Positions 1-57,727 of a stretch of 57,727 bases of DNA are shown here, in pieces. The position numbers and the translations under genes are program-made. The first letter of the stretch is position 1. The number at the start of each line of letters is the position of its first letter. Location: positions 1 to 57,727 of IMG/VR virus record IMGVR_UViG_3300045120_000343. One strand, written 5' to 3'. Source of the DNA: a virus. Below the pieces are notes generated by a model. The model did no database searches, had not been told where the DNA came from, and saw only the letters and a list, made by a program, of their open reading frames with translations.

Positions 1-127
1 GGGCCTAAAAGCGCCTGGAATGGCATCTGAATACTTTGCCCGCCCTCGCCGGCGTCGCTGACGTTTCCGTCGCCGAACTTGAGGCGGGGCAGATAAATGG
101 AGACGGCAGGCGTCGGCTGCACAGTTT
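1..127. repeat. terminal direct repeat, left copy
   Basis: These 127 bases are identical to the last 127 bases of the window (57601-57727). One open reading frame runs through the junction in the same frame when the ends are joined. The length 127 is a common largest k-mer in short-read assemblers, so this most likely marks a circular contig closed by a k-mer overlap, not a biological terminal repeat. The unit genome would be 57,600 bp. Confidence 0.95.
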
Positions 128-1202
128 GCGTTGTCAGATAGGCGAGGAGCGCGACTTCAGTCTCGTTTTTGAAGTCGTTAATTAGCGTTAAATCCTGAAA
201 GAATGCCGTCATCGTACCTGTCACATTGGCGCGCCCGAGGAAAATTTCAGGAACGAAATTTTGGCCGACCACGGCATCCGATGACGGATTGAGGTTTAAG
301 GTTATATCTAGCGCGGTGACGACGCCAAGGGTCGTACCCCCAACCAGCAGATATCCGTTCACGGCAGCAAAATCGCCAGTCGATGTCGCGGCTGTTGGCG
401 CGGTGAAAAATGGTGCGCTGGCGCCGCTGTAGGTTTCCATGTCGCGGCCCATGACCGGAATATCGATCGTGGAGATGCCGGTCGCCGGAAGTTTCAGACC
501 GATGCCACCGATGCGGCATTCGGTGAATAGGCGCGTGACGTCGACATCGGTGTTGTTTATCTCGAATGCAAACTTGCGAGCAGTAAAGCTCGACGTCGGC
601 ATGAACACCGCTTTGCCGCTAGTGCCATTGGTCGTAACGCTGAATGTCGTATCTGCCGTTGCAGTTGTCGGTGCCGGCAGAAGCCCAAGAACGCGATTGC
701 TGCCGCCGCTGAACCCAGTCACGAGGAAGCTGATATTGTTGTTGACTCCGCCGCCGACAGTGAGCCCCGTAAAGCGGATGATATCGCCCACGCGCATGCC
801 GGCAGTCACTGGCGTGCCAGCAGCAAACGTCACCTGCGACAGGGTGTTGTCGAAGGTGGCCGAGGTCAGCGTCGCTTGGGTCTGCGTAATCGCGGCAGAT
901 TTGGTGGCGCGAAGACTTGCCTCGATGAAATCGAAATACGTCTTAGGACTGAACTCGCCGGAGACTGATCCGGTGACGCGCTTGATGCCATGCCGGAAAT
1001 CAGAGATTTGCCGATCAGTGCGAATTTCCGCCGATTGGTAGGTGTCCTTCGCAAGTTTGAGCGAGGATGATACGCGCCGCAGGATTTGCCCGGCCGTGAT
1101 CGCGGGATCGACGGTCGACACCGGCTGCACGTTCGCCGTTATGACGCCTGTGGAGTATGCCTTGTAGCGGATTGAGCCGCTTACGCCTTCAGCGAGGGAC
1201 AT
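1..1202 (-). CDS. tail tube (major tail) protein, N-terminal part
   Basis: Starts with ATG at 1202 (MSLAEGVSGSIRYKAY) and stays open to base 1. When the ends are joined it continues at 57600 and stops at 57540, giving 420 residues. The N-terminal segment with RRVSSSLKLAKDTYQSAEI followed by a conserved IRTDRQISDFRHG stretch is typical of the siphovirus tail tube family that stacks as hexameric rings around the tape measure. It lies just before the G/GT chaperones and tape measure in transcription order, and just after the tail terminator, which is the expected order. The remaining residues are annotated at 57540-57727. The start is clear and no internal stop was found. Confidence 0.85.
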   Translation of the reverse strand, partial: MSLAEGVSGSIRYKAYSTGVITANVQPVSTVDPAITAGQILRRVSSSLKLAKDTYQSAEIRTDRQISDFRHGIKRVTGSVSGEFSPKTYFDFIEASLRATKSAAITQTQATLTSATFDNTLSQVTFAAGTPVTAGMRVGDIIRFTGLTVGGGVNNNISFLVTGFSGGSNRVLGLLPAPTTATADTTFSVTTNGTSGKAVFMPTSSFTARKFAFEINNTDVDVTRLFTECRIGGIGLKLPATGISTIDIPVMGRDMETYSGASAPFFTAPTAATSTGDFAAVNGYLLVGGTTLGVVTALDITLNLNPSSDAVVGQNFVPEIFLGRANVTGTMTAFFQDLTLINDFKNETEVALLAYLTTQTVQPTPAVSIYLPRLKFGDGNVSDAGEGGQSIQMPFQALLG

Positions 1203-1241
1203 TTTGCTTTCTCCACCAAATCCACGGCTGGTTTTGTTGCG

Positions 1242-1556
1242 TCACGGGCAGTGATGATACCTGCCGTCGAAACCAAAATAAAATCCAGTTTCGGGATTGT
1301 AGCTGCGGAACATTCGCGAACAATATGCGACTTGCTCTAGAGCCTCGGGCACATATTGGGGCTGATAGTATTGCGGCTGCTGCGGCTGCATCGCGCCACC
1401 TATAAAACCGCCAATCACGCCTCCCAAAATCGCGCCGCCCAGATTGCCGCCTCCTCCGCCATGCCAACCACCGCCGCCATGACCGTGCCATTGGGCGAGC
1501 GCTGGCGTCGTTGCGAGCATCCCGACGAGCATTGCTGCAACGGTCAATTTGCGCAT
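1242..1556 (-). CDS. BA14K-like secreted protein
   Basis: A 104-residue protein from ATG 1556 (MRKLTVAAMLVG), 1 nt after the stop of the upstream tail gene. It has a clear signal peptide (cleavage near ATPALAQ), a Gly/His-rich stretch (about residues 24-45), a Gly/Ile hydrophobic GG-repeat (about 38-56) and a C-terminal AYCSRMFRSYNPETGFYFG...YHHCP block. That block matches the pattern of the BA14K family of Brucella/Rhizobiales cell-surface proteins. The family is normally chromosomal, so this looks like a host-derived accessory gene placed between tail terminator and tail tube. An upstream in-frame codon at 1592 would overlap the preceding gene and destroy the signal peptide, so it was not used. 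Confidence 0.7.
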   Translation of the reverse strand: MRKLTVAAMLVGMLATTPALAQWHGHGGGGWHGGGGGNLGGAILGGVIGGFIGGAMQPQQPQYYQPQYVPEALEQVAYCSRMFRSYNPETGFYFGFDGRYHHCP

Positions 1557-1557
1557 G

Positions 1558-2013
1558 TTAGCCAATCTCATCAAAAAACAAAGATACCTCAACAGCGGCG
1601 CAATAATAATTATCCACTTCGCTTGCGAGCCCCTGCGGTTTCATGCTCGATCCGGCACCAAGCGGATCGACCGTAGCAGCGAAGCAACTGACCATCGCGT
1701 CGCGGTAGCTCCGAAAAAGCAACGCTATTTGCTTTGCGAGATCGGTGGCAACAAGCAGGCCAACGCCGCGAGGCACGAACACGTAAAAGATCGCCAGGCA
1801 CGGGTTGCGATAAAGATTGAGTCCGCGACCGCCGCCGAAGCCGGCGACGAATGCCTGCCCGTCCGCGCGTAGCTCGAAGAAAACGAACGCCGCCGGAGTG
1901 TTCGGCAGCAACGGGCCGTCCTCGCCGTCAAAATAGAGTGCCGTCACGCCAGCCGGCACGTTGGCCTCGAGCCGCGTGCGCAGCGCGCCATATGCGTCGC
2001 TGAAGCTGGGCAT
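1558..2013 (-). CDS. tail terminator / tail completion protein
   Basis: 151 residues from ATG 2013 (MPSFSDAYGALRTRLE), which overlaps the previous stop as TGATG, a sign of translational coupling. The pattern of an N-terminal helix (ALRTRLEANVP), a FDGEDGPLLPNTPAAFVFFEL strand region and an extended beta C-terminus fits the small proteins that cap the tail tube in siphoviruses (DUF4128-like). It sits between the neck protein and the tail tube, the usual place for the terminator. An upstream start at 2025 is possible but lies inside the upstream gene. Family assignment is by pattern and position. Confidence 0.6.
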   Translation of the reverse strand: MPSFSDAYGALRTRLEANVPAGVTALYFDGEDGPLLPNTPAAFVFFELRADGQAFVAGFGGGRGLNLYRNPCLAIFYVFVPRGVGLLVATDLAKQIALLFRSYRDAMVSCFAATVDPLGAGSSMKPQGLASEVDNYYCAAVEVSLFFDEIG

Positions 2014-2360
2014 CAGCCCCTGCACTGAAGTTCATAGGCGATCAGCACACCGTCAACTCTGCGCGTCGAGTCATCCGCCGCGATGATGGCGAGTTCTCGC
2101 CCGCGCACGACCAGCTTATCGTTCGTCGTTATCGGCTGTGAAAAGCCGGCTCCGACGAGATCGTCCGCGTAGAGGATGACTTTGCGATCTCCCTGGACGA
2201 TCGTGCCGACCAACTCATGCGGTTGATACCCGATGACTTGCGCACGCACATCTTCAACGTCGAAACGCGGACGATTAGCGCCCGCGCCCGTATACCGGCG
2301 CAATATGACATTGTCCGAAAGCGTGCGGCCATAAAGCGATTTCACCTGCTGCGGCGTCAT
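2013..2360 (-). CDS. putative head-closure (stopper) protein
   Basis: 115 residues, ATG 2360, ATGA overlap with the upstream gene. It is a small all-beta-looking protein with RRYTGAGANRPRFDVEDV near the start and VVRGRELAIIAADDSTRRVDG near the end, without signal or membrane segments. In HK97-like genomes the gene between the gp6-like adaptor and the tail terminator encodes the stopper that seals the portal vertex. The call rests mainly on position and size. It could also be a different neck protein. Confidence 0.45.
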   Translation of the reverse strand: MTPQQVKSLYGRTLSDNVILRRYTGAGANRPRFDVEDVRAQVIGYQPHELVGTIVQGDRKVILYADDLVGAGFSQPITTNDKLVVRGRELAIIAADDSTRRVDGVLIAYELQCRG

Positions 2361-2854
2361 CGCGCATTCAACCTCACTGACACTGAACTGTTGCCTGCGT
2401 ATGTTCCGGTAGACGTCATCTTCGCGCGCCAGCGATCGCCGAAAATCCCCGACAACGCGGTGTCATTTGAGAGAGTGGACGGTGCTACCGCCGTAAGTTT
2501 GTCGGTCAGACCCGATACATTGAATAATTTCTCGGCGCTCGCCGTCGCGAAAGTAGCGTGGGCGACCTGAACCCAGGTCGAGCCTTGATCCAAGGTAGTC
2601 TCGACAAAGACGTCGAGCGTTGTGCCGCCGCTGCCGTAGTTGAAGTTCACCTGGATCGTCGCGGCCGAAATGCCGGCAAGGCCGTCGACGTAAGCCTGCG
2701 TGGCACCCTGAGAATCGGCGGCGGACGTTACGACTTGATTGGTCACCGCCGTAGTAAGTGCCGCATCGCCGAGATTGTAGACGCGCGTGTTGGCCGCGAA
2801 AACAGCGGACAGCACAAGCAGAGATACGAAAAGAGCGACAGCGATCCGTATCAT
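2357..2854 (-). CDS. virion-associated beta protein with signal-like N-terminus
   Basis: 165 residues from ATG 2854 (ATGA overlap). Residues 1-21 look like a cleavable signal peptide (MIRIAVALFVSLLVLSAVFA). The rest is Thr/Ser/Gly-rich and beta-prone: FVETTLDQGSTWVQVAHATF, then a DRWRAKMTSTGTYAGNSSV end, a pattern seen in small phage surface proteins. It sits between the connector and stopper genes, where export signals are unusual. It may be a virion decoration or a membrane/periplasm protein. Function is not known to me. The real product could start later than the annotated ATG if the hydrophobic segment is not translated. Confidence 0.5.
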   Translation of the reverse strand: MIRIAVALFVSLLVLSAVFAANTRVYNLGDAALTTAVTNQVVTSAADSQGATQAYVDGLAGISAATIQVNFNYGSGGTTLDVFVETTLDQGSTWVQVAHATFATASAEKLFNVSGLTDKLTAVAPSTLSNDTALSGIFGDRWRAKMTSTGTYAGNSSVSVRLNAR

Positions 2855-3534
2855 GCCACGGTCATCTTTCTAAACGGTGCAATTTTTGCCATCACGCCTG
2901 GCGGCAAATCGCCAACATCTCCGACCGCGCCGACCCAATATTCGAAGGATGCCACGCCAAAACTAGTTTCCGCTCGTAACTTCGGATCGCGTCCGCGCGA
3001 CATCCAATAAGACCCGACCAAATCGACTGCGGCAGATTCTAAGGATGGCGGCAAATTCCTATTTGCTTCGCCAGGCAGCAGATATCCGCCGCTATAGGCC
3101 ACGACCGCAGTTTTGCTGATCCACCAGGCAGAACCATAGCCGCCATCTAAACGAAACAGCAAACCACTGTCGGCATCTATTCTATAATCGGTCGAAACGA
3201 CGGCCGTGTCGTCGACCGTGATGCTCGCAATATTTGCAACGGGTCGTCGCAACAGGGATAGGCATTCGATGCCATGCCCTAATGGATTCCAGCCATTGTG
3301 AAAACCATGAGAGCCGTAGCGGGACGGTCGCGCAGGCCAAAATGTTTCAGTCACGGTCTCGCGGCGAAACGGGCGGCAACGCGCCTCGATGTCGGAACTG
3401 GCCTCGTTGATCTTGCTCTGCAGCAAATCATCCGAGTCATTGCCGCTAATTTCCAGCTCGGCTTTAACGCGCTCGAGTGTCGTCAGCGCGGTGGCATTTG
3501 CCGGAGTTGTGACGACGAGCGTGGAATGAAGCAT
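2851..3534 (-). CDS. head-tail connector (adaptor, gp6-like)
   Basis: 227 residues from ATG 3534 (TGATG overlap). The start ALTTLERVKAELEISGNDSD, followed by a helical LLQSKINEASSDIEARCRPF, is the hallmark of HK97 gp6-like adaptors that form a ring under the portal. A central beta segment (VANIASITVDDTAVVSTDYR) and a helical region with LESAAVDLVGSYW also fit. It lies upstream of the stopper and tail terminator in transcription order. Confidence is good for the family, less so for the exact ring stoichiometry. Confidence 0.75.
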   Translation of the reverse strand: MLHSTLVVTTPANATALTTLERVKAELEISGNDSDDLLQSKINEASSDIEARCRPFRRETVTETFWPARPSRYGSHGFHNGWNPLGHGIECLSLLRRPVANIASITVDDTAVVSTDYRIDADSGLLFRLDGGYGSAWWISKTAVVAYSGGYLLPGEANRNLPPSLESAAVDLVGSYWMSRGRDPKLRAETSFGVASFEYWVGAVGDVGDLPPGVMAKIAPFRKMTVA

Positions 3535-3746
3535 CAGTCGCCGCGCTCGCGAACCGCCTTGATGAGACGACTACCAAGCTTGGGTTCGTCGTCATTCTTC
3601 ATTTTCGGAGAAGGAATGCGTTCGACCCATCCTTGCTGCACCAATTTGTCGCGCAACAGCCCAGGTGGATAGAAAACCTGCCCGACTCTGCGATTCTCAT
3701 AGGCACGCACAACACGCACGCCGTAGTCTTTGCCTGCTTGCAACAT
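3534..3746 (-). CDS. small conserved-looking phage protein
   Basis: 70 residues from ATG 3746 (MLQAGKDYGVRVVRAYENRR). A GGAG seven bases upstream supports this start; a longer reading from TTG 3800 lacks one. The N-terminal half is beta-prone with VGQVFYPPGLLRDKLVQQGW, which suggests a short winged or SH3-like fold. The C-terminus is basic. It is coupled to the connector gene. No family recognised. Confidence 0.5.
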   Translation of the reverse strand: MLQAGKDYGVRVVRAYENRRVGQVFYPPGLLRDKLVQQGWVERIPSPKMKNDDEPKLGSRLIKAVRERGD

Positions 3747-3762
3747 TGTCCAACTCCGGAAT

Positions 3763-3930
3763 TCAACTAAGGTTAGGTCGCCGGCCGAAGCCGACGCCAA
3801 TCACCCGCGTATTTTTTGGGGCGCCGTTTTCGTCTTCGTCATAATAATAAGTTGTCCACATGACGAGCCCAAACGGCCGCAGCAGTCTATCGACGAAAAG
3901 GGCGATCGGCGCCCAAGTCTTTGGGCTCAT
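3763..3930 (-). CDS. short hypothetical protein
   Basis: A 55-residue gene found by filling a gap between neighbours. ATG 3930 overlaps the stop of the FkbM-like gene as ATGA, and the reading frame ends with TGA at 3763. The product starts MSPKTWAPIALFVDRLLRPF, then has WTTYYYDEDENGAPKNTRV and a basic FGRRP end. The overlap and the absence of any other use for this 180-bp stretch support it as real. Function unknown. Confidence 0.6.
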   Translation of the reverse strand: MSPKTWAPIALFVDRLLRPFGLVMWTTYYYDEDENGAPKNTRVIGVGFGRRPNLS

Positions 3931-4526
3931 GACGCTACACGATCCAGCAGTCTATGCAACGGACGCTTCACAAAGATCATATTGCAAGTATTGCGATGCA
4001 CCCGCGTGTAGAACTTTCCTGATCCGAGACGATTGATTGTCAGTTCGCCGGCTTGTCCTGGGCCGCCTAGCGTTGGCAGCGCGTCATCGTCCGCATTTTG
4101 ATCAAACTCTATGACCACGACGCGCGGACGATACTGCAATAACGAATTCCATAGATAATAATCCTGACCATCTACGTCGATCACAGCAAGGTCTATATCG
4201 AGTGGAGCGCCGCAACGATAAAGAGTGCTCTCAAGCCGATGTGCATCCTCCACGGTTTGGTGCACGCAATGCACACGTTCTCCAAAAGCCTTGCTATTCT
4301 CCAACAAACGAACAAATGATGACTGAGCGGCCTCTATAAGCACGCCACTCCAGCCCTGTTCGAGAAGCCGTCGCGTATTGCTGAAGAAAAGGCCATCAGA
4401 TGCACCGCATTCGAAGCACCACTCGTTCTCCATTCCGATCACGGAGAAGATCGCCTGAAGAACGCCGTCTTCGCCGAATTGACTGTAGGAATTGAAGGCG
4501 AAATCATCGAGCCAGTCGAAACTCAC
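3927..4526 (-). CDS. FkbM-type SAM-dependent methyltransferase
   Basis: 199 residues from GTG 4526. This start overlaps the upstream stop as GTGA and has GGAG seven bases before it; the TTG at 4532 is too close to that site. YSQFGEDG (residues 14-21) and FECGASDG (38-45) are the FkbM-family entry and SAM-binding motifs. VIDVDGQDYYLWNSLLQYRP follows the pattern of the family's later motif. FkbM enzymes usually O-methylate sugars or related small groups. It is translationally coupled to a methyltransferase-glycosyltransferase fusion, which points to methylation of a glycan put on by that enzyme. The substrate (virion protein or host surface) is inference. Confidence 0.8.
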   Translation of the reverse strand: MSFDWLDDFAFNSYSQFGEDGVLQAIFSVIGMENEWCFECGASDGLFFSNTRRLLEQGWSGVLIEAAQSSFVRLLENSKAFGERVHCVHQTVEDAHRLESTLYRCGAPLDIDLAVIDVDGQDYYLWNSLLQYRPRVVVIEFDQNADDDALPTLGGPGQAGELTINRLGSGKFYTRVHRNTCNMIFVKRPLHRLLDRVAS

Positions 4527-5698
4527 TGCCAAGCTCCATCCGGAGCCTTCCCCGTTTCGTTAAACTCCCGCATCGGTTGGAAGACAGCCTGCAAATCAGC
4601 GCCCGGCCACCTCACCATCAATTCGGCATGGCCGATTGTGACTCGATTGGCGAGAAACAGCGTGTTACCGGCGAGATTCCATTTCCTCCAAAAATTGACG
4701 TCCTCGTCAATTTTCTTGTCGTCGGCCCATCCACCATCCTCGTCAGGGACGGAATGGAACCAGGGCTTAGGCAAACTCCGCAATTTGTCCGCGCGGATCA
4801 GCGTGAGCCCGAAATGCGCGGTCGCGATCTTCGTCAGATCGGGACTCATCAGCTCAAGCGGTATCCGCCCGAGCGCCTTGCCGTCCTCGTCCAGAACGGT
4901 GAATAGCGCAGTGGGGAGATGCCTTGATGATTGCAATGCTGCGATGGCGTCCGCCTCCGGGTGCGCCATCATCAGCTCGATCAGGCGGGCGACATTGGTC
5001 TTGGTAAAAATTGTGTCGTAGTCGAGCGTGAGGATCGCGTCCGGCTGGTCCTTCTCGAGGATCATCTCCAGACACTTCGTCAACGCCTGGCCCCAGAAGG
5101 CGCCGCCCTGCCGCCGAAGCCTTATCCCGAGCGGGACGAGCGCGTCGAAGCAGCAGCCGAAGTTGTCCATGAACGCTAGGCGCGGGACGCTCATCGACGC
5201 CGACACTTTCATCTCCGAAACGGCCGGCTTGGTTCCTTCAATGTTGAGCGAGACGTCATAGCTCGCGCAGTCCTCAAGTTCAGACTTCCACGGCCGCAGC
5301 AGCACGAGGCCAGCCACTGCAAGTCGCTGCCGCAAATGTTCGCGATCAAAAAGAGACTTGTGAAAATCGCTCGCGTCGGTCTGCGATCCCATGACGAACC
5401 ACTCGGCGGGCGCATCCATCAGCTTCCCGTCGAGATAACGCTTCGCCAGCTCCTCGAAGTCCGGGACCGCGATCCTCAGAATGCCTCCGGGTTTGAGCAC
5501 CCGGACCCACTCTTTGAGCACGGCCTCGATCTGCCCGTGCGGGAAATGCTCGATGACGTGGCTTGCCCTGACGACGTCGACCGAATTATCGTCATAAGAG
5601 AGCGGAAAGATTTCAGTCCCATGGTCGTGGCCGAGCGGGATATATCCTTCGGGCGATTGCACACCGGCGCCGAGATCAAGTTTTATGCTGTCGGTCAT
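4523..5698 (-). CDS. methyltransferase-glycosyltransferase fusion
   Basis: 391 residues from ATG 5698 (MTDSIKLDLGAG), with AGAGG ahead of the start. Residues 1-145 form a class I methyltransferase domain: LDLGAG (7-12), ASHVIEHFPHGQIEAVLKEW and LKPGGILRIAVPDFEELAK. From about residue 165 a second domain resembles a GT-A glycosyltransferase: an early VPRLAFMDNFG strand, then ILTLDYDTIFTKTNVARLI (222-240) with a DxD-like DYD, then a DEDGGWADDKKIDED acidic region. It lies in the head operon between putative decoration genes and the FkbM methyltransferase. The likely role is to attach and modify sugars on a virion or host component. The N-terminal 49 residues of the longer open frame were left out because the ribosome site favours 5698. 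Confidence 0.7.
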   Translation of the reverse strand: MTDSIKLDLGAGVQSPEGYIPLGHDHGTEIFPLSYDDNSVDVVRASHVIEHFPHGQIEAVLKEWVRVLKPGGILRIAVPDFEELAKRYLDGKLMDAPAEWFVMGSQTDASDFHKSLFDREHLRQRLAVAGLVLLRPWKSELEDCASYDVSLNIEGTKPAVSEMKVSASMSVPRLAFMDNFGCCFDALVPLGIRLRRQGGAFWGQALTKCLEMILEKDQPDAILTLDYDTIFTKTNVARLIELMMAHPEADAIAALQSSRHLPTALFTVLDEDGKALGRIPLELMSPDLTKIATAHFGLTLIRADKLRSLPKPWFHSVPDEDGGWADDKKIDEDVNFWRKWNLAGNTLFLANRVTIGHAELMVRWPGADLQAVFQPMREFNETGKAPDGAWQ

Positions 5699-5792
5699 GT
5701 AGGCCTCTGTCGGGAGGCGCGTGCGGAGACCGACATCTCCGCACGCTGTTCTGCGCAGACATTCCATCCGGTGTCGGCCGGGAGGGGGGACT

Positions 5793-6116
5793 TCAGTTGT
5801 GTTGGGCGGCCTTGGCTTGTTCGACTTTTGCCGTCTTCGCAGCATCCGCGGCTGCCTTCTCGGCAGCGGCTACAGCGGCCTTCTCAGCGGCCTCTGCTTC
5901 TTCCGCGACCTTGGCCTCTTCGGCGAGCCGCACTTCCGCTCGATCCATAGCGGCCGGAAGCTCGACCGCGGCAGCCACCGCAACGTCGGCGAGTTTCGAG
6001 AGATGCTCGCCGGACGCATCGTCGAGATCGCGCATCGCTGCGATCCGCGCCCCCATTATGGCCCCGCCGACATGGATCACTGCATTGCGATCCATCTCCT
6101 TCTTCTTCGTCGTCAT
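5793..6116 (-). CDS. Ala/Lys/Glu-rich helical protein
   Basis: 107 residues from ATG 6116 (MTTKKKEMDRNAVIHVGGAI). The second half is a long run of A/E/K with heptad-like spacing (AEEAKVAEEAEAAEKAAVAA), so a single helix or coiled coil is likely. It lies directly downstream of the putative decoration gene in the capsid block. It might be a linker, scaffold or accessory protein. No family recognised. The opposite strand is also open here because of the GCN-rich codons, but the minus reading has the operon context. Confidence 0.5.
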   Translation of the reverse strand: MTTKKKEMDRNAVIHVGGAIMGARIAAMRDLDDASGEHLSKLADVAVAAAVELPAAMDRAEVRLAEEAKVAEEAEAAEKAAVAAAEKAAADAAKTAKVEQAKAAQHN

Positions 6117-6162
6117 AGCGTTTTGCCTTTCCGATTAGATTTGTGAATGGATCGAGACCCGC

Positions 6163-6624
6163 CTAGCCTTCGATCAGGCTGAGCACGTTAGCCCTGGCCG
6201 CGGTCGATATGCCTTGCTCCGGCCTGCCGAGGTTCGCATTCGCGAAGAACGTCTGCGAGGTCGCCGGCGATATCACGAGCGACAGGTACCGCTTGCGAGC
6301 GCGACAATCGACGTTGAACTTGTAGGAAGGCACCGCCGTGAGCGTGGTCGAAAAGCCCACGAGGAAATCGACGTTAGTGGCAGTCGCCGATCCCCCACGA
6401 AAACCTACGATGTCCACGAAGTTCGACGCCGTGGTGTTGTCGCTCTCCTGTAACTTCAACACGGACGGACTGCCGGCTTGGGTAGACGCCGCTTGCGTAG
6501 TCCCCCAAATGTCGATCGAAGCCCAATCAAAGCCAAGGGTATCGATGACAGATGATGTAACAGTTCCAGCAGCGGTCGCGGACGAGCCGTTGATGGCAGT
6601 AACAGCTTTGAATGCAGGCAACAT
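6163..6624 (-). CDS. putative capsid decoration protein
   Basis: 153 residues from ATG 6624 (MLPAFKAVTAINGSSATAAG), preceded by AAGGAG at ideal distance. It is Ser/Thr/Ala-rich and beta-prone, with IDTLGFDWASIDIWGTTQA and ESDNTTASNFVDIVGFRGGS. Such short beta proteins directly downstream of the major capsid gene are often capsid surface (decoration) proteins. Motif detail resembles the 165-residue protein at 2357-2854. Role inferred from position. Confidence 0.5.
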   Translation of the reverse strand: MLPAFKAVTAINGSSATAAGTVTSSVIDTLGFDWASIDIWGTTQAASTQAGSPSVLKLQESDNTTASNFVDIVGFRGGSATATNVDFLVGFSTTLTAVPSYKFNVDCRARKRYLSLVISPATSQTFFANANLGRPEQGISTAARANVLSLIEG

Positions 6625-6719
6625 GGCGTTGCTCCTTTTGCGATCCCGGACCAGCCGGATAAATGAGACTGAAGGCATCGCCGTCCTGGTTGGCGGCGAT
6701 GCCGTTACGGGGTTGAGGT

Positions 6720-8051
6720 TTAGGTGGTCCCGACTAGACCGACGATCGGGCCGGCGTTCGTATTGTCACCGAGATCGTGATTAACGATGTCGATGCGCTC
6801 CGTCCCAAGGATGCCGATCTGATCCAGTTCGAAATACCGTTCCTCTGATCGGCGGATCGTTGCGATGCGCCGTTCGCCCATGGCCGCCGCCATTGCCAGA
6901 TTGCCGAACAGGATCATGACCAGGCCGTTGAGCGTGGTGCTGATAACCGGAAGCTTCTGGCTGATGACGATCGGAAAGCCGAGGTAACGATACTGGATCG
7001 AACCGTCGAGCGTGGAGATGCTATTGCCGCCGGCCGTCGCGATTAGCCGTTCGAAACAAGTTCCGAATGCTAATGCCGAGCAATAGAACTTGGCTTGCGC
7101 AAGGGCATATTGTGGCAGCGTCCCGATCAGCTTGGTCAGGTCCGTGTTGTCGAGCAGCGCGAAGGTCGGATGACCAGAGGCCGCAGCGACCTTGCCGGCG
7201 TTGTGGTTACCGTCGATGAGCAAATTCGTGAGGCCACGAATGCCGCCGAATGTCGATGAGCCGTCACCGTTGAAGCCGCAATCGTCCTCCTTCGAGACGA
7301 AGGCATAGGCTATTTCCGCCGTCATCAGGTCGGCGACGCTCATCAGTGCATCTTCCGACAACTCCGTCGAGATGCGGGTCAATGCAGCGAGTTTCTTGGC
7401 GACCAGATTGACATTGTCCCAGGAGGCTGTCGACTCTGTCACCGCCGTGCCTTCAGAGATGAAGTTTGCCGTTAAGCCGCCGGTGCGCCGTGGCCAGGCC
7501 AAGGTATCACTCGACATCGGGACGATCTGAGCGTTCGCCCGGAACACGCCGAATTGCTCGCGAAGGTCGATGATGGCATTGAGCATCGGCGTCGGCACCA
7601 GAAAGCCGCCGGCCGTATTGATGCCCTCCGATTCTGCCTTCGTCACAACGTCATCATCAATGACACCATTGTCGTGGCACCATTGGCGCGCGTCGCTGTT
7701 GCCAAAGACAAATCCCTTTACCCACTTCCCGCACTTATAGGCGTTCTCCTCTGCGTCCTCGCCTCGGAACGCCTTGAGCTTGGCGTAACGCTTGCGCGGT
7801 TGCGCGAACACGCGATTGCCGCTGCCATTGGTGTCGTGCGGCTTGGATATGCTGAGCTTGTAGGAAGCCACCTTCTCGGTCTGATCTATCTTGGCCTTAA
7901 GATCAGCCGTTTCCTTTTCGAGTTCGGCGAACGCGAGCTCGTGTGTTTTGTCGGGAACGTAATCGTCGGCGCTCATCTTTTGATTGATTGCCACCAACGC
8001 CTCAATCTTCTCCGCGTGCTTGGCGCGAAGCTCGGCAAGTCTCTCCGTCAT
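6720..8051 (-). CDS. major capsid protein, HK97 fold
   Basis: 443 residues from ATG 8051. Residues 1-75 are a charged coiled coil (LAELRAKHAEKIEALVAINQ), the delta domain normally removed by the prohead protease. The shell domain contains TAGGFLVPTPMLNAIIDL, VPMSSDTLAWPRRTGG, then VAKKLAALTRISTELSEDA and an end region with ATIRRSEERYFELDQIGI. These fit the Phage_capsid (HK97 gp5-like) family. It is followed by decoration-like genes and preceded by protease and portal, the canonical HK97 order. Clear start and normal length. Confidence 0.92.
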   Translation of the reverse strand: MTERLAELRAKHAEKIEALVAINQKMSADDYVPDKTHELAFAELEKETADLKAKIDQTEKVASYKLSISKPHDTNGSGNRVFAQPRKRYAKLKAFRGEDAEENAYKCGKWVKGFVFGNSDARQWCHDNGVIDDDVVTKAESEGINTAGGFLVPTPMLNAIIDLREQFGVFRANAQIVPMSSDTLAWPRRTGGLTANFISEGTAVTESTASWDNVNLVAKKLAALTRISTELSEDALMSVADLMTAEIAYAFVSKEDDCGFNGDGSSTFGGIRGLTNLLIDGNHNAGKVAAASGHPTFALLDNTDLTKLIGTLPQYALAQAKFYCSALAFGTCFERLIATAGGNSISTLDGSIQYRYLGFPIVISQKLPVISTTLNGLVMILFGNLAMAAAMGERRIATIRRSEERYFELDQIGILGTERIDIVNHDLGDNTNAGPIVGLVGTT

Positions 8052-8149
8052 TTGATTTGGCTTTGCAGACGTGGACTGACGCCATGTCAGTCCGGTCGCC
8101 CGGCACTGTCGGGTCCGGGGTTGTCAGAGAAACTTCTGTCGGAAGCCCC

Positions 8150-9094
8150 TCAGCCAGAATGCTTGAGTAGTTCTATCTTTTCTTCGCGCAACAGACGCTC
8201 GCGAGCGCGTTGCTCGTCGAGGCGCTTTTGCTTGGCAGCGCGCTCGATGGATTCAACGCGCGACTGATCCACGATCACCTTGCCGGATTTGGCGAGCTCG
8301 CGCTCGGCAAAATCGAATAGGATTTTTTTATCCAGGCCCGATAAATAATTCAGCGTTTCGCTGCTGGCGATCGGAGGTTCGCTTTCATTTTCCTCGTCGG
8401 CCGTCTCATGCGCGAGAATGCGGTAGGCTTTTTCAAATTCGGCCCGCGGCATCAGCACGCCTTCCGGCGAGCGCTGCCAGTTGTCGAGTACGTCCTCGAG
8501 CCATTCCTTCGCGAGACCACGATCGCCGTTAAATGCTTTGGCGAGAGCGTCCTGGTTCGCCGGAATTGCACACAGACTACATTCGAGGATCTTTGCGGCG
8601 TTGAATTGCAGACCGCCTGTCCACGACCCATCCTCATCCAACATCATCTCGATCTGATCGAAATCAGGAATAAAACCGATCGACGCGCCCCTGACGTATC
8701 CGTTCTCAGCGTACCACGCCGCGGTGTCTACCTCGGGATTTGGTCCACCAGCCTTCAGAAAGGAGAGATCGCCTTCCATTCGCGGCGGCCTGGTGCGCAA
8801 CATCTTCTCGACGTTCTTCCAGGTGCCGATCGGCCAGGTGTCCGAGCGATGGCTCATCAGCGCGATCGGATTTTGTTCAAACTCGGTAATATCGAGGCCG
8901 GCGGTGACAACCACATCGCCCATTCGGTCGACCGATTGCGAGGACATCACAAATCGAGCCGAACGAGATCCCGAATCCCAGGTCGACGGTCCCTTCGCGG
9001 CCTTCATCATCAACTCAGATCCATCGGCGCCCTGCCGCATTTGGTCCTTGCGCAACTCATGGGCCTCATCGGCGGAAATGCGCTTCGTTCGCAT
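8150..9094 (-). CDS. HK97-family prohead protease
   Basis: 314 residues from ATG 9094 (MRTKRISADEAHELRKD). A GAGGA about nine bases upstream, overlapping the portal stop, supports this start over the ATG at 9118. The family's catalytic features are visible: a His in PIALMSHRSDTW (H82) and a Ser in VRGASIGFIP (S138). It cleaves the delta domain of the capsid protein during maturation. The C-terminal third is highly charged (ERAAKQKRLDEQRARERLL), a possible scaffold function, since HK97-type phages often lack a separate scaffold. Length is on the long side because of this tail. Confidence 0.88.
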   Translation of the reverse strand: MRTKRISADEAHELRKDQMRQGADGSELMMKAAKGPSTWDSGSRSARFVMSSQSVDRMGDVVVTAGLDITEFEQNPIALMSHRSDTWPIGTWKNVEKMLRTRPPRMEGDLSFLKAGGPNPEVDTAAWYAENGYVRGASIGFIPDFDQIEMMLDEDGSWTGGLQFNAAKILECSLCAIPANQDALAKAFNGDRGLAKEWLEDVLDNWQRSPEGVLMPRAEFEKAYRILAHETADEENESEPPIASSETLNYLSGLDKKILFDFAERELAKSGKVIVDQSRVESIERAAKQKRLDEQRARERLLREEKIELLKHSG

Positions 9095-9104
9095 GGGCAA
9101 TTCC

Positions 9105-10499
9105 TCACTCTTCGGCATGACCCGAGCCATTGCCGTTAGCGTGGCGCTTTTCAAAAGGCGATGGCAGCACCACGTCGTCCGATTCCTCGCGCGCCACTAA
9201 TTCCATTGCCAACTTGAGCAACGCCTTCGCGCTCGCCGGCGGAAGATTGTCGGGATTGGGATTCGGATTTGAATTCGGCTGCGGTGGAGCTGGGAACGTC
9301 CCGGCGGGCGCCATATTCAGAGGCTGTAAATAAACGTCGCCATCTGGATAATGATTTCGATTTTCCAGCTCGCGAATTTCATTCGCATTCAAGATGCCCC
9401 AGTTACGCGCGACGGCGTAGGCATCATATCGGCTCTTCGTGTCTCCTTTGAGCAGAGCATCAGGCAAAAACTCGAAAAAATATTGCTGTTGTTCTTGCTC
9501 AGTCAGAAGATCGCGGCCGAGTGTCTGCTCCCAGCGCCGAAACTCAGTCATGAGGCAGTCGGTGACGTACTCAAGCGACTGCATTTCGATGTTGCTGTAG
9601 GTCGAGCGCTCCAGGTCACCGACCTTATGCGCTGGAACGCGATAGATACGCCATATCTCCTGGTTCTGCATCTTGCGGGTATTGATGTATTCGGCATCGA
9701 CGTTAGTTAGGCCGGTCGCGACCCAATCCATGCCGCCGTCAAAGATCGCGATCCGGTGCGAGTTCTCGACGCCGCGGTACTTACGCTCCCAATCCTCGCG
9801 AAGCTTTTTCGCCGTAGCCTCGTCGACTACACCCGGCAGTTTCACCGCACCGCGCGGTTGCGCGGAATTGCCGAAGAACGCGGCGCCATATTTCTCCGCC
9901 GCGACAGCGAGCCCGATCGTCTCGCGATGATGCGCAATCGGCGATAGACCCACGATGCCGTCGAGCGAGATGCCGCGCAGATGCATAACGGCATCGGCCG
10001 GAAGCGTCTCGACCGCGCCATAGGGACGGGTAATCCGATAAAATACATCCTGCCAGTCCGGCGTAACGAAGACTTGCACCCATTTCCATGGGATTGGCCA
10101 TAGCGCAGTGACGCGCCCGCGCAAGTCAAAATCTTTCAATGCGAGCGCATTGCCGCGCAAATCTAACTCCGCCTGCATCATCTGGCGGAAATCGAATGCC
10201 GTCATCCGCGGATTGGGCGCGAGATTGATCAAGTTGTAGAGTGCGTGATCGGTCGCCCGCTCCTTGCCTCCATCGGGCAAGCGCCGATAAAGCAAACATG
10301 GAATTTTGGCGACGTCTTCCGATCGGACGCGTATGCATGCCCACACGGCCGCGAGCCGCATGGCCGATTCCGGCGTGACCGCGATGCCGGACAACGTCGG
10401 CTCGCCGCCGTGAATCCAATCGACAAACCAGCTTGACGGATTGGTCGACGTGCTCGTGTCCTTGCGCCGCCACGGCAAAATGCGGTCAAGGAAGCCCAT
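9105..10499 (-). CDS. portal protein, HK97 family
   Basis: 464 residues from ATG 10499 (MGFLDRILPWRRKD). MRLAAVWACIRVRSEDVAKI and LYNLINLAPNPRMTAFDFRQ are typical of the Phage_portal (HK97 gp3) family, as are the later VGDLERSTYSNIEMQSLEYV and LTEQEQQQYFFEFLPDALLK. It forms the dodecameric DNA gate at one capsid vertex. The C-terminus is Pro/Asn-rich (PPQPNSNPNPNPDNLPP), a flexible tail. Protease follows immediately. Confidence 0.92.
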   Translation of the reverse strand: MGFLDRILPWRRKDTSTSTNPSSWFVDWIHGGEPTLSGIAVTPESAMRLAAVWACIRVRSEDVAKIPCLLYRRLPDGGKERATDHALYNLINLAPNPRMTAFDFRQMMQAELDLRGNALALKDFDLRGRVTALWPIPWKWVQVFVTPDWQDVFYRITRPYGAVETLPADAVMHLRGISLDGIVGLSPIAHHRETIGLAVAAEKYGAAFFGNSAQPRGAVKLPGVVDEATAKKLREDWERKYRGVENSHRIAIFDGGMDWVATGLTNVDAEYINTRKMQNQEIWRIYRVPAHKVGDLERSTYSNIEMQSLEYVTDCLMTEFRRWEQTLGRDLLTEQEQQQYFFEFLPDALLKGDTKSRYDAYAVARNWGILNANEIRELENRNHYPDGDVYLQPLNMAPAGTFPAPPQPNSNPNPNPDNLPPASAKALLKLAMELVAREESDDVVLPSPFEKRHANGNGSGHAEE

Positions 10500-10526
10500 C
10501 GACCAATCCCCGTTCCCTTACGGTGC

Positions 10527-10856
10527 TTACGTGGTCGGGACGTTGGCGGCGGCCGTCGCCAACCGTGAGCTGCGCGCGGTCAGCGCGCCGGCTAGGTCAG
10601 TAATGCGCTTTGCCGTGGCAGGATCGGTCTGACCGGTCTTGAGGCCAGCGACGAGAGCCGTCACCGCCACGAGAATCTGTTCTACCGAATCGTCGGTGTC
10701 GGCATTTGCCTTCGCTGCAGCTTCGGCAGCGTCGAGTTCTGCTTCATATGCCACTTTGATATCCCTTTCTGTTTGCAACAGTTCCCGCATGATCCAATGC
10801 TGGTTTTGCTCGATGCGGGCGAGTTGAGCAGCCAGGTCGTTCCAGGTGAAATACAT
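10527..10856 (-). CDS. small phage protein before portal
   Basis: 109 residues from ATG 10856 (MYFTWNDLAAQLARIEQ). The N-terminal half is helical, with IEQNQHWIMRELLQTERDIK. The C-terminal half has VTALVAGLKTGQTDPATAKR, a short segment seen in many small phage proteins of unknown role. It is the first gene of the leftward head operon. Two TGCC-N5-GGCA palindromes lie just upstream (10873-10907). A start inside the palindromes (10886) is less plausible. Confidence 0.55.
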   Translation of the reverse strand: MYFTWNDLAAQLARIEQNQHWIMRELLQTERDIKVAYEAELDAAEAAAKANADTDDSVEQILVAVTALVAGLKTGQTDPATAKRITDLAGALTARSSRLATAAANVPTT

Positions 10857-10872
10857 GGGTTTTCCGTACCTA

Positions 10873-10907
10873 TGCCATTTCGGCATGCCACCTATGCCAT
10901 TTTGGCA
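10873..10907. promoter_or_regulatory. operator-like palindromes A and B
   Basis: Two 13-bp palindromes, TGCCATTTCGGCA (10873-10885) and TGCCATTTTGGCA (10895-10907), 22 bp apart start to start. Read on the minus strand each is followed by GGCATAGG, which could supply a -10 element for the leftward portal operon. With three more copies on the plus-facing side they look like binding sites of one dimeric repressor. The factor is not known; the helix-turn-helix protein at 11937-12122 is a candidate. Confidence 0.6.
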
Positions 10908-10908
10908 A

Positions 10909-10937
10909 TGGACTCGTCTGTGCCGTTATGGCATATT
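10909..10937 (+). promoter_or_regulatory. rightward promoter with operator C
   Basis: TGGACT (10909-10914) and CATATT (10932-10937) are 17 bp apart and fit a weak sigma-70 promoter. Palindrome TGCCGTTATGGCA (10921-10933) fills the spacer and overlaps the -10, a classic repression layout. A GACTC (GANTC) site at 10911-10915 overlaps the -35. It faces the gene at 10987. Promoter strength is a reading of sequence only. Confidence 0.5.
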
Positions 10938-10986
10938 CCAAATCGTCGGGAGGGCGATGGTGCCCAACCAAAACCGGGAGGTTCCA

Positions 10987-11160
10987 ATGAACGATGCAGC
11001 CCTCACCCAGTTCCGCGCCCTCGCCGAGGCAATGCAGACCGAGCCAACAACTTGGGAATGGACCGGCCCGCACATGTCGCAGCGGATGTTCGGGATTACC
11101 GAAACTCGCGCCAAGACATACGCAGAGCGCCACGGGGGCGAGGCCCGCCGAATGGATTGA
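10987..11160 (+). CDS. first gene of plus-strand regulatory module
   Basis: 57 residues from ATG 10987 (MNDAALTQFRALAEAMQTEP), with GGGAGG six bases upstream. The region MSQRMFGITETRAKTYAERH could be a short helix-turn-helix or helical pair; the end is basic. It is the only reading with a ribosome site in this interval. It stands on the plus strand between two large minus-strand structural operons. Function unknown. Confidence 0.6.
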   Translation: MNDAALTQFRALAEAMQTEPTTWEWTGPHMSQRMFGITETRAKTYAERHGGEARRMD

Positions 11161-11343
11161 CCCGCTGGTCGCACCAGCGGCCGGACTAGGCAGCGGAGCT
11201 AGCCTAGCGCGCGAGGGGGCCAAGCGAAACGCCCCCACCTACTACCCTGATATGCCGAAATGGCATATCAGCTATACCGAATTAGCAATTGTCCTTAATG
11301 TGCCCTTATGGCATAGTCTGAACATCAGAACGGGAGACGGACA
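11161..11343. promoter_or_regulatory. intergenic control region with operators D and E
   Basis: No gene is seen in these 183 bases. Two hairpins come first: CGCTGGT-CGC-ACCAGCG at 11163-11179, right behind the preceding stop, and GGGGGC...GCCCCC at 11215-11236; neither has a T-run. Then follows a 21-bp perfect palindrome GATATGCC-GAAAT-GGCATATC (11249-11269, site D). Site E is TGCCCTTATGGCA (11301-11313), placed between TTGTCC (11289-11294) and CATAGT (11312-11317), spacing 17. Site E thus has the same layout as site C and probably controls the genes from 11344 on. Confidence 0.55.
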
Positions 11344-11520
11344 ATGAAGTACGAAACAGTTTGCATCCGCCGCCAAGGTTATAGCCTGCTTCACACCGAG
11401 GGCGCCGACTTCGCAGCCAAGGTGACTTATCACGGCTGGGAAGCTCGTCGCGGCCAAGTGTATACCTACGAAGTGGTTAGCGAGTGGCTGATCCCAATTC
11501 CTGGATATTGGGGGGAGTAA
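11344..11520 (+). CDS. short hypothetical protein of plus-strand module
   Basis: 58 residues from ATG 11344, with GGGAGAC ahead of it. It starts MKYETVCIRRQGYSLLHTEG, has a central KVTYHGWEARRGQVYTYEVV and ends IPGYWGE. The alternation of short strands suggests a compact beta protein. It is the first gene after operators D and E. The downstream gene begins 5 bases after its stop. No family recognised. Confidence 0.6.
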   Translation: MKYETVCIRRQGYSLLHTEGADFAAKVTYHGWEARRGQVYTYEVVSEWLIPIPGYWGE

Positions 11521-11525
11521 CGGAC

Positions 11526-11753
11526 ATGACCCAGCAATTCCAAGTCGGCAAGACCTACGCAACCCGCTCGATCTGCGACCACGACTGCATCTTCTCCTTC
11601 GTCGTTCTCGGCCGCACCGCGAAGACGGTCACCGTCAACGTCCACGGCAAGACGGTTCGGCGCGGGCTTTCGATTTACGACGGCGTCGAGCAGTTCAGCC
11701 CCTTCGGCAACTACTCAATGGCCACCATCATCGGCGCGGACGACCTCACGTAG
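11526..11753 (+). CDS. small beta-rich protein of plus-strand module
   Basis: 75 residues from ATG 11526 (MTQQFQVGKTYATRSICDHD). The stretch IFSFVVLGRTAKTVTVNVHG and the later LSIYDGVEQFSPFGNYSMAT suggest a small beta barrel, similar in style to short phage proteins that bind a host factor. GGGGGAG precedes the start. It overlaps nothing and is followed after a few bases by AGGAG and the next gene. Function unknown. Confidence 0.6.
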   Translation: MTQQFQVGKTYATRSICDHDCIFSFVVLGRTAKTVTVNVHGKTVRRGLSIYDGVEQFSPFGNYSMATIIGADDLT

Positions 11754-11763
11754 GAGAATGAAA

Positions 11764-11940
11764 ATGAAACTCTCAGATACCGAATGGAATGCGATCGAAC
11801 GCGCTCTGCGGATAGCGGCCGACCAATACGACAGCGATGCACATGACGCATCGTGCGCCCCTAACCACGAGCGAATTGAACGATGCTTCAAAGATCAGGC
11901 GATGCTTGCCAGGACCATAGCCGACAAGATCATCGTATGA
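11764..11940 (+). CDS. small helical protein of plus-strand module
   Basis: 58 residues from ATG 11764 (MKLSDTEWNAIERALRIAAD). AGGAG lies seven bases before this ATG; the ATG at 11758 is too close to it. It is acidic and helical, with two Cys (DASCAPNHERIERCFKDQ). It ends in an ATGA overlap with the helix-turn-helix gene. No family recognised. Confidence 0.6.
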   Translation: MKLSDTEWNAIERALRIAADQYDSDAHDASCAPNHERIERCFKDQAMLARTIADKIIV

Positions 11941-12122
11941 CCACCGCCCAATACCTCGCCGCACTTCGCAAGCTCGGCCTTCCCCCTTACGGGAAGGCGA
12001 CTTGCGAAGCGCTAGGCTTGCGACCTCGGCAGATCGCGCGGATGGCCAGCGGCGAAAGCGACGTGACGGAGACCGTCGCGCTGCTGCTGCGGATGTATCT
12101 GCGGCATGGCCTCAGCGGGTAG
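11937..12122 (+). CDS. helix-turn-helix protein of plus-strand module
   Basis: 61 residues from ATG 11937, ATGA-coupled to the gene before. The sequence LRKLGLPPYGKATCEALGLR then RQIARMASGESDVTETVALL has the shape of an XRE-like helix-turn-helix: recognition helix around RPRQIARMASGE and a capping helix after it. Similar short proteins occur in rhizobial phages and genomes. As the last gene of a module controlled by TGCC-N5-GGCA sites it is a candidate for the factor that binds them. That link is inference. Confidence 0.6.
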   Translation: MTTAQYLAALRKLGLPPYGKATCEALGLRPRQIARMASGESDVTETVALLLRMYLRHGLSG

Positions 12123-12127
12123 CCGCA

Positions 12128-13795
12128 TTACGCGAAGCCGCCGCGCTCGAGGATGGCGTGGCGCAACTGCGCGGCGATGTCCTCTTTGGCCGAGTCCCGC
12201 GACTTGAGCCCGAGCGCCATCGCCAGCGCGACCGCACCGTCAACCCGGAACCGCACCTTGGCCTTGTCGATCTTCCGGTTGCCGGCCGGATCAGGCTTCG
12301 CGACGATCGCATTACCGACGTTCCAGGTCAGCACCGGGTTGCCAGGGTGCACGAGCTTGCGTTCCATCACCGACTGTTCAAACGCGTCGACGGCCGGCGA
12401 CATGTCGCGGAAACCTTGCCCCCACGGGACGAGCCGCAGCCCGTCGCCCTTGTCGCCGTCCTTGAATGCGGCAAACCCGATCCGATCAAATTCCTTGACG
12501 AGATCCTCGATGCGCCATCGGTCGTAGGCCATCCCGAGCACGGTGAACTTCCCGCAGAGCTCGGCGATGCGCGTTGCAACGACCGCCTTGTCGATCGTCT
12601 TACCGGGCGATGCGAGGAGATGCCCAGCCTTGACCCATTCTTCGTAACGGCGACTGCCGGCGCCAAAGTCCCGGTGACTGTGTTCGGCCAGGAACTCCTC
12701 GGGCTTCCAGAAGAATGCCCGGACCTTCGACTGGCCATCGGCGCTGATCATAATCAGCGCCGTGAGATCGTTCACCGATGAAAGATCGAGGCCGAGGTAA
12801 ACGCGCTCCCGATCCGTGAAGTCAGCAACGCCGCCGCACGCCATCCATTCAGCGCGCGAGATCAGCGACGTCGTCGGCGAAACGCGCTGGTTCAGGTAGA
12901 GGTTCCGGAACTTCGCTTCCTCGGCCGGCATGCGCTGTGCCTTCCGAGCCACCGCCTTGAAATCCTCGAGTGACCGAAAGTCCCCAAGCGCCGGATTGGC
13001 GTCCTTCCAGACGTGTGGATCGAAGATGTTCTCGCAATCCTCGTCGACTGCGTAGAGATGCGTTACGATGGTCGGATCTTGCTTGCTCAAGCCGTCGTCG
13101 ATCAGCTTCGACAGAATATGCTCTGGGTCGTTCGACTGCGTCGAGATGACCACGAACAGCGGCTCGGCACGGCCGCCCATTGACGTGTCCAGCACGTCGT
13201 ACAAGTCCCGGCTTTTCGCTTGCGCCAACTCGTCGAAAATAATTAGCGATGGCGAATAACCGTGCTTTGTTCCGGCTTCAGCCGAGATGGCGCGATAGAC
13301 AGATCCCGTGCGCAGCCCAAGCAACGTCTTCGTAGACGGAATTACTTTGACCAGCTCCTTTAGTTCGGGATCCGCCTCAATAATTTGCCGAGCAAATTTG
13401 AAGACGATCGAGGCCTGATCTCGGTCGTTCGCCGCGGAATAGATTTCGCCGTTAGGGACTGCTTCAGGACCGATTAAGTGGACGAGGACCAGGCCGGCAA
13501 TCAACGCAGTTTTCCCGTTTTTCCTCGCGACCGAAAGAATTGCCCGCCGCACCGAACGCTTGCCATTCGTTCGCGGCTGATAAATCTCCCGGATGAAACG
13601 CTTTTGAAACGGCCTCAGCTCGAACTTCGCGCCACTTCCTTCGCCGCTCGGGACAATCAAGCATTGGAGGAACGCGATAACCTTGTCCGCGCGCTTCTTA
13701 TCCGATGAGACCGGCGAACTTGCTTTTTGCTTCCGTGACGGGGCCGACCGCAAGACGGGCGCGGGCTGCTGGTGTAAGTCCGAATTCGGATGCAT
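12128..13795 (-). CDS. terL: terminase large subunit
   Basis: 555 residues from ATG 13795. The ATPase has Walker A VARKNGKT (residues 89-96) and Walker B LIIFDEL (184-190), and the ELRPFQKRFIREIYQP entry motif of the Terminase_1 family. The nuclease part has a YLGLDLSS strand near residue 340 and an acidic DGAVALAMALG motif near the end. It packages DNA through the portal. The start overlaps the small-subunit gene by 98 bases, which is longer than the 1-4 base overlaps of neighbouring genes, so a later start is possible, although no ATG follows before the conserved region. Confidence 0.93.
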   Translation of the reverse strand: MHPNSDLHQQPAPVLRSAPSRKQKASSPVSSDKKRADKVIAFLQCLIVPSGEGSGAKFELRPFQKRFIREIYQPRTNGKRSVRRAILSVARKNGKTALIAGLVLVHLIGPEAVPNGEIYSAANDRDQASIVFKFARQIIEADPELKELVKVIPSTKTLLGLRTGSVYRAISAEAGTKHGYSPSLIIFDELAQAKSRDLYDVLDTSMGGRAEPLFVVISTQSNDPEHILSKLIDDGLSKQDPTIVTHLYAVDEDCENIFDPHVWKDANPALGDFRSLEDFKAVARKAQRMPAEEAKFRNLYLNQRVSPTTSLISRAEWMACGGVADFTDRERVYLGLDLSSVNDLTALIMISADGQSKVRAFFWKPEEFLAEHSHRDFGAGSRRYEEWVKAGHLLASPGKTIDKAVVATRIAELCGKFTVLGMAYDRWRIEDLVKEFDRIGFAAFKDGDKGDGLRLVPWGQGFRDMSPAVDAFEQSVMERKLVHPGNPVLTWNVGNAIVAKPDPAGNRKIDKAKVRFRVDGAVALAMALGLKSRDSAKEDIAAQLRHAILERGGFA

Positions 13796-14177
13796 ACCTG
13801 ACCATGTCGCTTGCGGCTTTGTTGGAAGTGCCGACCAATGGGTTCTGAATCGCGTTTCCGTTCGTCGTGCGGATCATCAGGCCGCCGGTGAGCAGATCCT
13901 TCGCGGCCATCTTCGCGAGCGCGCGTTCCGCATAAACCCATCGGCCATATGCCTGGCAATAGGCCGCGAGCGATGCGACGTCGATTTGCGTGAGCAATCC
14001 GAGCCGGTAAAGCTGAACGGACACCCGCGTCCACTCGACGCGCGCCTCGTCGGTGAGAAAATCCAGCGGCTCGGGCAGCGGCGCCGGATCAGGGCGAGGC
14101 TCATTCTGAGGAATCGGCCGCTTTCCTGGGTTGCCCTCGATCAGCTTCAGGTGCGCGGGCTTCATCTTGCGGCCCAT
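13698..14177 (-). CDS. terS: terminase small subunit, P27 family
   Basis: 159 residues from ATG 14177 (MGRKMKPAHLKLIEGNPGKR). The N-terminal basic motif and IEGNPGKRP are the signature of P27-type small subunits. The middle helices (LTDEARVEWTRVSVQLYRLG, IDVASLAAYCQAYGRW) and a central NAIQNPLVGTSNKAASDMVR also match. It recognises phage DNA for packaging. TAATG overlap with the methyltransferase gene upstream; it reads into terL. Confidence 0.88.
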   Translation of the reverse strand: MGRKMKPAHLKLIEGNPGKRPIPQNEPRPDPAPLPEPLDFLTDEARVEWTRVSVQLYRLGLLTQIDVASLAAYCQAYGRWVYAERALAKMAAKDLLTGGLMIRTTNGNAIQNPLVGTSNKAASDMVRYASEFGLTPAARARLAVGPVTEAKSKFAGLIG

Positions 14178-15511
14178 TAGGCGGCCTCTTTATGCCTTTC
14201 GGCTTTGACTTGTGCGAACGATTTGCCGTCCAGCGTTGCTTCCTGTCCTGTGAAATCCTGCCAGCGGTTGATGCAGACGTCGATGTAAGCCGGATCAATC
14301 TCGATGGCGTGACACAAACGGCCGATCATTTCAGCGGCGATGATCGTCGTGCCCGAGCCAACGAACGGATCGTAGACGGCCTGCCCCGGCGAGGAGTTGT
14401 TCTCGATCGGCCGCTTCATGCACTCGACGGGCTTTTGGGTGCTATGGCCGGTCTCAGACTTCCGTGGTTTGTCGATTTGCCAGAGCGTAGTCTGTGTGCG
14501 ATCGCCTCTCCAGTGCCCATTAGCTTGCTGGCGCACCGCATACCAACAGCTTTCGTGCTGCGGGTGATAGTGTCCTCGGCTCATGACAAGCTGGCTTTTC
14601 GCCCACACTATTTCGGCGCGGATCGTAAACCCTGCCTCAATGAGGCTTTCAAACACGGTGCCTGCATGGAGCATCCCATGCCACACGTAGGCAACGTCAC
14701 CTGGAAATAACTTCCATGCCTCGCGCCAGTCCGCGCGATCATCGTTCGTGACCTTGCCCCTCGCTGAATTTACGCTAGTCCTACGGGCAGCGGCAGGATC
14801 GTAATTCACCCCATAGGGCGGGTCCGTAACCATGAGGTGTGGCTTCACAGCGCCGAGCAGCTTTTGCGCGTCCTCGGCGTTTGTCGCATCGCCGCACAAA
14901 AGCCGATGCCGCCCCAACGCCCACAAATCGCCGTGCATCGCGACAGGATTAACGGGCAGCTCAGGAGCCTCATCCGGATCCGTCAAGCCAGCGCCGCCCT
15001 GTGCCCGAATGGCGGCCATTTCGTCGCCGAACCCCAAAAGGTCCAGGTTGAAACCCATTCCATCCAAATCCGCGGCCTCCAGCCGCAGCAGATCGATGTC
15101 CCAACCGCCATTTAGCGCGAGCTTGTTATCGGCGATCGTGTACGCCTTGCGCTGAGCCTCGGTCCAGCCCCTCGCTACCATCACGGGAACATCGGCAATC
15201 CCGAGCTGCCGCGCCGCCAGTACCCGCCCGTGCCCGGCAATTATGCCGCCCGCCTCGTCCACCAGGACCGGCGTCGTCCAGCCCCACTCCCGCACCGAAG
15301 CAGCGATCTGCGCTACCTGCGCATCGCTATGCGTTCGAGCGTTCCGCGCATATGGAACGAGCCTCTCGAGCGGCCAGCGTTCAACTTTGTCGGCAGGCCA
15401 ATCGGTCAAAACGACCCCCTTATGCGATTTTGCGGAATCTAACGCGTCAGCTTGCGACGGTCCCGCGCCCCAAAGATTGCGATGATTTAGATCCCCCTCC
15501 CCGTGGGCCAT
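14177..15511 (-). CDS. ParB-domain DNA methyltransferase
   Basis: 444 residues from ATG 15511. Residues 42-120 are a ParB/sulfiredoxin-like domain: LVPYARNARTHSDAQVAQIA and the GGIIAGHGRVLAARQLG motif. Residues 190-420 are a beta-class DNA methyltransferase with DPPY (230-233, motif IV) before DPFVGSGTT (381-389, motif I), so the product is probably N6-methyladenine (N4-methylcytosine is possible). Such ParB-methylases are common next to phage terminases and are thought to shield phage DNA from restriction. Recognition sequence unknown. The HNH gene upstream overlaps its start by 25 bases. Confidence 0.88.
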   Translation of the reverse strand: MAHGEGDLNHRNLWGAGPSQADALDSAKSHKGVVLTDWPADKVERWPLERLVPYARNARTHSDAQVAQIAASVREWGWTTPVLVDEAGGIIAGHGRVLAARQLGIADVPVMVARGWTEAQRKAYTIADNKLALNGGWDIDLLRLEAADLDGMGFNLDLLGFGDEMAAIRAQGGAGLTDPDEAPELPVNPVAMHGDLWALGRHRLLCGDATNAEDAQKLLGAVKPHLMVTDPPYGVNYDPAAARRTSVNSARGKVTNDDRADWREAWKLFPGDVAYVWHGMLHAGTVFESLIEAGFTIRAEIVWAKSQLVMSRGHYHPQHESCWYAVRQQANGHWRGDRTQTTLWQIDKPRKSETGHSTQKPVECMKRPIENNSSPGQAVYDPFVGSGTTIIAAEMIGRLCHAIEIDPAYIDVCINRWQDFTGQEATLDGKSFAQVKAERHKEAA

Positions 15512-15852
15512 CCTTCACCATCGATGGACTGAGCCGCAGGATATCGCCGACTTAGATCGACCGCTGACTTGCTGTTGAGCCAGAGCTCAGACTTGCCGAG
15601 CTTGCCCTGTTCGTACAGCCACTCGAGCCTGCGCTTGATGACGTCGTGATGCCAACTGCATGCGGGCTGTAACTCTCCTCCGTGGAAGCGCGAAGCATCG
15701 CCGCGATGTGGAACGACATGATCAGCCACCGTTGCTGGTGTGGCTAAGCCAACAGCAGCGCATCCGAGACATCGAGGATGCTGAGCCAAGAAGCGGGACC
15801 GGAACGCTTCCCATCGGCGATCATAGCCGCGTTGCCGAGCACCAATCCGCAT
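15487..15852 (-). CDS. HNH endonuclease next to terminase
   Basis: 121 residues from ATG 15852 (MRIGARQRGYDRRWEAFRSR). The fold is visible as CLGC (28-31), then TVADHVVPHRGD with the catalytic DH (44-45), then LQPACSWHHDVIKRR with Cys65 and His68/69, including the RGYDRRWEAFR entry motif. HNH proteins of this size beside terminase take part in genome cutting during packaging in HK97-like phages. Direct family call is strong; the packaging role is by analogy. Confidence 0.87.
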   Translation of the reverse strand: MRIGARQRGYDRRWEAFRSRFLAQHPRCLGCAAVGLATPATVADHVVPHRGDASRFHGGELQPACSWHHDVIKRRLEWLYEQGKLGKSELWLNSKSAVDLSRRYPAAQSIDGEGWPTGRGI

Positions 15853-15874
15853 CGCTGCAGCGCATCCAATCGGC

Positions 15875-16108
15875 CTATCTGTAAACCCACGGAAGTAGGG
15901 GATAGGGGTTGCCGCCCAGCACTCCCACGATCCACACCACGATGACGATCAGGATCAAAAGCCCGACGATGATCTTCCCCCATTTGTAGACCTCAGCGTC
16001 CAGCGTGACGTCAAACAACAGCTTGAGGAGCCAGACGACCACGAACGCCACGAAGATGATCACCGCTACATGCAGCAGCAGATAGAGGAACGAGATCAAG
16101 AGGCTCAT
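15875..16108 (-). CDS. small two-span membrane protein
   Basis: 77 residues from ATG 16108. Two hydrophobic segments (SLLISFLYLLLHVAVIIFVA extending to about residue 27, and IIVGLLILIVIVVWIVGVLG) flank a short charged loop with DAEVYKWGK. The end is NPYPLLPWVYR. Similar small proteins are found in rhizobial prophages without known role. A second holin is possible, but a better holin candidate lies at 35225. A promoter-like sequence lies 65-95 bases upstream. Confidence 0.6.
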   Translation of the reverse strand: MSLLISFLYLLLHVAVIIFVAFVVVWLLKLLFDVTLDAEVYKWGKIIVGLLILIVIVVWIVGVLGGNPYPLLPWVYR

Positions 16109-16172
16109 GCCAGTCCGCTCCGCGGCGCCCGAAAAGCGCTGGTCCAAGAGACAGGTTTTGCTGAATATCGAT

Positions 16173-16203
16173 TTAATACCATTTTATCCGACGGGTGTGT
16201 CAA
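16173..16203 (-). promoter_or_regulatory. candidate leftward packaging-operon promoter
   Basis: On the minus strand TTGACA (16203-16198) matches the -35 consensus; GTATTA or TATTAA lies 18-19 bases later (16179-16173). It overlaps the end of the gene at 16200 and would drive the membrane protein, HNH, methyltransferase and terminase genes. Spacing is slightly long and this has not been tested by any model. Confidence 0.35.
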
Positions 16204-16817
16204 GAGCTTTTTCGACGTTCCTGTGCGTAACCTAGCTCCACAGCTAGCGTTTCTAGGCATTCCGTGAAGCGTTTTCCGACATAGCCTATCGACCGCTCGG
16301 AAGTGGGCACTCCGAATGATTCGGCGATCTGCCGCAGAAACTTCCGTTCGATGAGGATGTCGCGGCAGAGGCGAGCTCCGATCCTTCCGAGCTGCTTGTC
16401 CAGGGCTATCAGGTCTTTCACCGCACCGAGCTTCGCATCGCTGAATGGACTTGGCACCATGTTGCCGCCGTCGACGGGTTCTTTCGTAGTGTCCATCGCC
16501 TTGATCGACGAAATTTCCGCTATCTCGTACAGTGTTTGGTAGGCTCGGCCTGCGAGCAGTTGAGCATCATCAACACGCCCTCGATCGCGAAGGTGCCCGA
16601 GAGGATCGTCTCGCAGAGAGCGAACTACAGAAATTTTTCCGTCAACCTGAATTCGCTCACCGCCGATCACTTCGCCTGGGTCTTCGATTTCAACGATACG
16701 CAGATGAGCGTTCGACGAAACGTCACGCGCTCTGCGATCGGCGATAGCAGTTTGCTGGCCGCGATAATTTTTGCTCCTCGATTTGCGGCGTTGCCGCTCT
16801 GCGCGTCTGCTGGTCAT
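16200..16817 (-). CDS. helical regulator-like protein (DUF6456-like pattern)
   Basis: 205 residues from ATG 16817 (ATGA overlap). The N-terminus is very basic (RRAERQRRKSRSKNYRGQ). The middle has DPLGHLRDRGRVDDAQLLAG then RAYQTLYEIAEISSIKAM, a pattern seen in rhizobial regulators of the DUF6456 type. The C-terminal half is helical with RLCRDILIERKFLRQIAESF, which could be a DNA-binding helix pair. It ends the replication operon. The family call is tentative. Confidence 0.5.
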   Translation of the reverse strand: MTSRRAERQRRKSRSKNYRGQQTAIADRRARDVSSNAHLRIVEIEDPGEVIGGERIQVDGKISVVRSLRDDPLGHLRDRGRVDDAQLLAGRAYQTLYEIAEISSIKAMDTTKEPVDGGNMVPSPFSDAKLGAVKDLIALDKQLGRIGARLCRDILIERKFLRQIAESFGVPTSERSIGYVGKRFTECLETLAVELGYAQERRKSS

Positions 16818-16987
16818 TTGGCCCCGCGCGCTTTGTCGATCGCGTCGACGTTGACGCCGTTCTCGATCAAAATATTGATGATGTCATGAGCTGCGCTATC
16901 CGACCGGCCTCCGTCATGAAAGCCCAAGCCGGCGTATTCCTCGCAGATGATTTTTGCGAACAGATCCTCAAGGCTAAACGGCTGCAT
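16814..16987 (-). CDS. short hypothetical protein
   Basis: 57 residues, found by reading the gap between neighbours. ATG 16987; the stop at 16814 overlaps the next start as ATGA. The product begins MQPFSLEDLFAKIICEEYAG and ends with DIINILIENGVNVDAIDKAR plus GAK. The last part resembles a single ankyrin-like helix pair, but one copy is too little for that call. It overlaps the preceding 62-residue gene by 14 bases. Confidence 0.6.
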   Translation of the reverse strand: MQPFSLEDLFAKIICEEYAGLGFHDGGRSDSAAHDIINILIENGVNVDAIDKARGAK

Positions 16988-17162
16988 GTTTTTTGCTTTC
17001 GTGCTCAGCGTCCAATTTGCGCGCCAGGAGTTTACGCTCTATCCGCGAAACGACATCGAAGGCTTCGCGATCCTCCGATTGAGACAGTTCCGGCGAGTAG
17101 TTCATTTCAATTTCGGAAACGATTGCCTCAATCCTTGCCAGCAACAAATCGGTTTGGCTCAT
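16974..17162 (-). CDS. short helical protein
   Basis: 62 residues from ATG 17162, ATGA-coupled to the helicase. The sequence MSQTDLLLARIEAIVSEIEM then SEDREAFDVVSRIERKLLAR indicates two amphipathic helices and a charged end. Could be a small helicase partner by position. No family recognised. Confidence 0.55.
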   Translation of the reverse strand: MSQTDLLLARIEAIVSEIEMNYSPELSQSEDREAFDVVSRIERKLLARKLDAEHESKKHAAV

Positions 17163-18004
17163 GACACCGCTCCGAAGATCGGCGTAAAGATGCCTGTGCG
17201 CGGATCAACGTCGAAGTGGCAATCACCTATTTTGCCGGCTCCGAGTTCGCGAACTTTGCGCGACGCAACTTTTGCTCTGTCCTTTTCGTCACGAGAGACA
17301 ATCAATCCGTTGTCGCATTTGTTGAACCAGTTCATTGATCCTTCGATGTCGGCCAGGCTCACGGGACGAGGACCGCCATGCTCAAAGACTGCTTTCGTAG
17401 GATGAGCGACCATAATAACGATGACGTTCAACATTCGGCAGAATTGTTTGATCAGCATGAGGCTCTCGCCAATATGGTCGGTCATCAGCATATCTTTCGG
17501 CTTCGACCGCTCAAGCTCGTTCCACGGATCAATCATAACCAGCTCGACCTTATCCTCTTCCACTGCGACGACCGCTTGATCCAAAACCCAATCGAGAGTT
17601 TTTGGTGGATCGTTCATGCTCTGCGCAATTGCCGACTGCACGAAGATCTGCGATTGCGTGAAGTGATCAAACGCCGGTCTCGATCCCCACATCTTTTTCA
17701 TCTTGTCGAGCAAATAAGCTTCGTTCTCTGGCACGTAGAGAAAAGATTTCAGGCCGCGCTCCCGTGCTAAATTGCAAATGACGTTCAAGAGGAACGTCGA
17801 TTTCCCGTGTCCGGCGATTCCGGTCACAACAACGAATTGACTGAGGTAAAACTTGAATATCTGATCTAGCTCCCACCATCCCGTCCCGAAGGCTTGCTCC
17901 TCGATGCTTCCTCGCTGCGGCAAGTCGGCAAGTGCGTAGTAACCTGCCTGCCCATGTCGTCCGCGGTAGGAAGCGAGATCGATGACTTCGGGATCGTTTT
18001 CCAT
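17159..18004 (-). CDS. DnaB-like replicative helicase (RecA fold)
   Basis: 281 residues from ATG 18004 (TGATG overlap). FGTGWWELDQIFKFYLSQFV is followed by Walker A GIAGHGKST (62-70) and Walker B ELVMIDPWNE (154-163), then NVIVIMVAHPTK with the sensor His and a Q/R-finger-like end. This is the C-terminal ATPase half of DnaB/Twinkle helicases without the N-terminal domain. The preceding gene is a replisome organiser, likely its loader. It unwinds DNA at the phage fork. A reading from 18229 would overlap the upstream gene widely. Confidence 0.82.
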   Translation of the reverse strand: MENDPEVIDLASYRGRHGQAGYYALADLPQRGSIEEQAFGTGWWELDQIFKFYLSQFVVVTGIAGHGKSTFLLNVICNLARERGLKSFLYVPENEAYLLDKMKKMWGSRPAFDHFTQSQIFVQSAIAQSMNDPPKTLDWVLDQAVVAVEEDKVELVMIDPWNELERSKPKDMLMTDHIGESLMLIKQFCRMLNVIVIMVAHPTKAVFEHGGPRPVSLADIEGSMNWFNKCDNGLIVSRDEKDRAKVASRKVRELGAGKIGDCHFDVDPRTGIFTPIFGAVS

Positions 18005-18750
18005 CAGACCCAACCATCCCGACCTTGCGGCTTTGCGATCGGCAACTCGTCGGCCCATTGGCCTCGATTGAGCCAAGTTGCCGGATGGGGGATGAACTGC
18101 GGATCGCGCCATTGCGGCTTTTGCCGCTCGAGTGCCGCGAGGATCGTTTCGACGGAGGTTTCCTTGAGCGCCTTGTCGAACGCCTTGTGGGCGGCCTTCT
18201 TGCCGGCCTTGCGGGGGTAGGCACTCCAAAATTTATCAAATCGCTCATCGAGCCCGTTGGCCGATGAGCGAGAGTCTTTCTTTCTTTCTGTATCTGAGTC
18301 TGTATCTGTACGCGTTAGTAACGCGTTACTGCTCCGTTTCTCCCTGTAACGCTTTTGGCGCAGTGAGCTGGTCGGGTCTGTGTCGCTAACGAATTGATAT
18401 TTCTCCCAATTTACGATATGAAGCCGGTTTGATTTCGCGGCCTTGCCATTTGGCTCGATCATCTCCTCCTCGATCATTCCGTCGAGCATGGCTTGCACTT
18501 CTTGTTCACCGAGATCGAGTAGCGTTGCAATGTAACGCGCGTCACGCGTTACGTAACCCCAATGTGACGCGTTACCGGCATCCTCAAGGAGCGTTACCCA
18601 AACGGCCAGAACATCCGTAAGAAAAACAGCGCCATCGACGCGGTCTTCATGCACTGTACCGCCTCCCAAACCGGAGCGCGATGCGCGCGATGCAATGACC
18701 CTAAATTTGGCGCGCTCTGCCGTTCCGCGATACCATCGAAACCACTTCAT
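18004..18750 (-). CDS. replication initiator / helicase loader protein
   Basis: 248 residues from ATG 18750 (MKWFRWYRGTAERAKFRVIA), with GAGAGG before it. The N-terminal 120 residues look like a winged-helix region (VTRDARYIATLLDLGEQEVQ, MLDGMIEEEMIEPNGKA). After a charged linker (REKRSSNALLTRTDTDSDTE) comes FWSAYPRKAGKKAAHKAFDK and PHPATWLNRGQWADE, the standard end domain of gpO/DnaT-type replisome organisers. The downstream gene is the helicase it would load. The origin was not located; such genes often contain it. Confidence 0.78.
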   Translation of the reverse strand: MKWFRWYRGTAERAKFRVIASRASRSGLGGGTVHEDRVDGAVFLTDVLAVWVTLLEDAGNASHWGYVTRDARYIATLLDLGEQEVQAMLDGMIEEEMIEPNGKAAKSNRLHIVNWEKYQFVSDTDPTSSLRQKRYREKRSSNALLTRTDTDSDTERKKDSRSSANGLDERFDKFWSAYPRKAGKKAAHKAFDKALKETSVETILAALERQKPQWRDPQFIPHPATWLNRGQWADELPIAKPQGRDGWV

Positions 18751-18920
18751 ACGTCCTCTCCCGTCTCCGGGAACATGCGCCGTCGCGCCTGCTCGCATAT
18801 GTCGAAATACTCGTCCATGAGGCGCTCGGCTTCCGCGCGTGACATGCGCCCGACGTGCTCCATGCCCATTGCGGAAAAGACTATGAGCCAAGCGGCTTGG
18901 CTCGAAATCGAAACGCTCAT
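18747..18920 (-). CDS. short hypothetical protein
   Basis: 57 residues from ATG 18920, joined by ATGA overlaps on both sides. MSVSISSQAAWLIVFSAMGM then HVGRMSRAEAERLMDEYFDI. The N-terminal stretch is mildly hydrophobic, the rest an amphipathic helix with EQARRRMFPE. Function unknown. Confidence 0.6.
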   Translation of the reverse strand: MSVSISSQAAWLIVFSAMGMEHVGRMSRAEAERLMDEYFDICEQARRRMFPETGEDV

Positions 18921-19420
18921 ACGCTCAATCCTCGCGTCGGAATTGTATAGGCGATCCGGCAATGATATGCGCAGTAGGGAAGCGGGCTGACGGTCTCCGC
19001 GCCGCAGAAGAAGAAATCCGGATCGCCGACGTCGCCGAACGGGAAGCGGCAATGGTTGTGATCGAGCTGCAGGAGTGTCTTGCGGCCGACAATCGGGATG
19101 TGGCTGCAGTCCTGCTTACTGCCGTTGAACTTCAGCTCCGGCTCGGCAACTGGCGGCTTAACAGTCTTGAGCGCTTTCACCCTGTCATTGCTGAAGCTGT
19201 ACGTTCTGGCGCGAGGTCTTCGCGTTTTTGCTTCCGCTTCAGCCTTTGCTTTCATTGACCGATGCAGCCCGAGCCGATGAATTTTTCCGATAACGGCATT
19301 GCGCGTGATACCGAGTTCGGCGGCAATGTGACCACCTGAAATGCCATCAGCCCAACGGTTCTTCAGAACGTCAGTCCGTTCGTCCGTCCAAGTCAGCTTG
19401 GGACCGAAAAAGTCGCTCAT
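18917..19420 (-). CDS. gcrA: GcrA-family cell-cycle regulator
   Basis: 167 residues from ATG 19420 (MSDFFGPKLTWTDERTDVLK). KNRWADGISGGHIAAELGIT then RNAVIGKIHRLGLHR is the diagnostic N-terminal helix-turn-helix of GcrA. The C-terminal CRFPFGDVGDPDFFFCG with YCAYH matches the sigma-70 region 2 interacting domain. GcrA is an alphaproteobacterial co-factor that binds sigma-70 and GANTC sites in methylated form. A phage copy could redirect host RNA polymerase to phage promoters or to methylated DNA. It is linked to replication genes. Ribosome site GGGGAG is clear. Confidence 0.9.
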   Translation of the reverse strand: MSDFFGPKLTWTDERTDVLKNRWADGISGGHIAAELGITRNAVIGKIHRLGLHRSMKAKAEAEAKTRRPRARTYSFSNDRVKALKTVKPPVAEPELKFNGSKQDCSHIPIVGRKTLLQLDHNHCRFPFGDVGDPDFFFCGAETVSPLPYCAYHCRIAYTIPTRGLSV

Positions 19421-19524
19421 CGCTTTGGCTCCCCTGGCGCCGCGTCGGCACCAAGCGCAAAACCAAACGTAAATCCAGAGAAGAAACTCAGTGCACATAC
19501 TAACAACAGGACGACAGTCGTCAT
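19417..19524 (-). CDS. 35-residue membrane peptide
   Basis: ATG 19524 with GAGGGAG before it; the stop overlaps gcrA as ATGA. MTTVVLLLVCALSFFSGFTF then ALGADAAPGEPKR: one membrane span or signal-anchor and a short charged tail. The ATGA overlaps on both sides and good ribosome site make it likely to be translated. Function unknown. Confidence 0.55.
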   Translation of the reverse strand: MTTVVLLLVCALSFFSGFTFGFALGADAAPGEPKR

Positions 19525-19688
19525 CGCTTTGGCTCCCTCATTGGGCAGTCGCATAGCCACCAACAAACGACGGAATGTTCACTGTGATGGTCGGGCATCG
19601 GCCGCGGGTCGTGAACCCAGCCGAGCCGCTCGTAGTCGAGCACGAGGGCGAACGGCACGTAGCGGAATTGGAGAGGGCGGGCTCTCAC
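19521..19688 (-). CDS. short hypothetical protein
   Basis: 55 residues from GTG 19688 that overlaps the upstream stop as GTGA; stop 19521 overlaps the next start as ATGA. It begins MRARPLQFRYVPFALVLDYE (GTG as Met) with RLGWVHDPRPMPDHHSEH next, then VVCWWLCDCPM with three closely spaced Cys. A short Cys/His-rich, possibly metal-binding protein. No family recognised. Confidence 0.6.
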   Translation of the reverse strand: MRARPLQFRYVPFALVLDYERLGWVHDPRPMPDHHSEHSVVCWWLCDCPMREPKR

Positions 19689-20191
19689 TTCCACCTCCGC
19701 AATAATTCCGAGAACGAAAGATCGCAGGCTTGATGGCTAAAAGTTTTAATATTGATGCTTCGACTAATTACCGCGTTTACAGAAACATAGTAAACTAATC
19801 GGCGTGCAAGCAAGACAAAGGCAAATGCGTCTATTTTTCCTTTATAGGAACTCAAAGCGCGGTGCCCATTATAACCTGTATATCCACCGGGACCGAAGTG
19901 AGTAGAATTTTGAGATGCTTTGACCTGGAAACGCCGCATTGTTCCAAAAATGTCAGAAATAATATCTGTATCCATTCCATCGAGTTCCGCAGAATCAAAT
20001 CCTCTTATCTTCAGATCGGCCAATGTCAGGAGGTGCCCAGCTGACCCTCGCCTCCCTTGACCTGAGTTAGTAGAAAACTCGTTTGATGGAACCAGTTCGC
20101 CAAATAAATCTATGGACACACCGTTCTCGTCCAATTCTGCTGAGAGTTCCGAATGTGTCACATTGCGAGCGAAAATATTGGTGGACGTCAT
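19685..20191 (-). CDS. PD-(D/E)XK-like endonuclease fold protein
   Basis: 168 residues from ATG 20191 (ATGA overlap). Its core reads LDGMDTDIISDIFGTMRRFQ then VKAS: an acidic pair followed by an FQVKAS motif, as in intron-type PD-(D/E)XK endonucleases (I-SspI style), where Q-x-K takes the E-x-K place. The later SYKGKIDAFAFVLLARRLVY also fits that group. The DNA is visibly more AT-rich than its neighbours, suggesting separate entry into the genome. A role as homing or anti-competitor nuclease is inference. No intron was recognised next to it. Confidence 0.55.
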   Translation of the reverse strand: MTSTNIFARNVTHSELSAELDENGVSIDLFGELVPSNEFSTNSGQGRRGSAGHLLTLADLKIRGFDSAELDGMDTDIISDIFGTMRRFQVKASQNSTHFGPGGYTGYNGHRALSSYKGKIDAFAFVLLARRLVYYVSVNAVISRSINIKTFSHQACDLSFSELLRRWK

Positions 20192-20832
20192 TCGGCGGCC
20201 TCGATCTTTGGCCGGTCGAACGTGCCGACTTCATTGCCCCAGCATGTCCATCCGGGACGCCGCTGACGCGCGAAAAGTTCGAGATAGGGTCCAGCTACCA
20301 ATCGCTCGATCCGCTCGTGTACGCAGTCCGGCTTGCGGCTGTGCTCGCGGCGCGGCTCGATGATGGCTTGCTTGATTCCGGCATCGCGGCGCTTCGGATT
20401 GCCGCGGGTCGCCAAGAGACAAACTTCGGAATTTGAGCGCGTCCAATAGCCAAGCGTCATGTGCGGATTGATGTCGTCCCGGAACATGTCGATTTGCCCA
20501 GCGTGGGCTTTGACCCAGCAAAACCCGCATGTTTTGTATTGGAAGCCCCACGCTTCGATGGTCCGCATCGACCATTCGAGCACTGGCCAACACGTCCAAA
20601 GGAACAGCACGCAATCGTCAGCAGCCAAAGCTGCGATCGGCAATGCTGATAGCTCCTGTTCCTGCAAAACCTCATAGGCTGGTTCTGTGGATCTAGACGG
20701 ATAGGAGAATTTCTTTTTTGGCGACGGCAGCTTGCTTGATCGACCCGACCACCATGTCTGAAACGCCCACGGCGGATCGGCAAGAATCGCCCCAAAATGT
20801 CCGCGCGGCAGATCGGCAAACGGATCGCTCAC
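20188..20832 (-). CDS. MT-A70-family adenine methyltransferase
   Basis: 214 residues from GTG 20832 (GTGA overlap with the resolvase gene). GHFGAILADPPWAFQTWW carries the DPPW motif (19-22) of MT-A70 N6-adenine methyltransferases. LFLWTCWPVLEWSMRTIEAW and KTCGFCWVKAHAGQ follow the family pattern, ending in a HERIERLVAGPYLELFAR block. Phage members usually modify DNA. It is the second methyltransferase in the genome. The longer open frame from 21036 overlaps the resolvase gene and was rejected. Confidence 0.85.
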   Translation of the reverse strand: MSDPFADLPRGHFGAILADPPWAFQTWWSGRSSKLPSPKKKFSYPSRSTEPAYEVLQEQELSALPIAALAADDCVLFLWTCWPVLEWSMRTIEAWGFQYKTCGFCWVKAHAGQIDMFRDDINPHMTLGYWTRSNSEVCLLATRGNPKRRDAGIKQAIIEPRREHSRKPDCVHERIERLVAGPYLELFARQRRPGWTCWGNEVGTFDRPKIEAAE

Positions 20833-21425
20833 TGCGCCACTCCCGTGAGCAGCGGCTCGGGCCGCGTGGCGAGGCGCGGATTTATCTGACAGCTCGCCCA
20901 GAGAAAGATCCCAGCAGCGTCCGCCTCGTCGACCGACACGTTGTCTCCCCAGCCGAGGCCGCGGCATAACCGGACCATCATTTGCTTGGCGATTTTTCCA
21001 TCGAGGTTGCCGACGCCCAGGGCGTATTTTCTCCATGCCCCGATGTGCGCAAGCTTTATCGGAACACCGCGAGACCGAGCCGCTCCTCGGAATATCGCCG
21101 ACAGCCCCATCGCGATCAGCGTCGTGTCGAAGTTCGTGCTGCCGAATTTGTTGGACGGCGGGATCGGCGCCTCGATGGCGAGAAGCGTTGGCGGCCCGAA
21201 CGGCGTTTCCGTCGCAATGTCGAGCTGCCCGTCGAGCGCTCGATTGATCCAGGCCATCGCGCGGGCGAACACGTCTTCGGGACCGTCGAGCTCGCGCGAG
21301 AAATTCATCGTCACGAGGAGCGGCCGACCGCCCGGAACGCCAAGCGCGACGCCGGTTTTACGCGCTGGGTCCAGGGCAAGTATCACCGGGACCGATGGTC
21401 TCGGATTATCCAAGCCTTTCACCAT
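20829..21425 (-). CDS. RuvC-like Holliday junction resolvase
   Basis: 198 residues from ATG 21425. An RNase H-like fold is visible: VILALDPARKTGVALG (Asp19), LLAIEAPIPPS (Glu85) and NVSVDEADAAGIFLW (Asp166, Asp169). These four acidic residues match RuvC catalytic positions. It would resolve branched DNA before packaging. TNFDTTLIAMGLSAIF helix is typical. It lies in the replication and recombination operon. Confidence 0.78.
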   Translation of the reverse strand: MVKGLDNPRPSVPVILALDPARKTGVALGVPGGRPLLVTMNFSRELDGPEDVFARAMAWINRALDGQLDIATETPFGPPTLLAIEAPIPPSNKFGSTNFDTTLIAMGLSAIFRGAARSRGVPIKLAHIGAWRKYALGVGNLDGKIAKQMMVRLCRGLGWGDNVSVDEADAAGIFLWASCQINPRLATRPEPLLTGVAQ

Positions 21426-21750
21426 CCCCGATCATCCCTCACCCAAATAAGTGCCGGGGTTTTCCCGTCCCGGCCCGGGGCTGCCGTCCGCCCGGCAGCG
21501 AGCCTACTAGCGCACTCCACTTTGCCCCACCCGAAGGTGCTTCGCGGGCATCGCTTCAACGTGCGCGTTCGCACGGGATCTATTTGGGCGGCCGGTGAGC
21601 TGTGCTCACGTCTGCGGATCTCTCGACCGCCCCTCTGATGTGGCCCATATCCAGGGCCGGGAATTTGGTTAACGGCGAACAGGAAAGCCACTCCGCTGAC
21701 CTTCCTGCCGCCTACCGCCAGCCGCGCGGGAGTCAACTGGCGTATGGAAT
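21426..21750. other. 325-bp non-coding gap with several hairpins
   Basis: No credible gene is seen. The only long minus reading starts with TTG, lacks a ribosome site and gives a Gly/Arg-rich product unlike phage proteins. The stretch has several short perfect hairpins: CTGCCG...CGGCAG near 21480-21497, CGTGCG-CGTT-CGCACG (21560-21575) and GTGAGC-TGT-GCTCAC (21595-21609). It could hold an origin, a processing site or a small RNA. Nothing further can be said from the sequence. Confidence 0.4.
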
Positions 21751-22188
21751 TTACGCTTGCGTTTGCGGCCCACGGCCGACCTTGTTCAGATCGTCGGGAT
21801 CGGTGTTGCGCAGATTGGTCGGACGAAAATCGCGTTCGTCATCGGCCGCGGGATCAGTTGCTTTGGGAGCGCCGGCCATCGCAGCCGCCTTGCCGAGCTC
21901 GCCGAGTGCGTCGACCAGCGTGTTGTATGCCGCCGCCTCGTCGATATCGAAGCCGGCGGGAATTTCATCTATCTTCTTCTCAAGTCGACGCTTCTTCACA
22001 AAGCCTTTGAATGATCGAACTGGGATGCCAGCATCTTTGACCTCGACGCAAATCTCGCGCTGGTCTCCTCGGAGTTCCCTGCATTCCTGTTTGACTTTGC
22101 CGAGTAGCGATTGAATCTCTTTCTCGATATTTTCGTGTCGCTCCAGATAACCGGCCGCTTTTCCTTCTAGAGAGTTTTTGGCGAGCAT
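21751..22188 (-). CDS. GapR-like (DUF2312) nucleoid protein
   Basis: 145 residues from ATG 22188. A charged helix [20 protein letters not shown] is followed by [20 protein letters not shown] and [10 protein letters not shown], then an [20 protein letters not shown] helix. This follows the GapR pattern (coiled coil, then EAKxxG helix, then basic helix, then a DxYxxALG end). GapR of Caulobacter binds overtwisted AT-rich DNA ahead of forks. A phage copy next to DnaA domain IV suggests a replication role. The tail is longer and more acidic than the classic form. Confidence 0.5.
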
Positions 22189-22700
22189 GTTGATGCCTCC
22201 TTGGCGGTTTCGAGAGCGCGGATTTGCGCGTCGAACTCGGGATCTGTGGCGCGCATGCGCTCGATTTTGTGAACAGCATGGAGCACCGTCGTGTGGTCAC
22301 GGCCGCCGAAGCGTCGGCCAATGTCAGGCAAAGTGCGCAACGTCATCGTTTTCGCGAGATACATCGCGATCTGGCGCGGGAGCACGATGTTCGCAGTCCG
22401 GCGATGAGATAAGATATCGGCTCGTCTGAGTTTGTACCGCTTGGCCACGAGCCGCTGGATTTCCGTGACGAGCAACGGAAACTCCGCGAAGTCCCGTTGC
22501 GGGGTCGAGATTATGAGCCAATCGCGGTCATGCTCGGGCGGCTCTTCTGGCTCGACAATGTTGATGATAGGTTCCGCGAGAAAGGAGGGCGGGAGCGGAG
22601 CAGGAGAAGAAGGCTTCGGAACGCCGGTCAGGCGGGCGAGGCGAGCCTTTCGTTCAGCGTTCCGTGCGATGTCGGACTCCGTGGGCTCCAATAAACTCAT
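22167..22700 (-). CDS. DnaA domain IV protein
   Basis: 177 residues from ATG 22700, with GGGAGGAG before it. The last 90 residues are the DnaA DNA-binding domain: [40 protein letters not shown] then [18 protein letters not shown], the DnaA signature. It has no AAA+ domain. Residues 1-70 are Pro/Glu-rich ([17 protein letters not shown]). It could bind DnaA boxes to start phage replication or block the host initiator. The 3' end overlaps the GapR-like gene by 22 bases. Confidence 0.85.
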
Positions 22701-22713
22701 CGCCTACTCCTCC

Positions 22714-22893
22714 CTATTTAACGTAAGGGATTACGCGAACGCGCACGACGGTCTGACCATCGAAACAATCCCCTGCGACGTAGCGTTTTCGTTGCCGTTC
22801 ATAGACCCCTTTAATTGATCGCGTCTCGATATCCACTATCGCCCAACAACACATTGGCCGAGGTCTGAGTTTTTTGGATTTTCTCTTTGCCAT
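22714..22893 (-). CDS. short basic protein
   Basis: 59 residues from ATG 22893, 6 bases after the previous stop, ending at TAG 22714. It reads MAKRKSKKLRPRPMCCWAIV, then DIETRSIKGVYERQRKRYVA and ends VVRVRVIPYVK. A compact beta protein with a basic head; common in style for rhizobial phages. This gene fills the whole gap before the DnaA-like gene. Function unknown. Confidence 0.65.
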   Translation of the reverse strand: MAKRKSKKLRPRPMCCWAIVDIETRSIKGVYERQRKRYVAGDCFDGQTVVRVRVIPYVK

Positions 22894-22899
22894 CAGCCC

Positions 22900-23298
22900 C
22901 TACTTCTCCCAAACATCCTGCGGAACATTACTCGTTCTCGGCGCACTCCCCACCAAAGCTTCAGCCTCGCGAACAGCAGCGTGATCAGGCCCGGCGATCC
23001 GTCTCGCGATTTCACGTTCATGGCTTAGACGCCGCTCTTGTCGCGCGCATTCTGCCTGATAGGCGGCGCACAATTTCAGGAACACGGTGTGACCGATGTC
23101 GCGAAGGCGACTACGCCGGTATCGAAGATTCCATTGAGTCCAGTAGTCGACGCCGTACTCGCGCTCGATTGAACGCATTGCGTTTTCAAGATCGCCGGGG
23201 CCGCGGGAACGCATTTGCGCCAGATCGCGAGACCAGCGGGCCGCTTGATCGACGACGTCCACGCTCGACATTTCGTCTGCCCAGAATTTCTTGCCCAC
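22900..23298 (-). CDS. helical hypothetical protein
   Basis: 132 residues from GTG 23298. GGAG seven bases upstream favours this start; the TTG at 23319 has no site and the ATG at 23271 a weak one. The product (VGKKFWADEMSSVDVVDQAA, RWSRDLAQMRSRGPGDLENA) is mainly helical, with YWTQWNLRYRRSRLRDIGHT in the centre, and ends RTSNVPQDVWEK. No family recognised. It belongs to the leftward early operon behind the Cro-like gene. Confidence 0.6.
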   Translation of the reverse strand: MGKKFWADEMSSVDVVDQAARWSRDLAQMRSRGPGDLENAMRSIEREYGVDYWTQWNLRYRRSRLRDIGHTVFLKLCAAYQAECARQERRLSHEREIARRIAGPDHAAVREAEALVGSAPRTSNVPQDVWEK

Positions 23299-23319
23299 TT
23301 GCAAACTCCATCGTGCCAA

Positions 23320-23503
23320 GTTCGTGCTCGGAACAAGGGAGTCTTAGAAAGCAGCGCGCGGTTCGACGTTGGGGCGCGTGAACGCCCCGATAGTCCTCAG
23401 ACAGAGACAGAAAGAGTTGAGGCTGCCCCGCGTGAGCTGGGGGGCTGGGACGACGGGACAGCCTCGCCGCTGCAGGTGTCGGGGGCAGCGGATGGGGAAG
23501 TCG
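23320..23503. other. gap with weak ORF and hairpins
   Basis: A weak 36-residue minus reading (23507 to 23397) overlaps the Cro-like stop as ATGA but its product is Ser/Pro/Ala-rich (MTTSPSAAPDTCSGEAVPSS) and may not be real. Hairpin GGGGCG-CGTGAA-CGCCCC lies at 23371-23388. GAGGCTG...CAGCCTC frames a larger imperfect fold at about 23419-23466. These could slow or end leftward transcription, but no T-run follows. Confidence 0.35.
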
Positions 23504-23728
23504 TCATTCGGCCGCCTCGCGATGGGACGGCTTCATTTTCCAAAGATGCACCGACGCAGAAAGATTTTTGCGCTCAAGCGCCTGCGTCAGGGAAAGGAAG
23601 GTATTGGCGGGGAACTGATCGCGGCTGATCCAGTTTTGCGCCGCCGTGTAGCGGCTCCCCGTGATCTCAGCGACGGCGCTGATCCCGCCGAGCGCCTCGA
23701 ACACTTCGCGTGCGGTCCTTAGCTCCAT
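23504..23728 (-). CDS. Cro-like helix-turn-helix regulator
   Basis: 74 residues from ATG 23728. MELRTAREVFEALGGISAVA then EITGSRYTAAQNWISRDQFP is a compact helix-turn-helix of the Cro/YdaS type, with a last helix NTFLSLTQALERKNL. It is divergent from the CI-like gene and heads the leftward early operon. The promoter -10 lies about 7 bases before the ATG, so its mRNA may be leaderless. A TTG start at 23764 would sit in the -35 box and was rejected. Confidence 0.7.
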   Translation of the reverse strand: MELRTAREVFEALGGISAVAEITGSRYTAAQNWISRDQFPANTFLSLTQALERKNLSASVHLWKMKPSHREAAE

Positions 23729-23734
23729 GCTCAG

Positions 23735-23764
23735 TATATAATCCACGAATTTTGGAATTGTCAA
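23735..23764 (-). promoter_or_regulatory. leftward early promoter with operator O1
   Basis: On the minus strand TTGACA (23764-23759) and TATATA (23740-23735) are 18 bp apart, close to consensus. Operator-like site ATCCACGAATTTTGGAA (23741-23757, TCCA-N7-TGGA) fills the spacer exactly. Transcription would start near 23728, the A of the Cro-like ATG. The 22-bp palindrome TTTGGAA-N8-TTCCAAA (23751-23772) overlaps and may give a second binding mode. Confidence 0.6.
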
Positions 23765-23787
23765 CTTCCAAATCCATGCAATCGGGA

Positions 23788-23804
23788 ACCCACAAAATTT
23801 GGAC
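23788..23804. promoter_or_regulatory. operator-like site O2
   Basis: ACCCACAAAATTTGGAC fits the TCCA-N7-TGGA pattern of O1, O3 and O4 with one half-site base changed. It lies just ahead of the CI-like ATG at 23818 and inside any transcript from upstream. Likely bound by the CI-like or Cro-like protein. Confidence 0.5.
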
Positions 23805-23817
23805 TACCCTTTCTTCG

Positions 23818-24114
23818 ATGGAGAAAAGCCGCATCGTCGACTATCGGGCTTTGGGGAAGCGCCTGCGCCAGTTCAGGGAGGGCATCGGCCTCAGCATGGG
23901 CGAAATGGCCGTTGAACTCGAGGTCGGATATACGCAGTATCAAAACTGGGAAAGCGGAAAACCGATCCCGTTCGATCAGGTGATTAAAATCTGGCGGCGT
24001 TTTGGAGTGGATCCCAGGTGGCTCACGGACGGGTTCGGCGTACCGCCAGACGCAGTTCGAAAGCCAACCAGCGAGCCGTATAAGGCCGGCAAACGGCACC
24101 GTTTTCGGAGCTAG
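23818..24114 (+). CDS. CI-like repressor (XRE helix-turn-helix)
   Basis: 98 residues from ATG 23818 (MEKSRIVDYRALGKRLRQFR). EGIGLSMGEMAVELEVGYTQ then YQNWESGKPIPFDQVIKIWR is a standard XRE helix-turn-helix (recognition helix around GYTQYQNWESG). The C-terminus WLTDGFGVPPDAVRKPTSEP is short, so there is no RecA-cleavable peptidase domain. Induction would need another signal than LexA-type self-cleavage. An ATG at 23776 in frame would add a 14-residue head. It is divergent from the Cro-like gene and convergent with the gene at 24111. Confidence 0.75.
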   Translation: MEKSRIVDYRALGKRLRQFREGIGLSMGEMAVELEVGYTQYQNWESGKPIPFDQVIKIWRRFGVDPRWLTDGFGVPPDAVRKPTSEPYKAGKRHRFRS

Positions 24115-24443
24115 AGGCCGGCGTGCACCCATCCCGTGCAGATGGCGGGCTCGATGTGTTTGAGTCCCGCTTGGAGCGGACTCTCGATCATCCAGCCGAT
24201 TAGGAACATGACCAGGCAAGCTGTGGTGGCTGCCGGGACGGGCACGCTCGAAGCTTCGGGTCGCACCAGAGGCGGCAGCGAGCGGTGCATCTCGACAAGC
24301 ACTTGTCGTCCTCCTTCTTTCTCCCCCTGCGCCCAGCGGAAAAGGTTGTTTACGTTAGATAAAACAGCCTCTGCGTCACGCCTGTCGTCCGGCAGCAGCG
24401 TAGCTATATGGAGCGCCTCACGCGCAAGCTGTTGATTCAGCAT
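24111..24443 (-). CDS. hypothetical protein with one membrane span
   Basis: 110 residues from ATG 24443 (MLNQQLAREALHIATLLPDD), with GAGGGGG before it. The first 70 residues are helical and soluble (RRDAEAVLSNVNNLFRWAQG). A span TTACLVMFLIGWM follows and the end is short. It ends against the repressor gene, overlapping 4 bases. It may be a lysogeny-expressed membrane protein, since its own control region holds O3. Function unknown. Confidence 0.55.
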   Translation of the reverse strand: MLNQQLAREALHIATLLPDDRRDAEAVLSNVNNLFRWAQGEKEGGRQVLVEMHRSLPPLVRPEASSVPVPAATTACLVMFLIGWMIESPLQAGLKHIEPAICTGWVHAGL

Positions 24444-24534
24444 TGATTTCCCCCTCACTGTTGATTTTTCTAAAATAGTTGCTCGCCACTATCCGTTCCG
24501 CTTGCGTTGCCGTCTTTTCACGAATTATTACAAC

Positions 24535-24587
24535 TTCCAATTTTCTTGGAATTAATGGTTGACTATTCCACATTTTTTGGAGTAATG
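24535..24587 (+). promoter_or_regulatory. rightward early promoter with operators O3 and O4
   Basis: O3 TTCCAATTTTCTTGGAA (24535-24551) and O4 TTCCACATTTTTTGGAG (24566-24582) are 31 bp apart. TTGACT (24559-24564) followed 17 bp later by GTAATG (24582-24587) is a plausible promoter whose spacer contains O4, mirroring the leftward promoter. It faces the rightward operon, whose first clear gene begins only at 25190, leaving a leader of about 600 bases. Confidence 0.5.
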
Positions 24588-24740
24588 CTGCTCCCGTCAT
24601 CCACGGGAGCGTCCATGTTTAGTCGCGGCGAGAGATCGGAGTCAGTTTGGCTGGGTTACGATCTGGCCATTAGAGCGGATAGGTCGCTTGCGATGAAGTC
24701 CGCCCAGTCGGTGGAAGGCCGACACATTTGTCCCGGAAAT
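24588..24740. other. early leader region without clear gene
   Basis: A plus reading from ATG 24614 (MFSRGERSESVWLGYDLAIR) is open here but runs through antisense of the lipoprotein gene without its own stop, so it is not annotated. A 23-residue minus peptide (MCRPSTDWADFIASDLSALM...) ends at 24656 and is too short to judge. Nothing else stands out. Confidence 0.35.
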
Positions 24741-25121
24741 TCAGCGCTTCGGTTTAGTCGGAACTGCCGTGGCGTTCGCCTGTTGCGCCCTGAACTCGGC
24801 GGCGCGGGCGGCGGCCTGGTCTTCCGGCACCGAGACATAACCCCTTTCGGCCATGCAGCCGCGACCCACGGCACCCATGGCGTTCTCGCGCTCGGCGCCT
24901 GTGATCGCGCAGTCCGCGATGCCCCGGCAATAGGTCGAGCCGGAAAGGTTCGCTTTCTGGGTCTCGCCGAAGCACGCGAGTTTATCGATCTCGAATTTCT
25001 GGGCGAATCCGGGATTTTCCTTCACCGACTGGCCGTCCAGCCGAAGCCATGTGGTTTTCGTTTGCTGAGCGCACGCCGCGATCGCGACCGTCAGCGCGGT
25101 CACTCCGAGCCATTTCCGCAT
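24741..25121 (-). CDS. lipoprotein, possible superinfection factor
   Basis: 126 residues from ATG 25121, with GGGGAGG before it. MRKWLGVTALTVAIAACAQQ has a clear lipobox (IAAC), so the mature protein would be membrane-anchored by lipid. The mature part contains FEIDKLACFGETQKANLSGS and YCRGIADCAITGAERENAMG with three more Cys, then a Gln/Ala-rich tail. It is divergent from the rightward operon and probably expressed on its own, perhaps in lysogens. Phage lipoproteins often block superinfection; that is inference here. Confidence 0.7.
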   Translation of the reverse strand: MRKWLGVTALTVAIAACAQQTKTTWLRLDGQSVKENPGFAQKFEIDKLACFGETQKANLSGSTYCRGIADCAITGAERENAMGAVGRGCMAERGYVSVPEDQAAARAAEFRAQQANATAVPTKPKR

Positions 25122-25189
25122 GATGCCCTCCCCGACAAGGGAGCGGACCTTACCACTCAACCGCCGCGTGAACAATGAGGGAGCCGCCG

Positions 25190-25471
25190 ATGTCGTTCGA
25201 GCCTATCGCCATTCCCGCAGGGCGCGTCGTGGAGAAGCTTGCGAGCCGGGACCGCGCCGATTACGAGGCGCGCCTCGCCGGTGCCAATCGGATCATCGCG
25301 GAACAGAATGCCGCGCTCGCGGTCGCGCATTGCGCATTGAAGCACGCCGGACTGCTCGGCACGAACGTCCGATCCGCGGCGCTCGCCATCATCGCCGAGG
25401 CCATCGCGTCCGGTCGCGCTCCGACGATGGAGGAGGTCGCCGAGGTCGTGCGGCCGAGGAGCAAACCATGA
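25190..25471 (+). CDS. helical hypothetical protein
   Basis: 93 residues from ATG 25190, with GAGGGAG seven bases upstream (a start at 25175 would precede that site). The product MSFEPIAIPAGRVVEKLASR then RADYEARLAGANRIIAEQNA is a long amphipathic helix, with EAIASGRAPTMEEVAEVVRP at the end. It heads the rightward operon and couples to the next gene by ATGA. Function unknown. Confidence 0.6.
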   Translation: MSFEPIAIPAGRVVEKLASRDRADYEARLAGANRIIAEQNAALAVAHCALKHAGLLGTNVRSAALAIIAEAIASGRAPTMEEVAEVVRPRSKP

Positions 25472-25611
25472 TCGCCCGCGCCATCCAGATAACGCTCGCC
25501 GCAGCGCTCATCTGGCTCATCGCAGCGCCGCGTCCGCAAGCCGAAGTCCCGCACGAGCATTGGAATTATTTGACGTGCGATCAAACGTGGCAGCGATGCC
25601 AATTGAGTTAA
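25468..25611 (+). CDS. small exported or membrane peptide
   Basis: 47 residues from ATG 25468 (ATGA overlap). MIARAIQITLAAALIWLIAA is a signal or anchor segment followed by PRPQAEVPHEHWNYLTCDQT and a second Cys near the end (WQRCQLS). Two Cys in a short exported domain may form a disulphide. No family recognised. Confidence 0.55.
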   Translation: MIARAIQITLAAALIWLIAAPRPQAEVPHEHWNYLTCDQTWQRCQLS

Positions 25612-25640
25612 GAACTGATGCGCCGAAAAGGATTAATCAA

Positions 25641-26516
25641 ATGAAACAAGATCTTGTCGCTATAAACGCGCCCGCGCCGCTTGCGCTTTATGACCGGATG
25701 CAAACGGCAATCGCTGAATGCTATGCCGTGGACGATTGCCTGCAAATCGCCTCGCAAGCTGGCGCCATAGCTGCATACTACAAACAAATCAAAGATGACG
25801 GGTCTGTTAGGCAGTTTCTAGAAATAAAACTCAGGGCGTGGAGGCGGATCGGCGAGATAGTTTCGACGGTCGACAATTCAGGGTGCGAAACGACCGCCGA
25901 CCATATCCGCAAAATTCGCGCCGCATTCAACGGCGGCTCCGGCCTTGACGATCTCAATGAAACTGCAATTCGGCAGGCGCTCAAGCTTATGAAGGTGCCT
26001 CGCGAGTTCTTTGATAAGCATGTCCAAGACACCGGCAGCATCGAGAACATGGTGAATCGTTTTGAGTACGTCAAAAGGAAGGAATGGGAGGCGTCCCCCG
26101 AGGGTAAAGCCCAATTGCGGAGAGAGGCCGCATCTGACGAAAAATATAGGCTGAAACGCAAAGAAGAAGAACAACAACAGGCCGAGCGGCAAAGGCTGAC
26201 CGAGAAACAGCAGGCGGAACGACAGGCGGACGCGACTCAACTGGTGGCGGCTCGCGATGCCGCGCTGGAAGAAGTCGGAATAACCCTGGATCGCCGAGAC
26301 AGAGAGCGGATGCACGAGATCGTTTTTTTGCTCAAGAAGTCCGTGCATGAAACATTGCGCAAGGCCGCATTCGACAATCGCATGACCATGCAAGCAATCT
26401 TGCGGGCCGGTCTGCGGATGTGGCTGATCGCGCACGGATATGAGGTTGAAGCAAACGAAATGACTGAGCAAAACATGAAGGAAAGACTTAAGCGCAGCAT
26501 AGAGGCGCGCCCATGA
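25641..26516 (+). CDS. coiled-coil, ParB-like-N protein
   Basis: 291 residues from ATG 25641, with AGGA before it. The first 90 residues, LALYDRMQTAIAECYAVDDC then LQIASQAGAIAAYYKQIKDD, are typical of an early phage protein whose function is not settled; helices KLRAWRRIGEIV continue. Residues 165-235 are a Gln/Glu coiled coil (EEEQQQAERQRLTEKQQAER). The last 60, RKAAFDNRMTMQAILRAGLR, may be a ribbon-helix-helix or similar DNA-binding unit. It ends in ATGA with a 26-residue peptide. Confidence 0.55.
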   Translation: MKQDLVAINAPAPLALYDRMQTAIAECYAVDDCLQIASQAGAIAAYYKQIKDDGSVRQFLEIKLRAWRRIGEIVSTVDNSGCETTADHIRKIRAAFNGGSGLDDLNETAIRQALKLMKVPREFFDKHVQDTGSIENMVNRFEYVKRKEWEASPEGKAQLRREAASDEKYRLKRKEEEQQQAERQRLTEKQQAERQADATQLVAARDAALEEVGITLDRRDRERMHEIVFLLKKSVHETLRKAAFDNRMTMQAILRAGLRMWLIAHGYEVEANEMTEQNMKERLKRSIEARP

Positions 26517-26593
26517 GTGCAACCATCGCCTTCGCCGCCCTGTTAATCGCCGCGCTGATTTTCGTGAGCGTCGTCGCCACGCCGATACGGTGA
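26513..26593 (+). CDS. 26-residue membrane peptide
   Basis: ATG 26513 overlaps the previous stop as ATGA and the frame ends at TGA 26593. The product MSATIAFAALLIAALIFVSV then VATPIR is one membrane helix. It precedes a strong GAGGAGG site of the next gene. It is very short but has the same coupling as neighbours. Function unknown. Confidence 0.45.
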   Translation: MSATIAFAALLIAALIFVSVVATPIR

Positions 26594-26603
26594 GGAGGAA
26601 AAC

Positions 26604-26792
26604 ATGGAGTTGACGGACGAAGAATTAAAGGCCGCGATCAAGGCCCTACATTCTGTTCCGCACTGGCACTATGGTCCCAATATCGGCAAAGCCATTCGAG
26701 CAGCATTCAAGGCGGTGGGCGAACTCCGCTCAGAGCGAATCCAGCCCGCTCAAGAAACTGCCTTGGAGACGGAGCGAGACAATGGAAGTTAA
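26604..26792 (+). CDS. short helical protein
   Basis: 62 residues from ATG 26604 behind AGGAGG. MELTDEELKAAIKALHSVPH then WHYGPNIGKAIRAAFKAVGE: two helices with a His-rich turn, acidic end. It overlaps the next gene by 11 bases. No family recognised. Confidence 0.6.
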   Translation: MELTDEELKAAIKALHSVPHWHYGPNIGKAIRAAFKAVGELRSERIQPAQETALETERDNGS

Positions 26793-27111
26793 GTGCTTAG
26801 AGATCCGTGACGCAAATACGTTCGTTCCGGTGATATTCATCCGCCCGGTTCCAGAGAACGAGGCTCAGCGCTATTTGCTTCGGCGCGACGGCTATCTGGG
26901 TAACAATGGCGAGAGGTGCATAATCCTCATTAACGCTCAATGCCGCGGCGTCGCTTACGATCCGTATGACTGGAAGCGCGACACACGAACAAAGAGAAAT
27001 GCTCATAAGTATATCGCCGAGCATTGGGCCGAGCTGAAAGACGGCGACGTTGTAGATGTGGAGTATATTCTCGGCGAACGCTCGACGAAGAAGCAGAGTG
27101 AGCGGCTATGA
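26782..27111 (+). CDS. conserved-style phage protein
   Basis: 109 residues from ATG 26782, GGAG seven bases ahead. VFIRPVPENEAQ-like beta strands, YLLRRDGYLGNNGERCIILI and YDPYDWKRDTRTKRNAHKYI, then KDGDVVDVEYILGE: a compact alpha/beta protein often seen in early operons of alphaproteobacterial phages. Function unknown. ATGA overlap with the zinc-ribbon gene. Confidence 0.6.
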   Translation: MEVKCLEIRDANTFVPVIFIRPVPENEAQRYLLRRDGYLGNNGERCIILINAQCRGVAYDPYDWKRDTRTKRNAHKYIAEHWAELKDGDVVDVEYILGERSTKKQSERL

Positions 27112-27296
27112 CTCCCCGTCGGAAAAAGCCTGACAAGCGGAATTGGGAGAACTGCCCTCGTGATGGGACGAAACTCCGGAGGGGTGTCTGCAAGCAATGT
27201 GGTTATTCGCTTCCTGAATGGTGGGAGTCCGAACCAGCTCCTCGGACCGGTGCCGACGGTCGTGTGATTCCACGGCTCTATGAGGAGGCAGAATGA
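27108..27296 (+). CDS. zinc-ribbon-like small protein
   Basis: 62 residues from ATG 27108. NCPRDGTKLRRGVCKQCGYS has a C-x-(10-14)-C-x2-C arrangement (three Cys, a fourth ligand may be His or absent), with a basic head MTPRRKKPDKRNW and acidic tail. It sits between early genes and the exonuclease, coupled by ATGA on both sides. Probably a small nucleic-acid-linked protein; no family call. Confidence 0.55.
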   Translation: MTPRRKKPDKRNWENCPRDGTKLRRGVCKQCGYSLPEWWESEPAPRTGADGRVIPRLYEEAE

Positions 27297-28192
27297 ACAA
27301 GCCCGGCATTTACTTCGACGTCCCCGTCGCCGGCTATTTTGCTGACCCGTGTCCGGTGCCGTCGCTCACTCAATCGATCGCCAAGATTTTGGCCGACGAG
27401 AAGCGTGCGCCTGCTCATGCTTGGCAATGTCATCCTCGGCTTAACCCCGATTTCGAGCCGGATGATTCTACCAAATACGATATCGGCAATGTTGCTCACT
27501 CGCTGCTTATCGGCCGCGGGAAAGAAATCAGCGTAATTGACTTTGATGATTGGCGCGGCAAAGCCGCGAAGGAAGCGCGCGAGGAGGGCGCCAAGGCCGG
27601 CAAGCTTGTCGTGCTCCGCAAACAGTTCGACCGCGCTGCGGATATGGTGGTCGCTGCACGGAAGCAGCTCGATGCCCGCGGACATGAGTCGGCTTTTTCT
27701 GATGGCAGGGGTGAAGTTATGATCACGTGGCAGGAGGATCAGACATGGTTCCGGTCGTTGATAGATTGGATGGGCATGTCTCCGACCTATCATGATTATA
27801 AGACAACTGCGTTGTCATGCGCTCCGCGTGCAGTTGAAGAACGCCCCGGCGAACTCGGTTGGGACATCCAGGCTGCAATGCACGAGCGCGGACTCGACGT
27901 CCTCGACCCGAACAACGCTGGCAGACGCGTGTTTTATTTTGTGGCCCAGGAGGACTATCCGCCGTATGCGCTGAACATCGTAGAGATGAGCGAATCCGAC
28001 ATGACGCTCGGCCGCAAGAAGCTCGACATGGCGGTCGACATCTGGCGGCGCTGCATGGCGTCAAATATCTGGCCGGCTTATCCGCCCGAGGTCGTGTTAT
28101 CCCGCCCGCGCGGCTGGACGGAGACGCGGTGGCTTGAGCGCGAGGCCGAGTATGCCGAGCGACCGCCGGTCAATGCTCTGGAGGCCGGATGA
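27293..28192 (+). CDS. PDDEXK exonuclease (RecE/DUF3799-like)
   Basis: 299 residues from ATG 27293. PVPSLTQSIAKILADEKRAP is the N-terminal helix pattern of phage RecE-type nucleases, then KYDIGNVAHSLLIGRGKEIS, EVMITWQEDQTWFRSLIDWM and YHDYKTTALSC with the D...DYK catalytic line of the PD-(D/E)XK fold. GELGWDIQAAMHERGLDVLD and VEMSESDMTLGRKKLD agree with that group (PF12684-like). Together with the ATPase downstream it would form a DNA recombination pair. Confidence 0.82.
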   Translation: MNKPGIYFDVPVAGYFADPCPVPSLTQSIAKILADEKRAPAHAWQCHPRLNPDFEPDDSTKYDIGNVAHSLLIGRGKEISVIDFDDWRGKAAKEAREEGAKAGKLVVLRKQFDRAADMVVAARKQLDARGHESAFSDGRGEVMITWQEDQTWFRSLIDWMGMSPTYHDYKTTALSCAPRAVEERPGELGWDIQAAMHERGLDVLDPNNAGRRVFYFVAQEDYPPYALNIVEMSESDMTLGRKKLDMAVDIWRRCMASNIWPAYPPEVVLSRPRGWTETRWLEREAEYAERPPVNALEAG

Positions 28193-28660
28193 ATGTATAA
28201 GCACGCATCGCAAAATCTTCAGCATGCAGCCAGAGCTGAGACGACAAAGAACGAGGGAATTGACGATCAGGCATTCTCCGGCCGCGCCGCCGCGGAAAAG
28301 CGAACGCAGCTTACGCAAAGATTGCGAGATATAGAATCGGGGATGCGTCATTTGCGGGAATCCATAACCGCAAGCCAGAGACGTGGCGACTGGAACGGAG
28401 TCGCAAAGTGGCAGCGTCAGAGATCACTGCTTGGTAAAGAAATGCAACAAATACAGCTCGAATTTGGGAAGCTAAATGAACGTGTGCGCTCAATTTCGAG
28501 AAGTGAGGACATAGAAAAAGAGAAAAGATTTGAACGTAATTTCCTAAATATCGCCAAGGAACTTCTCGCTGAGCCGATATTTGCCAGAATTGTCAAGGCA
28601 ACACTGCATCGAATGGGTGAAGAAGATGATGAACGAAGCAGTTCGCAATTTCCAGGTTAA
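28193..28660 (+). CDS. coiled-coil hypothetical protein
   Basis: 155 residues from ATG 28193 directly after the exonuclease stop. It is almost all charged helix: AAAEKRTQLTQRLRDIESGM, SLLGKEMQQIQLEFGKLNER and SEDIEKEKRFERNFLNIAKE. Codon usage is more AT-rich than the exonuclease. Between an exonuclease and a RecA-type ATPase it may be a structural partner or annealing factor, but no motif shows that. The end overlaps the next gene by 35 bases. Confidence 0.5.
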   Translation: MYKHASQNLQHAARAETTKNEGIDDQAFSGRAAAEKRTQLTQRLRDIESGMRHLRESITASQRRGDWNGVAKWQRQRSLLGKEMQQIQLEFGKLNERVRSISRSEDIEKEKRFERNFLNIAKELLAEPIFARIVKATLHRMGEEDDERSSSQFPG

Positions 28661-29708
28661 GCCGGCCGTTCGCGAGCGCGTGCCGTTGCTTGTAGGACTC
28701 ATGGGTCCGAGTGGCAGCGGCAAGACGTTCTCCGCGCTTCGGCTTGCCACAGGCATTCAGACTCTTGCAGGCGGCGACATCTATGGGATCGACACCGAAG
28801 CGCGCCGGATGCTTCATTATGCCGATCGCTTCAAATTCAAGCACGTCCAGTTCGACGCGCCATTCAGTTCGCTCGATTATCTCGCGGCGCTTGAACAGTG
28901 CGTCAAAGCGGGTGCTGGAGTGATCATCGTGGACTCAATGTCCCACGAACATGAATCGCCCGGCGGCATGATCGACTTCGCAGAAAAGGAACTGGATCGC
29001 ATCGCCGGCAGCGATTGGGCGAAGCGCGAACGCGTCAAAATGCTGAGCTGGCAGAGGCCGAAGGCGGCGCGTCGCCGGCTGATTAACGGGATCCTGCAGC
29101 TCAACGCGAATTTCATTTTTTGCTTCCGCGCCAAGAACACCGTGAAACCGCTCAAGATCAACGGTAAGACGGAGATCGTCCCCATGGGCTTTATGCCGAT
29201 TGCGGGCGAGGAGTTTCTGTTCGAGCAGACGGTGAACTGCCTGCTGCTACCGAACTCTGGCGGCGTGCCGACTTGGCAGTCGGAAAATATGGGCGAGCGC
29301 CAGATGATAAAATCGCCGGTGCAATTCCGGGAAATCTTCGCTGCCAATAAGCCGCTCGACGAAGACATCGGCCGCGCGCTCGCCACCTGGGCGAAAGGCG
29401 ATCAAGGACCGCGATCTCCGACCGTTAGCGACCTGGCACCCGTTGACGTGCGTAAATTCGTTGCACCACTGAAATCCGCCGCCGAACCTTCGGAGCCGGC
29501 GGATGCCGCCCCTGCCTCGCCGCCCCCGGCAACCCCAGAGGCAGGGGCGGTCCTCTCGCTCGAGGCCATGGCGCAAGAAGCCGCCACGCGCGGGCGCGAG
29601 ATCTTCGACGCTTTCTACAAGAGCCGCTCGCGCGCCGAGCAGGCAGAGCTACGGCTCATGAAGCCGGATTTGGAGAAGCTATTTCCGAAGGAGGAGGCGG
29701 CGACATGA
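28626..29708 (+). CDS. RecA/Sak4-type AAA ATPase
   Basis: 360 residues from ATG 28626 (a second ATG follows). Walker A GPSGSGKT (27-34), Walker B GVIIVDSMSH (98-107), and a GGDIYGIDTEARRMLHYAD stretch that is frequent in phage AAA_24/Sak4-type recombination ATPases. A later KTEIVPMGFMPIAGEEFLFE and a Pro/Ala-rich linker (PADAAPASPPPATPEAGAVL) precede a helical end. It likely pairs single-strand DNA or loads the recombinase, next to a PDDEXK exonuclease. Confidence 0.72.
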   Translation: MMNEAVRNFQVKPAVRERVPLLVGLMGPSGSGKTFSALRLATGIQTLAGGDIYGIDTEARRMLHYADRFKFKHVQFDAPFSSLDYLAALEQCVKAGAGVIIVDSMSHEHESPGGMIDFAEKELDRIAGSDWAKRERVKMLSWQRPKAARRRLINGILQLNANFIFCFRAKNTVKPLKINGKTEIVPMGFMPIAGEEFLFEQTVNCLLLPNSGGVPTWQSENMGERQMIKSPVQFREIFAANKPLDEDIGRALATWAKGDQGPRSPTVSDLAPVDVRKFVAPLKSAAEPSEPADAAPASPPPATPEAGAVLSLEAMAQEAATRGREIFDAFYKSRSRAEQAELRLMKPDLEKLFPKEEAAT

Positions 29709-29875
29709 TGACGGTGGAGCAAAAGCAGAGAGCCGCCTTGATCTTGGAAAAGCGGTTCATCGAGTTTCTATTGCAGTTTGAACCGATGCAGGACATCGCT
29801 GTCGGCGATGTGAAGTGCATCGCGTCGACGGCTCGGACCTACGCTTTTGAGGAATTCACCAGAGAACTTGATTGA
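29705..29875 (+). CDS. short helical protein
   Basis: 56 residues from ATG 29705 (ATGA overlap; a second ATG at 29708). MMTVEQKQRAALILEKRFIE then FLLQFEPMQDIAVGDVKCIA. One amphipathic helix and a small tail. Fills the gap after the ATPase. Function unknown. Confidence 0.55.
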   Translation: MMTVEQKQRAALILEKRFIEFLLQFEPMQDIAVGDVKCIASTARTYAFEEFTRELD

Positions 29876-29882
29876 AATCGCA

Positions 29883-30128
29883 ATGCCAAGAATCACGATC
29901 TACAATGACAGCGAAACGGATCTCGACGCCGACTTTGACGTGGTCGAGCTGATAGGCGGCAAAGAGGCCAACCGCACGACAATGAAGCCTGACGATTCTT
30001 CCTGCGAGGGGTTTCGGCTTTACGCTTCAAACCAAGCATTTCTGATCGTTCCGCGCGGGGCGCAATGCCCTAAAATTTCTATGTCGCGGAAGGGCACGCA
30101 AATAGACGCGCGGCCAAAGGAGCCATGA
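29883..30128 (+). CDS. small beta protein
   Basis: 81 residues from ATG 29883 (MPRITIYNDSETDLDADFDV). VVELIGGKEANRTTMKPDDS and FRLYASNQAFLIVPRG suggest a small beta sandwich, acidic then basic. ATGA overlap with the excisionase-like gene. No family recognised. Confidence 0.55.
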   Translation: MPRITIYNDSETDLDADFDVVELIGGKEANRTTMKPDDSSCEGFRLYASNQAFLIVPRGAQCPKISMSRKGTQIDARPKEP

Positions 30129-30382
30129 CCGACGCCCCGAAATACGCCGATCTGGCGACTCTCGCGCGCGAACTCTGCGCCGGCGAGAGCACGATCGAGG
30201 GGCTGGTCCGGCAGGGCAAGTTCCCGCAGCCCTATCACCTGGGCGGCAAACGGCTATGGAAATGGTCCGAAGTCGAGGCCACAATAGCGGCCAGCCGGGA
30301 CGATTTTGTCAAAAATGTCCCCGCTGTAACCGAGGGGGGCATTCGTGAGGCGGCAAAGCGGGTTTCGCGGGGAGGGGGATAA
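30125..30382 (+). CDS. excisionase-like AlpA/MerR helix-turn-helix
   Basis: 85 residues from ATG 30125. YADLATLARELCAGESTIEG then LVRQGKFPQPYHLGGKRLWK is the winged helix-turn-helix of AlpA/excisionase-type proteins (ESTIEGLVRQGKFP, then GGKRLWKWSEVE). It lies two genes before the integrase, so it probably controls the direction of recombination. Confidence 0.75.
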   Translation: MTDAPKYADLATLARELCAGESTIEGLVRQGKFPQPYHLGGKRLWKWSEVEATIAASRDDFVKNVPAVTEGGIREAAKRVSRGGG

Positions 30383-30383
30383 G

Positions 30384-30572
30384 ATGGACGACGACGACTA
30401 TTGCGAACCGCCGTTCATCTGTCCTTTATCGAAACAACCTTGCATCCGGGCATTCTGCGAGGATTACGGCTGTGCTGATCAAGCATGCGTGCCACTAGAC
30501 GAAAATGATTTTGCCTGTGGGTCAATTGATGACAATGAACTCATGCCGAAATTGCCGCGGATAACGCCATGA
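30384..30572 (+). CDS. Cys-rich short protein
   Basis: 62 residues from ATG 30384, with GGAGGGGG ahead. MDDDDYCEPPFICPLSKQPC then IRAFCEDYGCADQACVPLDE: seven Cys in the first half, so metal or disulphide binding is likely. It is very acidic and coupled to the integrase by ATGA. No family recognised. Confidence 0.6.
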   Translation: MDDDDYCEPPFICPLSKQPCIRAFCEDYGCADQACVPLDENDFACGSIDDNELMPKLPRITP

Positions 30573-31465
30573 AGCGGATCGAGTCCAACACCTTCGCGGC
30601 GGTCATTCGGCTCTACTACGCGAGCCCGAAGTTCCAGGCGCTCGAACGCAGCACGCAAGTCGGCTATCGGCAGTATCTCAAGGTTGCCGAACATCCCAAC
30701 GTACTTGGAGCTCTGCCCGTCGGCGTGATCCGGCCGGCGCTGGTGCAGCACTACCTTGACGCCTTTGCCGACCGTCCCGGCGCCCAACAGCGCGCAAAGG
30801 TGGCGATCAAGGCCGTGGAGAAGTGGGCGCTGGTCCGGGATCTCCTACCGTTCCCTATCACCACGGGCACCGAGGTAGTCGGCGGCGGCGACGGTCACAG
30901 GCCCTGGACCGAGGCCCAGGTCGCCTGCGCCGAAGCCTACGCGCGGCCCGAGATCAGCCGCCTCGTCACGCTCGCCGCAAATACCGGACAGCGGGGATCG
31001 GACCTCGTCCGCATGCGCTGGTCCGACATCGAGCGGGTCGACGGCCGGCTCGGGATAAATGTCACCACGCAGAAAACCGGCCGGGTGCTCTGGATACCGC
31101 TTACGGAGGCCCTACAGGCGGCTATGGCGAGCTGGGAGCGGCGGCCGGGCATGATCCTGCTGACGCGCTACGGGCAGCCCTGGGCGCACCGGAAGGCCGC
31201 CCATGAGGCATGGACGGGAGAGCGCGACCGCAATCCGAAGCTCGGGCTCTGCGCCGGCCTGGTGCTCCATGGGCTCCGCGCGACCGCTATCGTGCGGCTG
31301 CGCCGTGCCGGCTGCCCGCCGACGCTGATCTCCGACATGGTTGGGCTGAGCGTGCCCATGGTCGAGCGGTACTGCCGGTTTGCGAGCCAGCGGGAGTCGG
31401 CGATGGCCGCGGTCCACTATCTGGATCGGAACCCGAAGCCGACAAGCAAGAAGGAAACGGGGTGA
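30569..31465 (+). CDS. int: tyrosine integrase
   Basis: 298 residues from ATG 30569. The catalytic domain has NTGQRGSDLVRMRWSDI (Arg142), VTTQKTGRVLWIPL (Lys169), LVLHGLRATAIVRL (His234, Arg237) and VPMVERYCRF (Tyr268). The N-terminal half is the helical core-binding domain (STQVGYRQYLKVAEHPNVLG). It integrates the phage into the host chromosome. The attachment site was not identified; no tRNA-like segment was seen nearby. The C-terminus ends KKETG, a junction sequence repeated in the next genes. Confidence 0.92.
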   Translation: MKRIESNTFAAVIRLYYASPKFQALERSTQVGYRQYLKVAEHPNVLGALPVGVIRPALVQHYLDAFADRPGAQQRAKVAIKAVEKWALVRDLLPFPITTGTEVVGGGDGHRPWTEAQVACAEAYARPEISRLVTLAANTGQRGSDLVRMRWSDIERVDGRLGINVTTQKTGRVLWIPLTEALQAAMASWERRPGMILLTRYGQPWAHRKAAHEAWTGERDRNPKLGLCAGLVLHGLRATAIVRLRRAGCPPTLISDMVGLSVPMVERYCRFASQRESAMAAVHYLDRNPKPTSKKETG

Positions 31466-31467
31466 AC

Positions 31468-31593
31468 ATGACGAAGCGATGGAGTTCAACCCGCAGCGAT
31501 CTAACCAAGACGAAACGCAGGGCGTCGAAGCAGGCGCGCATGAAGGTTCGTGCCGCCCTCATGAAGCCGGCAGGCAAGAAGGACACGGGATGA
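31468..31593 (+). CDS. 41-residue basic peptide
   Basis: ATG 31468, three bases after the integrase stop. MTKRWSSTRSDLTKTKRRAS then KQARMKVRAALMKPAGKKDTG-like end, very Lys/Arg-rich. It shares the KKxTG-ATGA end with its neighbours. Could be a small DNA-binding peptide or a product of a duplicated junction. Weak but coupled. Confidence 0.45.
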   Translation: MTKRWSSTRSDLTKTKRRASKQARMKVRAALMKPAGKKDTG

Positions 31594-31817
31594 GCACGTG
31601 GAATGACATGCCGAATGACTACGAACATGCATGTGCCGAGATTAAGCGGCAGTGGGAAGCGATCGAACATATCGGGAGAATGACGGCACCGACCGTTCGT
31701 GCGCTGATCTTCGAGCATCTCGTCGGTCGTGACTGCCGTCTTGTCGAAACAGCCCATGATGTAGCCGATGAAATCATGCGGGAACTTGCCAGAGCTAGGG
31801 GGAAGGAAACGGGATGA
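31590..31817 (+). CDS. helical hypothetical protein
   Basis: 75 residues from ATG 31590 (ATGA overlap). MSTWNDMPNDYEHACAEIKR then QWEAIEHIGRMTAPTVRALI, ending RELARARGKETG. Mostly helix. Its end repeats the KETG-ATGA junction of the integrase. No family recognised. Confidence 0.55.
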   Translation: MSTWNDMPNDYEHACAEIKRQWEAIEHIGRMTAPTVRALIFEHLVGRDCRLVETAHDVADEIMRELARARGKETG

Positions 31818-32113
31818 GCGACATCGTGGAACAGTTAGAGGAAAAAGCTGCTCGTGCTCAGACACCAAAGAGCAGAGATTTTTACCGATCAATCAAGGCC
31901 GAGATCGAGAGGCTGCGGGCTGCGCTAGAGCCATTTGTCAGGGCTGCGGCCGATTTTGATTGTTGGGATGAAGCGCCGGCAGATAGTTTCCCGCTTCACA
32001 TCGAACATTGCTCGAACGAGAAGGCACAATTTACTATTGCCGATTTGCACCGACTTCGCGGGAACATCTACCGAACGCCCCGTTATTCCAAAACAGAAAA
32101 TGGGAGGGAGTGA
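31814..32113 (+). CDS. MSDIV-type coiled-coil protein
   Basis: 99 residues from ATG 31814. MSDIVEQLEEKAARAQTPKS, then EIERLRAALEPFVRAAADFD. The MSDIV start and IERLR coiled coil recur in the gene at 33056, a common kind of small rhizobial phage protein of unknown role. ATGA overlap with the gene before. Confidence 0.6.
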   Translation: MSDIVEQLEEKAARAQTPKSRDFYRSIKAEIERLRAALEPFVRAAADFDCWDEAPADSFPLHIEHCSNEKAQFTIADLHRLRGNIYRTPRYSKTENGRE

Positions 32114-32253
32114 CGTGTCGTGATTTTTGGTAAGACGTTGAATGATAAAATGATTTCTTCGCCCCCCACTTTCTCGAAGAGAAGCGCGACTAAGCCAAAA
32201 TCAAAGGCTTGTGGCTCTGTGAGTATCCTAATCGGGCCGAGGAGCAATGAACG
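32114..32253. other. gap with one weak 35-residue ORF
   Basis: A plus reading from ATG 32150 to TGA 32257 (MISSPPTFSKRSATKPKSKA...) overlaps the next start as ATGA but has no ribosome site and a Ser/Lys/Pro-rich product. It may be fortuitous. Nothing else stands out. Confidence 0.3.
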
Positions 32254-32451
32254 ATGAAGCCAATACCGATCGTTACCGGGCGCGACATTGCCGAGAGGTT
32301 CGGCTACGACCAAGTTGTAATCATCGCGCGCAAGATCGGCAAAAATGGAGGCGAGTACGTCACCACTTATGGGCGCGATAAAGCTCACTGTGATGTTGCT
32401 AGGCAGATAGGAGAATTTTTTAAGTACAAATTGATGGACTGGCCACAATGA
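32254..32451 (+). CDS. small hypothetical protein
   Basis: 65 residues from ATG 32254 (MKPIPIVTGRDIAERFGYDQ). VVIIARKIGKNGGEYVTTYG then RDKAHCDVARQIGEFFKYKL: a compact alpha/beta fold with a GR-rich turn, like short early phage proteins. No family recognised. Confidence 0.6.
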   Translation: MKPIPIVTGRDIAERFGYDQVVIIARKIGKNGGEYVTTYGRDKAHCDVARQIGEFFKYKLMDWPQ

Positions 32452-32558
32452 CCAACAGAGTTCCGGTGGGTGTCTCCTGGGTCGTTCCGTCCTCGATCGC
32501 GGTTCGGCACGCCAATAGACACCCCGTAAGCCGTCGAGGCGGGCCGGGAGCAAAGTGA
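32448..32558 (+). CDS. 36-residue basic peptide
   Basis: ATG 32448 overlaps the previous stop as ATGA, stop at 32558. MTNRVPVGVSWVVPSSIAVR then HANRHPVSRRGGPGAK. Basic, with a mild hydrophobic head. Evidence is coupling only. Confidence 0.4.
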   Translation: MTNRVPVGVSWVVPSSIAVRHANRHPVSRRGGPGAK

Positions 32559-32565
32559 GGATAGG

Positions 32566-32757
32566 ATGAAGCACGCAGCACCAGCTTACAGAACTGTTCC
32601 CACAAGAGCATGGGCCGCGATAAGCGAGGATGTCCCTCCGAACATTTATGAAGTGGCCTGGTATCGCGAACAGCTTCGCGGCGATCTGCGGCACATCAGG
32701 GTTTCGATAATTCCCAATGTGAAGAAAAGAAAACGGCGCAAGCCAAAGCGAGGATAG
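32566..32757 (+). CDS. short basic protein
   Basis: 63 residues from ATG 32566 behind GAGGATAGG. MKHAAPAYRTVPTRAWAAIS then EVAWYREQLRGDLRHIRVSI, ending in a KKRKRRKPKRG tail that should bind nucleic acid or act as a charged tail. No family recognised. Confidence 0.6.
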   Translation: MKHAAPAYRTVPTRAWAAISEDVPPNIYEVAWYREQLRGDLRHIRVSIIPNVKKRKRRKPKRG

Positions 32758-32758
32758 G

Positions 32759-32845
32759 ATGGGCGAATGGTTCATTGCCGGAGCAATCGCCGTCTTGCTT
32801 ATCATCTGGCTTGTCGTCGACCTAATAGTAGCGCTGGGAGGATAG
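32759..32845 (+). CDS. 28-residue membrane peptide
   Basis: ATG 32759 behind GAGGATAGG, stop TAG 32845. MGEWFIAGAIAVLLIIWLVV then DLIVALGG: one membrane helix. It has the same start element as its neighbours. Function unknown. Confidence 0.5.
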   Translation: MGEWFIAGAIAVLLIIWLVVDLIVALGG

Positions 32846-32920
32846 GTTATGATGTGGCAGTTGCAATGGCAATATCAACGGCTCTTGGCCTATTGGCGGT
32901 TGATCATAGGCTGGAAAGTT

Positions 32921-32999
32921 CACCCCCTCCCGGAAGGGAAGGCATGTGACGGAAGTCACACGTCCGGTGCGGAGCGGCGCACTAAAATATCCGCTCACT
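32921..32999 (+). ncRNA. structured RNA, possible group II intron 3' relic
   Basis: A stem GTGAC-GGAA-GTCAC (32946-32959, GNRA loop) is followed by ACACGTCCGGTGC (32958-32970). This resembles the 3' half of group II intron domain V, where a GNRA stem is followed by a CG bulge and (A/C)CGGTTC. The next hairpin GAGCGG...CCGCTC (32972-32977 with 32991-32996) has the place and size of domain VI, with AC after it. The 5' half of domain V does not pair fully and no reverse transcriptase is present, so a decayed fragment or a different small RNA is possible. Call is tentative. Confidence 0.3.
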
Positions 33000-33055
33000 T
33001 AACCAACTACAAGGAACCGCGGAAGCAACATCAGTCGAGTGCCGGGAAGGATAGG

Positions 33056-33358
33056 ATGAGCGATATCGTGAAGCGGCTGCGCGCATACGCGGAAAACACA
33101 GAAATTCATTCTGAAGTCGGGCCGACAGAAATATGCCTAGATGCCGCCGACGAGATCGAGCGACTGCGGCGCGAGTGCGGACGCTGGAATGTTCTTGGAG
33201 TAGTGGAAATGGAGACCGAGATAGAGCGGCTGAGGGCTATCATCGCTCTGCACGAAAAAAGGAAAGCAGGCATAGGCGGCGTTCTGTTTGATCGGACTGG
33301 CGTGAACCAGACGCAAAAAAAGGCCGCACCATCCGGCGAACCGGACAGCGCGGCCTAG
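33056..33358 (+). CDS. MSDIV-type coiled-coil protein, second copy
   Basis: 100 residues from ATG 33056 behind AAGGATAGG. MSDIVKRLRAYAENTEIHSE, then LDAADEIERLRRECGRWNVL. Same start and IERLR helix as the protein at 31814. The last codons lie in a strong hairpin that ends transcription from the other strand. The frame stays open upstream to ATG 32849 (MMWQLQWQYQRLLAYWRLII), which also has an AGGATAGG site; that extension crosses the structured region and may be a disrupted small gene. Confidence 0.6.
   Translation: MSDIVKRLRAYAENTEIHSEVGPTEICLDAADEIERLRRECGRWNVLGVVEMETEIERLRAIIALHEKRKAGIGGVLFDRTGVNQTQKKAAPSGEPDSAA
33315..33356 (-). terminator. Rho-independent terminator for leftward late transcripts
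   Basis: On the minus strand the hairpin AGGCCGC...GCGGCCT (33356-33321, with inner TCCGG-CGAA-CCGGA) is followed by TTTTTT (33320-33315). That is a complete intrinsic terminator for the lysis and tail operon. On the plus strand the same hairpin overlaps the last codons of the gene at 33056 but has no T-run after it. Confidence 0.85.
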
Positions 33359-33436
33359 TCAGGGAGGAAACGTCCAAGGAGGACGTCGGATTGTCACAGC
33401 TCTCGCTGCGACCTCGTTGGCGGACTAGCCGCCGAA

Positions 33437-34297
33437 TTATCCGCCTTGCGGCACGCCATTTTGCTTCACCTTCCGACTAAGGCTGATGAAGGTGAAGATT
33501 ACGCCAATGGCTAAGAGCGCGAGCCCTCCTATCGCGATCATGATGGCCCATGTGGCGCTGCTGCCTGCACCAACCCCCGCGCTGTCGGCCTGTTGTCTCA
33601 CAAGCACCCTCACCTGCTCCGCAATGGCAGCCACTGCCGGATCGCTGAACTTGCGCTCGCCGACGCCCTGCGCACTGCCCTGTTCAAGAGACTGAACGCG
33701 CGTTCCGATAGCAGTGACGGTTTGCCCGAGCGTAGTGAACTGATTCTGAATGTTGCGATTGGTCTCGGTCGCCGTCGAGGCAACCAAGCTTCTGAGCGCA
33801 TCCGCAGTGGTCGTGTTTTGAGTCGAAAGAACAGCCGCCGACTCGGTCACTGTCTTTGCAAGACCGGCCGCTGTCTGGATGGCTGCCGAGCTAGTCTGAT
33901 CGACTGCCGCCTTGTCCACCTGCCTGATAGCGTCAACGCGCGCCTTCTCCGTGTCTCGGATCAATTTATCGAACTCTGCACGGAGTCGTGCCTCAGCCTC
34001 CAACCGCTCCGTGTTGGCCTGAAGCAATTCCCGATCATGCTGCGACCGAAGTGCACTAAGTTCAGCAACGAGCTTCAACCTTGCGTCTGTGCTTTCTTGC
34101 AACGCAGCACGCAGATCGTCCTGGCGCTTGATGGCGGCTTCCACGAGCTGCAGGACATTCTTCGATGGGTCGAATGGCAACGCACCGGTCACCATTTGCC
34201 CGCCCGAGCTGACCCCCAATGAAGGATTGTCGGGCGCCGACTGCGCCCACGTCGGCACAGCGAGGATGAGAAAGATCAAAACCAATAAATTGCGCAT
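33437..34297 (-). CDS. exported coiled-coil protein with C-terminal span (spanin-like)
   Basis: 286 residues from ATG 34297. Residues 1-19 are a signal peptide (MRNLLVLIFLILAVPTWAQ, no lipobox). Residues 50-130 are a long charged coiled coil (EARLRAEFDKLIRDTEKARV), followed by Thr/Ser-rich helices (TQNTTTADALRSLVASTATE). A single span IMIAIGGLALLAIGVIFTFI lies near the end and a basic tail follows. One protein that crosses the periplasm and ends in the inner membrane resembles a unimolecular spanin, but without lipidation. It is the last gene of the lysis block before the terminator. Function inferred from layout. Confidence 0.5.
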   Translation of the reverse strand: MRNLLVLIFLILAVPTWAQSAPDNPSLGVSSGGQMVTGALPFDPSKNVLQLVEAAIKRQDDLRAALQESTDARLKLVAELSALRSQHDRELLQANTERLEAEARLRAEFDKLIRDTEKARVDAIRQVDKAAVDQTSSAAIQTAAGLAKTVTESAAVLSTQNTTTADALRSLVASTATETNRNIQNQFTTLGQTVTAIGTRVQSLEQGSAQGVGERKFSDPAVAAIAEQVRVLVRQQADSAGVGAGSSATWAIMIAIGGLALLAIGVIFTFISLSRKVKQNGVPQGG

Positions 34298-34320
34298 TGC
34301 CCCTCCGCCCGCTCTCCTCG

Positions 34321-34617
34321 TTATGCGGGCTGCCGCAGCTTGTGCACCGCAGCGAGGACCACGGCCGTTGCGTCGTGGTACTGCTGGGCGGTCATCTCTT
34401 CTTCGTGACCGACGGCTTTGAGCGCGGCGTGCAGGCCAGCTACCGCGGCCTTAAGCCGCCCAACCGGCGTTTGATCGATGCCACCGTCAGCGGCTCGGAT
34501 GATGTCGATCGAACCCTCATGCCAAGTCCCCCTCGGAGCAAGATGGGCTTTCCAGCTCTGTCCCTCGGCGTAAGCCTCAAGCGCGGCGGCGCCTGCGTCG
34601 ATTTCAGCGTTCGTCAT
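34321..34617 (-). CDS. helical hypothetical protein
   Basis: 98 residues from ATG 34617. MTNAEIDAGAAALEAYAEGQ then IDQTPVGRLKAAVAGLHAAL and a YHDATAVVLAAVHKLRQPA end. Helical bundle by appearance. Lysis region, role unknown. Confidence 0.5.
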   Translation of the reverse strand: MTNAEIDAGAAALEAYAEGQSWKAHLAPRGTWHEGSIDIIRAADGGIDQTPVGRLKAAVAGLHAALKAVGHEEEMTAQQYHDATAVVLAAVHKLRQPA

Positions 34618-34641
34618 GTCACAGCCTCCCGGTGAGCAGTC

Positions 34642-35187
34642 CTATGGCTTCGCTGGAGCAGCCGCCGATGCGGGCGCCGCAGCAGCCGCCGTCGCCGCCG
34701 CTGCGCCAGGAGGCACGATCGCGGCCAGCGCGGCGTTGATGTTCGCGCCTGAGAATTTCGACACCAGCACACTGAGCGCGGAATACTCGGCATCAACGAA
34801 AAACCCGGTCGACGGCACGCCGAGCTTTGCCTGCAATACTTGCACAGCCGCTTTCGTCTTCGGCCCCCATGAGCCGTCTACCTTGAGCGGCGCGTCGAGC
34901 TTGATATATCCCGTCGCGTCGATGAAATTCAACGTCTCCTGGACATAGGCCGTGTTATCTGGATGCGCATGCACGAGCGCGGCTGCAGCAGCGTGAAGCA
35001 CGGGATCCAGTTTTGGAAATAGCGCTGCGCCCGCATCGGCCAATACCTGGGCAACTGGCGTGCCGGTGACGACGGCGGCGACCTTGGCAATACCGTTCCC
35101 GGATGAACGAGTCCACGCCGAGACGATCTGCGGGATGAGTTGGACTAACGCAGGGACGAACGAGGCGAGGAGAGCAAAGATGGGCAT
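34642..35187 (-). CDS. peptidoglycan-binding protein
   Basis: 181 residues from ATG 35187. Residues 1-24 are hydrophobic (MPIFALLASFVPALVQLIPQ). Residues 103-135 are a PG_binding_1 domain: VDGSWGPKTKAAVQVLQAKL then STGFFVDAEYSALSVL. No hydrolase motif is seen, so it probably anchors to the wall and works with the endolysin. The C-terminus is an Ala/Pro-rich tail. It lies next to the holin gene. Confidence 0.7.
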   Translation of the reverse strand: MPIFALLASFVPALVQLIPQIVSAWTRSSGNGIAKVAAVVTGTPVAQVLADAGAALFPKLDPVLHAAAAALVHAHPDNTAYVQETLNFIDATGYIKLDAPLKVDGSWGPKTKAAVQVLQAKLGVPSTGFFVDAEYSALSVLVSKFSGANINAALAAIVPPGAAAATAAAAAPASAAAPAKP

Positions 35188-35224
35188 GGTACGTTCCTTT
35201 CAGATTATGTTGAGAGTTGGCGGA

Positions 35225-35608
35225 TTATTTGTTGCTTGCGACAGCCTTCGCGGCCGCGGTTCCAGCCACTACCACTGCGGGGCCGGGAATGGCCGCTGCG
35301 AGTTCCTTGCCTTCCGGCGTGTCTGCGGTAATGACGCCCGCGACGTGAGGCACTTCGCTCGCAACCTTGACGGCGTTCCGTTGTCGGTGAACGAACCAAC
35401 CCCAGATCCCGAAGACTAAACTGATCATGGCGCCCGCACCCTGAATAAACTCATCGCTGGTCACGACCGCGATGACCTGATCAGAGGTAGCCCAACCCTT
35501 GCCGGCGACAAATCCAGCGATTGCGCCGCCGAAGGTAGCCGCCGCCCATCTGATCGCGCTCTTTATCTGTTCAGCGTTGGGGCTGACGGTGTTATCCATG
35601 GCATTCAT
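35225..35608 (-). CDS. holin
   Basis: 127 residues from ATG 35608 (ATGA overlap). KSAIRWAAATFGGAIAGFVA is the first membrane segment, IQGAGAMISLVFGIWGWFVH the second, with an RQRNAV charged edge; this follows the Pam3-gp28-type holin pattern. The tail is Ala/Val-rich (PGPAVVVAGTAAAKAVASN). It opens the inner membrane to release endolysin. The start at 35632 adds a head that overlaps the upstream gene. Confidence 0.72.
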   Translation of the reverse strand: MNAMDNTVSPNAEQIKSAIRWAAATFGGAIAGFVAGKGWATSDQVIAVVTSDEFIQGAGAMISLVFGIWGWFVHRQRNAVKVASEVPHVAGVITADTPEGKELAAAIPGPAVVVAGTAAAKAVASNK

Positions 35609-35820
35609 CGGCGCGGGCCGTCCTTTGTCCATCGCTCAATCGGGAATTCCAGCTCAGCCATCCACCGGAACGGATAGGGGCCGCGATCCATGCGCCACCC
35701 TCCGAACGGATAGGCGTAGCCCTCGATGTGCGCCCACCATCCCCAACGCTCGCCACGGTAAACGCAGAAGCGTTTCCCCGGCACCGGCAAATGGATTGCT
35801 GGCGGACAGTCGAGGGGCAC
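35605..35820 (-). CDS. small Trp-rich protein
   Basis: 71 residues from GTG 35820; the stop overlaps the holin start as ATGA. PLDCPPAIHLPVPGKRFCVY then RGERWGWWAHIEGYAYPFGG and FRWMAELEFPIERW. Two Cys and many Trp/Tyr. No family recognised. The open frame continues upstream, but that would overlap the previous gene. Confidence 0.5.
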   Translation of the reverse strand: MPLDCPPAIHLPVPGKRFCVYRGERWGWWAHIEGYAYPFGGWRMDRGPYPFRWMAELEFPIERWTKDGPRR

Positions 35821-35824
35821 GGCG

Positions 35825-36037
35825 TCACTTAGGCGCGACCGCTGGCGGCACGAGCGGCGCCGGCACGGCGACCATCTGGCATTCGCCGTGAACGCCGAAC
35901 GGAGATATTTGGTCATAACCTAATCTTTTGCGCGCGAACTCGCATTTGACTTGATCAGGATATGTCTTTTCCAACGTGCCAGTCTGAACGTGCCAGACGG
36001 TGAAAAGAACGATCGCCCATTCGTAATACATGCTCAA
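35825..36037 (-). CDS. short hypothetical protein
   Basis: 70 residues from ATG 36037 (ATGA overlap; another ATG two codons on). MSMYYEWAIVLFTVWHVQTG then TLEKTYPDQVKCEFARKRLG, two Cys and a Pro/Val tail. It resembles the 96-residue protein upstream in layout (exported start, then Cys-containing part). Function unknown. Confidence 0.5.
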   Translation of the reverse strand: MSMYYEWAIVLFTVWHVQTGTLEKTYPDQVKCEFARKRLGYDQISPFGVHGECQMVAVPAPLVPPAVAPK

Positions 36038-36324
36038 CTCCTGATGTCAGGCCGCAGCCCGTGCGCTATCTCGTGCGCGTAGTCGATCGGATTCTTGTTG
36101 ATGCATTCGCGCGAGAACGACATGGCCGGCGGCACTCCGCCGTTGAACTCCCCCGCCACGACGCGGAAATCGTTGTCGGCGCTCGCTTTTTCCTCGAGCG
36201 CCGCCAGCCGGGCCTCGCATTCTCCCTGGTCGGCGTACTCCGGCGTTCCGATTTCCCAATAAAGCAGCGTCATGCTTGGGACGCTGAGCAGGATTAGGAC
36301 CGGCCAGAATGCGAAGAGTTTCAT
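36034..36324 (-). CDS. exported small protein
   Basis: 96 residues from ATG 36324. MKLFAFWPVLILLSVPSMTL is a signal or anchor segment, followed by EIGTPEYADQGECEARLAAL and FSRECINKNPIDYAHEIAHG. Two Cys. Probably periplasmic. No family recognised. ATGA overlap on both sides. Confidence 0.55.
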   Translation of the reverse strand: MKLFAFWPVLILLSVPSMTLLYWEIGTPEYADQGECEARLAALEEKASADNDFRVVAGEFNGGVPPAMSFSRECINKNPIDYAHEIAHGLRPDIRS

Positions 36325-36872
36325 GCGACTAAATCATCGCCTGGCTTGGCGACGATCCGCTTGATCTCGGCGAGGAACGCCGCTCGAGCCCTCGGCGTCT
36401 CGCCGGGGTGAAAGGCATACTGAGTCGACAAAATCAGAGTCGTGCGAGCGTTGCCCTTCGCCTTGTGCCACGCCAATGTTCCCAGAACGCCGGTCATAAT
36501 GGTGCCGAAAGGCCAGGCCGGGTTGTAGAATTCGTGGGCGAAGAGGACGTTCGACGGGATCGGCCAGTCCGCGCCAGCGCTCGATGCCTGGAATCCGAAA
36601 ATCCCGTGGATGATTACCGCCTTGGCATACGTCGCGGCAACCGTGCAATTGCAAGCGCCAAGCGACGTGCCGACGACCATGCGGATCGCGTTCGCTGGCG
36701 CATGGATCAGATCGTTGGCGCATTCCTGAACTTCAAAATCCCTGTATGGCGAGCGCCCAAGATCGACGCCCGGGATCGCCTTCCTGATCTCCTCCGTGAA
36801 TGAGTATGCGCCCGGATCGGTGACCGGCCCAAACATGCCGGACATGGTGCGAATGATGACGGGCCTGATCAT
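36321..36872 (-). CDS. alpha/beta-hydrolase-like protein in lysis cassette
   Basis: 183 residues from ATG 36872. VIIRTMSGMFGPVTDPGAYS opens like a small alpha/beta hydrolase. NAIRMVVGTSLGACNCTVAA carries a G-x-S-x-G nucleophile elbow (GTSLG, Ser70), then IHGIFGFQASS and a later TQYAFHPGETPRAR with a possible His155. A membrane or lipid-acting esterase in a lysis cassette recalls the LysB esterases of mycobacteriophages, here in a Gram-negative phage. The full catalytic triad could not be placed, so activity is uncertain. Confidence 0.5.
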   Translation of the reverse strand: MIRPVIIRTMSGMFGPVTDPGAYSFTEEIRKAIPGVDLGRSPYRDFEVQECANDLIHAPANAIRMVVGTSLGACNCTVAATYAKAVIIHGIFGFQASSAGADWPIPSNVLFAHEFYNPAWPFGTIMTGVLGTLAWHKAKGNARTTLILSTQYAFHPGETPRARAAFLAEIKRIVAKPGDDLVA

Positions 36873-37066
36873 TTGGTTGTGTCTCTCAGTCCCGCATGGC
36901 GCATTCGCTGCAGCGTCTCGATCTCGGCCCGAAGCATTTCGGCGTCGAGTTCGAGTTCGGTTTCCCGAGCAACGACGCGCTCGGCAAGCTCGTTCGGCAA
37001 GATCACGTAGGCGTAGCCTTCGGCGAGCCGGTCACGGATGTAGGCGATGGGGTCATCGATGCTCAC
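36869..37066 (-). CDS. short helical protein
   Basis: 65 residues from GTG 37066, overlapping the endolysin stop as GTGA. VSIDDPIAYIRDRLAEGYAY then VILPNELAERVVARETELEL and a charged coiled end. No family recognised. The longer open frame from 37180 lies inside the endolysin gene. Confidence 0.55.
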   Translation of the reverse strand: MSIDDPIAYIRDRLAEGYAYVILPNELAERVVARETELELDAEMLRAEIETLQRMRHAGLRDTTK

Positions 37067-37644
37067 GACTCCCGCACCCAACGGATTGAGTGGTCCAATT
37101 CGGCGAGCCGCGCGAGGATCGGCGCGCAGCCGGGCTGTGTATCCCACACGCTGCCATTCCACACATGGTCGGCTACCCATTTTCCGGGACGTTGGATGTT
37201 TGTTCCGCCAAAGATGTAGCTAGAGGGAATGCCTTTATTTGCTGATCCCCAGCCATTGAATTGCTCGCAGTAGAAGAGTTGTTTTTCCAGCACGGTCAAA
37301 TCTTTGACTGCGCTCAGGCCGTCCATCCTCAGCGCGTCGATCGCGCCATCAACAAATGCGTTTGGTCCTAAGAACGGGCCGCGATTCTTCGGCACGATCG
37401 TTGTCTTGCGCTTAAGCGTCTGCCCGTTGCCGAGATAGGTCCCGAAATTTGCGTTGCTCTCGCGCAGATGCAGAACAGCCGTTAGCTGCCACGGCACGCC
37501 CGTTTTGCTTTCAATCGCGACGTAGATCGCCTTATGCGCAAACAACTGTGCGGCATAGCCGTCGAACTCGTGGAGGCGATTTGGCTTGATCGCCATCGCG
37601 TCCCAGTATTTTTTATAGAGCGGCCACATTTGAGAATATCTCAT
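37063..37644 (-). CDS. endolysin, lysozyme-like
   Basis: 193 residues from ATG 37644. The core reads GVPWQLTAVLHLRESNANFG, with Glu62 in the LRES context and the TYLGNGQTL turn after it, as in phage lysozyme-like muramidases of alphaproteobacterial phages. Later LEKQLFYCEQFNGWGSANKG and a GTNIQRPGKWVADHVWNGSV are consistent. It would cut peptidoglycan glycan strands. No signal peptide, so it depends on the holin. Confidence 0.72.
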   Translation of the reverse strand: MRYSQMWPLYKKYWDAMAIKPNRLHEFDGYAAQLFAHKAIYVAIESKTGVPWQLTAVLHLRESNANFGTYLGNGQTLKRKTTIVPKNRGPFLGPNAFVDGAIDALRMDGLSAVKDLTVLEKQLFYCEQFNGWGSANKGIPSSYIFGGTNIQRPGKWVADHVWNGSVWDTQPGCAPILARLAELDHSIRWVRES

Positions 37645-38070
37645 TTATCCTCCCGCGCCCGGCATAAAGCAGCGGACATTCGGCATCCCCACGCTGTCTT
37701 TGTAGATCCAGGCGATGGCTGCGCCGTGTCTATTTGGCGCCGTGACAACTTCCTGCGGGCTGACCACGATCCAATTGCCGTCGATCCTCACGCGGTAGCG
37801 GTCTTCCCCGTTCACCACCGACGTGTCCCAATCAACGTCTGCGACCATCGAGCCGTCGGCGTAGGAGCAGCAAGGATAGCCGCCGCTGCTTTGCAGGGCG
37901 TCGAACCAATGGTCGAGATCGGGCCGCTTGTGGTCGTGCGCCGACGCGCCCCAAGTGAAAGCCATGATCAGGCCGGTCATGATTGCGCAGACGAGCACGA
38001 TGACTATCAGCCACCACCAGGGCGATTGATCGTTCGGCGGCTCGCGCCAACGGTCGTCAGCGTCATCCAT
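37645..38070 (-). CDS. membrane-anchored periplasmic protein
   Basis: 141 residues from ATG 38070, with GAGG before it (the ATG at 38142 lacks a site). A span WWWLIVIVLVCAIMTGLIMA follows a short acidic head. The periplasmic part DHWFDALQSSGGYPCCSYAD, VDWDTSVVNGEDRYRVRIDG then PNVRCFMPGAGG is a pattern of rhizobial and rhizobial-phage exported proteins with conserved Cys pairs. Role unknown. Confidence 0.6.
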   Translation of the reverse strand: MDDADDRWREPPNDQSPWWWLIVIVLVCAIMTGLIMAFTWGASAHDHKRPDLDHWFDALQSSGGYPCCSYADGSMVADVDWDTSVVNGEDRYRVRIDGNWIVVSPQEVVTAPNRHGAAIAWIYKDSVGMPNVRCFMPGAGG

Positions 38071-38287
38071 CGGCGCCTCGGGATTGTGCCACTCCCGCTG
38101 CCTCACGGCAGCGTTTTTCAGGATGCCAAAGTGGCGGGCCATGACGTTCACTCGATAGGAGGAAACGTTCGTAACAGCAGCGCGGACAAAACGGTGGCAC
38201 CGCTTTTCCGCCACGTCCTCCCGGACCAAACACCAGCATCACGTCGGCATGGCGCGGGCAGAACCAGCGGGAGATCACAAAGGCCAC
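38063..38287 (-). CDS. zinc-ribbon-like hypothetical protein
   Basis: 74 residues from GTG 38287 (VAFVISRWFCPRHADVMLVF). The CPRH...FCPRCC spacing suggests a zinc site. The end is basic and less ordered. It fills the gap between two genes but overlaps both (13 and 8 bases), so it is less sure than its neighbours. Confidence 0.4.
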   Translation of the reverse strand: MAFVISRWFCPRHADVMLVFGPGGRGGKAVPPFCPRCCYERFLLSSERHGPPLWHPEKRCREAAGVAQSRGADG

Positions 38288-38907
38288 GCCTCAGCGACGC
38301 GCCAGCCCGCGCGAATGTACGGATGCGGATCGACGATCTTGACCATCGCGAGGCTTACTTTGTGGACGCCCCAATAGTCGCGAACCGTCACGGTTCCGTC
38401 ATTGTTTGCTTGCAGGACCGGAGCCACGTGCGATCGGTTCCTGTATGCCGCTGCCGTTCCCAAGACTGGAATGCTGTCTCTGAAACCCAACCAGTCAGCT
38501 GCAAGCCACCAATTGATCCCTTCACGGACGTGGTCGAGGAAACCTCGTGTGTTGTATTCTGTCCAGCATCCGCAAGGACCTCCCATGGCTGCGGCCTTGT
38601 GGCATGGTCCAGGCAAGCCTTCCGCAAACCTGCGTGGGTGACGCGCTCGCCATATGGTGTCCCGCCCGCACGGCCGCTCGTCGCACTCGTGCGAATGCGA
38701 ACGACTTTCCGTCTGAGCGCGATGGCGAGCGAAATGTTTAAGATGATGAGCCCAGCGCCGATTAAGATGACGCCGATGACGATGGGCGAGATACCGGCCG
38801 AAGTGGTGTCCATGATGATATCCGCTCCTATGCCGATGCGATGCTTCGGCGCTCGCGGTTCCAAACAAGAGACAGAAGAATGCACTTGCGATGGCGACTG
38901 TTCGCAT
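38275..38907 (-). CDS. His-rich exported protein, CHAP/NlpC-like end
   Basis: 210 residues from ATG 38907. Residues 1-20 are a signal peptide (MRTVAIASAFFCLLFGTASA). Residues 24-72 are packed with His and Arg (HRHRSGYHHGHHFGRYLAHR), so metal binding is likely. The C-terminal half GPCGCWTEYNTRGFLDHVRE then SHVAPVLQANNDGTVTVRDY resembles the CGCW...HVG amidase-like families of rhizobial exported proteins: a Cys and a His at catalytic-type positions. It may be a wall-acting enzyme. The catalytic call is tentative. Confidence 0.5.
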   Translation of the reverse strand: MRTVAIASAFFCLLFGTASAEASHRHRSGYHHGHHFGRYLAHRHRRHLNRRWAHHLKHFARHRAQTESRSHSHECDERPCGRDTIWRARHPRRFAEGLPGPCHKAAAMGGPCGCWTEYNTRGFLDHVREGINWWLAADWLGFRDSIPVLGTAAAYRNRSHVAPVLQANNDGTVTVRDYWGVHKVSLAMVKIVDPHPYIRAGWRVAEAWPL

Positions 38908-38937
38908 TACCTCACTCCGTTGCTATGGAACTGAAAG

Positions 38938-39378
38938 CTAAAGAGTGGCCGCCGTCACAAAGAGCGCGTCAATTTGTACGTCGGTCAAATTTAGCTGTGC
39001 GCCGACTGTGGCAATCCAAGCAGCGTCTCGACGCCATTCCGTGGCGTATTCCCAACTGTCTTTGAGATCGAGATCGGTGGATGCGGTCACTGCGGCCGAC
39101 ACCTGATCGAAGAGGCCGGCTGCACGGAGCGCTCGGCGGGCCTGGAGGGCACTCACCGCGCGGAATGGCGGCAATGAGGCCGCCAGAAGGGCGGCCCTCA
39201 GATCGGCGGACGTGGCCACAAGCGGGGTATGCGAGGCGGCCCAGGCGAGATAGGTAGGGTCGTCATCGGCCACATAGGCGACTTCCCTGACGGCATAGGG
39301 ATGGCCGTCAACGAGCCAATAGCGGTTTGCCACCGTGATGATGGCAAACGAAAATACTTTCAGCGCTGCCATGATCAA
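38938..39378 (-). CDS. tail-fibre-associated protein
   Basis: 146 residues from ATG 39378 (ATGA overlap). The last 75 residues, VSALQARRALRAAGLFDQVS then SWEYATEWRRDAAWIATVGA, are a common end domain of phage tail-associated proteins with unknown detail (DUF4376-like pattern). The first half is beta-prone (HPYAVREVAYVADDDPTYLA). It follows the tail tip gene. Confidence 0.5.
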   Translation of the reverse strand: MIMAALKVFSFAIITVANRYWLVDGHPYAVREVAYVADDDPTYLAWAASHTPLVATSADLRAALLAASLPPFRAVSALQARRALRAAGLFDQVSAAVTASTDLDLKDSWEYATEWRRDAAWIATVGAQLNLTDVQIDALFVTAATL

Positions 39379-41969
39379 TTCACGTGAACGCGGGAGTCTT
39401 CAAGGACCGCCGTGATCGAGACTATCTTGGCGCTGCGCGGGACAGCTCCCAAGAAAATCGCCTGACGCGGAACCTGATCAGATTGTCCGACCACGATATG
39501 CAGGGGCTCGGAACGGGTCGCGGTCATGTCGAAAGGTGTCGTATCAGGATAAGTTGGGGCAACGCTCAGCGTAATCATGAGCGCGTCGTCGGCCAGGGCA
39601 TAGCTCGCAATTTGAACGGCCGCTGAGGCGCGGCTGCGGCGATCTCTGAAATAGGCAAACCAAATTCCGCCAGCACTGAAATCTAATCTGCCCCAAAGCG
39701 TAACCGTCTTGGTGCCGGCATCGTAATCGTAAACTCTGGTCGACTGGCCCCAGCGCGGCATGTCGTGATGAACCAAGATCAGATCACCGCGAGAAGCGAT
39801 AAGACCTTCGAGTTCGGTGTCCCAGCTCAAGAGGACGCGCCGATAGCGATCGGCCGCGAGAAGATATTGGCCCTCCCGATCGATTTGATCAGGTTGGACG
39901 ACGCCGTCAAATTGATTAACGGATGGCGTTTGCGGGTCGGTCACGCCCGCCTGTGGGAAGGTCTCGCTGTCGTTGATCCAAGTGACTTCATTAAGAAAGT
40001 CCAGTCGCAGCGAGTCCGTTTCGTCCTCTGGCGATGGCAGGATGAACTGCATCGCGAAACTCCCTTTGATAATGTTCTCCGAAGAGAACAGCATCGTTGG
40101 AATGGTTTGCGGCTGATCGCGATGAAATCTCACTATGCCATATTGGTGATATGGAACGGTGCGACCCGCGCGCAGCGCCAGGCCAAGCGCGGACCACAGG
40201 GTAATATTCTGCGCCGAGTAAAAATCGAAGGTGTCTCCCCGGCTGTCCCAAATAGCGGCCAGGGCCGCCAGGCCGGCCAAGTCGAAATTCACGTCGTCGA
40301 GTTTGCCGCCATAGGTCGTGTTCTTGAGCATGTCGGCGACTGCCCAAGCAATATTGCGCGTGGCCGTCGGCGCAGACCAGGAAACGCCATTCCAAATCGG
40401 CAACAATCTCGTTCCTGTTACAGCGATTTGCCGCGATGAAACGCTGTTGATCGAATTGGTCCGGTCCGCGAACATCGTGACAGCTAGCATGGTACAATCG
40501 CCGTAGCCGCGCGCCGTTTCGAGAAAGCCTCGCAATCCGTCCCAGTGGAGATCATGACCGACCGATCCGGTAAGTATTTTGTCATCCAAGCGTTTGGCTT
40601 TGATCTGCCATCGCGCCGCGAACGGAAGATTTATCCGAAATGAAAATGTCACCGGCCTAGATCGTTCGCCCGTGTAGTTGTAAGTGCCGCCCAGAAAGGT
40701 GCTGTTCGGCTCTGCGGCCGTGACCAAAGGCGAAGCTCCCGAGTCCGCAAGTTCTTGATCTAAGAATTGCCAATCGCTGAGCGGATTGCCGGAGTCATCG
40801 ATCTCCTGACACAGGAATCGCCATTCGATGGTGAGTGAGTCGAGCGCGCCGGTCCCGGTGTTGAGCTCATATAGTCCAGACGGCAAGCTCAGATCAACGC
40901 CGATCTGCTCGATAGTCCGTCCCGGCGGGCATGCGATGAAAGGCCCCTTCACATAAGTGATGCTAGAGAATACCACAAAGGTCCAATTCGTGCCGCTGGT
41001 TAACGGGTCGTTGCCGATATTATTTAGGAGAGCTGCGTAGTATGTCCTGATCCCGCCTTGGTCCCGCCAGACGACGTCGCCGATGAAATAAAAGACGGTG
41101 GCGCTCCATTCGTCAACGCTGAAGCCTCCCAACGCCGGATCGTTAGGGGCTGGGAGTTCAATCCCTAAGACTTGAGTTGAAGTGAAAACTTCCGGTTCAA
41201 AAATATTGACCGCTGTGCCGGGCAAATAAAGTGTGAAGTTCACGTTGTCGAAGGAAAGCGAGTCAGTTTGTCCAATCTCGATCTTTTCAGTCTCAATCTC
41301 GCCCTGACTCAACATGAGGACCTGGTGTAATACCTGGCCGCGATCTATCCATTCCGCCCAAGGCGCCGAGGCGAGATCAGGAACGAATCTTAGCCTGCCG
41401 TAAAGTGCTGGAATCGGATTGCCGAGCCGGGCGACATTATTTTGTGCCGAAAGGCTTCCGGCGTATGTAGGGGGAGCAGCGTCGATACCGCCGCCCGAGC
41501 CACTCGAGGCACTCGAGCCAACCCCAACCAAACCAAGATTGCCTGCTGGCTTCACCGGTATCAAAACGTTCAACAGATAATTGGCGCCGATCACGAGCGC
41601 GGCGGTGGTGACGGCAGTAATGACCCCGCCGATGATGGCTCCGCCGCCAAGCAGACCGGCGATCGGCGCTGCGAGGAACGGAGCCACGACCGCAGCCAAG
41701 ACTAGAATTCCAAGCGTCGCCGCGACTCGTGCCCCGTCGCTTTGGGGCATGACGATAAAGACGACGACGTCGCCGTCCCGCGCGCTGACGCGGTGCCATT
41801 TTGTTTGGCTGATCCAACGACCGTTGTGTGAGCAAACGATCGGCCGACGCTTTGGATCAAGACCGTTGTTGCGTGCGAGCCGGCGGAGCGATATTGACCG
41901 AGGCTCGACGACGGTCGCGCGCTTCGGAAGGCTGGAAGTTATGTTATTCAGGATGTGGACGAAGGCCAT
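39375..41969 (-). CDS. tail tip attachment protein (J-like)
   Basis: 864 residues from ATG 41969 (MAFVHILNNITSSLPKRATV). A Gly/Ala-rich hydrophobic segment (about residues 85-145, ALVIGANYLLNVLIPVKPAG) comes first; then a NVARLGNPIPALYGRLRFVP entry typical of J-like host-specificity proteins (PIPALYGR). Later LSVAPTYPDTTPFDMTATRS and GSVGHDLHWDGLRGFLETAR agree. It forms the tip of the tail near the receptor. A TerL-like start far upstream (42146) overlaps the NlpC gene and was rejected. Confidence 0.8.
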   Translation of the reverse strand: MAFVHILNNITSSLPKRATVVEPRSISLRRLARNNGLDPKRRPIVCSHNGRWISQTKWHRVSARDGDVVVFIVMPQSDGARVAATLGILVLAAVVAPFLAAPIAGLLGGGAIIGGVITAVTTAALVIGANYLLNVLIPVKPAGNLGLVGVGSSASSGSGGGIDAAPPTYAGSLSAQNNVARLGNPIPALYGRLRFVPDLASAPWAEWIDRGQVLHQVLMLSQGEIETEKIEIGQTDSLSFDNVNFTLYLPGTAVNIFEPEVFTSTQVLGIELPAPNDPALGGFSVDEWSATVFYFIGDVVWRDQGGIRTYYAALLNNIGNDPLTSGTNWTFVVFSSITYVKGPFIACPPGRTIEQIGVDLSLPSGLYELNTGTGALDSLTIEWRFLCQEIDDSGNPLSDWQFLDQELADSGASPLVTAAEPNSTFLGGTYNYTGERSRPVTFSFRINLPFAARWQIKAKRLDDKILTGSVGHDLHWDGLRGFLETARGYGDCTMLAVTMFADRTNSINSVSSRQIAVTGTRLLPIWNGVSWSAPTATRNIAWAVADMLKNTTYGGKLDDVNFDLAGLAALAAIWDSRGDTFDFYSAQNITLWSALGLALRAGRTVPYHQYGIVRFHRDQPQTIPTMLFSSENIIKGSFAMQFILPSPEDETDSLRLDFLNEVTWINDSETFPQAGVTDPQTPSVNQFDGVVQPDQIDREGQYLLAADRYRRVLLSWDTELEGLIASRGDLILVHHDMPRWGQSTRVYDYDAGTKTVTLWGRLDFSAGGIWFAYFRDRRSRASAAVQIASYALADDALMITLSVAPTYPDTTPFDMTATRSEPLHIVVGQSDQVPRQAIFLGAVPRSAKIVSITAVLEDSRVHVN

Positions 41970-42385
41970 GGCAACCCGCGTGGACGATAGAAGCCGAGGA
42001 TGTTCAAGCCAAGTGGTCGCAAGGCACCGATCTTTGTGAATATCACGCCGGTCTTCTCGAGCACGTGCAGTGTTCCTCCTCCATCGAGCGACAGATAAAC
42101 GCCGATGTGGTCGGGGAGCCTGCCGCGGCTCATATAGGTTGCGCAACCATCGAATGGCTTGTCGGTCTTTTCCGCCTCACCCGCGTCGACGGCGCGGATG
42201 AAACGGGTGCGCAACGCTTTCGATTCTGTGTGATCAAAGGAAATGTTAGGCAGACCGATTACGCCGAATTGCATTCGCAGGACATAGTCGTAAAGCCCCC
42301 AACAGTCGAAAGCGTCCGGACCTCGGGCGAGTCGCCGATATGGCTTACCGATAAGGCCGATCGCCAAATCATCATGCGTCGTCAT
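41948..42385 (-). CDS. NlpC/P60 tail protein (K-like)
   Basis: 145 residues from ATG 42385 (ATGA overlap). RRLARGPDAFDCWGLYDYVL carries the catalytic Cys28, SRGRLPDHIGVYLSL the His93 and GTLHVLE the third position. The family cuts peptide bonds in peptidoglycan during DNA entry. It sits next to J, as lambda K and I do. It has no signal or span. Confidence 0.8.
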   Translation of the reverse strand: MTTHDDLAIGLIGKPYRRLARGPDAFDCWGLYDYVLRMQFGVIGLPNISFDHTESKALRTRFIRAVDAGEAEKTDKPFDGCATYMSRGRLPDHIGVYLSLDGGGTLHVLEKTGVIFTKIGALRPLGLNILGFYRPRGLPWPSSTS

Positions 42386-42960
42386 ATATATTGCAAAGTC
42401 GGAAATCTTGATGGCGAGTAGGATTGCCAAGGAAACCGACGCGAACCGACAGTCAGCGTTATCAGCCTTCCAGACACCGAAACGCCGGATGCGGAAACTT
42501 CAACCAGATTGAATTTCAACGGCGGATCGTTTTCCGGTCCAGCGCCTTCTGATCCGACGAGATATTCCCGATATGTGATGTAAATCGCCTTGCCTCCTTG
42601 TGCTGCTTGAATGAGAAGATCGATCATTTCTCGCCCGACATTGTCGACTGTGAGCGTCGCCCGTGGCGTCGGGTCGGTTGTGGTGTCAGGAATTGAGATC
42701 GAAAATGGAACGGCTGAGAACATCACAGAGCTGCTTGCTCGACGAGGGGCAGTGCTTTCTAAAACCGCGTCAAGCTCGCGCGAACCGTCATCGTTGATCC
42801 TTGTAGGGTTGGCACCATCAAACAAGAATACGTCCGCGGGAGCGTCAGCGTCGTCTACCAGCCCGTCGAAATAAATCGAGATCGTCGGGATGATCGGGAT
42901 GTCCGGATCAGCCGCAGCGTAGGCTTCCTCGAGTGCGTCGGACAGAGTGATATTAGGCAT
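42382..42960 (-). CDS. DUF1833-family tail protein
   Basis: 192 residues from ATG 42960 (MPNITLSDALEEAYAAADPD). DIPIIPTISIYFDGLVDDAD, then VMFSAVPFSISIPDTTTDPT and AYRATLTVDNVGREMIDLLI-type strands, are the signature of DUF1833 baseplate-hub-associated proteins. Precedes the NlpC and J genes in transcription order, which is the usual arrangement. Start at 42993 adds a basic head of 11 residues that is not needed. Confidence 0.7.
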   Translation of the reverse strand: MPNITLSDALEEAYAAADPDIPIIPTISIYFDGLVDDADAPADVFLFDGANPTRINDDGSRELDAVLESTAPRRASSSVMFSAVPFSISIPDTTTDPTPRATLTVDNVGREMIDLLIQAAQGGKAIYITYREYLVGSEGAGPENDPPLKFNLVEVSASGVSVSGRLITLTVGSRRFPWQSYSPSRFPTLQYI

Positions 42961-42994
42961 GTGTCGTCGTCGTGGCCATACGTTAGGATTCACT

Positions 42995-45316
42995 TCATAT
43001 CGCTACTGTTGCACCATACCCGAGCAGACTAGGCGTGCGCTGTTGTATCGTAGCCCCTGAGTAAGTTGTTCCCGCAGTTCCTGCCAACATTGAATTAGTG
43101 ACACTTTCTCGATGGACTGTAATTGTACCATTACCAGTCTGATAGATATTTGTCCCGGTGACTATATACCAAACTACTCCACTCCCATTGTCCAACCCGA
43201 TCTCAAGGCCGTTAAATAACCAATTCGCATGAGTACCAGCAGCAATAGTAACTAGATGCGTCGCCCCAACATAGGACCAATTTACAGATAGATTCGCATA
43301 GTAAGAAAAACCGTCGCCTGCGCTATCTTTGACGTGGGAGTATGTCTGAGCGCCTGTCTGCTCGACGATGCACATCGAACGTGCGCAAATTGGCATAGCA
43401 GTACCCAGCACGGGTGTTTTGATCGAAGCTACATCGGCCAGAGTTATGCGTTGACATTCTCCTGGTGCTGGCTTGTAGCCAATGAATTTGGTTGTGCCGG
43501 TGCCACTAGAGCGAGGGAAAAAGGTGTGGGCAGGAGTAAACGAACTCGGAGACCAATAACTACGATCCCATTCCCCAAAACCAAATGCTTTACTCCCGAA
43601 AGCATTTTGCGAGGCAGTACTTGGATCATAGCCTGTAGCGCCGAACGTACTGCCAGGGCCGCCCGCCGGAACGGCGGTGCTCTGTCCGACGTAGCGAAGA
43701 TTCGCATTCATAAGGGCCGCAGATCGGTCCACGACTAATTGTATCGTTGTATTGTCGTCGCCGCCGTCATATCCTTCAATAACAATTCTTCCGTTCGAGG
43801 TTATGGATTGCGCCCCCTTCGTATCACGCATAACGAAATTTGTTTCAACCTGCCGAATCCAAGGAAATGCCTGGCAAGCTTGTATCACTGATGTGGTTCC
43901 GGCGCTCGGATTGGCCGGGTTGGCGTTTCGCATACAAAGCTCGTCGACAATCGCTTGGCCCCCGCTCATGTCATCGCTGTCCCCAGGCTGCGCAAATTCC
44001 GTGTCCCAAAGCGCCATGCAACAGGCATTGTTCTCGTAATGACAATGGATCAAATGGCCGGGTCCTTCGAAATAAATGCCCCTCTCGCACGCATACAATG
44101 TTGTAACCGCCTGCAATTGTGTCTGAAAATTTGTTGAGCTAAGCGCTACGTCCTGACCATAGTACGCCCACACCCAGCCTTCCCAGAGCCAATACGTTGC
44201 AACATTGGTGCTGGTGTTGAAGCTGACAAGACGGAGCGGGACAATGCCAAACCCAGGCAACACAACCGTTGCAACATCATAAACGAACCCAGTATCGGGG
44301 CATTGCGTCCAGTACGGCAGATAGTCGGGCACAACCGTGGTTGTGAACCGATAATTGGTGAAGCCCGTGCCCCCCGCAATAAAGTCGGTAAACGAGGTCA
44401 GTGCAGACGTACCAGAGATCGCGACTGCCGCACTGTTCGAGGTTCCAAACCCATGCTCGCCACCGATAACAACGTAATCCTGCCCCTTGCTACTGAACGG
44501 CCGTATTGCCCCGATGTTGCAGTGAAAGACCGAATTGACCAACGATTGACTATTCCCCCATTGAATTCCCAGATAGCAACCGTTGGTCGAGCAGTAGAAC
44601 CATTTGTTCCCCTCTGCCAGAGCTCCACTAAAGTTGTTTGTCCCAGTCTGAAATCCGCAGAAAAAGGCTGTTGCCGAGCAATCTACAAAGGTTGTGCCGA
44701 CAGCCCCGCCGCTGCCGGTCGCAATGGAAAAACCAACACAATTGGACGGCAGCAGCCGAGGGGCAAAGATACCAAGGGACACCGAGTTGTTTGTCAGGTT
44801 AACGCCGGAGACACGCTGTCCAGAGGCATCATTATTACTGCCAGGTCCTACCCACCATGCGGGGGCAGTTTGAAAAGTCACTGTGAAGCGTGTGCGATGA
44901 TCTGCCTCGACCGAGATATTTGGGCCGAAAATTGTCGGCGTTGCAGTCTGCCCGGCAAGTAATTGACCAACCGTCAAAGAACCGCGGAGATTACCCGGTG
45001 GATCTTGAAAGATTGGATTATTGATAGTCCATGCATTACTTGGTCGATATGGTATGCGAACCCGCGAGATGTCGTTGTTGAAGGCAAAGTCTATCGCCGC
45101 CTGGATAGACAGATCGGTGTAGCCGCCAACGCCGAGAAAATCGGTGACGTCGACTATGCCGGGAGTCCCCCCGCTGCCCGGAGGGCCTTGTGGTCCCTGT
45201 GGCCCCACCAGCGCCGAGACCGGCGCCCGCTTGGTAACGCCGCCCTGAACGAGTGGAAAAGGCTCTGTGCCGATCAGCGGGATGGTTGCTGGCGTCAGTT
45301 CGGAAATCTTGGCCAT
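42995..45316 (-). CDS. tailspike, beta-helix with collagen-like neck
   Basis: 773 residues from ATG 45316 (TGATG overlap). Residues 1-37 are a baseplate-attachment head; GPQGPQGPPG (38-47) is a short collagen-like neck that trimerises. VTDFLGVGGYTDLSIQAAID (around 57-76) opens a pectate-lyase-3 type beta helix, followed by many Gly/Asn-rich short strands. It probably binds and cuts a surface polysaccharide. The DNA is more AT-rich than the neighbouring repeat gene, a sign of recent exchange. Confidence 0.75.
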   Translation of the reverse strand: MAKISELTPATIPLIGTEPFPLVQGGVTKRAPVSALVGPQGPQGPPGSGGTPGIVDVTDFLGVGGYTDLSIQAAIDFAFNNDISRVRIPYRPSNAWTINNPIFQDPPGNLRGSLTVGQLLAGQTATPTIFGPNISVEADHRTRFTVTFQTAPAWWVGPGSNNDASGQRVSGVNLTNNSVSLGIFAPRLLPSNCVGFSIATGSGGAVGTTFVDCSATAFFCGFQTGTNNFSGALAEGNKWFYCSTNGCYLGIQWGNSQSLVNSVFHCNIGAIRPFSSKGQDYVVIGGEHGFGTSNSAAVAISGTSALTSFTDFIAGGTGFTNYRFTTTVVPDYLPYWTQCPDTGFVYDVATVVLPGFGIVPLRLVSFNTSTNVATYWLWEGWVWAYYGQDVALSSTNFQTQLQAVTTLYACERGIYFEGPGHLIHCHYENNACCMALWDTEFAQPGDSDDMSGGQAIVDELCMRNANPANPSAGTTSVIQACQAFPWIRQVETNFVMRDTKGAQSITSNGRIVIEGYDGGDDNTTIQLVVDRSAALMNANLRYVGQSTAVPAGGPGSTFGATGYDPSTASQNAFGSKAFGFGEWDRSYWSPSSFTPAHTFFPRSSGTGTTKFIGYKPAPGECQRITLADVASIKTPVLGTAMPICARSMCIVEQTGAQTYSHVKDSAGDGFSYYANLSVNWSYVGATHLVTIAAGTHANWLFNGLEIGLDNGSGVVWYIVTGTNIYQTGNGTITVHRESVTNSMLAGTAGTTYSGATIQQRTPSLLGYGATVAI

Positions 45317-48300
45317 CAGCTATCCAATTCCAGGGGAGTGCCATCTTCCAACAGCAAAAACGCGCCGCCCTCATCGAGTAGAGCAGGCCCCAAAAAATCC
45401 CATGCGTCGAAGAATGGATCCAATGTCAAATCCTCGATCAGGCCGATCATGGCCAAGAGCTCGTCCGGCGTGGCCTCCGCAAAAAGCGCCTCTAGCTCGG
45501 CGAGCTGCGATGGGGTAACGCTGTTGACGTCGCGCGCCTCCAATTCGGCCACGACCTGCCAGCGATTAAAATTGATGGCATTGACAACTGGCGGCGAGGA
45601 GAAGCGGGCCTTTACCGTTCGATATTGCGAACTGTCGATCGGGACATCGATCGAAAAGAAAGCTGCCTCGTTTCTCGCGCGATATTCTAGCCACTCATTG
45701 AAATAGGCTAGTTGCGTATCGTCCCACTGCCAAGAAACAGAGAAGAGGCGAAATGGCGTCAGCGTACCGGCGCGGAAGTTAGCGATACCCTCGTTGCTTG
45801 CCTCAGTGCGATTGCCGGCCGCGGCACGCTTGTTTGAATAATTGTCAACCTGAATCGCATTTTCCAGAACTTCAGCAGGGAAAACGCCATCGTCCAATCC
45901 CGTAAAGTCGCTCCGCGATAGCAAGTTGGCGTCGTTGATTTCGAGCCGTGTCGTCAGACGCCACCGATCGGCAACGGTGGATATCGGAGCCAGTGCTTGT
46001 TCGCCGACAAAACGGGCCAGAACTGTCCTCTTGACGCTTTCGATCGGGATGTCGATGTGGAACCAGATTTCACCGTTCTTAGCGCTATAGTCGTACCATG
46101 CGTTGAAGAACTCGGCTTGATATTGGGTAAAATCGATGACGCCAGAGACGATGCGCAGCGGACTTCGGTTTGTCAGCCGAACTCGGTCAAAGCCCGATTC
46201 CATCGCCGAGCGCACGGCTGCGGCGTCCCGTTTGTTGCTGTAGCCGCTAACCAGAAAATCGGCCTGCAGAAATGGCGGGAATGTCAGGCCAGAGAATACT
46301 GGAGGCGTCGCGGCTCCAAACGGCGGGGCTTTGACGAAACTCAACGCCGGATAAAGGACGAACGAAACTTTCCGCCGCGTCGGCAATGACAACGGCTGAA
46401 ACCATTTGGTGATGAAAGTCGTCTCGGCGAATGGCGCCGCCTTGACGAAACTCAGAAACGGCTGTTCACGCGTTGGCAGCCCGCGTCTGGGCAATACCGG
46501 CTCGCGAAGTGCTGCGAACCATTTGTCGAGAGTTATAAGCTCACCTGCCGGCGTGAACTTCGACCAGATCAGACCATCGGGCTGGACCGCCGTCGGTTTG
46601 CGCCGGGTCGGAATAGAGAGCGGACTGAACCATCGTGCGTCGGTTGCCGTGTCCGTGCCGACGAACGGGAATCGCACATAGAGCTGCGCGCCCTGCTTGC
46701 GGCGGGAGGGCTCGCTTAGGGCCTGTTGCCAGCGGTCAACCGAGACCGCCTCAGCGAATGGCGCGGCCTTGACGAAGGCAAAGAACGGCTGCTCGCCCGT
46801 GGGCAGCAGGCGCAACCGGGTCGGTTCGCGCAGGGCTGCATACCACTTCTCGACCGTGATATCGGGATTGGCCGGGAAATAATAGGCCGCCGGGAACCAG
46901 GGAGGGTATTCGGCGAAGCGGATACGGCGGGTCGGCTCCCCCAATGGTAGCAGCCACTTGTCGATGCTAACCGCTTCGGCGAACGGCGCGGCCTCGACGA
47001 ACGCTAGATAGGGCTGCGCTGCCCCAGAGAGCGCCGCTGGGAAGCGTTTGGGCTCCGACAGGGGTCGGAGCCACCTGTCTATCGAAATGGCTTCAGGGAA
47101 CGGATCAGCCTTGACGAAGGCCAGCACCTGCTGGTCGTAGGCCGGTAGACCGGACCGTGCCCGTACCGGCTCAGCAAGCCAGTTGTAGTATTTATCGACG
47201 GTGACGGTTTCGCCCGCCGTTGGCGTAAGATAGGACCAGCTAAGCGACGGGAAATCCGTCAGCTTCTTGGCGCGCGTCGGTTCGGAAAGCGGAGCAAACC
47301 AGCGCGTGTCGGTCGCGATATCCGAGCCGACAAAGGACAGCTCGTCTTGCGCGCTGGTTGAATATCCACGCCGGCGACTCGGCTCAGAAAGCGGATAGAA
47401 GAACCAGCGCGCAGCATCTGTCGCCACGTCAGAGCCGACGAACGATAATTCGTCTTGTGCTTGGGTTGGATAGCCGCGGCGCCGCACGGGCTCGCTGAGA
47501 GGCTGTTGCCAGCGATCGGCGGAGACGGTCTCCGGGAACGGAGCGGCCTTGACAAAATAGGCATATGGCTGCTCGAAAGTCGTGCCGACTTTCGGGAAGC
47601 GTTTTGGTTCAGAAAGCGGCTGCTGCCATTTGTCGATCGACACCGATTCGGCAAAAGGTGCGGCCTTGACAAATGAGAGATAAGGATTTGAGCCCGGCGC
47701 CAGCCCGCGCCGCCGCACCGGCTCAGCAAGCGCAGAAAACCAACGATTGTCCCTCGCGGCATCCGAGAGCCCGAGCGCCAACGCAGGATGCTCGGACGTC
47801 GGTAAAACACGTGTGCGAACTGGCAAGCCAAGCGGAGCAAACCAGCCCATAGAGGCCGCGATATCGCTGAAAGGCAGAGCGAACTGGCGCAGCGGTGTCA
47901 ACGTATTTACCGGGGGGCCGAAGTCAAATGCCGCCGGAGTGCCAGTCGAATTCGTTGCGTTCTTACTATTGCCGCTTAAATCCGGTTCGGTCGCTACCAA
48001 GCCGTCGACCGGCCACCAATCTACTAAAGATTTAGGTCTAATCCTATTAGGACGAATTCCAGAACAATAAGCTTGTACCTCAAGAGCGGTTAGCGCGACA
48101 CTCCAAATAGCAGCGTCGGCAATCCGACCTGTGGTATCGGAAGTCGGAGTAGCCGATCCTCCATATGTTCCTACCCGAGCATTTGTAAATTGAGTTCCGC
48201 CAAAAACAGCCGAAACCGCGTCTGTGCTCGATAAAAGTGATCCAGAAAATATATATTGTGTTCTGCTTGTTGAAGAAGCGCAAACGAACAGCATAGGGTA

Positions 48301-48588
48301 CCAAGTATTGGCACTCAATGGTCCGAGAGCTGCGGGGTTACGGAAGTTGCCTACACTATCACTAACGAGACATTGAAAATTGTTTGCAGCCGCATCAACT
48401 CCAAATGAAACAGTGTTGGTAAATCCTCCGTAATCCGCATGATCCATTGAAAGTGGATGTGAATTTGATCCAGTAACGCTAGGCAACGATGTAAAATAAA
48501 CCCAACAAGCTATTGTAAATGGGTAATTGGTAAGCGGACCCACAGCCGCTTGATAGGCACCGTTCCCTACTGTGAATAGTCGCGCCAT
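45316..48588 (-). CDS. large repeat-containing tail protein
   Basis: 1090 residues from ATG 48588 (TAATG overlap). Residues 1-230 look like a LamG/ConA-like jelly roll (YPFTIACWVYFTSLP, GRIADAAIWSVALTALEVQA). Then 14 tandem copies of a unit of about 36 residues follow (DNA about 46.31-47.84 kb): W-x3-LSEPxRR...QPxLSFVKAAPFAE-x-VSIDK. After it comes a two-fold duplicated module beginning GYSNKRDAAAVRSAMESGFD and VDNYSNKRAAAGNRTEASNE, each with an ExFNAWYDYxAKN-type core. The C-terminus is acidic. It is probably a long virion fibre. I do not know a function for the repeat. Confidence 0.7.
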   Translation of the reverse strand: MARLFTVGNGAYQAAVGPLTNYPFTIACWVYFTSLPSVTGSNSHPLSMDHADYGGFTNTVSFGVDAAANNFQCLVSDSVGNFRNPAALGPLSANTWYPMLFVCASSTSRTQYIFSGSLLSSTDAVSAVFGGTQFTNARVGTYGGSATPTSDTTGRIADAAIWSVALTALEVQAYCSGIRPNRIRPKSLVDWWPVDGLVATEPDLSGNSKNATNSTGTPAAFDFGPPVNTLTPLRQFALPFSDIAASMGWFAPLGLPVRTRVLPTSEHPALALGLSDAARDNRWFSALAEPVRRRGLAPGSNPYLSFVKAAPFAESVSIDKWQQPLSEPKRFPKVGTTFEQPYAYFVKAAPFPETVSADRWQQPLSEPVRRRGYPTQAQDELSFVGSDVATDAARWFFYPLSEPSRRRGYSTSAQDELSFVGSDIATDTRWFAPLSEPTRAKKLTDFPSLSWSYLTPTAGETVTVDKYYNWLAEPVRARSGLPAYDQQVLAFVKADPFPEAISIDRWLRPLSEPKRFPAALSGAAQPYLAFVEAAPFAEAVSIDKWLLPLGEPTRRIRFAEYPPWFPAAYYFPANPDITVEKWYAALREPTRLRLLPTGEQPFFAFVKAAPFAEAVSVDRWQQALSEPSRRKQGAQLYVRFPFVGTDTATDARWFSPLSIPTRRKPTAVQPDGLIWSKFTPAGELITLDKWFAALREPVLPRRGLPTREQPFLSFVKAAPFAETTFITKWFQPLSLPTRRKVSFVLYPALSFVKAPPFGAATPPVFSGLTFPPFLQADFLVSGYSNKRDAAAVRSAMESGFDRVRLTNRSPLRIVSGVIDFTQYQAEFFNAWYDYSAKNGEIWFHIDIPIESVKRTVLARFVGEQALAPISTVADRWRLTTRLEINDANLLSRSDFTGLDDGVFPAEVLENAIQVDNYSNKRAAAGNRTEASNEGIANFRAGTLTPFRLFSVSWQWDDTQLAYFNEWLEYRARNEAAFFSIDVPIDSSQYRTVKARFSSPPVVNAINFNRWQVVAELEARDVNSVTPSQLAELEALFAEATPDELLAMIGLIEDLTLDPFFDAWDFLGPALLDEGGAFLLLEDGTPLELDS

Positions 48589-48884
48589 TAAATAATTCCG
48601 GCACGTTTCATCAGCACGTAGCAGCACAACAATGTCTTCTGTTGTACCGTCGCGCTGCTGAACGGTGCTGGAATTATAGCAGCTAACCCGTTGATGACCG
48701 TAGTCGCACCCCCCACTGCCGTAACCGCCGCGCTCAGAGCAGTATCAAAAGCCGCATCCAGCGCAGACGCCGCCGCGGATATATCCGCCACACTGAAATT
48801 TGCCGTCACCTGCGGACGAACAAAGTTTTCTACCGCCCAAAGAGACGCCACTTGCTGTACTTGTGAAGCGTTAAGCTGGGCCAT
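48588..48884 (-). CDS. helical tail-associated protein
   Basis: 98 residues from ATG 48884 (MAQLNASQVQQVASLWAVEN). AVGGATTVINGLAAIIPAPF then SATVQQKTLLCCYVLMKRAG: amphipathic helices. It may be an adapter of the large repeat protein. No family recognised. Confidence 0.55.
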   Translation of the reverse strand: MAQLNASQVQQVASLWAVENFVRPQVTANFSVADISAAASALDAAFDTALSAAVTAVGGATTVINGLAAIIPAPFSSATVQQKTLLCCYVLMKRAGII

Positions 48885-48888
48885 CGGA

Positions 48889-49374
48889 TCACTCCCATAC
48901 CAGCATATGGATGCCGCTAAGAATGGCGGCGAGCGTCCAACCGGTGGCGTTGAAGGTGATCAATGTCGGGATAAGCTGTCCCGCGCTCGGCGCCGCGGTC
49001 AAGATCAGTTTATTTTCTACCAACACATCCGCTGCAGTCCAGGTGATCGACTGCTGCGTCTCCGTGGTAAGAGTGGCAGCCCCGGGATTGCTGCCCGGCG
49101 AGACAACCCCATCCTTGACCGTATATTTGACGACGCCGGAAGTGGCATTCGCCTGGAACAGAGAGCGCAGCTTGAGAACCCCTGTAGGTATCGGGTTTGG
49201 CGCGATGAATTGCAAAACGGCTGGCGCATCGCTACCCAACGAAGCAACGACCTGAATGCCTTCCAGCGCCCCAGCAAGGTTGGTATTGGTAGCAGGAATG
49301 TAAACCATAGAACTTAGGAGGCCGGATGCCCCGCCTAAATACAGCGAACAAGGAAATACATAACCGCCAGCCAT
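48889..49374 (-). CDS. beta-rich virion protein
   Basis: 161 residues from ATG 49374 (MAGGYVFPCSLYLGGASGLL). Thr/Ala/Gly-rich beta strands: IQVVASLGSDAPAVLQFIAP, VVKYTVKDGVVSPGSNPGAA. Lies among tail genes. Likely a structural protein of tail or fibre. No family recognised. Confidence 0.5.
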   Translation of the reverse strand: MAGGYVFPCSLYLGGASGLLSSMVYIPATNTNLAGALEGIQVVASLGSDAPAVLQFIAPNPIPTGVLKLRSLFQANATSGVVKYTVKDGVVSPGSNPGAATLTTETQQSITWTAADVLVENKLILTAAPSAGQLIPTLITFNATGWTLAAILSGIHMLVWE

Positions 49375-49414
49375 TGCCTTAATTCTCCGTGGCAGACATC
49401 ATAGTCGAACGCTC

Positions 49415-49672
49415 TCATACATATGAGCGCCGCGCGTGATAGGACGCTTCCTCGGCCTCTATTTTTTTCATGAAATGGAGGCACTCGAAACAGCCTGGTT
49501 TGAGGCAGTGGAATCGCATGCAGTTACGGCAGAAGTCGGCAACCTCTTCGATCTTCTTATTCGCCGGAGTGTGAATGATGCAGCCATTGTGACAGCATTG
49601 ATGTGTATCGCATTCTCCGGTGATCTTGCCGGTCAGCCTATCAGTAAGCGTGGCATAGCCCTGCGACTTCAT
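49415..49672 (-). CDS. Cys-rich zinc-binding-like protein
   Basis: 85 residues from ATG 49672. CDTHQCCHNGCIIHTPANKK then VADFCRNCMRFHCLKPGCFE and CLHF: ten Cys, in CxxC-like and CxxxC groups, a pattern of small phage proteins that bind zinc. Function unknown. Confidence 0.6.
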   Translation of the reverse strand: MKSQGYATLTDRLTGKITGECDTHQCCHNGCIIHTPANKKIEEVADFCRNCMRFHCLKPGCFECLHFMKKIEAEEASYHARRSYV

Positions 49673-49705
49673 ATAGATTGTCTCGCATCAAACATGGAGG
49701 AAACG

Positions 49706-50053
49706 ATGTCAGAAGAGCGCCTTGCCGAAATCCCGCCTGCCGATCCGACCGAAGAGGCCACCACGACAGAAGAGGCGTTGGCATTAATTCGCCAGCAGGC
49801 GATGGCCCTGATCGCTAAGGTCGATCCGATATTGCTCGATCAGATTCACGCCGTGATCAAGGGAACGCCCGCGGTCGTAGGAACCGCGACCATCGCCGCA
49901 GTGCTTGCCGACATTCTCTGCTTTGTCTCCAAGACCGAGGATGGCCTGGGCAAGAACGTGCTGCTCGCCTCAGAAGCGATCCTGCGGATGGCAACGGCAG
50001 GACTGAAGAACCGGCCGGCGCGAACTCCAGCCGGCCAGTTGATCGCTCATTGA
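49706..50053 (+). CDS. lone plus-strand gene in tail operon
   Basis: 115 residues from ATG 49706 with GGAGG ahead. MSEERLAEIPPADPTEEATT then EEALALIRQQAMALIAKVDP, ending basic (NRPARTPAGQLIAH). Mostly helical, with a span-like VVGTATIAAVLADILCFVSK (about residues 57-76). It is the only clear plus-strand gene in the tail region and is flanked by genes on the other strand, so it must use its own promoter. Possible moron. No family recognised. Confidence 0.6.
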   Translation: MSEERLAEIPPADPTEEATTTEEALALIRQQAMALIAKVDPILLDQIHAVIKGTPAVVGTATIAAVLADILCFVSKTEDGLGKNVLLASEAILRMATAGLKNRPARTPAGQLIAH

Positions 50054-50523
50054 GCCGACTGTGGTTCCGGAGGCATGACGGGAGCAGCCTGACCGTAAGC
50101 CGGGTGAACGGCACCGCCTGCATTGTTAATCGCCGTCAATCCATCCATCCACGCCGGCTTGGCGTTATCCACCAGGGGACCGACCTTGATGTTGTTCGCG
50201 GCGGCATAGTCGCGCAGAAATTTGGTGACGAAACCGTATTCGGCTCCGCCCGTCCGCGCATTGTTGATCATATCCATCAACAACTTCTCGGGATCGCTGT
50301 TGTCCTGACATTTCTTCCAGTTGTCATATGCCCACAGCGCCTCGCGGTTTAGATCGCGCACCAATTGAACGACTTCATCAGGTTGTCCTTTGGCCTCTAG
50401 ATAAACGGCGAGATCGTTTGCATACAAACTCGGGAACGGCGCAACCGTTGCAATCGCCTCATCAGGGATTTCGAGGCCCACATGGGCGAGACGCCACTTT
50501 TTGATCTGATTCGGATCGATCAT
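50047..50523 (-). CDS. hypothetical tail-region protein
   Basis: 158 residues from ATG 50523 (ATGA overlap). MIDPNQIKKWRLAHVGLEIP then LEAKGQPDEVVQLVRDLNRE, helical in style, with a Pro-rich end (QAAPVMPPEPQSAQ). It may be a fibre chaperone or adapter. Function unknown. Confidence 0.5.
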   Translation of the reverse strand: MIDPNQIKKWRLAHVGLEIPDEAIATVAPFPSLYANDLAVYLEAKGQPDEVVQLVRDLNREALWAYDNWKKCQDNSDPEKLLMDMINNARTGGAEYGFVTKFLRDYAAANNIKVGPLVDNAKPAWMDGLTAINNAGGAVHPAYGQAAPVMPPEPQSAQ

Positions 50524-50996
50524 GTCTGCTCCACGTCGAACATAAGATGAATGCGCGGCGTTTCCCCGTCGTTGGTCACGGAATGCTCGACCAGCACGTT
50601 GACCATATAGGCTTGGCCAACGCGCATAACATGCCCGCTGCCAGCGACTACGAATGAGGATTCGTCATTGCTCGTGAGCGGACAATGGACGCGACAGAGC
50701 CAAGCATCGGATTGCTGATCCATGTGCGGTTCGATGCGATGCCCCGGCATTACCGCAGAGAGCATCCTAGAGTGTGCGCGGGCGCTCGGAAATAATTCCA
50801 TCAGAGCGGCAACTATACCATCAGACATGGCACCGAAGCGATGCCAGGCCAGATCGGTGACCATCGCCGGCTTGAGTTCGCTGCGGCTCTGCTGCGGCCA
50901 CGCCTCGAACCTGATCGTCTCAATCCAGGCGACCAGGTCGAGAACGTGCACGCAGGCGAGAAATTCGACGGAGCCGCGAAAGCGACGGTCACTCAA
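50520..50996 (-). CDS. Asp/Asn beta-hydroxylase-like 2OG-Fe(II) protein
   Basis: 158 residues if it starts with TTG 50996 just before the upstream stop (a GTG at 50951 is possible; no strong ribosome site). The core GHRIEPHMDQQSDAWLCRVH carries the iron-binding HxD (91-93), then CPLTSNDESSFVVAGSGHVM and VEHSVTNDGETPRIHLMFDV supplies the distal His138 and Arg148. This is the Asp_Arg_Hydrox pattern of aspartyl/asparaginyl beta-hydroxylases. In a tail operon it may hydroxylate a virion or host protein. The substrate is unknown. Confidence 0.7.
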   Translation of the reverse strand: MSDRRFRGSVEFLACVHVLDLVAWIETIRFEAWPQQSRSELKPAMVTDLAWHRFGAMSDGIVAALMELFPSARAHSRMLSAVMPGHRIEPHMDQQSDAWLCRVHCPLTSNDESSFVVAGSGHVMRVGQAYMVNVLVEHSVTNDGETPRIHLMFDVEQT

Positions 50997-51459
50997 AAAG
51001 GTGAACGATGCAGACCGTCGTGCCGGTGTATGCCGGACTCTTTGCGCGCCCGCCAAGACCGGTGACGGTGACCGCGGGAACGATCAATTCACCGCCCGGC
51101 GCGGCGACCCAGCGATAGGTCGCACGCTGGTTAGTGGCAATTTCCAGGAGCTGCGTCGCAGCGGTGACGGTCGGCTCGATCGTGGTAACGACGCCAGCGG
51201 TAATCAGCGCCGCCGCATCGCCGGCATCCACGGGTGCCGGGACCGCCGTGGTGCGCGTTCCGGTCGAGGTCTGCCGATCGACCTTGTAGGTCACCGTGTT
51301 ATCCGCAGGGGTGCCATCGGTTCCGAACGTGAAATCATAGAGCCACGCACGCCGCAAGGTCGTGGCGCCGGTCACAGCGGTGAGATCCCACTGCGTCTTA
51401 TATGTCGTGGTCAGCGCACTCGGGGTGCCCTGAGTATTGGATAGCGAGTATTTTGCCAT
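50989..51459 (-). CDS. virion structural protein
   Basis: 156 residues from ATG 51459 (MAKYSLSNTQGTPSALTTTY). Thr/Ala/Val-rich beta strands: LRRAWLYDFTFGTDGTPADN, TAVPAPVDAGDAAALITAGV. The start and composition resemble small phage structural proteins. Next to the tailspike. No exact family. Confidence 0.5.
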   Translation of the reverse strand: MAKYSLSNTQGTPSALTTTYKTQWDLTAVTGATTLRRAWLYDFTFGTDGTPADNTVTYKVDRQTSTGTRTTAVPAPVDAGDAAALITAGVVTTIEPTVTAATQLLEIATNQRATYRWVAAPGGELIVPAVTVTGLGGRAKSPAYTGTTVCIVHLFE

Positions 51460-51558
51460 GATGGGCTCCGTTTCGAGGCGCGTCCTTACGACGGGCCGAA
51501 TGCGCGTTGCCCAAGCGCGCTATTTGATTGGGCGTCATCCGGCTTACGCCGGAATTTC
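51460..51558. other. intergenic gap
   Basis: No gene. A hairpin CCGGC-TTAC-GCCGG lies at 51539-51552, just behind the tailspike stop on the minus strand, without a T-run. Confidence 0.4.
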
Positions 51559-53427
51559 TCAGAAAGCGTTCATGATGTAGTCGATGTTGATTTGCATCAT
51601 GCCAGCAGTTAGAGCCTGGACGCTGACGGTCAGCGTAATCTGCTGCTCGGTGCCATTGTAGAAGAAATCGCCCGGTACTATGCCATTTATAATCAAATCG
51701 GGCGAGGTGATTGGTCCAGCGGTGATAACTGTTGCTGCTAGGAACGCAGCCGGAGTGCCCGTCACCCCTAACGCGATTTTGGCGGTATTGCTACTACTAG
51801 CAAAGGTTACCGATGGGGACGTGAAGACCCGGGTTACGATAGCACCCTTCGGAAGAGTGACGCCAAGATTCTTTGTTCCTACAGACCCGCCGTCAGTCGG
51901 AACATTGTAAGATGTGCAGATTCGACCGCCATCAAATTTAACTCTCAGACCTCGAATGCTCCCCGCGCCGAGGGTCAATTTAGTGAAATCGACGCCTTGT
52001 ATGTTGCTGAGAGATAAGTCGACGCAGTTTTTGGTAAGCGGTGCTTTGGACGACATATTACGCGCGGCGAAATTTGCAATCGTAATCCTGGTGACACCAT
52101 CTATATCCCACGGAATTGGAGATGGTGCTGAACCGCCGTCAAAATCCACTCCATCGATCACCCAATCTGCAGCGGTCGATACGGCCCCGTCGAAAGCATT
52201 AACGCAATTTTTGATTGTGCCGTTCGTAAATTTGACAGCGGACCCGAGCGGAATCTGGAAGGCCGAGAACGCCGTATCGATGAAATAGTTATTGATCGAT
52301 ATGCCGCTAATCGTTCCCTGAAAGAACATTGCCTCTTCGGCGTTCGTCGTGCCCTTGAATTTGTAGCCAGAGAGCGAGCAATGCGTACAGTCTCGCCAGA
52401 TGATACCGACATTGGCGCCTTGTGAGTTTTCGCTGTAAATATCGGACACCTGCAAATCAGTTTGCGTAAAAAATCCGAAATCACAGTTGAAGTTGCCATT
52501 ATGCGCGGTGCACTTGGAGACTTTATTGCCTTTTCCGGTGTCGATGGAATAGCCGAAATTGCTTGTGCACCCGCCGCAATCCACGTCGCATTCGGTCAGC
52601 GTGTTGTAGCCATCAGATGACGACGGCGATACCAGGGATATGCCTGCCGTGCCGCCGCCCGCCAGAGTTTGCGCCGTGACCGAGAGGGCAACCCTAATGC
52701 CGCGAATGACCGAGCGGCTTGCTTTGACCGCAAGGCCATAGGCATTACCCTGCCCCGAGAATGGCACGCTGGTGTTGGAAGCGTTGTCTGAATAAAAGTT
52801 TCCCACCGTGCAACGGTTCAGTATCGCGACGAATGCCGTTTGCGTGTGATGAAAGACCCGCAAGTCGCGAAATACGCAGTCGTTGAAAGTCGTGGGAGCG
52901 GCTCCATTGAGAGTCCCGATCGCCATCCCATCCACGTTCGAGAAATAGAGGTCGTCAAATACCGAGTCCGCGACGATCGAGGTGCTGTCTGCGCCGACGA
53001 AAATGCTATGTATAAGGTTATGCGGTGCACCGGCTTGATTGGCAAAATTGCCGTCCAGCAAGAGGCGGCTAAATGTTACACGCGATGTGGTCGCCCCCGT
53101 GGGCCACACAAACATGCTGCCACTAGCGTTAGCTTTCAATCTGAACGTAGTGTTCCCGTCCCCCAGCACCCGTAAATTGGAGAGCAGCGGCACCGAGTCG
53201 ACCGCATAGATACCGCCGCCCGTAACCCATAATGGGATTTTTTCCGAGGCGGCATAGGCGAACGCAGCAGTGACGGCGGCGGTATCGTTCGCCGCGCCAT
53301 CTCCCACGACGCCGAACTGTTGCAGGTTGAGAGCGTTGAGAGGCCGCTTGCGCCACCGGCTGCCGTCAAATTTCCAGGTGCGATAGAGATCACCTGACGA
53401 TGGCGCTATCGGGAAATCCAAAGCCAT
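51559..53427 (-). CDS. tailspike, pectate-lyase-like beta helix
   Basis: 622 residues from ATG 53427. Residues 1-35 are an attachment head; then LQQFGVVGDGAANDTAAVTA (about 35-54) is the classic start of a Pectate_lyase_3 beta helix (D-G-x-x-x-D-x-A). Many short Asn/Gly strands follow (NVDGMAIGTLNGAAPTTFND). A compact C-terminal domain (KGAIVTRVFTSPSVTFASSS) may trimerise it. It likely binds or degrades a polysaccharide receptor. It is the second spike of this type. Confidence 0.8.
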   Translation of the reverse strand: MALDFPIAPSSGDLYRTWKFDGSRWRKRPLNALNLQQFGVVGDGAANDTAAVTAAFAYAASEKIPLWVTGGGIYAVDSVPLLSNLRVLGDGNTTFRLKANASGSMFVWPTGATTSRVTFSRLLLDGNFANQAGAPHNLIHSIFVGADSTSIVADSVFDDLYFSNVDGMAIGTLNGAAPTTFNDCVFRDLRVFHHTQTAFVAILNRCTVGNFYSDNASNTSVPFSGQGNAYGLAVKASRSVIRGIRVALSVTAQTLAGGGTAGISLVSPSSSDGYNTLTECDVDCGGCTSNFGYSIDTGKGNKVSKCTAHNGNFNCDFGFFTQTDLQVSDIYSENSQGANVGIIWRDCTHCSLSGYKFKGTTNAEEAMFFQGTISGISINNYFIDTAFSAFQIPLGSAVKFTNGTIKNCVNAFDGAVSTAADWVIDGVDFDGGSAPSPIPWDIDGVTRITIANFAARNMSSKAPLTKNCVDLSLSNIQGVDFTKLTLGAGSIRGLRVKFDGGRICTSYNVPTDGGSVGTKNLGVTLPKGAIVTRVFTSPSVTFASSSNTAKIALGVTGTPAAFLAATVITAGPITSPDLIINGIVPGDFFYNGTEQQITLTVSVQALTAGMMQINIDYIMNAF

Positions 53428-53431
53428 CGAA

Positions 53432-53920
53432 TTACAGCTCTATCCACTGGCTGGAATCGGCATCTGTTTCCCACATGAACAATCCGGGGTAAGGCGACAA
53501 TGACGGATCGTACCAAAGCTTGCCGTTGAATGGGGAGGAAGGAGCGGAGCCCGAAACCGTCACCGATTGATCCGCAGTTATTAGTTGCATCCAAAATAAC
53601 GGACTGGAGGCGGGATCATGATTGAGATTAGCGTTCTGGATCGACACATAAGCAACGGTACCGGACGACACCGCATCGAGCTGTGCGTACGTCGTCACGG
53701 CGCTCCAAACGCCACGCGGATTGAACGCTTGACCCGCCTGGATCTCCAATTCTATCCGCGCGAGCGTCTTGAGGGTGCGCGGCCCGACGTCGACGATGCT
53801 GCTGGCGCCCGTCGGCGGCCCCGTGATGACGCCGAGCAAATATCCGGTTTGCGTAACGAGAACCGCGACCTTCGCAACGAAAGTATTAACCGCAGTCTGG
53901 ACGTCCGTTAAAAGCGACAT
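53432..53920 (-). CDS. fibre protein with carbohydrate-binding-like end
   Basis: 162 residues from ATG 53920 (MSLLTDVQTAVNTFVAKVAV). The later part RGVWSAVTTYAQLDAVSSGT with YVSIQNANLNHDPASSPLFW follows a carbohydrate-binding (chitin-binding 5/12-like) repeat pattern. The end GLFMWETDADSSQWIEL is a common tail-fibre end. It lies between the tape measure and a spike gene. Confidence 0.6.
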   Translation of the reverse strand: MSLLTDVQTAVNTFVAKVAVLVTQTGYLLGVITGPPTGASSIVDVGPRTLKTLARIELEIQAGQAFNPRGVWSAVTTYAQLDAVSSGTVAYVSIQNANLNHDPASSPLFWMQLITADQSVTVSGSAPSSPFNGKLWYDPSLSPYPGLFMWETDADSSQWIEL

Positions 53921-53924
53921 CGGG

Positions 53925-56021
53925 CTATCCCGAAAACCGCGGTCGCAATCCGTAGCGATTCGTCAGCGCCGAGTTCAAAGCGCCGCGACCGTCGGAAACT
54001 TTACTTGCGATCTGTGCTTCGGCTTGCTCGACGATGAAAATGAGATCGACGCCTCCGGATTGGTTCTTCTTCTGGTCTACTGAGACCTGGGCAGAGCTGT
54101 TGTTCTGGACGTTAACATTGACCTCGACGGCGGAGCGGCCGCCTATTGCCGCCATCTGCCCTGGCGTCAACACCGACTCGTCGCGTGTCAGGATGGCCGG
54201 AACCTCGTTCGCCATAAGGCCAGCATGAAAGCGCGGGGCATCATCAAAATAAGCCGGATGGATATAGCGCGTCGTTCCTTCCGATCCAACGATGCCACCT
54301 GAATGGAATCCCGTACCAGCAAAATATGAACCTGATGCCGGGGATGCTGGCCCCAATCCTGCACCACCGGGCAGAAAACCGCCAATCGCCGACTGCAACG
54401 CTCGCGCAATCGGGATCGTGATCGTCATCTTGATGATCATTTCCTCCAGCGAGCGAATAACTGCCGTGCTCAGATCCTTGAAGGCGTCGCTGGCATTCTT
54501 CGCGCCCGTCGTGATGTCTGCAAGGCTAGACGTCAGACTGCTAGATGCCGAGTTCACGAATTCATCGGCCGCGCTGCGCGTCTGCCTCAGTTGATCGTTC
54601 ACGCGGAGTTGCGCGGCGTACGTCGAGTTCAATGCCGCGGGTACGTCGTTCCCGTATAACCCTTTTAGCTGTTGCGCGATCTGGACATCTTCCGGCGAGA
54701 GCAGCGCGGTCTTTCGGCCGAAGTCTATGTCGCTGGCGATCTTAGCGCGCTCGAGCGCCGCCGCCGCAGCCGCCGCGCGCTCCGCAACTTTCGCAATTTT
54801 GTCGGCGTAATCTTCGAGCTTGCCGCCGTTCTTAACGATGTCCTGTTGCGCCGCTTCCTGGAGGCGAAACTCGGTACGGAGCCTCGCCACCGCCTCGGCG
54901 CCTTTGCCTTCAGTTTGTGCATCGGCCTCTGTCGCTGCGATGTGGCGCTGGATCGATGCTGTCAGGCGGTCAAACTCATCAGCGGCCGTTTTGGTATCAA
55001 GCTCCTTGGGCTTCTCACCGACTGCAGTAAAACGCCCTGTAAACGCGCCGCCTAACCCCGCTGCTAGTGTTTGCCGTGCCCTAGTAAGCGCATCGATCTG
55101 CGGCGGTTCAGGTCTGTAAGATAATCCCGGCTGGCTGGCTGCCGATCCAGGCCCAGCAGACAGCGAGTTTGTGATCAGCGTGGGCAAAAGGAAAGCCGGA
55201 CTGTAAGCCAATATCTTCCCAATCGTCTCCCATGGTATCTTGTTCAAAGGCTCGACGGCTTTCGCGATTATTTCGGCGATGCTCACCCACACCGCCTGAA
55301 ATTTCAATGCAAGGTTCGTTAGATCTAATTGAACCTTGAAAAATTCGTTGATCGTGTTTTTTGCTGCGTCGAGCCGTTTCCCCAACTCGATCGCATTTTG
55401 AACTTGAGTCGATGAAATCGTTTCGGTCTGGAATTTGGTCAATTCCTTCAGTTTGTCTTCAAAGCCGCTCGGCTCAAATAATGCTCGTTGCCCGGCGATG
55501 CTGTATTTCTCTAGGAGGTCGGCCCCTAATTTTAGCACATAATTCAGCGCCTCAAACGCTGCAACCGCAGCTCCTATCGGCAAGGCAATGCGCGAGAAGA
55601 ATGCCAACGCGGGAGCTGAGAACGCGACGACGCGACCGATAACGGTCGCGATCACGCCGAGCTGCGTGCCGAGCAATCCAAGACCTTGCATAATCTCGGC
55701 GTTCACGAAGGATCGAAAGGCGGGAAACAAGGCGTAGGCGCCCAACGCGATGAGCTTCAGATGATTGATGTGGTTAAGAAGATCGCTGGCATGATCGGCG
55801 ATGCTTTTGCCGAAGGCTTGCGATCCGGCTGTAGCTTGCGCCACCGAGTTTTGGTAGGTTTGCTGTTGCCGCGTGACGTTCTGATATGCTTGCTGCTGCG
55901 CATTAAGCGACGTCGTGATCGCGCCGCTTACTTTGTTGTTGTCGTTAACGACCTGATCCACCCCCTCCGTGGAGTAGACGTAGCGCAGCCGTTTTACGGC
56001 GTCCTGCATCGTCGCGGCCAT
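53925..56021 (-). CDS. tail tape measure protein
   Basis: 698 residues from ATG 56021 (MAATMQDAVKRLRYVYSTEG). Long helical stretches, hydrophobic segments (LGLLGTQLGVIATVIGRVVA, FSAPALAFFSRIALPIGAAV), then coiled coils (ATEADAQTEGKGAEAVARLR) and a LAVESLEEMIIKMTITIPIA-type region before a GFHSGGIVGSEGTTRYIHPA motif typical of tape measure C-termini. At about 0.15 nm per residue the tail would be around 105 nm. Follows the chaperones as expected. Confidence 0.85.
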   Translation of the reverse strand: MAATMQDAVKRLRYVYSTEGVDQVVNDNNKVSGAITTSLNAQQQAYQNVTRQQQTYQNSVAQATAGSQAFGKSIADHASDLLNHINHLKLIALGAYALFPAFRSFVNAEIMQGLGLLGTQLGVIATVIGRVVAFSAPALAFFSRIALPIGAAVAAFEALNYVLKLGADLLEKYSIAGQRALFEPSGFEDKLKELTKFQTETISSTQVQNAIELGKRLDAAKNTINEFFKVQLDLTNLALKFQAVWVSIAEIIAKAVEPLNKIPWETIGKILAYSPAFLLPTLITNSLSAGPGSAASQPGLSYRPEPPQIDALTRARQTLAAGLGGAFTGRFTAVGEKPKELDTKTAADEFDRLTASIQRHIAATEADAQTEGKGAEAVARLRTEFRLQEAAQQDIVKNGGKLEDYADKIAKVAERAAAAAAALERAKIASDIDFGRKTALLSPEDVQIAQQLKGLYGNDVPAALNSTYAAQLRVNDQLRQTRSAADEFVNSASSSLTSSLADITTGAKNASDAFKDLSTAVIRSLEEMIIKMTITIPIARALQSAIGGFLPGGAGLGPASPASGSYFAGTGFHSGGIVGSEGTTRYIHPAYFDDAPRFHAGLMANEVPAILTRDESVLTPGQMAAIGGRSAVEVNVNVQNNSSAQVSVDQKKNQSGGVDLIFIVEQAEAQIASKVSDGRGALNSALTNRYGLRPRFSG

Positions 56022-56028
56022 AATCGTC

Positions 56029-56688
56029 TCAACTTCTGTACTTAACGATGATCGCCGGCGAGGCGACAGAGGCTCCGGCGGCACGAGCGCGTCTACGCCC
56101 AACGCTGCGCCTCAGCGTATATCCGCCGAGCAATTCCATATATCCGAACTGGACATCGGCGATGTTGCCAAAGCGCGCGGCAGCGTCCTTGGCTGTGCGC
56201 TCGTAAATCCGGTTCGGCACTTCGATGACGAATGCCCGGCCGGCTTCGGTCTTTCCGATTTCGATCTTGCGGGCGTAGGGGACGCTATTTGCGAAAACAA
56301 ATTCGTCCGCCTTGGGCGCGACGCCGCCGAGTTGAATTTCGCGACCGTCTGCGAGCAGCTTATGGCCGCGCTTGTAGGCTCCAGAAAGGACCGGCGATCG
56401 GTCGGCGAGTGTGCTGGCAATCCATTTCAGCACGTCGGTGATAAGATCAAATTCAAAAACTACCTCGCCGCGGAGCAGATTGACCGTCTCCAAGGGCGCG
56501 TTCGGCCGACCGTCCACCGTGACCGTGTAAGGGGGCACGTGCCCAAATATCGCTTGATCGGCCGCCTTTGCTTCCTCCAGTCCATCGCGAGTGAACTGTG
56601 CCGCGGCCTGCTGTTCCGCCTGGATAATGGCCAAAGCATCGGCTTGCGTCATCGGTTCAATCGGATCAGCCTTGATCTCTAGCCCCAT
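56029..56688 (-). CDS. tail protein before tape measure
   Basis: 219 residues from ATG 56688 (MGLEIKADPIEPMTQADALA). The stretch LKWIASTLADRSPVLSGAYK then EFVFANSVPYARKIEIGKTE and ERTAKDAAARFGNIADVQFG resembles HK97 gp10-like tail proteins. The start overlaps the GT frame by 23 bases. Possible minor tail or neck protein. The longer open frame from 56772 has a basic head and was rejected. Confidence 0.5.
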   Translation of the reverse strand: MGLEIKADPIEPMTQADALAIIQAEQQAAAQFTRDGLEEAKAADQAIFGHVPPYTVTVDGRPNAPLETVNLLRGEVVFEFDLITDVLKWIASTLADRSPVLSGAYKRGHKLLADGREIQLGGVAPKADEFVFANSVPYARKIEIGKTEAGRAFVIEVPNRIYERTAKDAAARFGNIADVQFGYMELLGGYTLRRSVGRRRARAAGASVASPAIIVKYRS

Positions 56689-57082
56689 CGCCCTGGCCTT
56701 TGATCCGCTCGCTTTCGATGCTCGCCCGCAATTGCCCAAGACGAACGAGCGCGTTTGCTTCCCATGGCTCAAGCTCGATGTGCATCAGCTCCGACCAGGA
56801 CCGCAATCCCTCCCAGGTGACCGTTGGCGGCGCCATTCCGTTCTGTGAGAGGCCGAGTGAATGCTCACAAAAACACGTCCAGAGGAATTCTGTGCCGGTT
56901 GGCAACGGCGGACCAGGGTCGACGAGCTTTTGAGCCAGCGAATGCTTGCCGAGCTTAGCCCACTGTTCCGCCGCTGAGCGCCTGTGATCCTCTTGCGTGG
57001 CGCCGTCGTCTAAGGTGCGTTTATTCCGGAATTGGTGCTCGCCGAATCGGAGGAGTTCTTCGACGAGCCCTTGATAAAATTT
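56666..57082 (-). CDS. tail chaperone GT extension (by -1 frameshift)
   Basis: This frame is open from 57088 to 56666 but has no ATG or ribosome site. It begins at a slippery AAATTTT (57082-57076 on the minus strand), where frame 0 reads A AAT TTT and frame -1 reads AAA TTT. A -1 slip would fuse G to 138 more residues (KFYQGLVEELLRFGEHQFRN, then AEQWAKLGKHSLAQKLVDPG), giving a product of about 272. This is the lambda G/GT layout and fits the position before the tape measure. Frameshift efficiency is unknown. Confidence 0.7.
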   Translation of the reverse strand, partial: KFYQGLVEELLRFGEHQFRNKRTLDDGATQEDHRRSAAEQWAKLGKHSLAQKLVDPGPPLPTGTEFLWTCFCEHSLGLSQNGMAPPTVTWEGLRSWSELMHIELEPWEANALVRLGQLRASIESERIKGQGDGARDQG

Positions 57083-57483
57083 GCGGCGTTACTCACGAAC
57101 ACCCATGCTTGCCGCTGTAGCCAACCCATGCCTGGATCGGACCACAGGTCTCGCGCGTTCTCTTTTGAGAATGGCACGTCGATCGGTTCTCCTTCAAGAT
57201 CGACCAGATACCATTCTGTAGTGAGCGCCACGAGTTTGTCGATCTGGTCCTTTGTCAGATCCTCGCCATCCTGAAGATTGCGGCCCGAACGAAGCCTGCG
57301 AATGGTCTGAAAAGATTGGGCGCGATCGATCTTGCGGCCCGCCTCGCTATCGGCCGACAGGAACGAAACGAATGCCTCCTTGCCGCTCGAGTCCTTTAGT
57401 GGCGTGTCGGTTTTCGGACTGATTATCGGCATGTTGAACGCGCTCTCGACGTCGACCGAAAGCGCGGCGAATTTTCCTGTCAT
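57010..57483 (-). CDS. tail assembly chaperone G
   Basis: 157 residues from ATG 57483 (MTGKFAALSVDVESAFNMPI), with AGGAAAGGA before it. IISPKTDTPLKDSSGKEAFV and LTKDQIDKLVALTTEWYLVD fit small phage tail chaperones. SDPGMGWLQRQAWVFVSNAA precedes the slippery site; without slip only a short SSDSASTNSGINAP tail is added. It helps the tape measure and tube assemble. The 57537 start lies upstream of the strong ribosome site. Confidence 0.75.
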   Translation of the reverse strand: MTGKFAALSVDVESAFNMPIISPKTDTPLKDSSGKEAFVSFLSADSEAGRKIDRAQSFQTIRRLRSGRNLQDGEDLTKDQIDKLVALTTEWYLVDLEGEPIDVPFSKENARDLWSDPGMGWLQRQAWVFVSNAANFIKGSSKNSSDSASTNSGINAP

Positions 57484-57510
57484 GTCGGTTCCTTTCCTCG
57501 TGTCGGCGAG

Positions 57511-57543
57511 GACATTATCTTGACAATGTCGAGACAATGTCAG
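57511..57543 (-). promoter_or_regulatory. internal promoter with phased 9-bp repeats
   Basis: On the minus strand CTGACA (57543-57538) and GATAAT (57519-57514) are 18 bp apart, each one base from consensus. Over them lie three 9-bp near-palindromes at 57511-57519 (GACATTATC), 57522-57530 and 57533-57541 (both GACAATGTC), with centres exactly 11 bp apart, one helical turn. The repeats overlap the tail-tube stop. They look like an operator for a phased regulator of the tail chaperone/tape measure operon. Confidence 0.5.
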
Positions 57544-57727
57544 ACGGCCTCCGTGTCGACGATGCGGATTGTCGTGTTTTCGTCACCTGCCACTGTTCCT
57601 GGGCCTAAAAGCGCCTGGAATGGCATCTGAATACTTTGCCCGCCCTCGCCGGCGTCGCTGACGTTTCCGTCGCCGAACTTGAGGCGGGGCAGATAAATGG
57701 AGACGGCAGGCGTCGGCTGCACAGTTT
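57540..57727 (-). CDS. tail tube protein, C-terminal part
   Basis: Continuation of the gene that begins at 1202. The last codons read VSIYLPRLKFGDGNVSDAGE and GPGTVAGDENTTIRIVDTEA, stop at 57540. The final 127 bases of this stretch duplicate bases 1-127, so the real gene is 420 residues and is split by the ends of the linear window. Confidence 0.85.
   Translation of the reverse strand, partial: TVQPTPAVSIYLPRLKFGDGNVSDAGEGGQSIQMPFQALLGPGTVAGDENTTIRIVDTEAV
57601..57727. repeat. terminal direct repeat, right copy
   Basis: Identical to bases 1-127. See the left copy. It should be removed once when the sequence is closed. Confidence 0.95.

Follow-up and report, generated by a model that had tools for sequence, protein, structure and literature searches.

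Aca repressors have so far been a main handle for finding anti-CRISPR genes. Most Aca proteins are 60-65 residues long, and members of every bacterial Aca family are reported to repress their own operons via inverted repeats located within the core promoter (PMC9410906). A second study describes dimeric binding by Aca10 and quotes Aca1 DNA that includes TAGGCACAATGTGCCTA (PMC9410881). AcaFinder applies as operon criteria a common strand, gaps of <250 bp and proteins of <200 residues, with a homology cut-off of E < 1e-10 for a named Aca family (PMC9765179). In this study, a module of small genes was analyzed in a 57.7-kb phage record from IMG/VR (IMGVR_UViG_3300045120_000343; the whole stretch of 57,727 nucleotides is referred to as the window). 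The module is very probably a self-regulated accessory (moron) operon that is governed through 17-bp operators by an Aca-like autorepressor, the product of its last gene, g5.

The head genes of this soil phage are transcribed leftward, with the capsid at 6720-8051, the protease at 8150-9154 and the portal at 9105-10499 (minus strand). The large terminase (12128-13795) also lies on the minus strand, and the small terminase (13698-14177) is leftward as well. A sequence-only reading had placed a rightward set of five small genes, ending in a helix-turn-helix (HTH) protein, between portal and large terminase, and the coordinates confirm both the position and the gene set. The cassette is inserted antiparallel to the head genes and consists of g1 (10987..11160, 57 residues), g2 (11344..11520, 58 residues), g3 (11526..11753, 75 residues, a predicted small beta-barrel protein), g4 (11764..11940, 58 residues) and g5 (11937..12122, 61 residues, HTH protein), all on the plus strand. 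With proteins of 57-75 residues, gaps of 183, 5 and 10 bp and one overlap, between g4 and g5, the five genes fall within the AcaFinder limits, and g5 has the length of a typical short Aca HTH protein. Direct DNA similarity did not establish kinship of the region with annotated phages, as just short terminase fragments matched. Elsewhere in the window, a ParB-like domain fused to a DNA methyltransferase (14177-15511) adjoins an HNH endonuclease gene (15487-15852), methyltransferase- and glycosyltransferase-looking genes, judged by their translations alone, stand among the late genes at 3927-5845, and the minus strand at 33307-33391 matches Rfam RF00519 (suhB/mmgR small RNA; it scores 45.2 bits, where the gathering score is 41).

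Five copies of TGCC-N5-GGCA had been described in the two control regions of the module. All five were recovered, starting at 10873, 10895, 10921, 11253 and 11301, and each is followed by CATA(G/T) in the direction described. The window contains seven matches to this pattern where 1.2 are expected, a count that no shuffle out of 100 attained; the remaining two matches, at 5853 and 29266, are without the TA ends. The complete motif of the module is the 17-bp dyad TATGCC-N5-GGCATA, which is essentially restricted to the module within the window. When up to two mismatches were allowed, the whole window yielded the five module sites and one further site at 53240, and among 200 simulated 500-bp control regions at the same tolerance, 195 had no site, five had one and none had two or more. 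Because the window is a phage record, this search covered phage sequence, without host sequence. The putative operators A (10871..10887, TATGCCATTTCGGCATG) and B (10893..10909, TATGCCATTTTGGCAAT), both on the minus strand, face a leftward gene between module and portal (10527..10856, minus strand) that encodes 109 residues and has no family match. On the other side, putative operator C (10919..10935, plus strand, TGTGCCGTTATGGCATA) faces g1, and the putative operators D (11251..11267, strand not assigned, TATGCCGAAATGGCATA) and E (11299..11315, plus strand, TGTGCCCTTATGGCATA) face g2-g5. Site D is the sole perfect TA...TA dyad of the TATGCC form in the window.

A putative g1 promoter, TGGACT-N17-CATATT (10909..10937, plus strand), has site C in its spacer; its consensus is weak and it is proposed by analogy with homologous loci. 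Similarly, a putative g2-g5 promoter of weak consensus, TTGTCC-N17-CATAGT (11289..11317, plus strand), has site E in its spacer, and its layout matches that of four related loci (L009, L028, L037 and L038), in which TTGAC- and TAT-type boxes flank a dyad. These best sigma-70 boxes of the two control regions were not called by a consensus scan. With regard to the Aca criterion of an inverted repeat in the core promoter, the dyads C, D and E are present, but the promoter boxes of the window are weak matches. A convincing -35 box was not found for the leftward side, where sites A and B are located. The g1-g2 gap was also searched for an RNA element, and its folding barely surpasses that of shuffled sequences (z -1.4). 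As a separate observation, a long hairpin at 11963-12010 falls within the beginning of the g5 reading frame (101-nt segment, -44.9 kcal/mol, z -4.0, with no shuffle equally good); it could reflect RNA-level control or a coding coincidence.

The g5 product is a single-domain HTH protein. Its AlphaFold2 model predicts four helices with a mean pLDDT of 93.9, and the best structural matches of this model are to Aca2 (Z 9.4 and 9.3), followed by NE0471, SO3848, HigA2 (8.4), MqsA (8.3), Aca10 (8.1) and Aca1 (8.0), where values near 8 may reflect a common arrangement. The predicted fold is common to HigA2, MqsA and other XRE proteins. In a comparison of the g5-family profile with PDB sequences, MbcA was matched at 4.6e-5, Aca2 at 1.7e-4, Aca1 at 2.2e-3 and Aca10 at 9e-3; the similarity to Aca2, Aca1 and Aca10, the three named families that the sequence comparison covered, is distant. 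In NCBIfam, g5 is weakly similar to HigA, and its relatives to HigA and MqsA. Matches of g5 to TAL-effectors were dismissed as an artefact of many weak repeats, no stretch being significant alone. A short stretch of g1 resembles an HTH turn, but g1 has no real similarity to the g5-family profile.

Relatives of the module were reached via g3, then via locus L009 and then by searches with the HTH protein and profiles. With the window HTH protein alone, a search of viral contigs found no relatives, and a scan of genome contigs with the window subfamily gave no match. In L009, the gene order is a g3 homologue, a g5-like HTH protein and a small gene; upstream are TAGGCCATTAGGGCCTA and TAGGCCATAAGGGCCTA, the latter flanked by TTGACA and TATATA. 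The non-redundant viral set comprises 30 loci, counting the window. In 14 of them a perfect TA...TA 17-bp dyad lies within 1500 bp upstream of the g5-type gene, whereas 100 simulated sets averaged 0.12 and never exceeded 1. Downstream, one of the 30 loci has a perfect dyad. Near-perfect dyads occur in L016, L030/L065, L031/L063 and L045, and the g5 relatives terminate small-gene operons. A perfect dyad is absent in about half of the viral relatives, including the window-like L049 and L050, and no dyad of this form was found with the chromosomal relatives L072-L089 or with the plasmid relatives from Burkholderia, Caulobacter and Skermanella.

Protein subfamily and operator are both shared with locus L051, found by a search with the window HTH protein and that of L047. 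Its HTH protein is 56% identical to g5, and upstream of it are TATGCCGTTATGGCATA and the very 17-mer of window site C; the TATGCC motif is present nowhere else in this 44-kb record. The small-gene operon of L051 is on the plus strand amid minus-strand genes, and a gene for a small terminase stands to its left. Dyads on the divergent side are present in L051 and also in L009, L015 and L018. Since the same operator type accompanies g5 relatives in unrelated phages, g5 is, judging from these sequence comparisons, likely the cognate repressor of the window sites. Further dyads were noted. L030 has, in addition to an imperfect dyad upstream, TAGGACAGATTGTCCTA at 3702, directly downstream of its HTH gene. 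On the Gordonia plasmid pGOR1 (L124), TTGACG-TGTCCTATTTTAGGACA-TATGGT is located 1.2 kb upstream of a more distant HTH relative, and the gene cluster there includes a gene annotated Cas5/CasD. Other dyads, in regions that resemble promoters, precede distant g3 homologues, namely ACATATTGCGCAATATGT in L011 (351-368) and the repeated TACTAACGTTAGTA in L012 (2870-2960).

The reverse approach was a DNA-only scan of viral contigs for TATGCC dyads paired at a distance of 10-40 bases. Seven contigs were returned, of which one was that of L051. In another, L107, a g5 relative (E 2.1e-19) is encoded approximately 1 kb downstream of the dyads. No convincing g5 relative was found in the other five, among them L110, where TATGCCATATCGGCATA dyads (7473-7524) are near a CI-like S24 repressor (8248-8955); here the TATGCC dyad may serve another type of repressor. 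Because L110 and four other contigs are without a convincing g5 relative, the TATGCC motif alone is not diagnostic of the g5 family. The arrangement in L110, together with the XRE-type, lysogeny-type regulator encoded in the window itself (23710-24114), would fit a different reading, in which the palindromes are stoperator-like operators of that lysogeny repressor or a partner and, in the lysogen, keep the moron silent or set its timing. This reading is improbable. The intergenic region of the XRE gene is without TGCC-N5-GGCA and has other motifs instead, which makes the regulator at approximately 23.8 kb an unlikely reader of the sites; moreover, the sites are confined to the module and the operator type tracks g5 relatives across unrelated phages. 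The sequence-only proposal of a second control circuit, with an operator family other than that of the lysogeny switch, is thereby supported, with g5 as the preferred regulator.

The dyad sequence varies together with the recognition helix of the g5-type protein. Across 21 loci, a recognition helix with [RK][RK]W goes with a half-site starting with TAG (15/15), and a helix without it goes with TAT or TAC (6/6); restricted to perfect dyads, these groups comprise 11 and 4 loci, respectively. The rule was noticed post hoc, and several of the dyads behind it are imperfect and were read by eye; given the common descent of the loci, its p value overstates independence. A relative found afterwards in Bradyrhizobium phage ppBeUSDA76-2 has the recognition helix ADPRTARRWA (ARRWA), and 344 bp upstream of it is TAGGGCCACTTGCCCTA, that is TAGGGC-N5-GCCCTA, as the rule expects. 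As this relative is in a named record, the idea is directly testable. Between the window and L009, the g3 proteins are 79% identical, whereas the regulators are 34% identical and the operators differ.

The co-variation bears on two further explanations of the sites. Phage promoters can carry host operators, and a host transcription factor could read the palindromes, so that the module would respond to host physiology. We regard this as very unlikely, as the dyad varies in step with the module's own g5-type protein, and a 3.2-Mb Xanthobacteraceae genome has just three scattered matches to TATGCC-N5-GGCA. Alternatively, the palindromes could act as transcript hairpins or recombination sites instead of protein operators; inverted repeats can form RNA structures, and a strong hairpin does exist within g5. 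However, the short arms around a 5-base center, the lack of a T tract, the promoter placement and the variation of the arms with the HTH protein make such a role extremely improbable, and for these reasons the sites are read as operators, most plausibly for g5.

The cargo genes g1-g4 did not match any characterized family in Pfam, NCBIfam or PADLOC, nor did these databases match a known anti-CRISPR in the cassette or a toxin family among the four genes, and no defense or anti-defense function was obtained from PADLOC and NCBIfam. Distant homologues of g3 are present in Butyrivibrio phages and cyanophage PSS2, and its predicted fold has convincing matches only to uncharacterized phage proteins; none of the homologues of g3 is a characterized protein. 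The cargo varies from locus to locus and the HTH protein stays, although some cargo recurs with different regulators, as seen for g3 (window and L009) and for a 62-71-residue protein (L015, L018 and L037). These results weigh on the proposal that g5 is an antitoxin-type HTH protein of the HigA/MqsA kind, that one of g1-g4 is its toxin and that the operators autoregulate the pair. Its basis is the fold in common with HigA2 and MqsA and the weak NCBIfam similarity noted above; yet with no toxin family among g1-g4 in the three databases, and with cargo changing while the HTH protein persists, such a pair is improbable. The pattern of cargo fits exchangeable counter-defense genes, and a counter-defense role of g1-g4 is plausible but unproven. 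In L038, an anti-restriction family protein (1634-2491; PHROG 7245, E 1e-83) is encoded directly upstream of the g5-type operon, which carries a TAGGGC dyad.

In the proposed mechanism, a dimer of g5 would bind the TATGCC-N5-GGCATA dyads in the promoter regions of g1 (site C) and of g2-g5 (sites D and E). Bound g5 would exclude RNA polymerase and limit the expression of g1-g5, its own gene included. Sites A and B would let g5 act also on the divergent leftward gene beside the portal, and such an action on the leftward promoter is possible. The analogy with Aca systems suggests that expression would surge on entry and then be shut off. A broader and more tentative suggestion, which we hold to be possible though doubtful, is that g5 belongs to a previously unnamed Aca-like repressor family that recurs in soil and alphaproteobacterial phages, whose operators follow a simple code between recognition-helix motif and third base of the 17-bp dyad and which controls exchangeable counter-defense cassettes as well as a divergent head- or terminase-side promoter, coupling shut-off to late expression. 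If an Aca-like family of this kind controls counter-defense cassettes, its operators could serve to mine anti-defense genes. In soil alphaproteobacterial phages, an additional Aca-like family whose operator code can be read would give a DNA-level handle on homologue-less cassettes, and the loci offer a compact natural set of repressor-operator pairs with differing specificity.

Compared with known systems, the module differs from a CI/Cro-type lysogeny circuit in that its operators are absent from the control region of the XRE repressor at 23.8 kb. The VC1465 family Xer recombination activation factor (NF040522) is weakly similar to the HTH segment of some g5 relatives, with a best match of 1.4e-5 that is far below the curated cut-off and no match to g5 itself, and the relatives differ from it in length and context. 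With HigA/MqsA/MbcA-type antitoxins g5 shares the predicted HTH fold (Z approximately 8 for HigA2 and MqsA, and the MbcA profile match), but it has no recognizable toxin partner and is accompanied by variable cargo. Like moron cassettes of temperate phages, the module interrupts the head genes, runs on the opposite strand and has putative promoters of its own; unlike typical ones, it has its own proposed cognate repressor and five putative operators, and a terminator-like hairpin was sought and not found at its 3' end, after g5. The closest likeness is to the acr-aca operons of Aca2, Aca1 and Aca10, in which a small HTH gene of the same fold is the last of a short-gene phage operon and inverted repeats are located at the operon promoters, here putative; the Aca1 DNA layout, TAGGCA-N5-TGCCTA, has the same 17-bp format as the window dyads. 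In contrast to these operons, no known acr gene was matched in the cassette by Pfam, NCBIfam or PADLOC, the g5 family is only distantly similar in sequence to those Acas whose structures are solved (E 1e-4 to 1e-2), and the window sites have TATGCC specificity and are present also on the divergent late-gene side. Thus, the known class is that of Aca-like autoregulated phage accessory operons, to which this locus adds a new member and a testable specificity code.

Follow-up and report, generated by a model that had tools for sequence, protein, structure and literature searches.

The distal tail protein gp17 of phage Sf11 forms a hexameric ring with an adaptor/extension that docks six tailspikes, and part of it is a large appendage to which no function has been assigned (PMC12724387). 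Adsorption to sugar-coated hosts is aided by carbohydrate-binding modules inserted in distal tail proteins (PMC10688798; review: PMC7291167), and binding extensions on distal tail proteins are already known. Here, the window, a 57,727-base virus record from IMG/VR, encodes a protein, P0001, in which a LamG head and a long repeat array precede two predicted ring modules. The features of P0001 are as follows.

45316..48588, minus strand: P0001, a predicted 1090-aa chimeric distal tail protein with a LamG head, a repeat arm, two ring modules and an acidic tail
48073..48564, minus strand: LamG / concanavalin-A-like domain, aa 9-172 (PF13385, E 1.5e-11, exceeding the Pfam cut-off)
46279..47850, minus strand: 14 W-PLSEP-R repeats, aa 247-770 (anchor spacing, shuffle test, alignment, selection test)
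45904..46278, minus strand: predicted distal-tail ring module 1, aa 771-895 (phrog_384 at aa 763-904, E 4.3e-24; duplication)
45469..45903, minus strand: predicted distal-tail ring module 2, aa 896-1040 (AlphaFold2 model with pLDDT 77.5; PDB matches 9occ_C and 8iyk_E)
45319..45468, minus strand: acidic C-terminal tail, aa 1041-1090 (composition)

The initial annotation had described an open reading frame of this length with a LamG-like head and an acidic tail. All three descriptions hold: the frame runs for 1090 residues from its ATG, the head exceeds the family threshold, and the last 50 residues contain 26% Asp+Glu with neither Lys nor Arg.

Predicted C-terminal ring modules and the tail-gene context

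The proposed two-fold duplication of the C-terminal part is borne out by 34% identity between the modules over 128 residues (E 9e-20). The phrog_384 family, to which PHROGs assigns module 1 and its flanks, is a virion structural family, and a one-module relative is found in 60 IMG/VR loci. The AlphaFold2 model of module 2, modelled alone, has a pTM of 0.65 and matches Sf11 gp17 (9occ_C) with a Z of 11.9 and a Foldseek E of 2.4e-5. It also matches the 109-residue lambda tail-tip chain 8iyk_E (Z 9.9) and the tail-tip proteins of DT57C (Z 8.3) and T5 (7qg9_V, Z 8.2); the Z values for 9occ_C and 8iyk_E are well above unrelated rows. The modelled module has the ring-domain (tail-tube-type) fold of distal tail proteins (Dit/DTP, gpM-type). 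The gene also has the position of a distal tail gene, with the tape measure gene upstream and the DUF1833, NlpC and J genes downstream, although a spike candidate and a gene cassette intervene.

53925..56102, minus strand: tape measure protein, encoded upstream of P0001 (Tape_meas_lam_C, E 1.5e-4, narrowly missing the Pfam cut-off; resembles the tape measure protein of Achromobacter phage JWX)
42382..42993, minus strand: DUF1833 minor tail protein (PF08875, E 2.5e-18; 85% identical in L138, the closest tail relative of the window)
41948..42430, minus strand: NlpC/P60 tail-tip protein (PF00877, E 9.1e-6)
39375..42146, minus strand: J-like central tail fibre / hub (phrog_469, E 2.6e-88)

Two other genes lie in this region. 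A 773-aa protein with a collagen-like start, GPQGPQGPPGSG, is encoded between the arm gene and the DUF1833 gene (42995-45316, minus strand); it matches no Pfam or PHROGs family, and L138 has no gene at that place. A 622-aa pectate-lyase-like tail spike candidate (51559-53427, minus strand; phrog_2234, E 6.8e-6) is encoded just upstream of the cassette gene c2.

On the basis of phrog_384, gene position and predicted fold, the duplicated C-terminal module is identified as two tandem distal-tail-protein (gpM/Dit-type) ring domains, and P0001 is therefore probably a subunit of the tail-tip ring from whose N-terminal side a long arm extends. Given the fold matches to Sf11 gp17 and lambda and the published role of gp17, the chain is best read as a distal tail protein whose N-terminus is extended into an arm. 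With two modules per chain, the ring could be built from three chains. The earlier reading of P0001 as a fibre survives in so far as a tail protein does carry a LamG head on a repeated arm, but not as a free-standing fibre, because its C-terminal module resembles a tail-tip ring anchor.

The repeat array and its family

The repeat consensus begins DKWFQPLSEPVRFKPGLPAALQQFLAFV. The 14 tandem copies claimed for the array prove to be exactly 14, degenerate and 33-39 residues long, with L-x-x-P anchors spaced by 34, 38, 39, 36, 34, 37, 39, 39, 37, 38, 33, 37 and 39 residues; the repeats proper end near aa 765. Self-identity peaks at lags of 39 residues (17.6%) and 185 residues, or five units (17.3%), compared with 13.4% for the best of 200 shuffles. 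When the copies are aligned, L and P of the core are invariant and W and R nearly so. Only about half of the copies contain the motif QPxLSFVKAAPFAE, which had been taken as a strand that generally follows the core, and the structural model predicts no strand at this motif. Tandem Repeats Finder detects no tandem repeat in the DNA of the array. Pooled over the repeats, pS is 0.72 and pN is 0.48, while repeats 4 and 5, which are 82% identical in amino acids, give a pS of 0.82 and a pN of 0.19. Because no repeat persists at the DNA level and synonymous sites are nearly saturated with differences whereas amino-acid change is restrained, the copies are old and constrained, as the initial annotation had suggested.

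An iterated profile built from the 14 copies detects 391 repeat copies in 57 ORFs of the collected loci, a set that includes some duplicates and one or two chance matches. The W-PLSEP repeat occurs in 1-18 copies per protein in about 50 genes of uncultivated phages, whose IMG/VR loci were located by DNA patterns. Relatives surfaced only when the repeats and the C-terminus were queried apart; the whole protein had no tblastn match in GenBank phages, and a search of IMG/VR by peptide pattern was likewise empty. No copy of the repeat turns up among 50,697 GenBank phages (best E 0.4), and in 84,980 prokaryotic genomes it is all but missing: the 17 matches there are about the number expected by chance according to our own estimate. 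The sole real repeat protein among these 17 lies on a 4.8-kb contig (L063) of a Patescibacteria MAG, possibly a misbinned phage. Two candidates, L039 and L073, were rejected as repeat proteins; both are one and the same unrelated Bradyrhizobium-type protein, which matches by chance.

The profile searches suggested at the outset place the array of P0001, and those of the other repeat proteins scanned, in no Pfam or PHROGs family. The repeat unit finds nothing convincing among PDB sequences, an AlphaFold2 model of four repeats finds no similar fold in BFVD, and literature text searches on the repeat motif and on repeat shafts matched no paper. Within the libraries searched (Pfam, PHROGs and PDB), W-PLSEP is thus a previously undescribed repeat family. 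The domains joined to the repeats in other proteins are LamG, Gly_rich_2 and regions without an assigned family. In other phages, W-PLSEP repeats are carried by separate proteins that lack ring modules: phrog_384 is found in 0 of 30 repeat-bearing records, in a search whose controls were silent. Therefore, the role of the array need not be tied to the ring.

A linked cassette, arm exchange and the role of the array

The array of the window is accompanied by a cassette of small genes on the same strand.

50989..51459, minus strand: c2, a 156-aa beta-rich cassette protein with the NQRASYRWVAAPG motif (31 of the 40 repeat-bearing records have a homologue upstream of their repeat gene)
50520..51056, minus strand: Asp/Asn beta-hydroxylase-like (2OG-dioxygenase) gene inside the cassette (PF05118, E 6.8e-14)
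50047..50523, minus strand: 158-aa cassette protein (47% identity in the L002 record)
49415..49672, minus strand: c5, an 85-aa Cys-rich, zinc-finger-like cassette protein (homologues in repeat loci and c2 loci)

The c2 profile is found in 25 of the 27 repeat-bearing records of at least 20 kb. In every record where the distance can be measured (30 of 30), c2 and the array share a strand and c2 is 0.28-6.1 kb upstream, with a median of 1.8 kb. A reverse search detects at least 75 further c2 loci, 29 of which, among those listed, have at least 3.5 kb downstream. All 29 contain c5, whose Cys residues are invariant in the alignment; a W-PLSEP array is present in 14, and in 22 a repeat-array protein of any kind lies within 8 kb. 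Upstream of the listed c2 loci, only 3 of 258 ORFs of at least 150 aa bear repeats, a control that is counted per ORF rather than per locus and so shows the direction of the effect, not its size. Several listed c2 loci without a profile match have divergent DKW-type repeats by eye. PDB sequences show nothing convincing for c2.

Other proteins near c2 are also repetitive or conserved. In L152, a 3127-aa protein downstream of c2 and c5 (4555-13938 in c2 orientation) consists of repeats of about 20 residues unrelated to W-PLSEP. In L212, a 600-aa protein (3948-5750 in c2 orientation) starts with a DKWYQP-type motif and continues with 22-residue GSFxLTGQ repeats, so that two repeat types occur in one chain. 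A conserved protein of about 290-390 aa, cluster c8, adjoins c2 in L046, L026, L007 and others and carries LKIALIGTAPSSRMLAPF...IDMASRDEYILQRPG; it has no convincing family match and is possibly an enzyme.

Comparison of the window with the 64-kb record of L002 matches c2 (72%), the hydroxylase-like protein (53%), the 158-aa protein, c5 (54%) and the array (39%), and nothing further besides antisense echoes of those five. The hydroxylase-like gene is common only to these two records, and its product might modify the array or c2. In the 29-kb record of L004, only c2 (66%), c5 (35%) and the array (35%) match. The record of L003 has three further weakly similar genes in common with the window. 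Because the cassette is all that matches the window in two unrelated phages, sequence comparison indicates that c2, c5 and the array pass together between otherwise unrelated uncultured phages.

The arm itself is exchanged between close relatives. In L138, a 10.7-kb fragment, J is 69% and NlpC 67.5% identical to the window proteins, and the C-terminal 300 residues of the P0001 counterpart are 75% identical. This homology starts at P0001 aa 765, where the W-PLSEP array ends; residues 1-651 of the counterpart are an unrelated array of AxFAGSGSLSA units of about 20 residues, which replaces the W-PLSEP arm. In the 3.7 kb upstream of the L138 counterpart, both c2 and c5 are missing, although c2 may lie farther upstream, outside this fragment. 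The 20-residue repeats of L138 are not recognised in the c2 loci, which gives no ground for relating the arrays of similar period there to them.

We favour, with a probability of roughly 0.55, a model in which P0001 is an enlarged siphophage distal tail protein, anchored in the tail-tip ring, whose arm serves adsorption and can be exchanged. In the virion, the two C-terminal modules would assemble into the tail-tip ring between the end of the tape measure and tube and the DUF1833-NlpC-J hub. The 14 repeats would form an extended stalk that holds LamG away from the ring, and LamG, a domain of glycan-binding type, would by analogy make the first contact with a sugar of the host surface. The arm would have arrived with the c2-c5 cassette and been joined to a resident ring protein at TFPPF-QADF. 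Replacement of the arm by an unrelated array in L138 fits repeats that act as a spacer only, whereas the tight linkage of array and c2 fits repeats that dock c2; both roles may hold together.

A possible, though clearly less probable, explanation is that each W-PLSEP-R motif binds one c2 (or c5) subunit, so that the repeat number sets how many decoration copies are displayed and the ring modules are one of several anchors. The invariable order of c2 and array, the presence of c5 at every c2 locus with room downstream and the joint movement of all three are consistent with such docking, and this strict linkage lends indirect support to the earlier idea of multi-site binding. A conserved W/P/R core, variable linkers and the lack of a predicted globular fold are also what a motif array is expected to look like. 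However, about half of the c2 loci with room downstream lack a detectable W-PLSEP array and others bear different arrays, indicating that the motif is not obligatory for c2. More tentative still is a broader scheme of a mobile virion decoration system, in which the motif ladder would recruit c2, its length would set valency, and it would be grafted on varied virion anchors and swapped with unrelated arrays in the same slot; here, modification of the array or its partners may fall to the Asp/Asn-hydroxylase-like enzyme.

The initial annotation had favoured a long shaft or rod, and a classical homotrimeric fibre shaft that folds only as a trimer appears unlikely. A repeated unit under purifying selection and an arm length that differs between phages would suit it. 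Monomer predictions of trimeric fibres are often poor, and the AlphaFold2 monomer model of four repeats is of low confidence (pLDDT 64, pTM 0.17). However, this model has short helical turns without strands or a rod fold and gives no backing to a rigid rod or a trimeric shaft; the spacing is irregular; and the predicted anchor is closer to hexameric-ring subunits than to the bases of trimeric fibres. That P0001 is a non-virion protein, such as a surface or secreted factor, is very improbable given its ring modules, its place in the tail operon and its co-linearity with JWX.

Comparison with known distal tail proteins

Nothing in the libraries searched describes the N-terminal placement of the arm, this repeat family, the cassette of c2 and c5 or the swap of the arm. 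Between close relatives, one probable tail-ring protein has had its whole arm exchanged for unrelated repeats, and c2, c5 and a repeat array form a linked cassette that appears to move between unrelated phages. Because the repeat family and its partners are almost unrepresented in cultured phages, an adsorption or decoration module that is common in environmental phages may have gone unnoticed.

Sf11 gp17 (PDB 9occ), the best structural match of the C-terminal module, combines a ring domain with a large appendage, as P0001 does. However, gp17 has one N-terminal ring domain and a C-terminal appendage, whereas P0001 has two predicted C-terminal ring domains and an N-terminal LamG/repeat arm. The predicted fold of module 2 also links P0001 to lambda gpM and T5 pb9 through the lambda tail-tip chain and the T5 tail-tip core, but these proteins have a single ring domain and no arm. 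Achromobacter phage JWX gp22, a phrog_384 protein to which tblastn and alignment connect the C-terminal module of P0001, is about 25% identical and likewise has two tandem modules. Its gene immediately follows that for the tape measure and precedes those for DUF1833, NlpC/P60 and J, a set of tail genes that also surrounds P0001 in the window; unlike P0001, gp22 has neither LamG nor a repeat arm.

The evolved Dit proteins of lactic-acid-bacteria phages likewise carry a carbohydrate-binding-type domain on a distal tail protein (PMC7291167, PMC10688798), a feature that P0001 shares through its predicted LamG domain. In evolved Dit, however, the binding modules are inserted in loops of a peripheral C-terminal galectin domain. 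The extension of P0001 precedes the ring modules, and Pfam detects no galectin-type domain in the protein. The N-terminal position of the arm, as against the C-terminal position of known carbohydrate-binding extensions in Dit, speaks against the adsorption-arm model and sets P0001, with its LamG on a 14-repeat arm, apart from these proteins.
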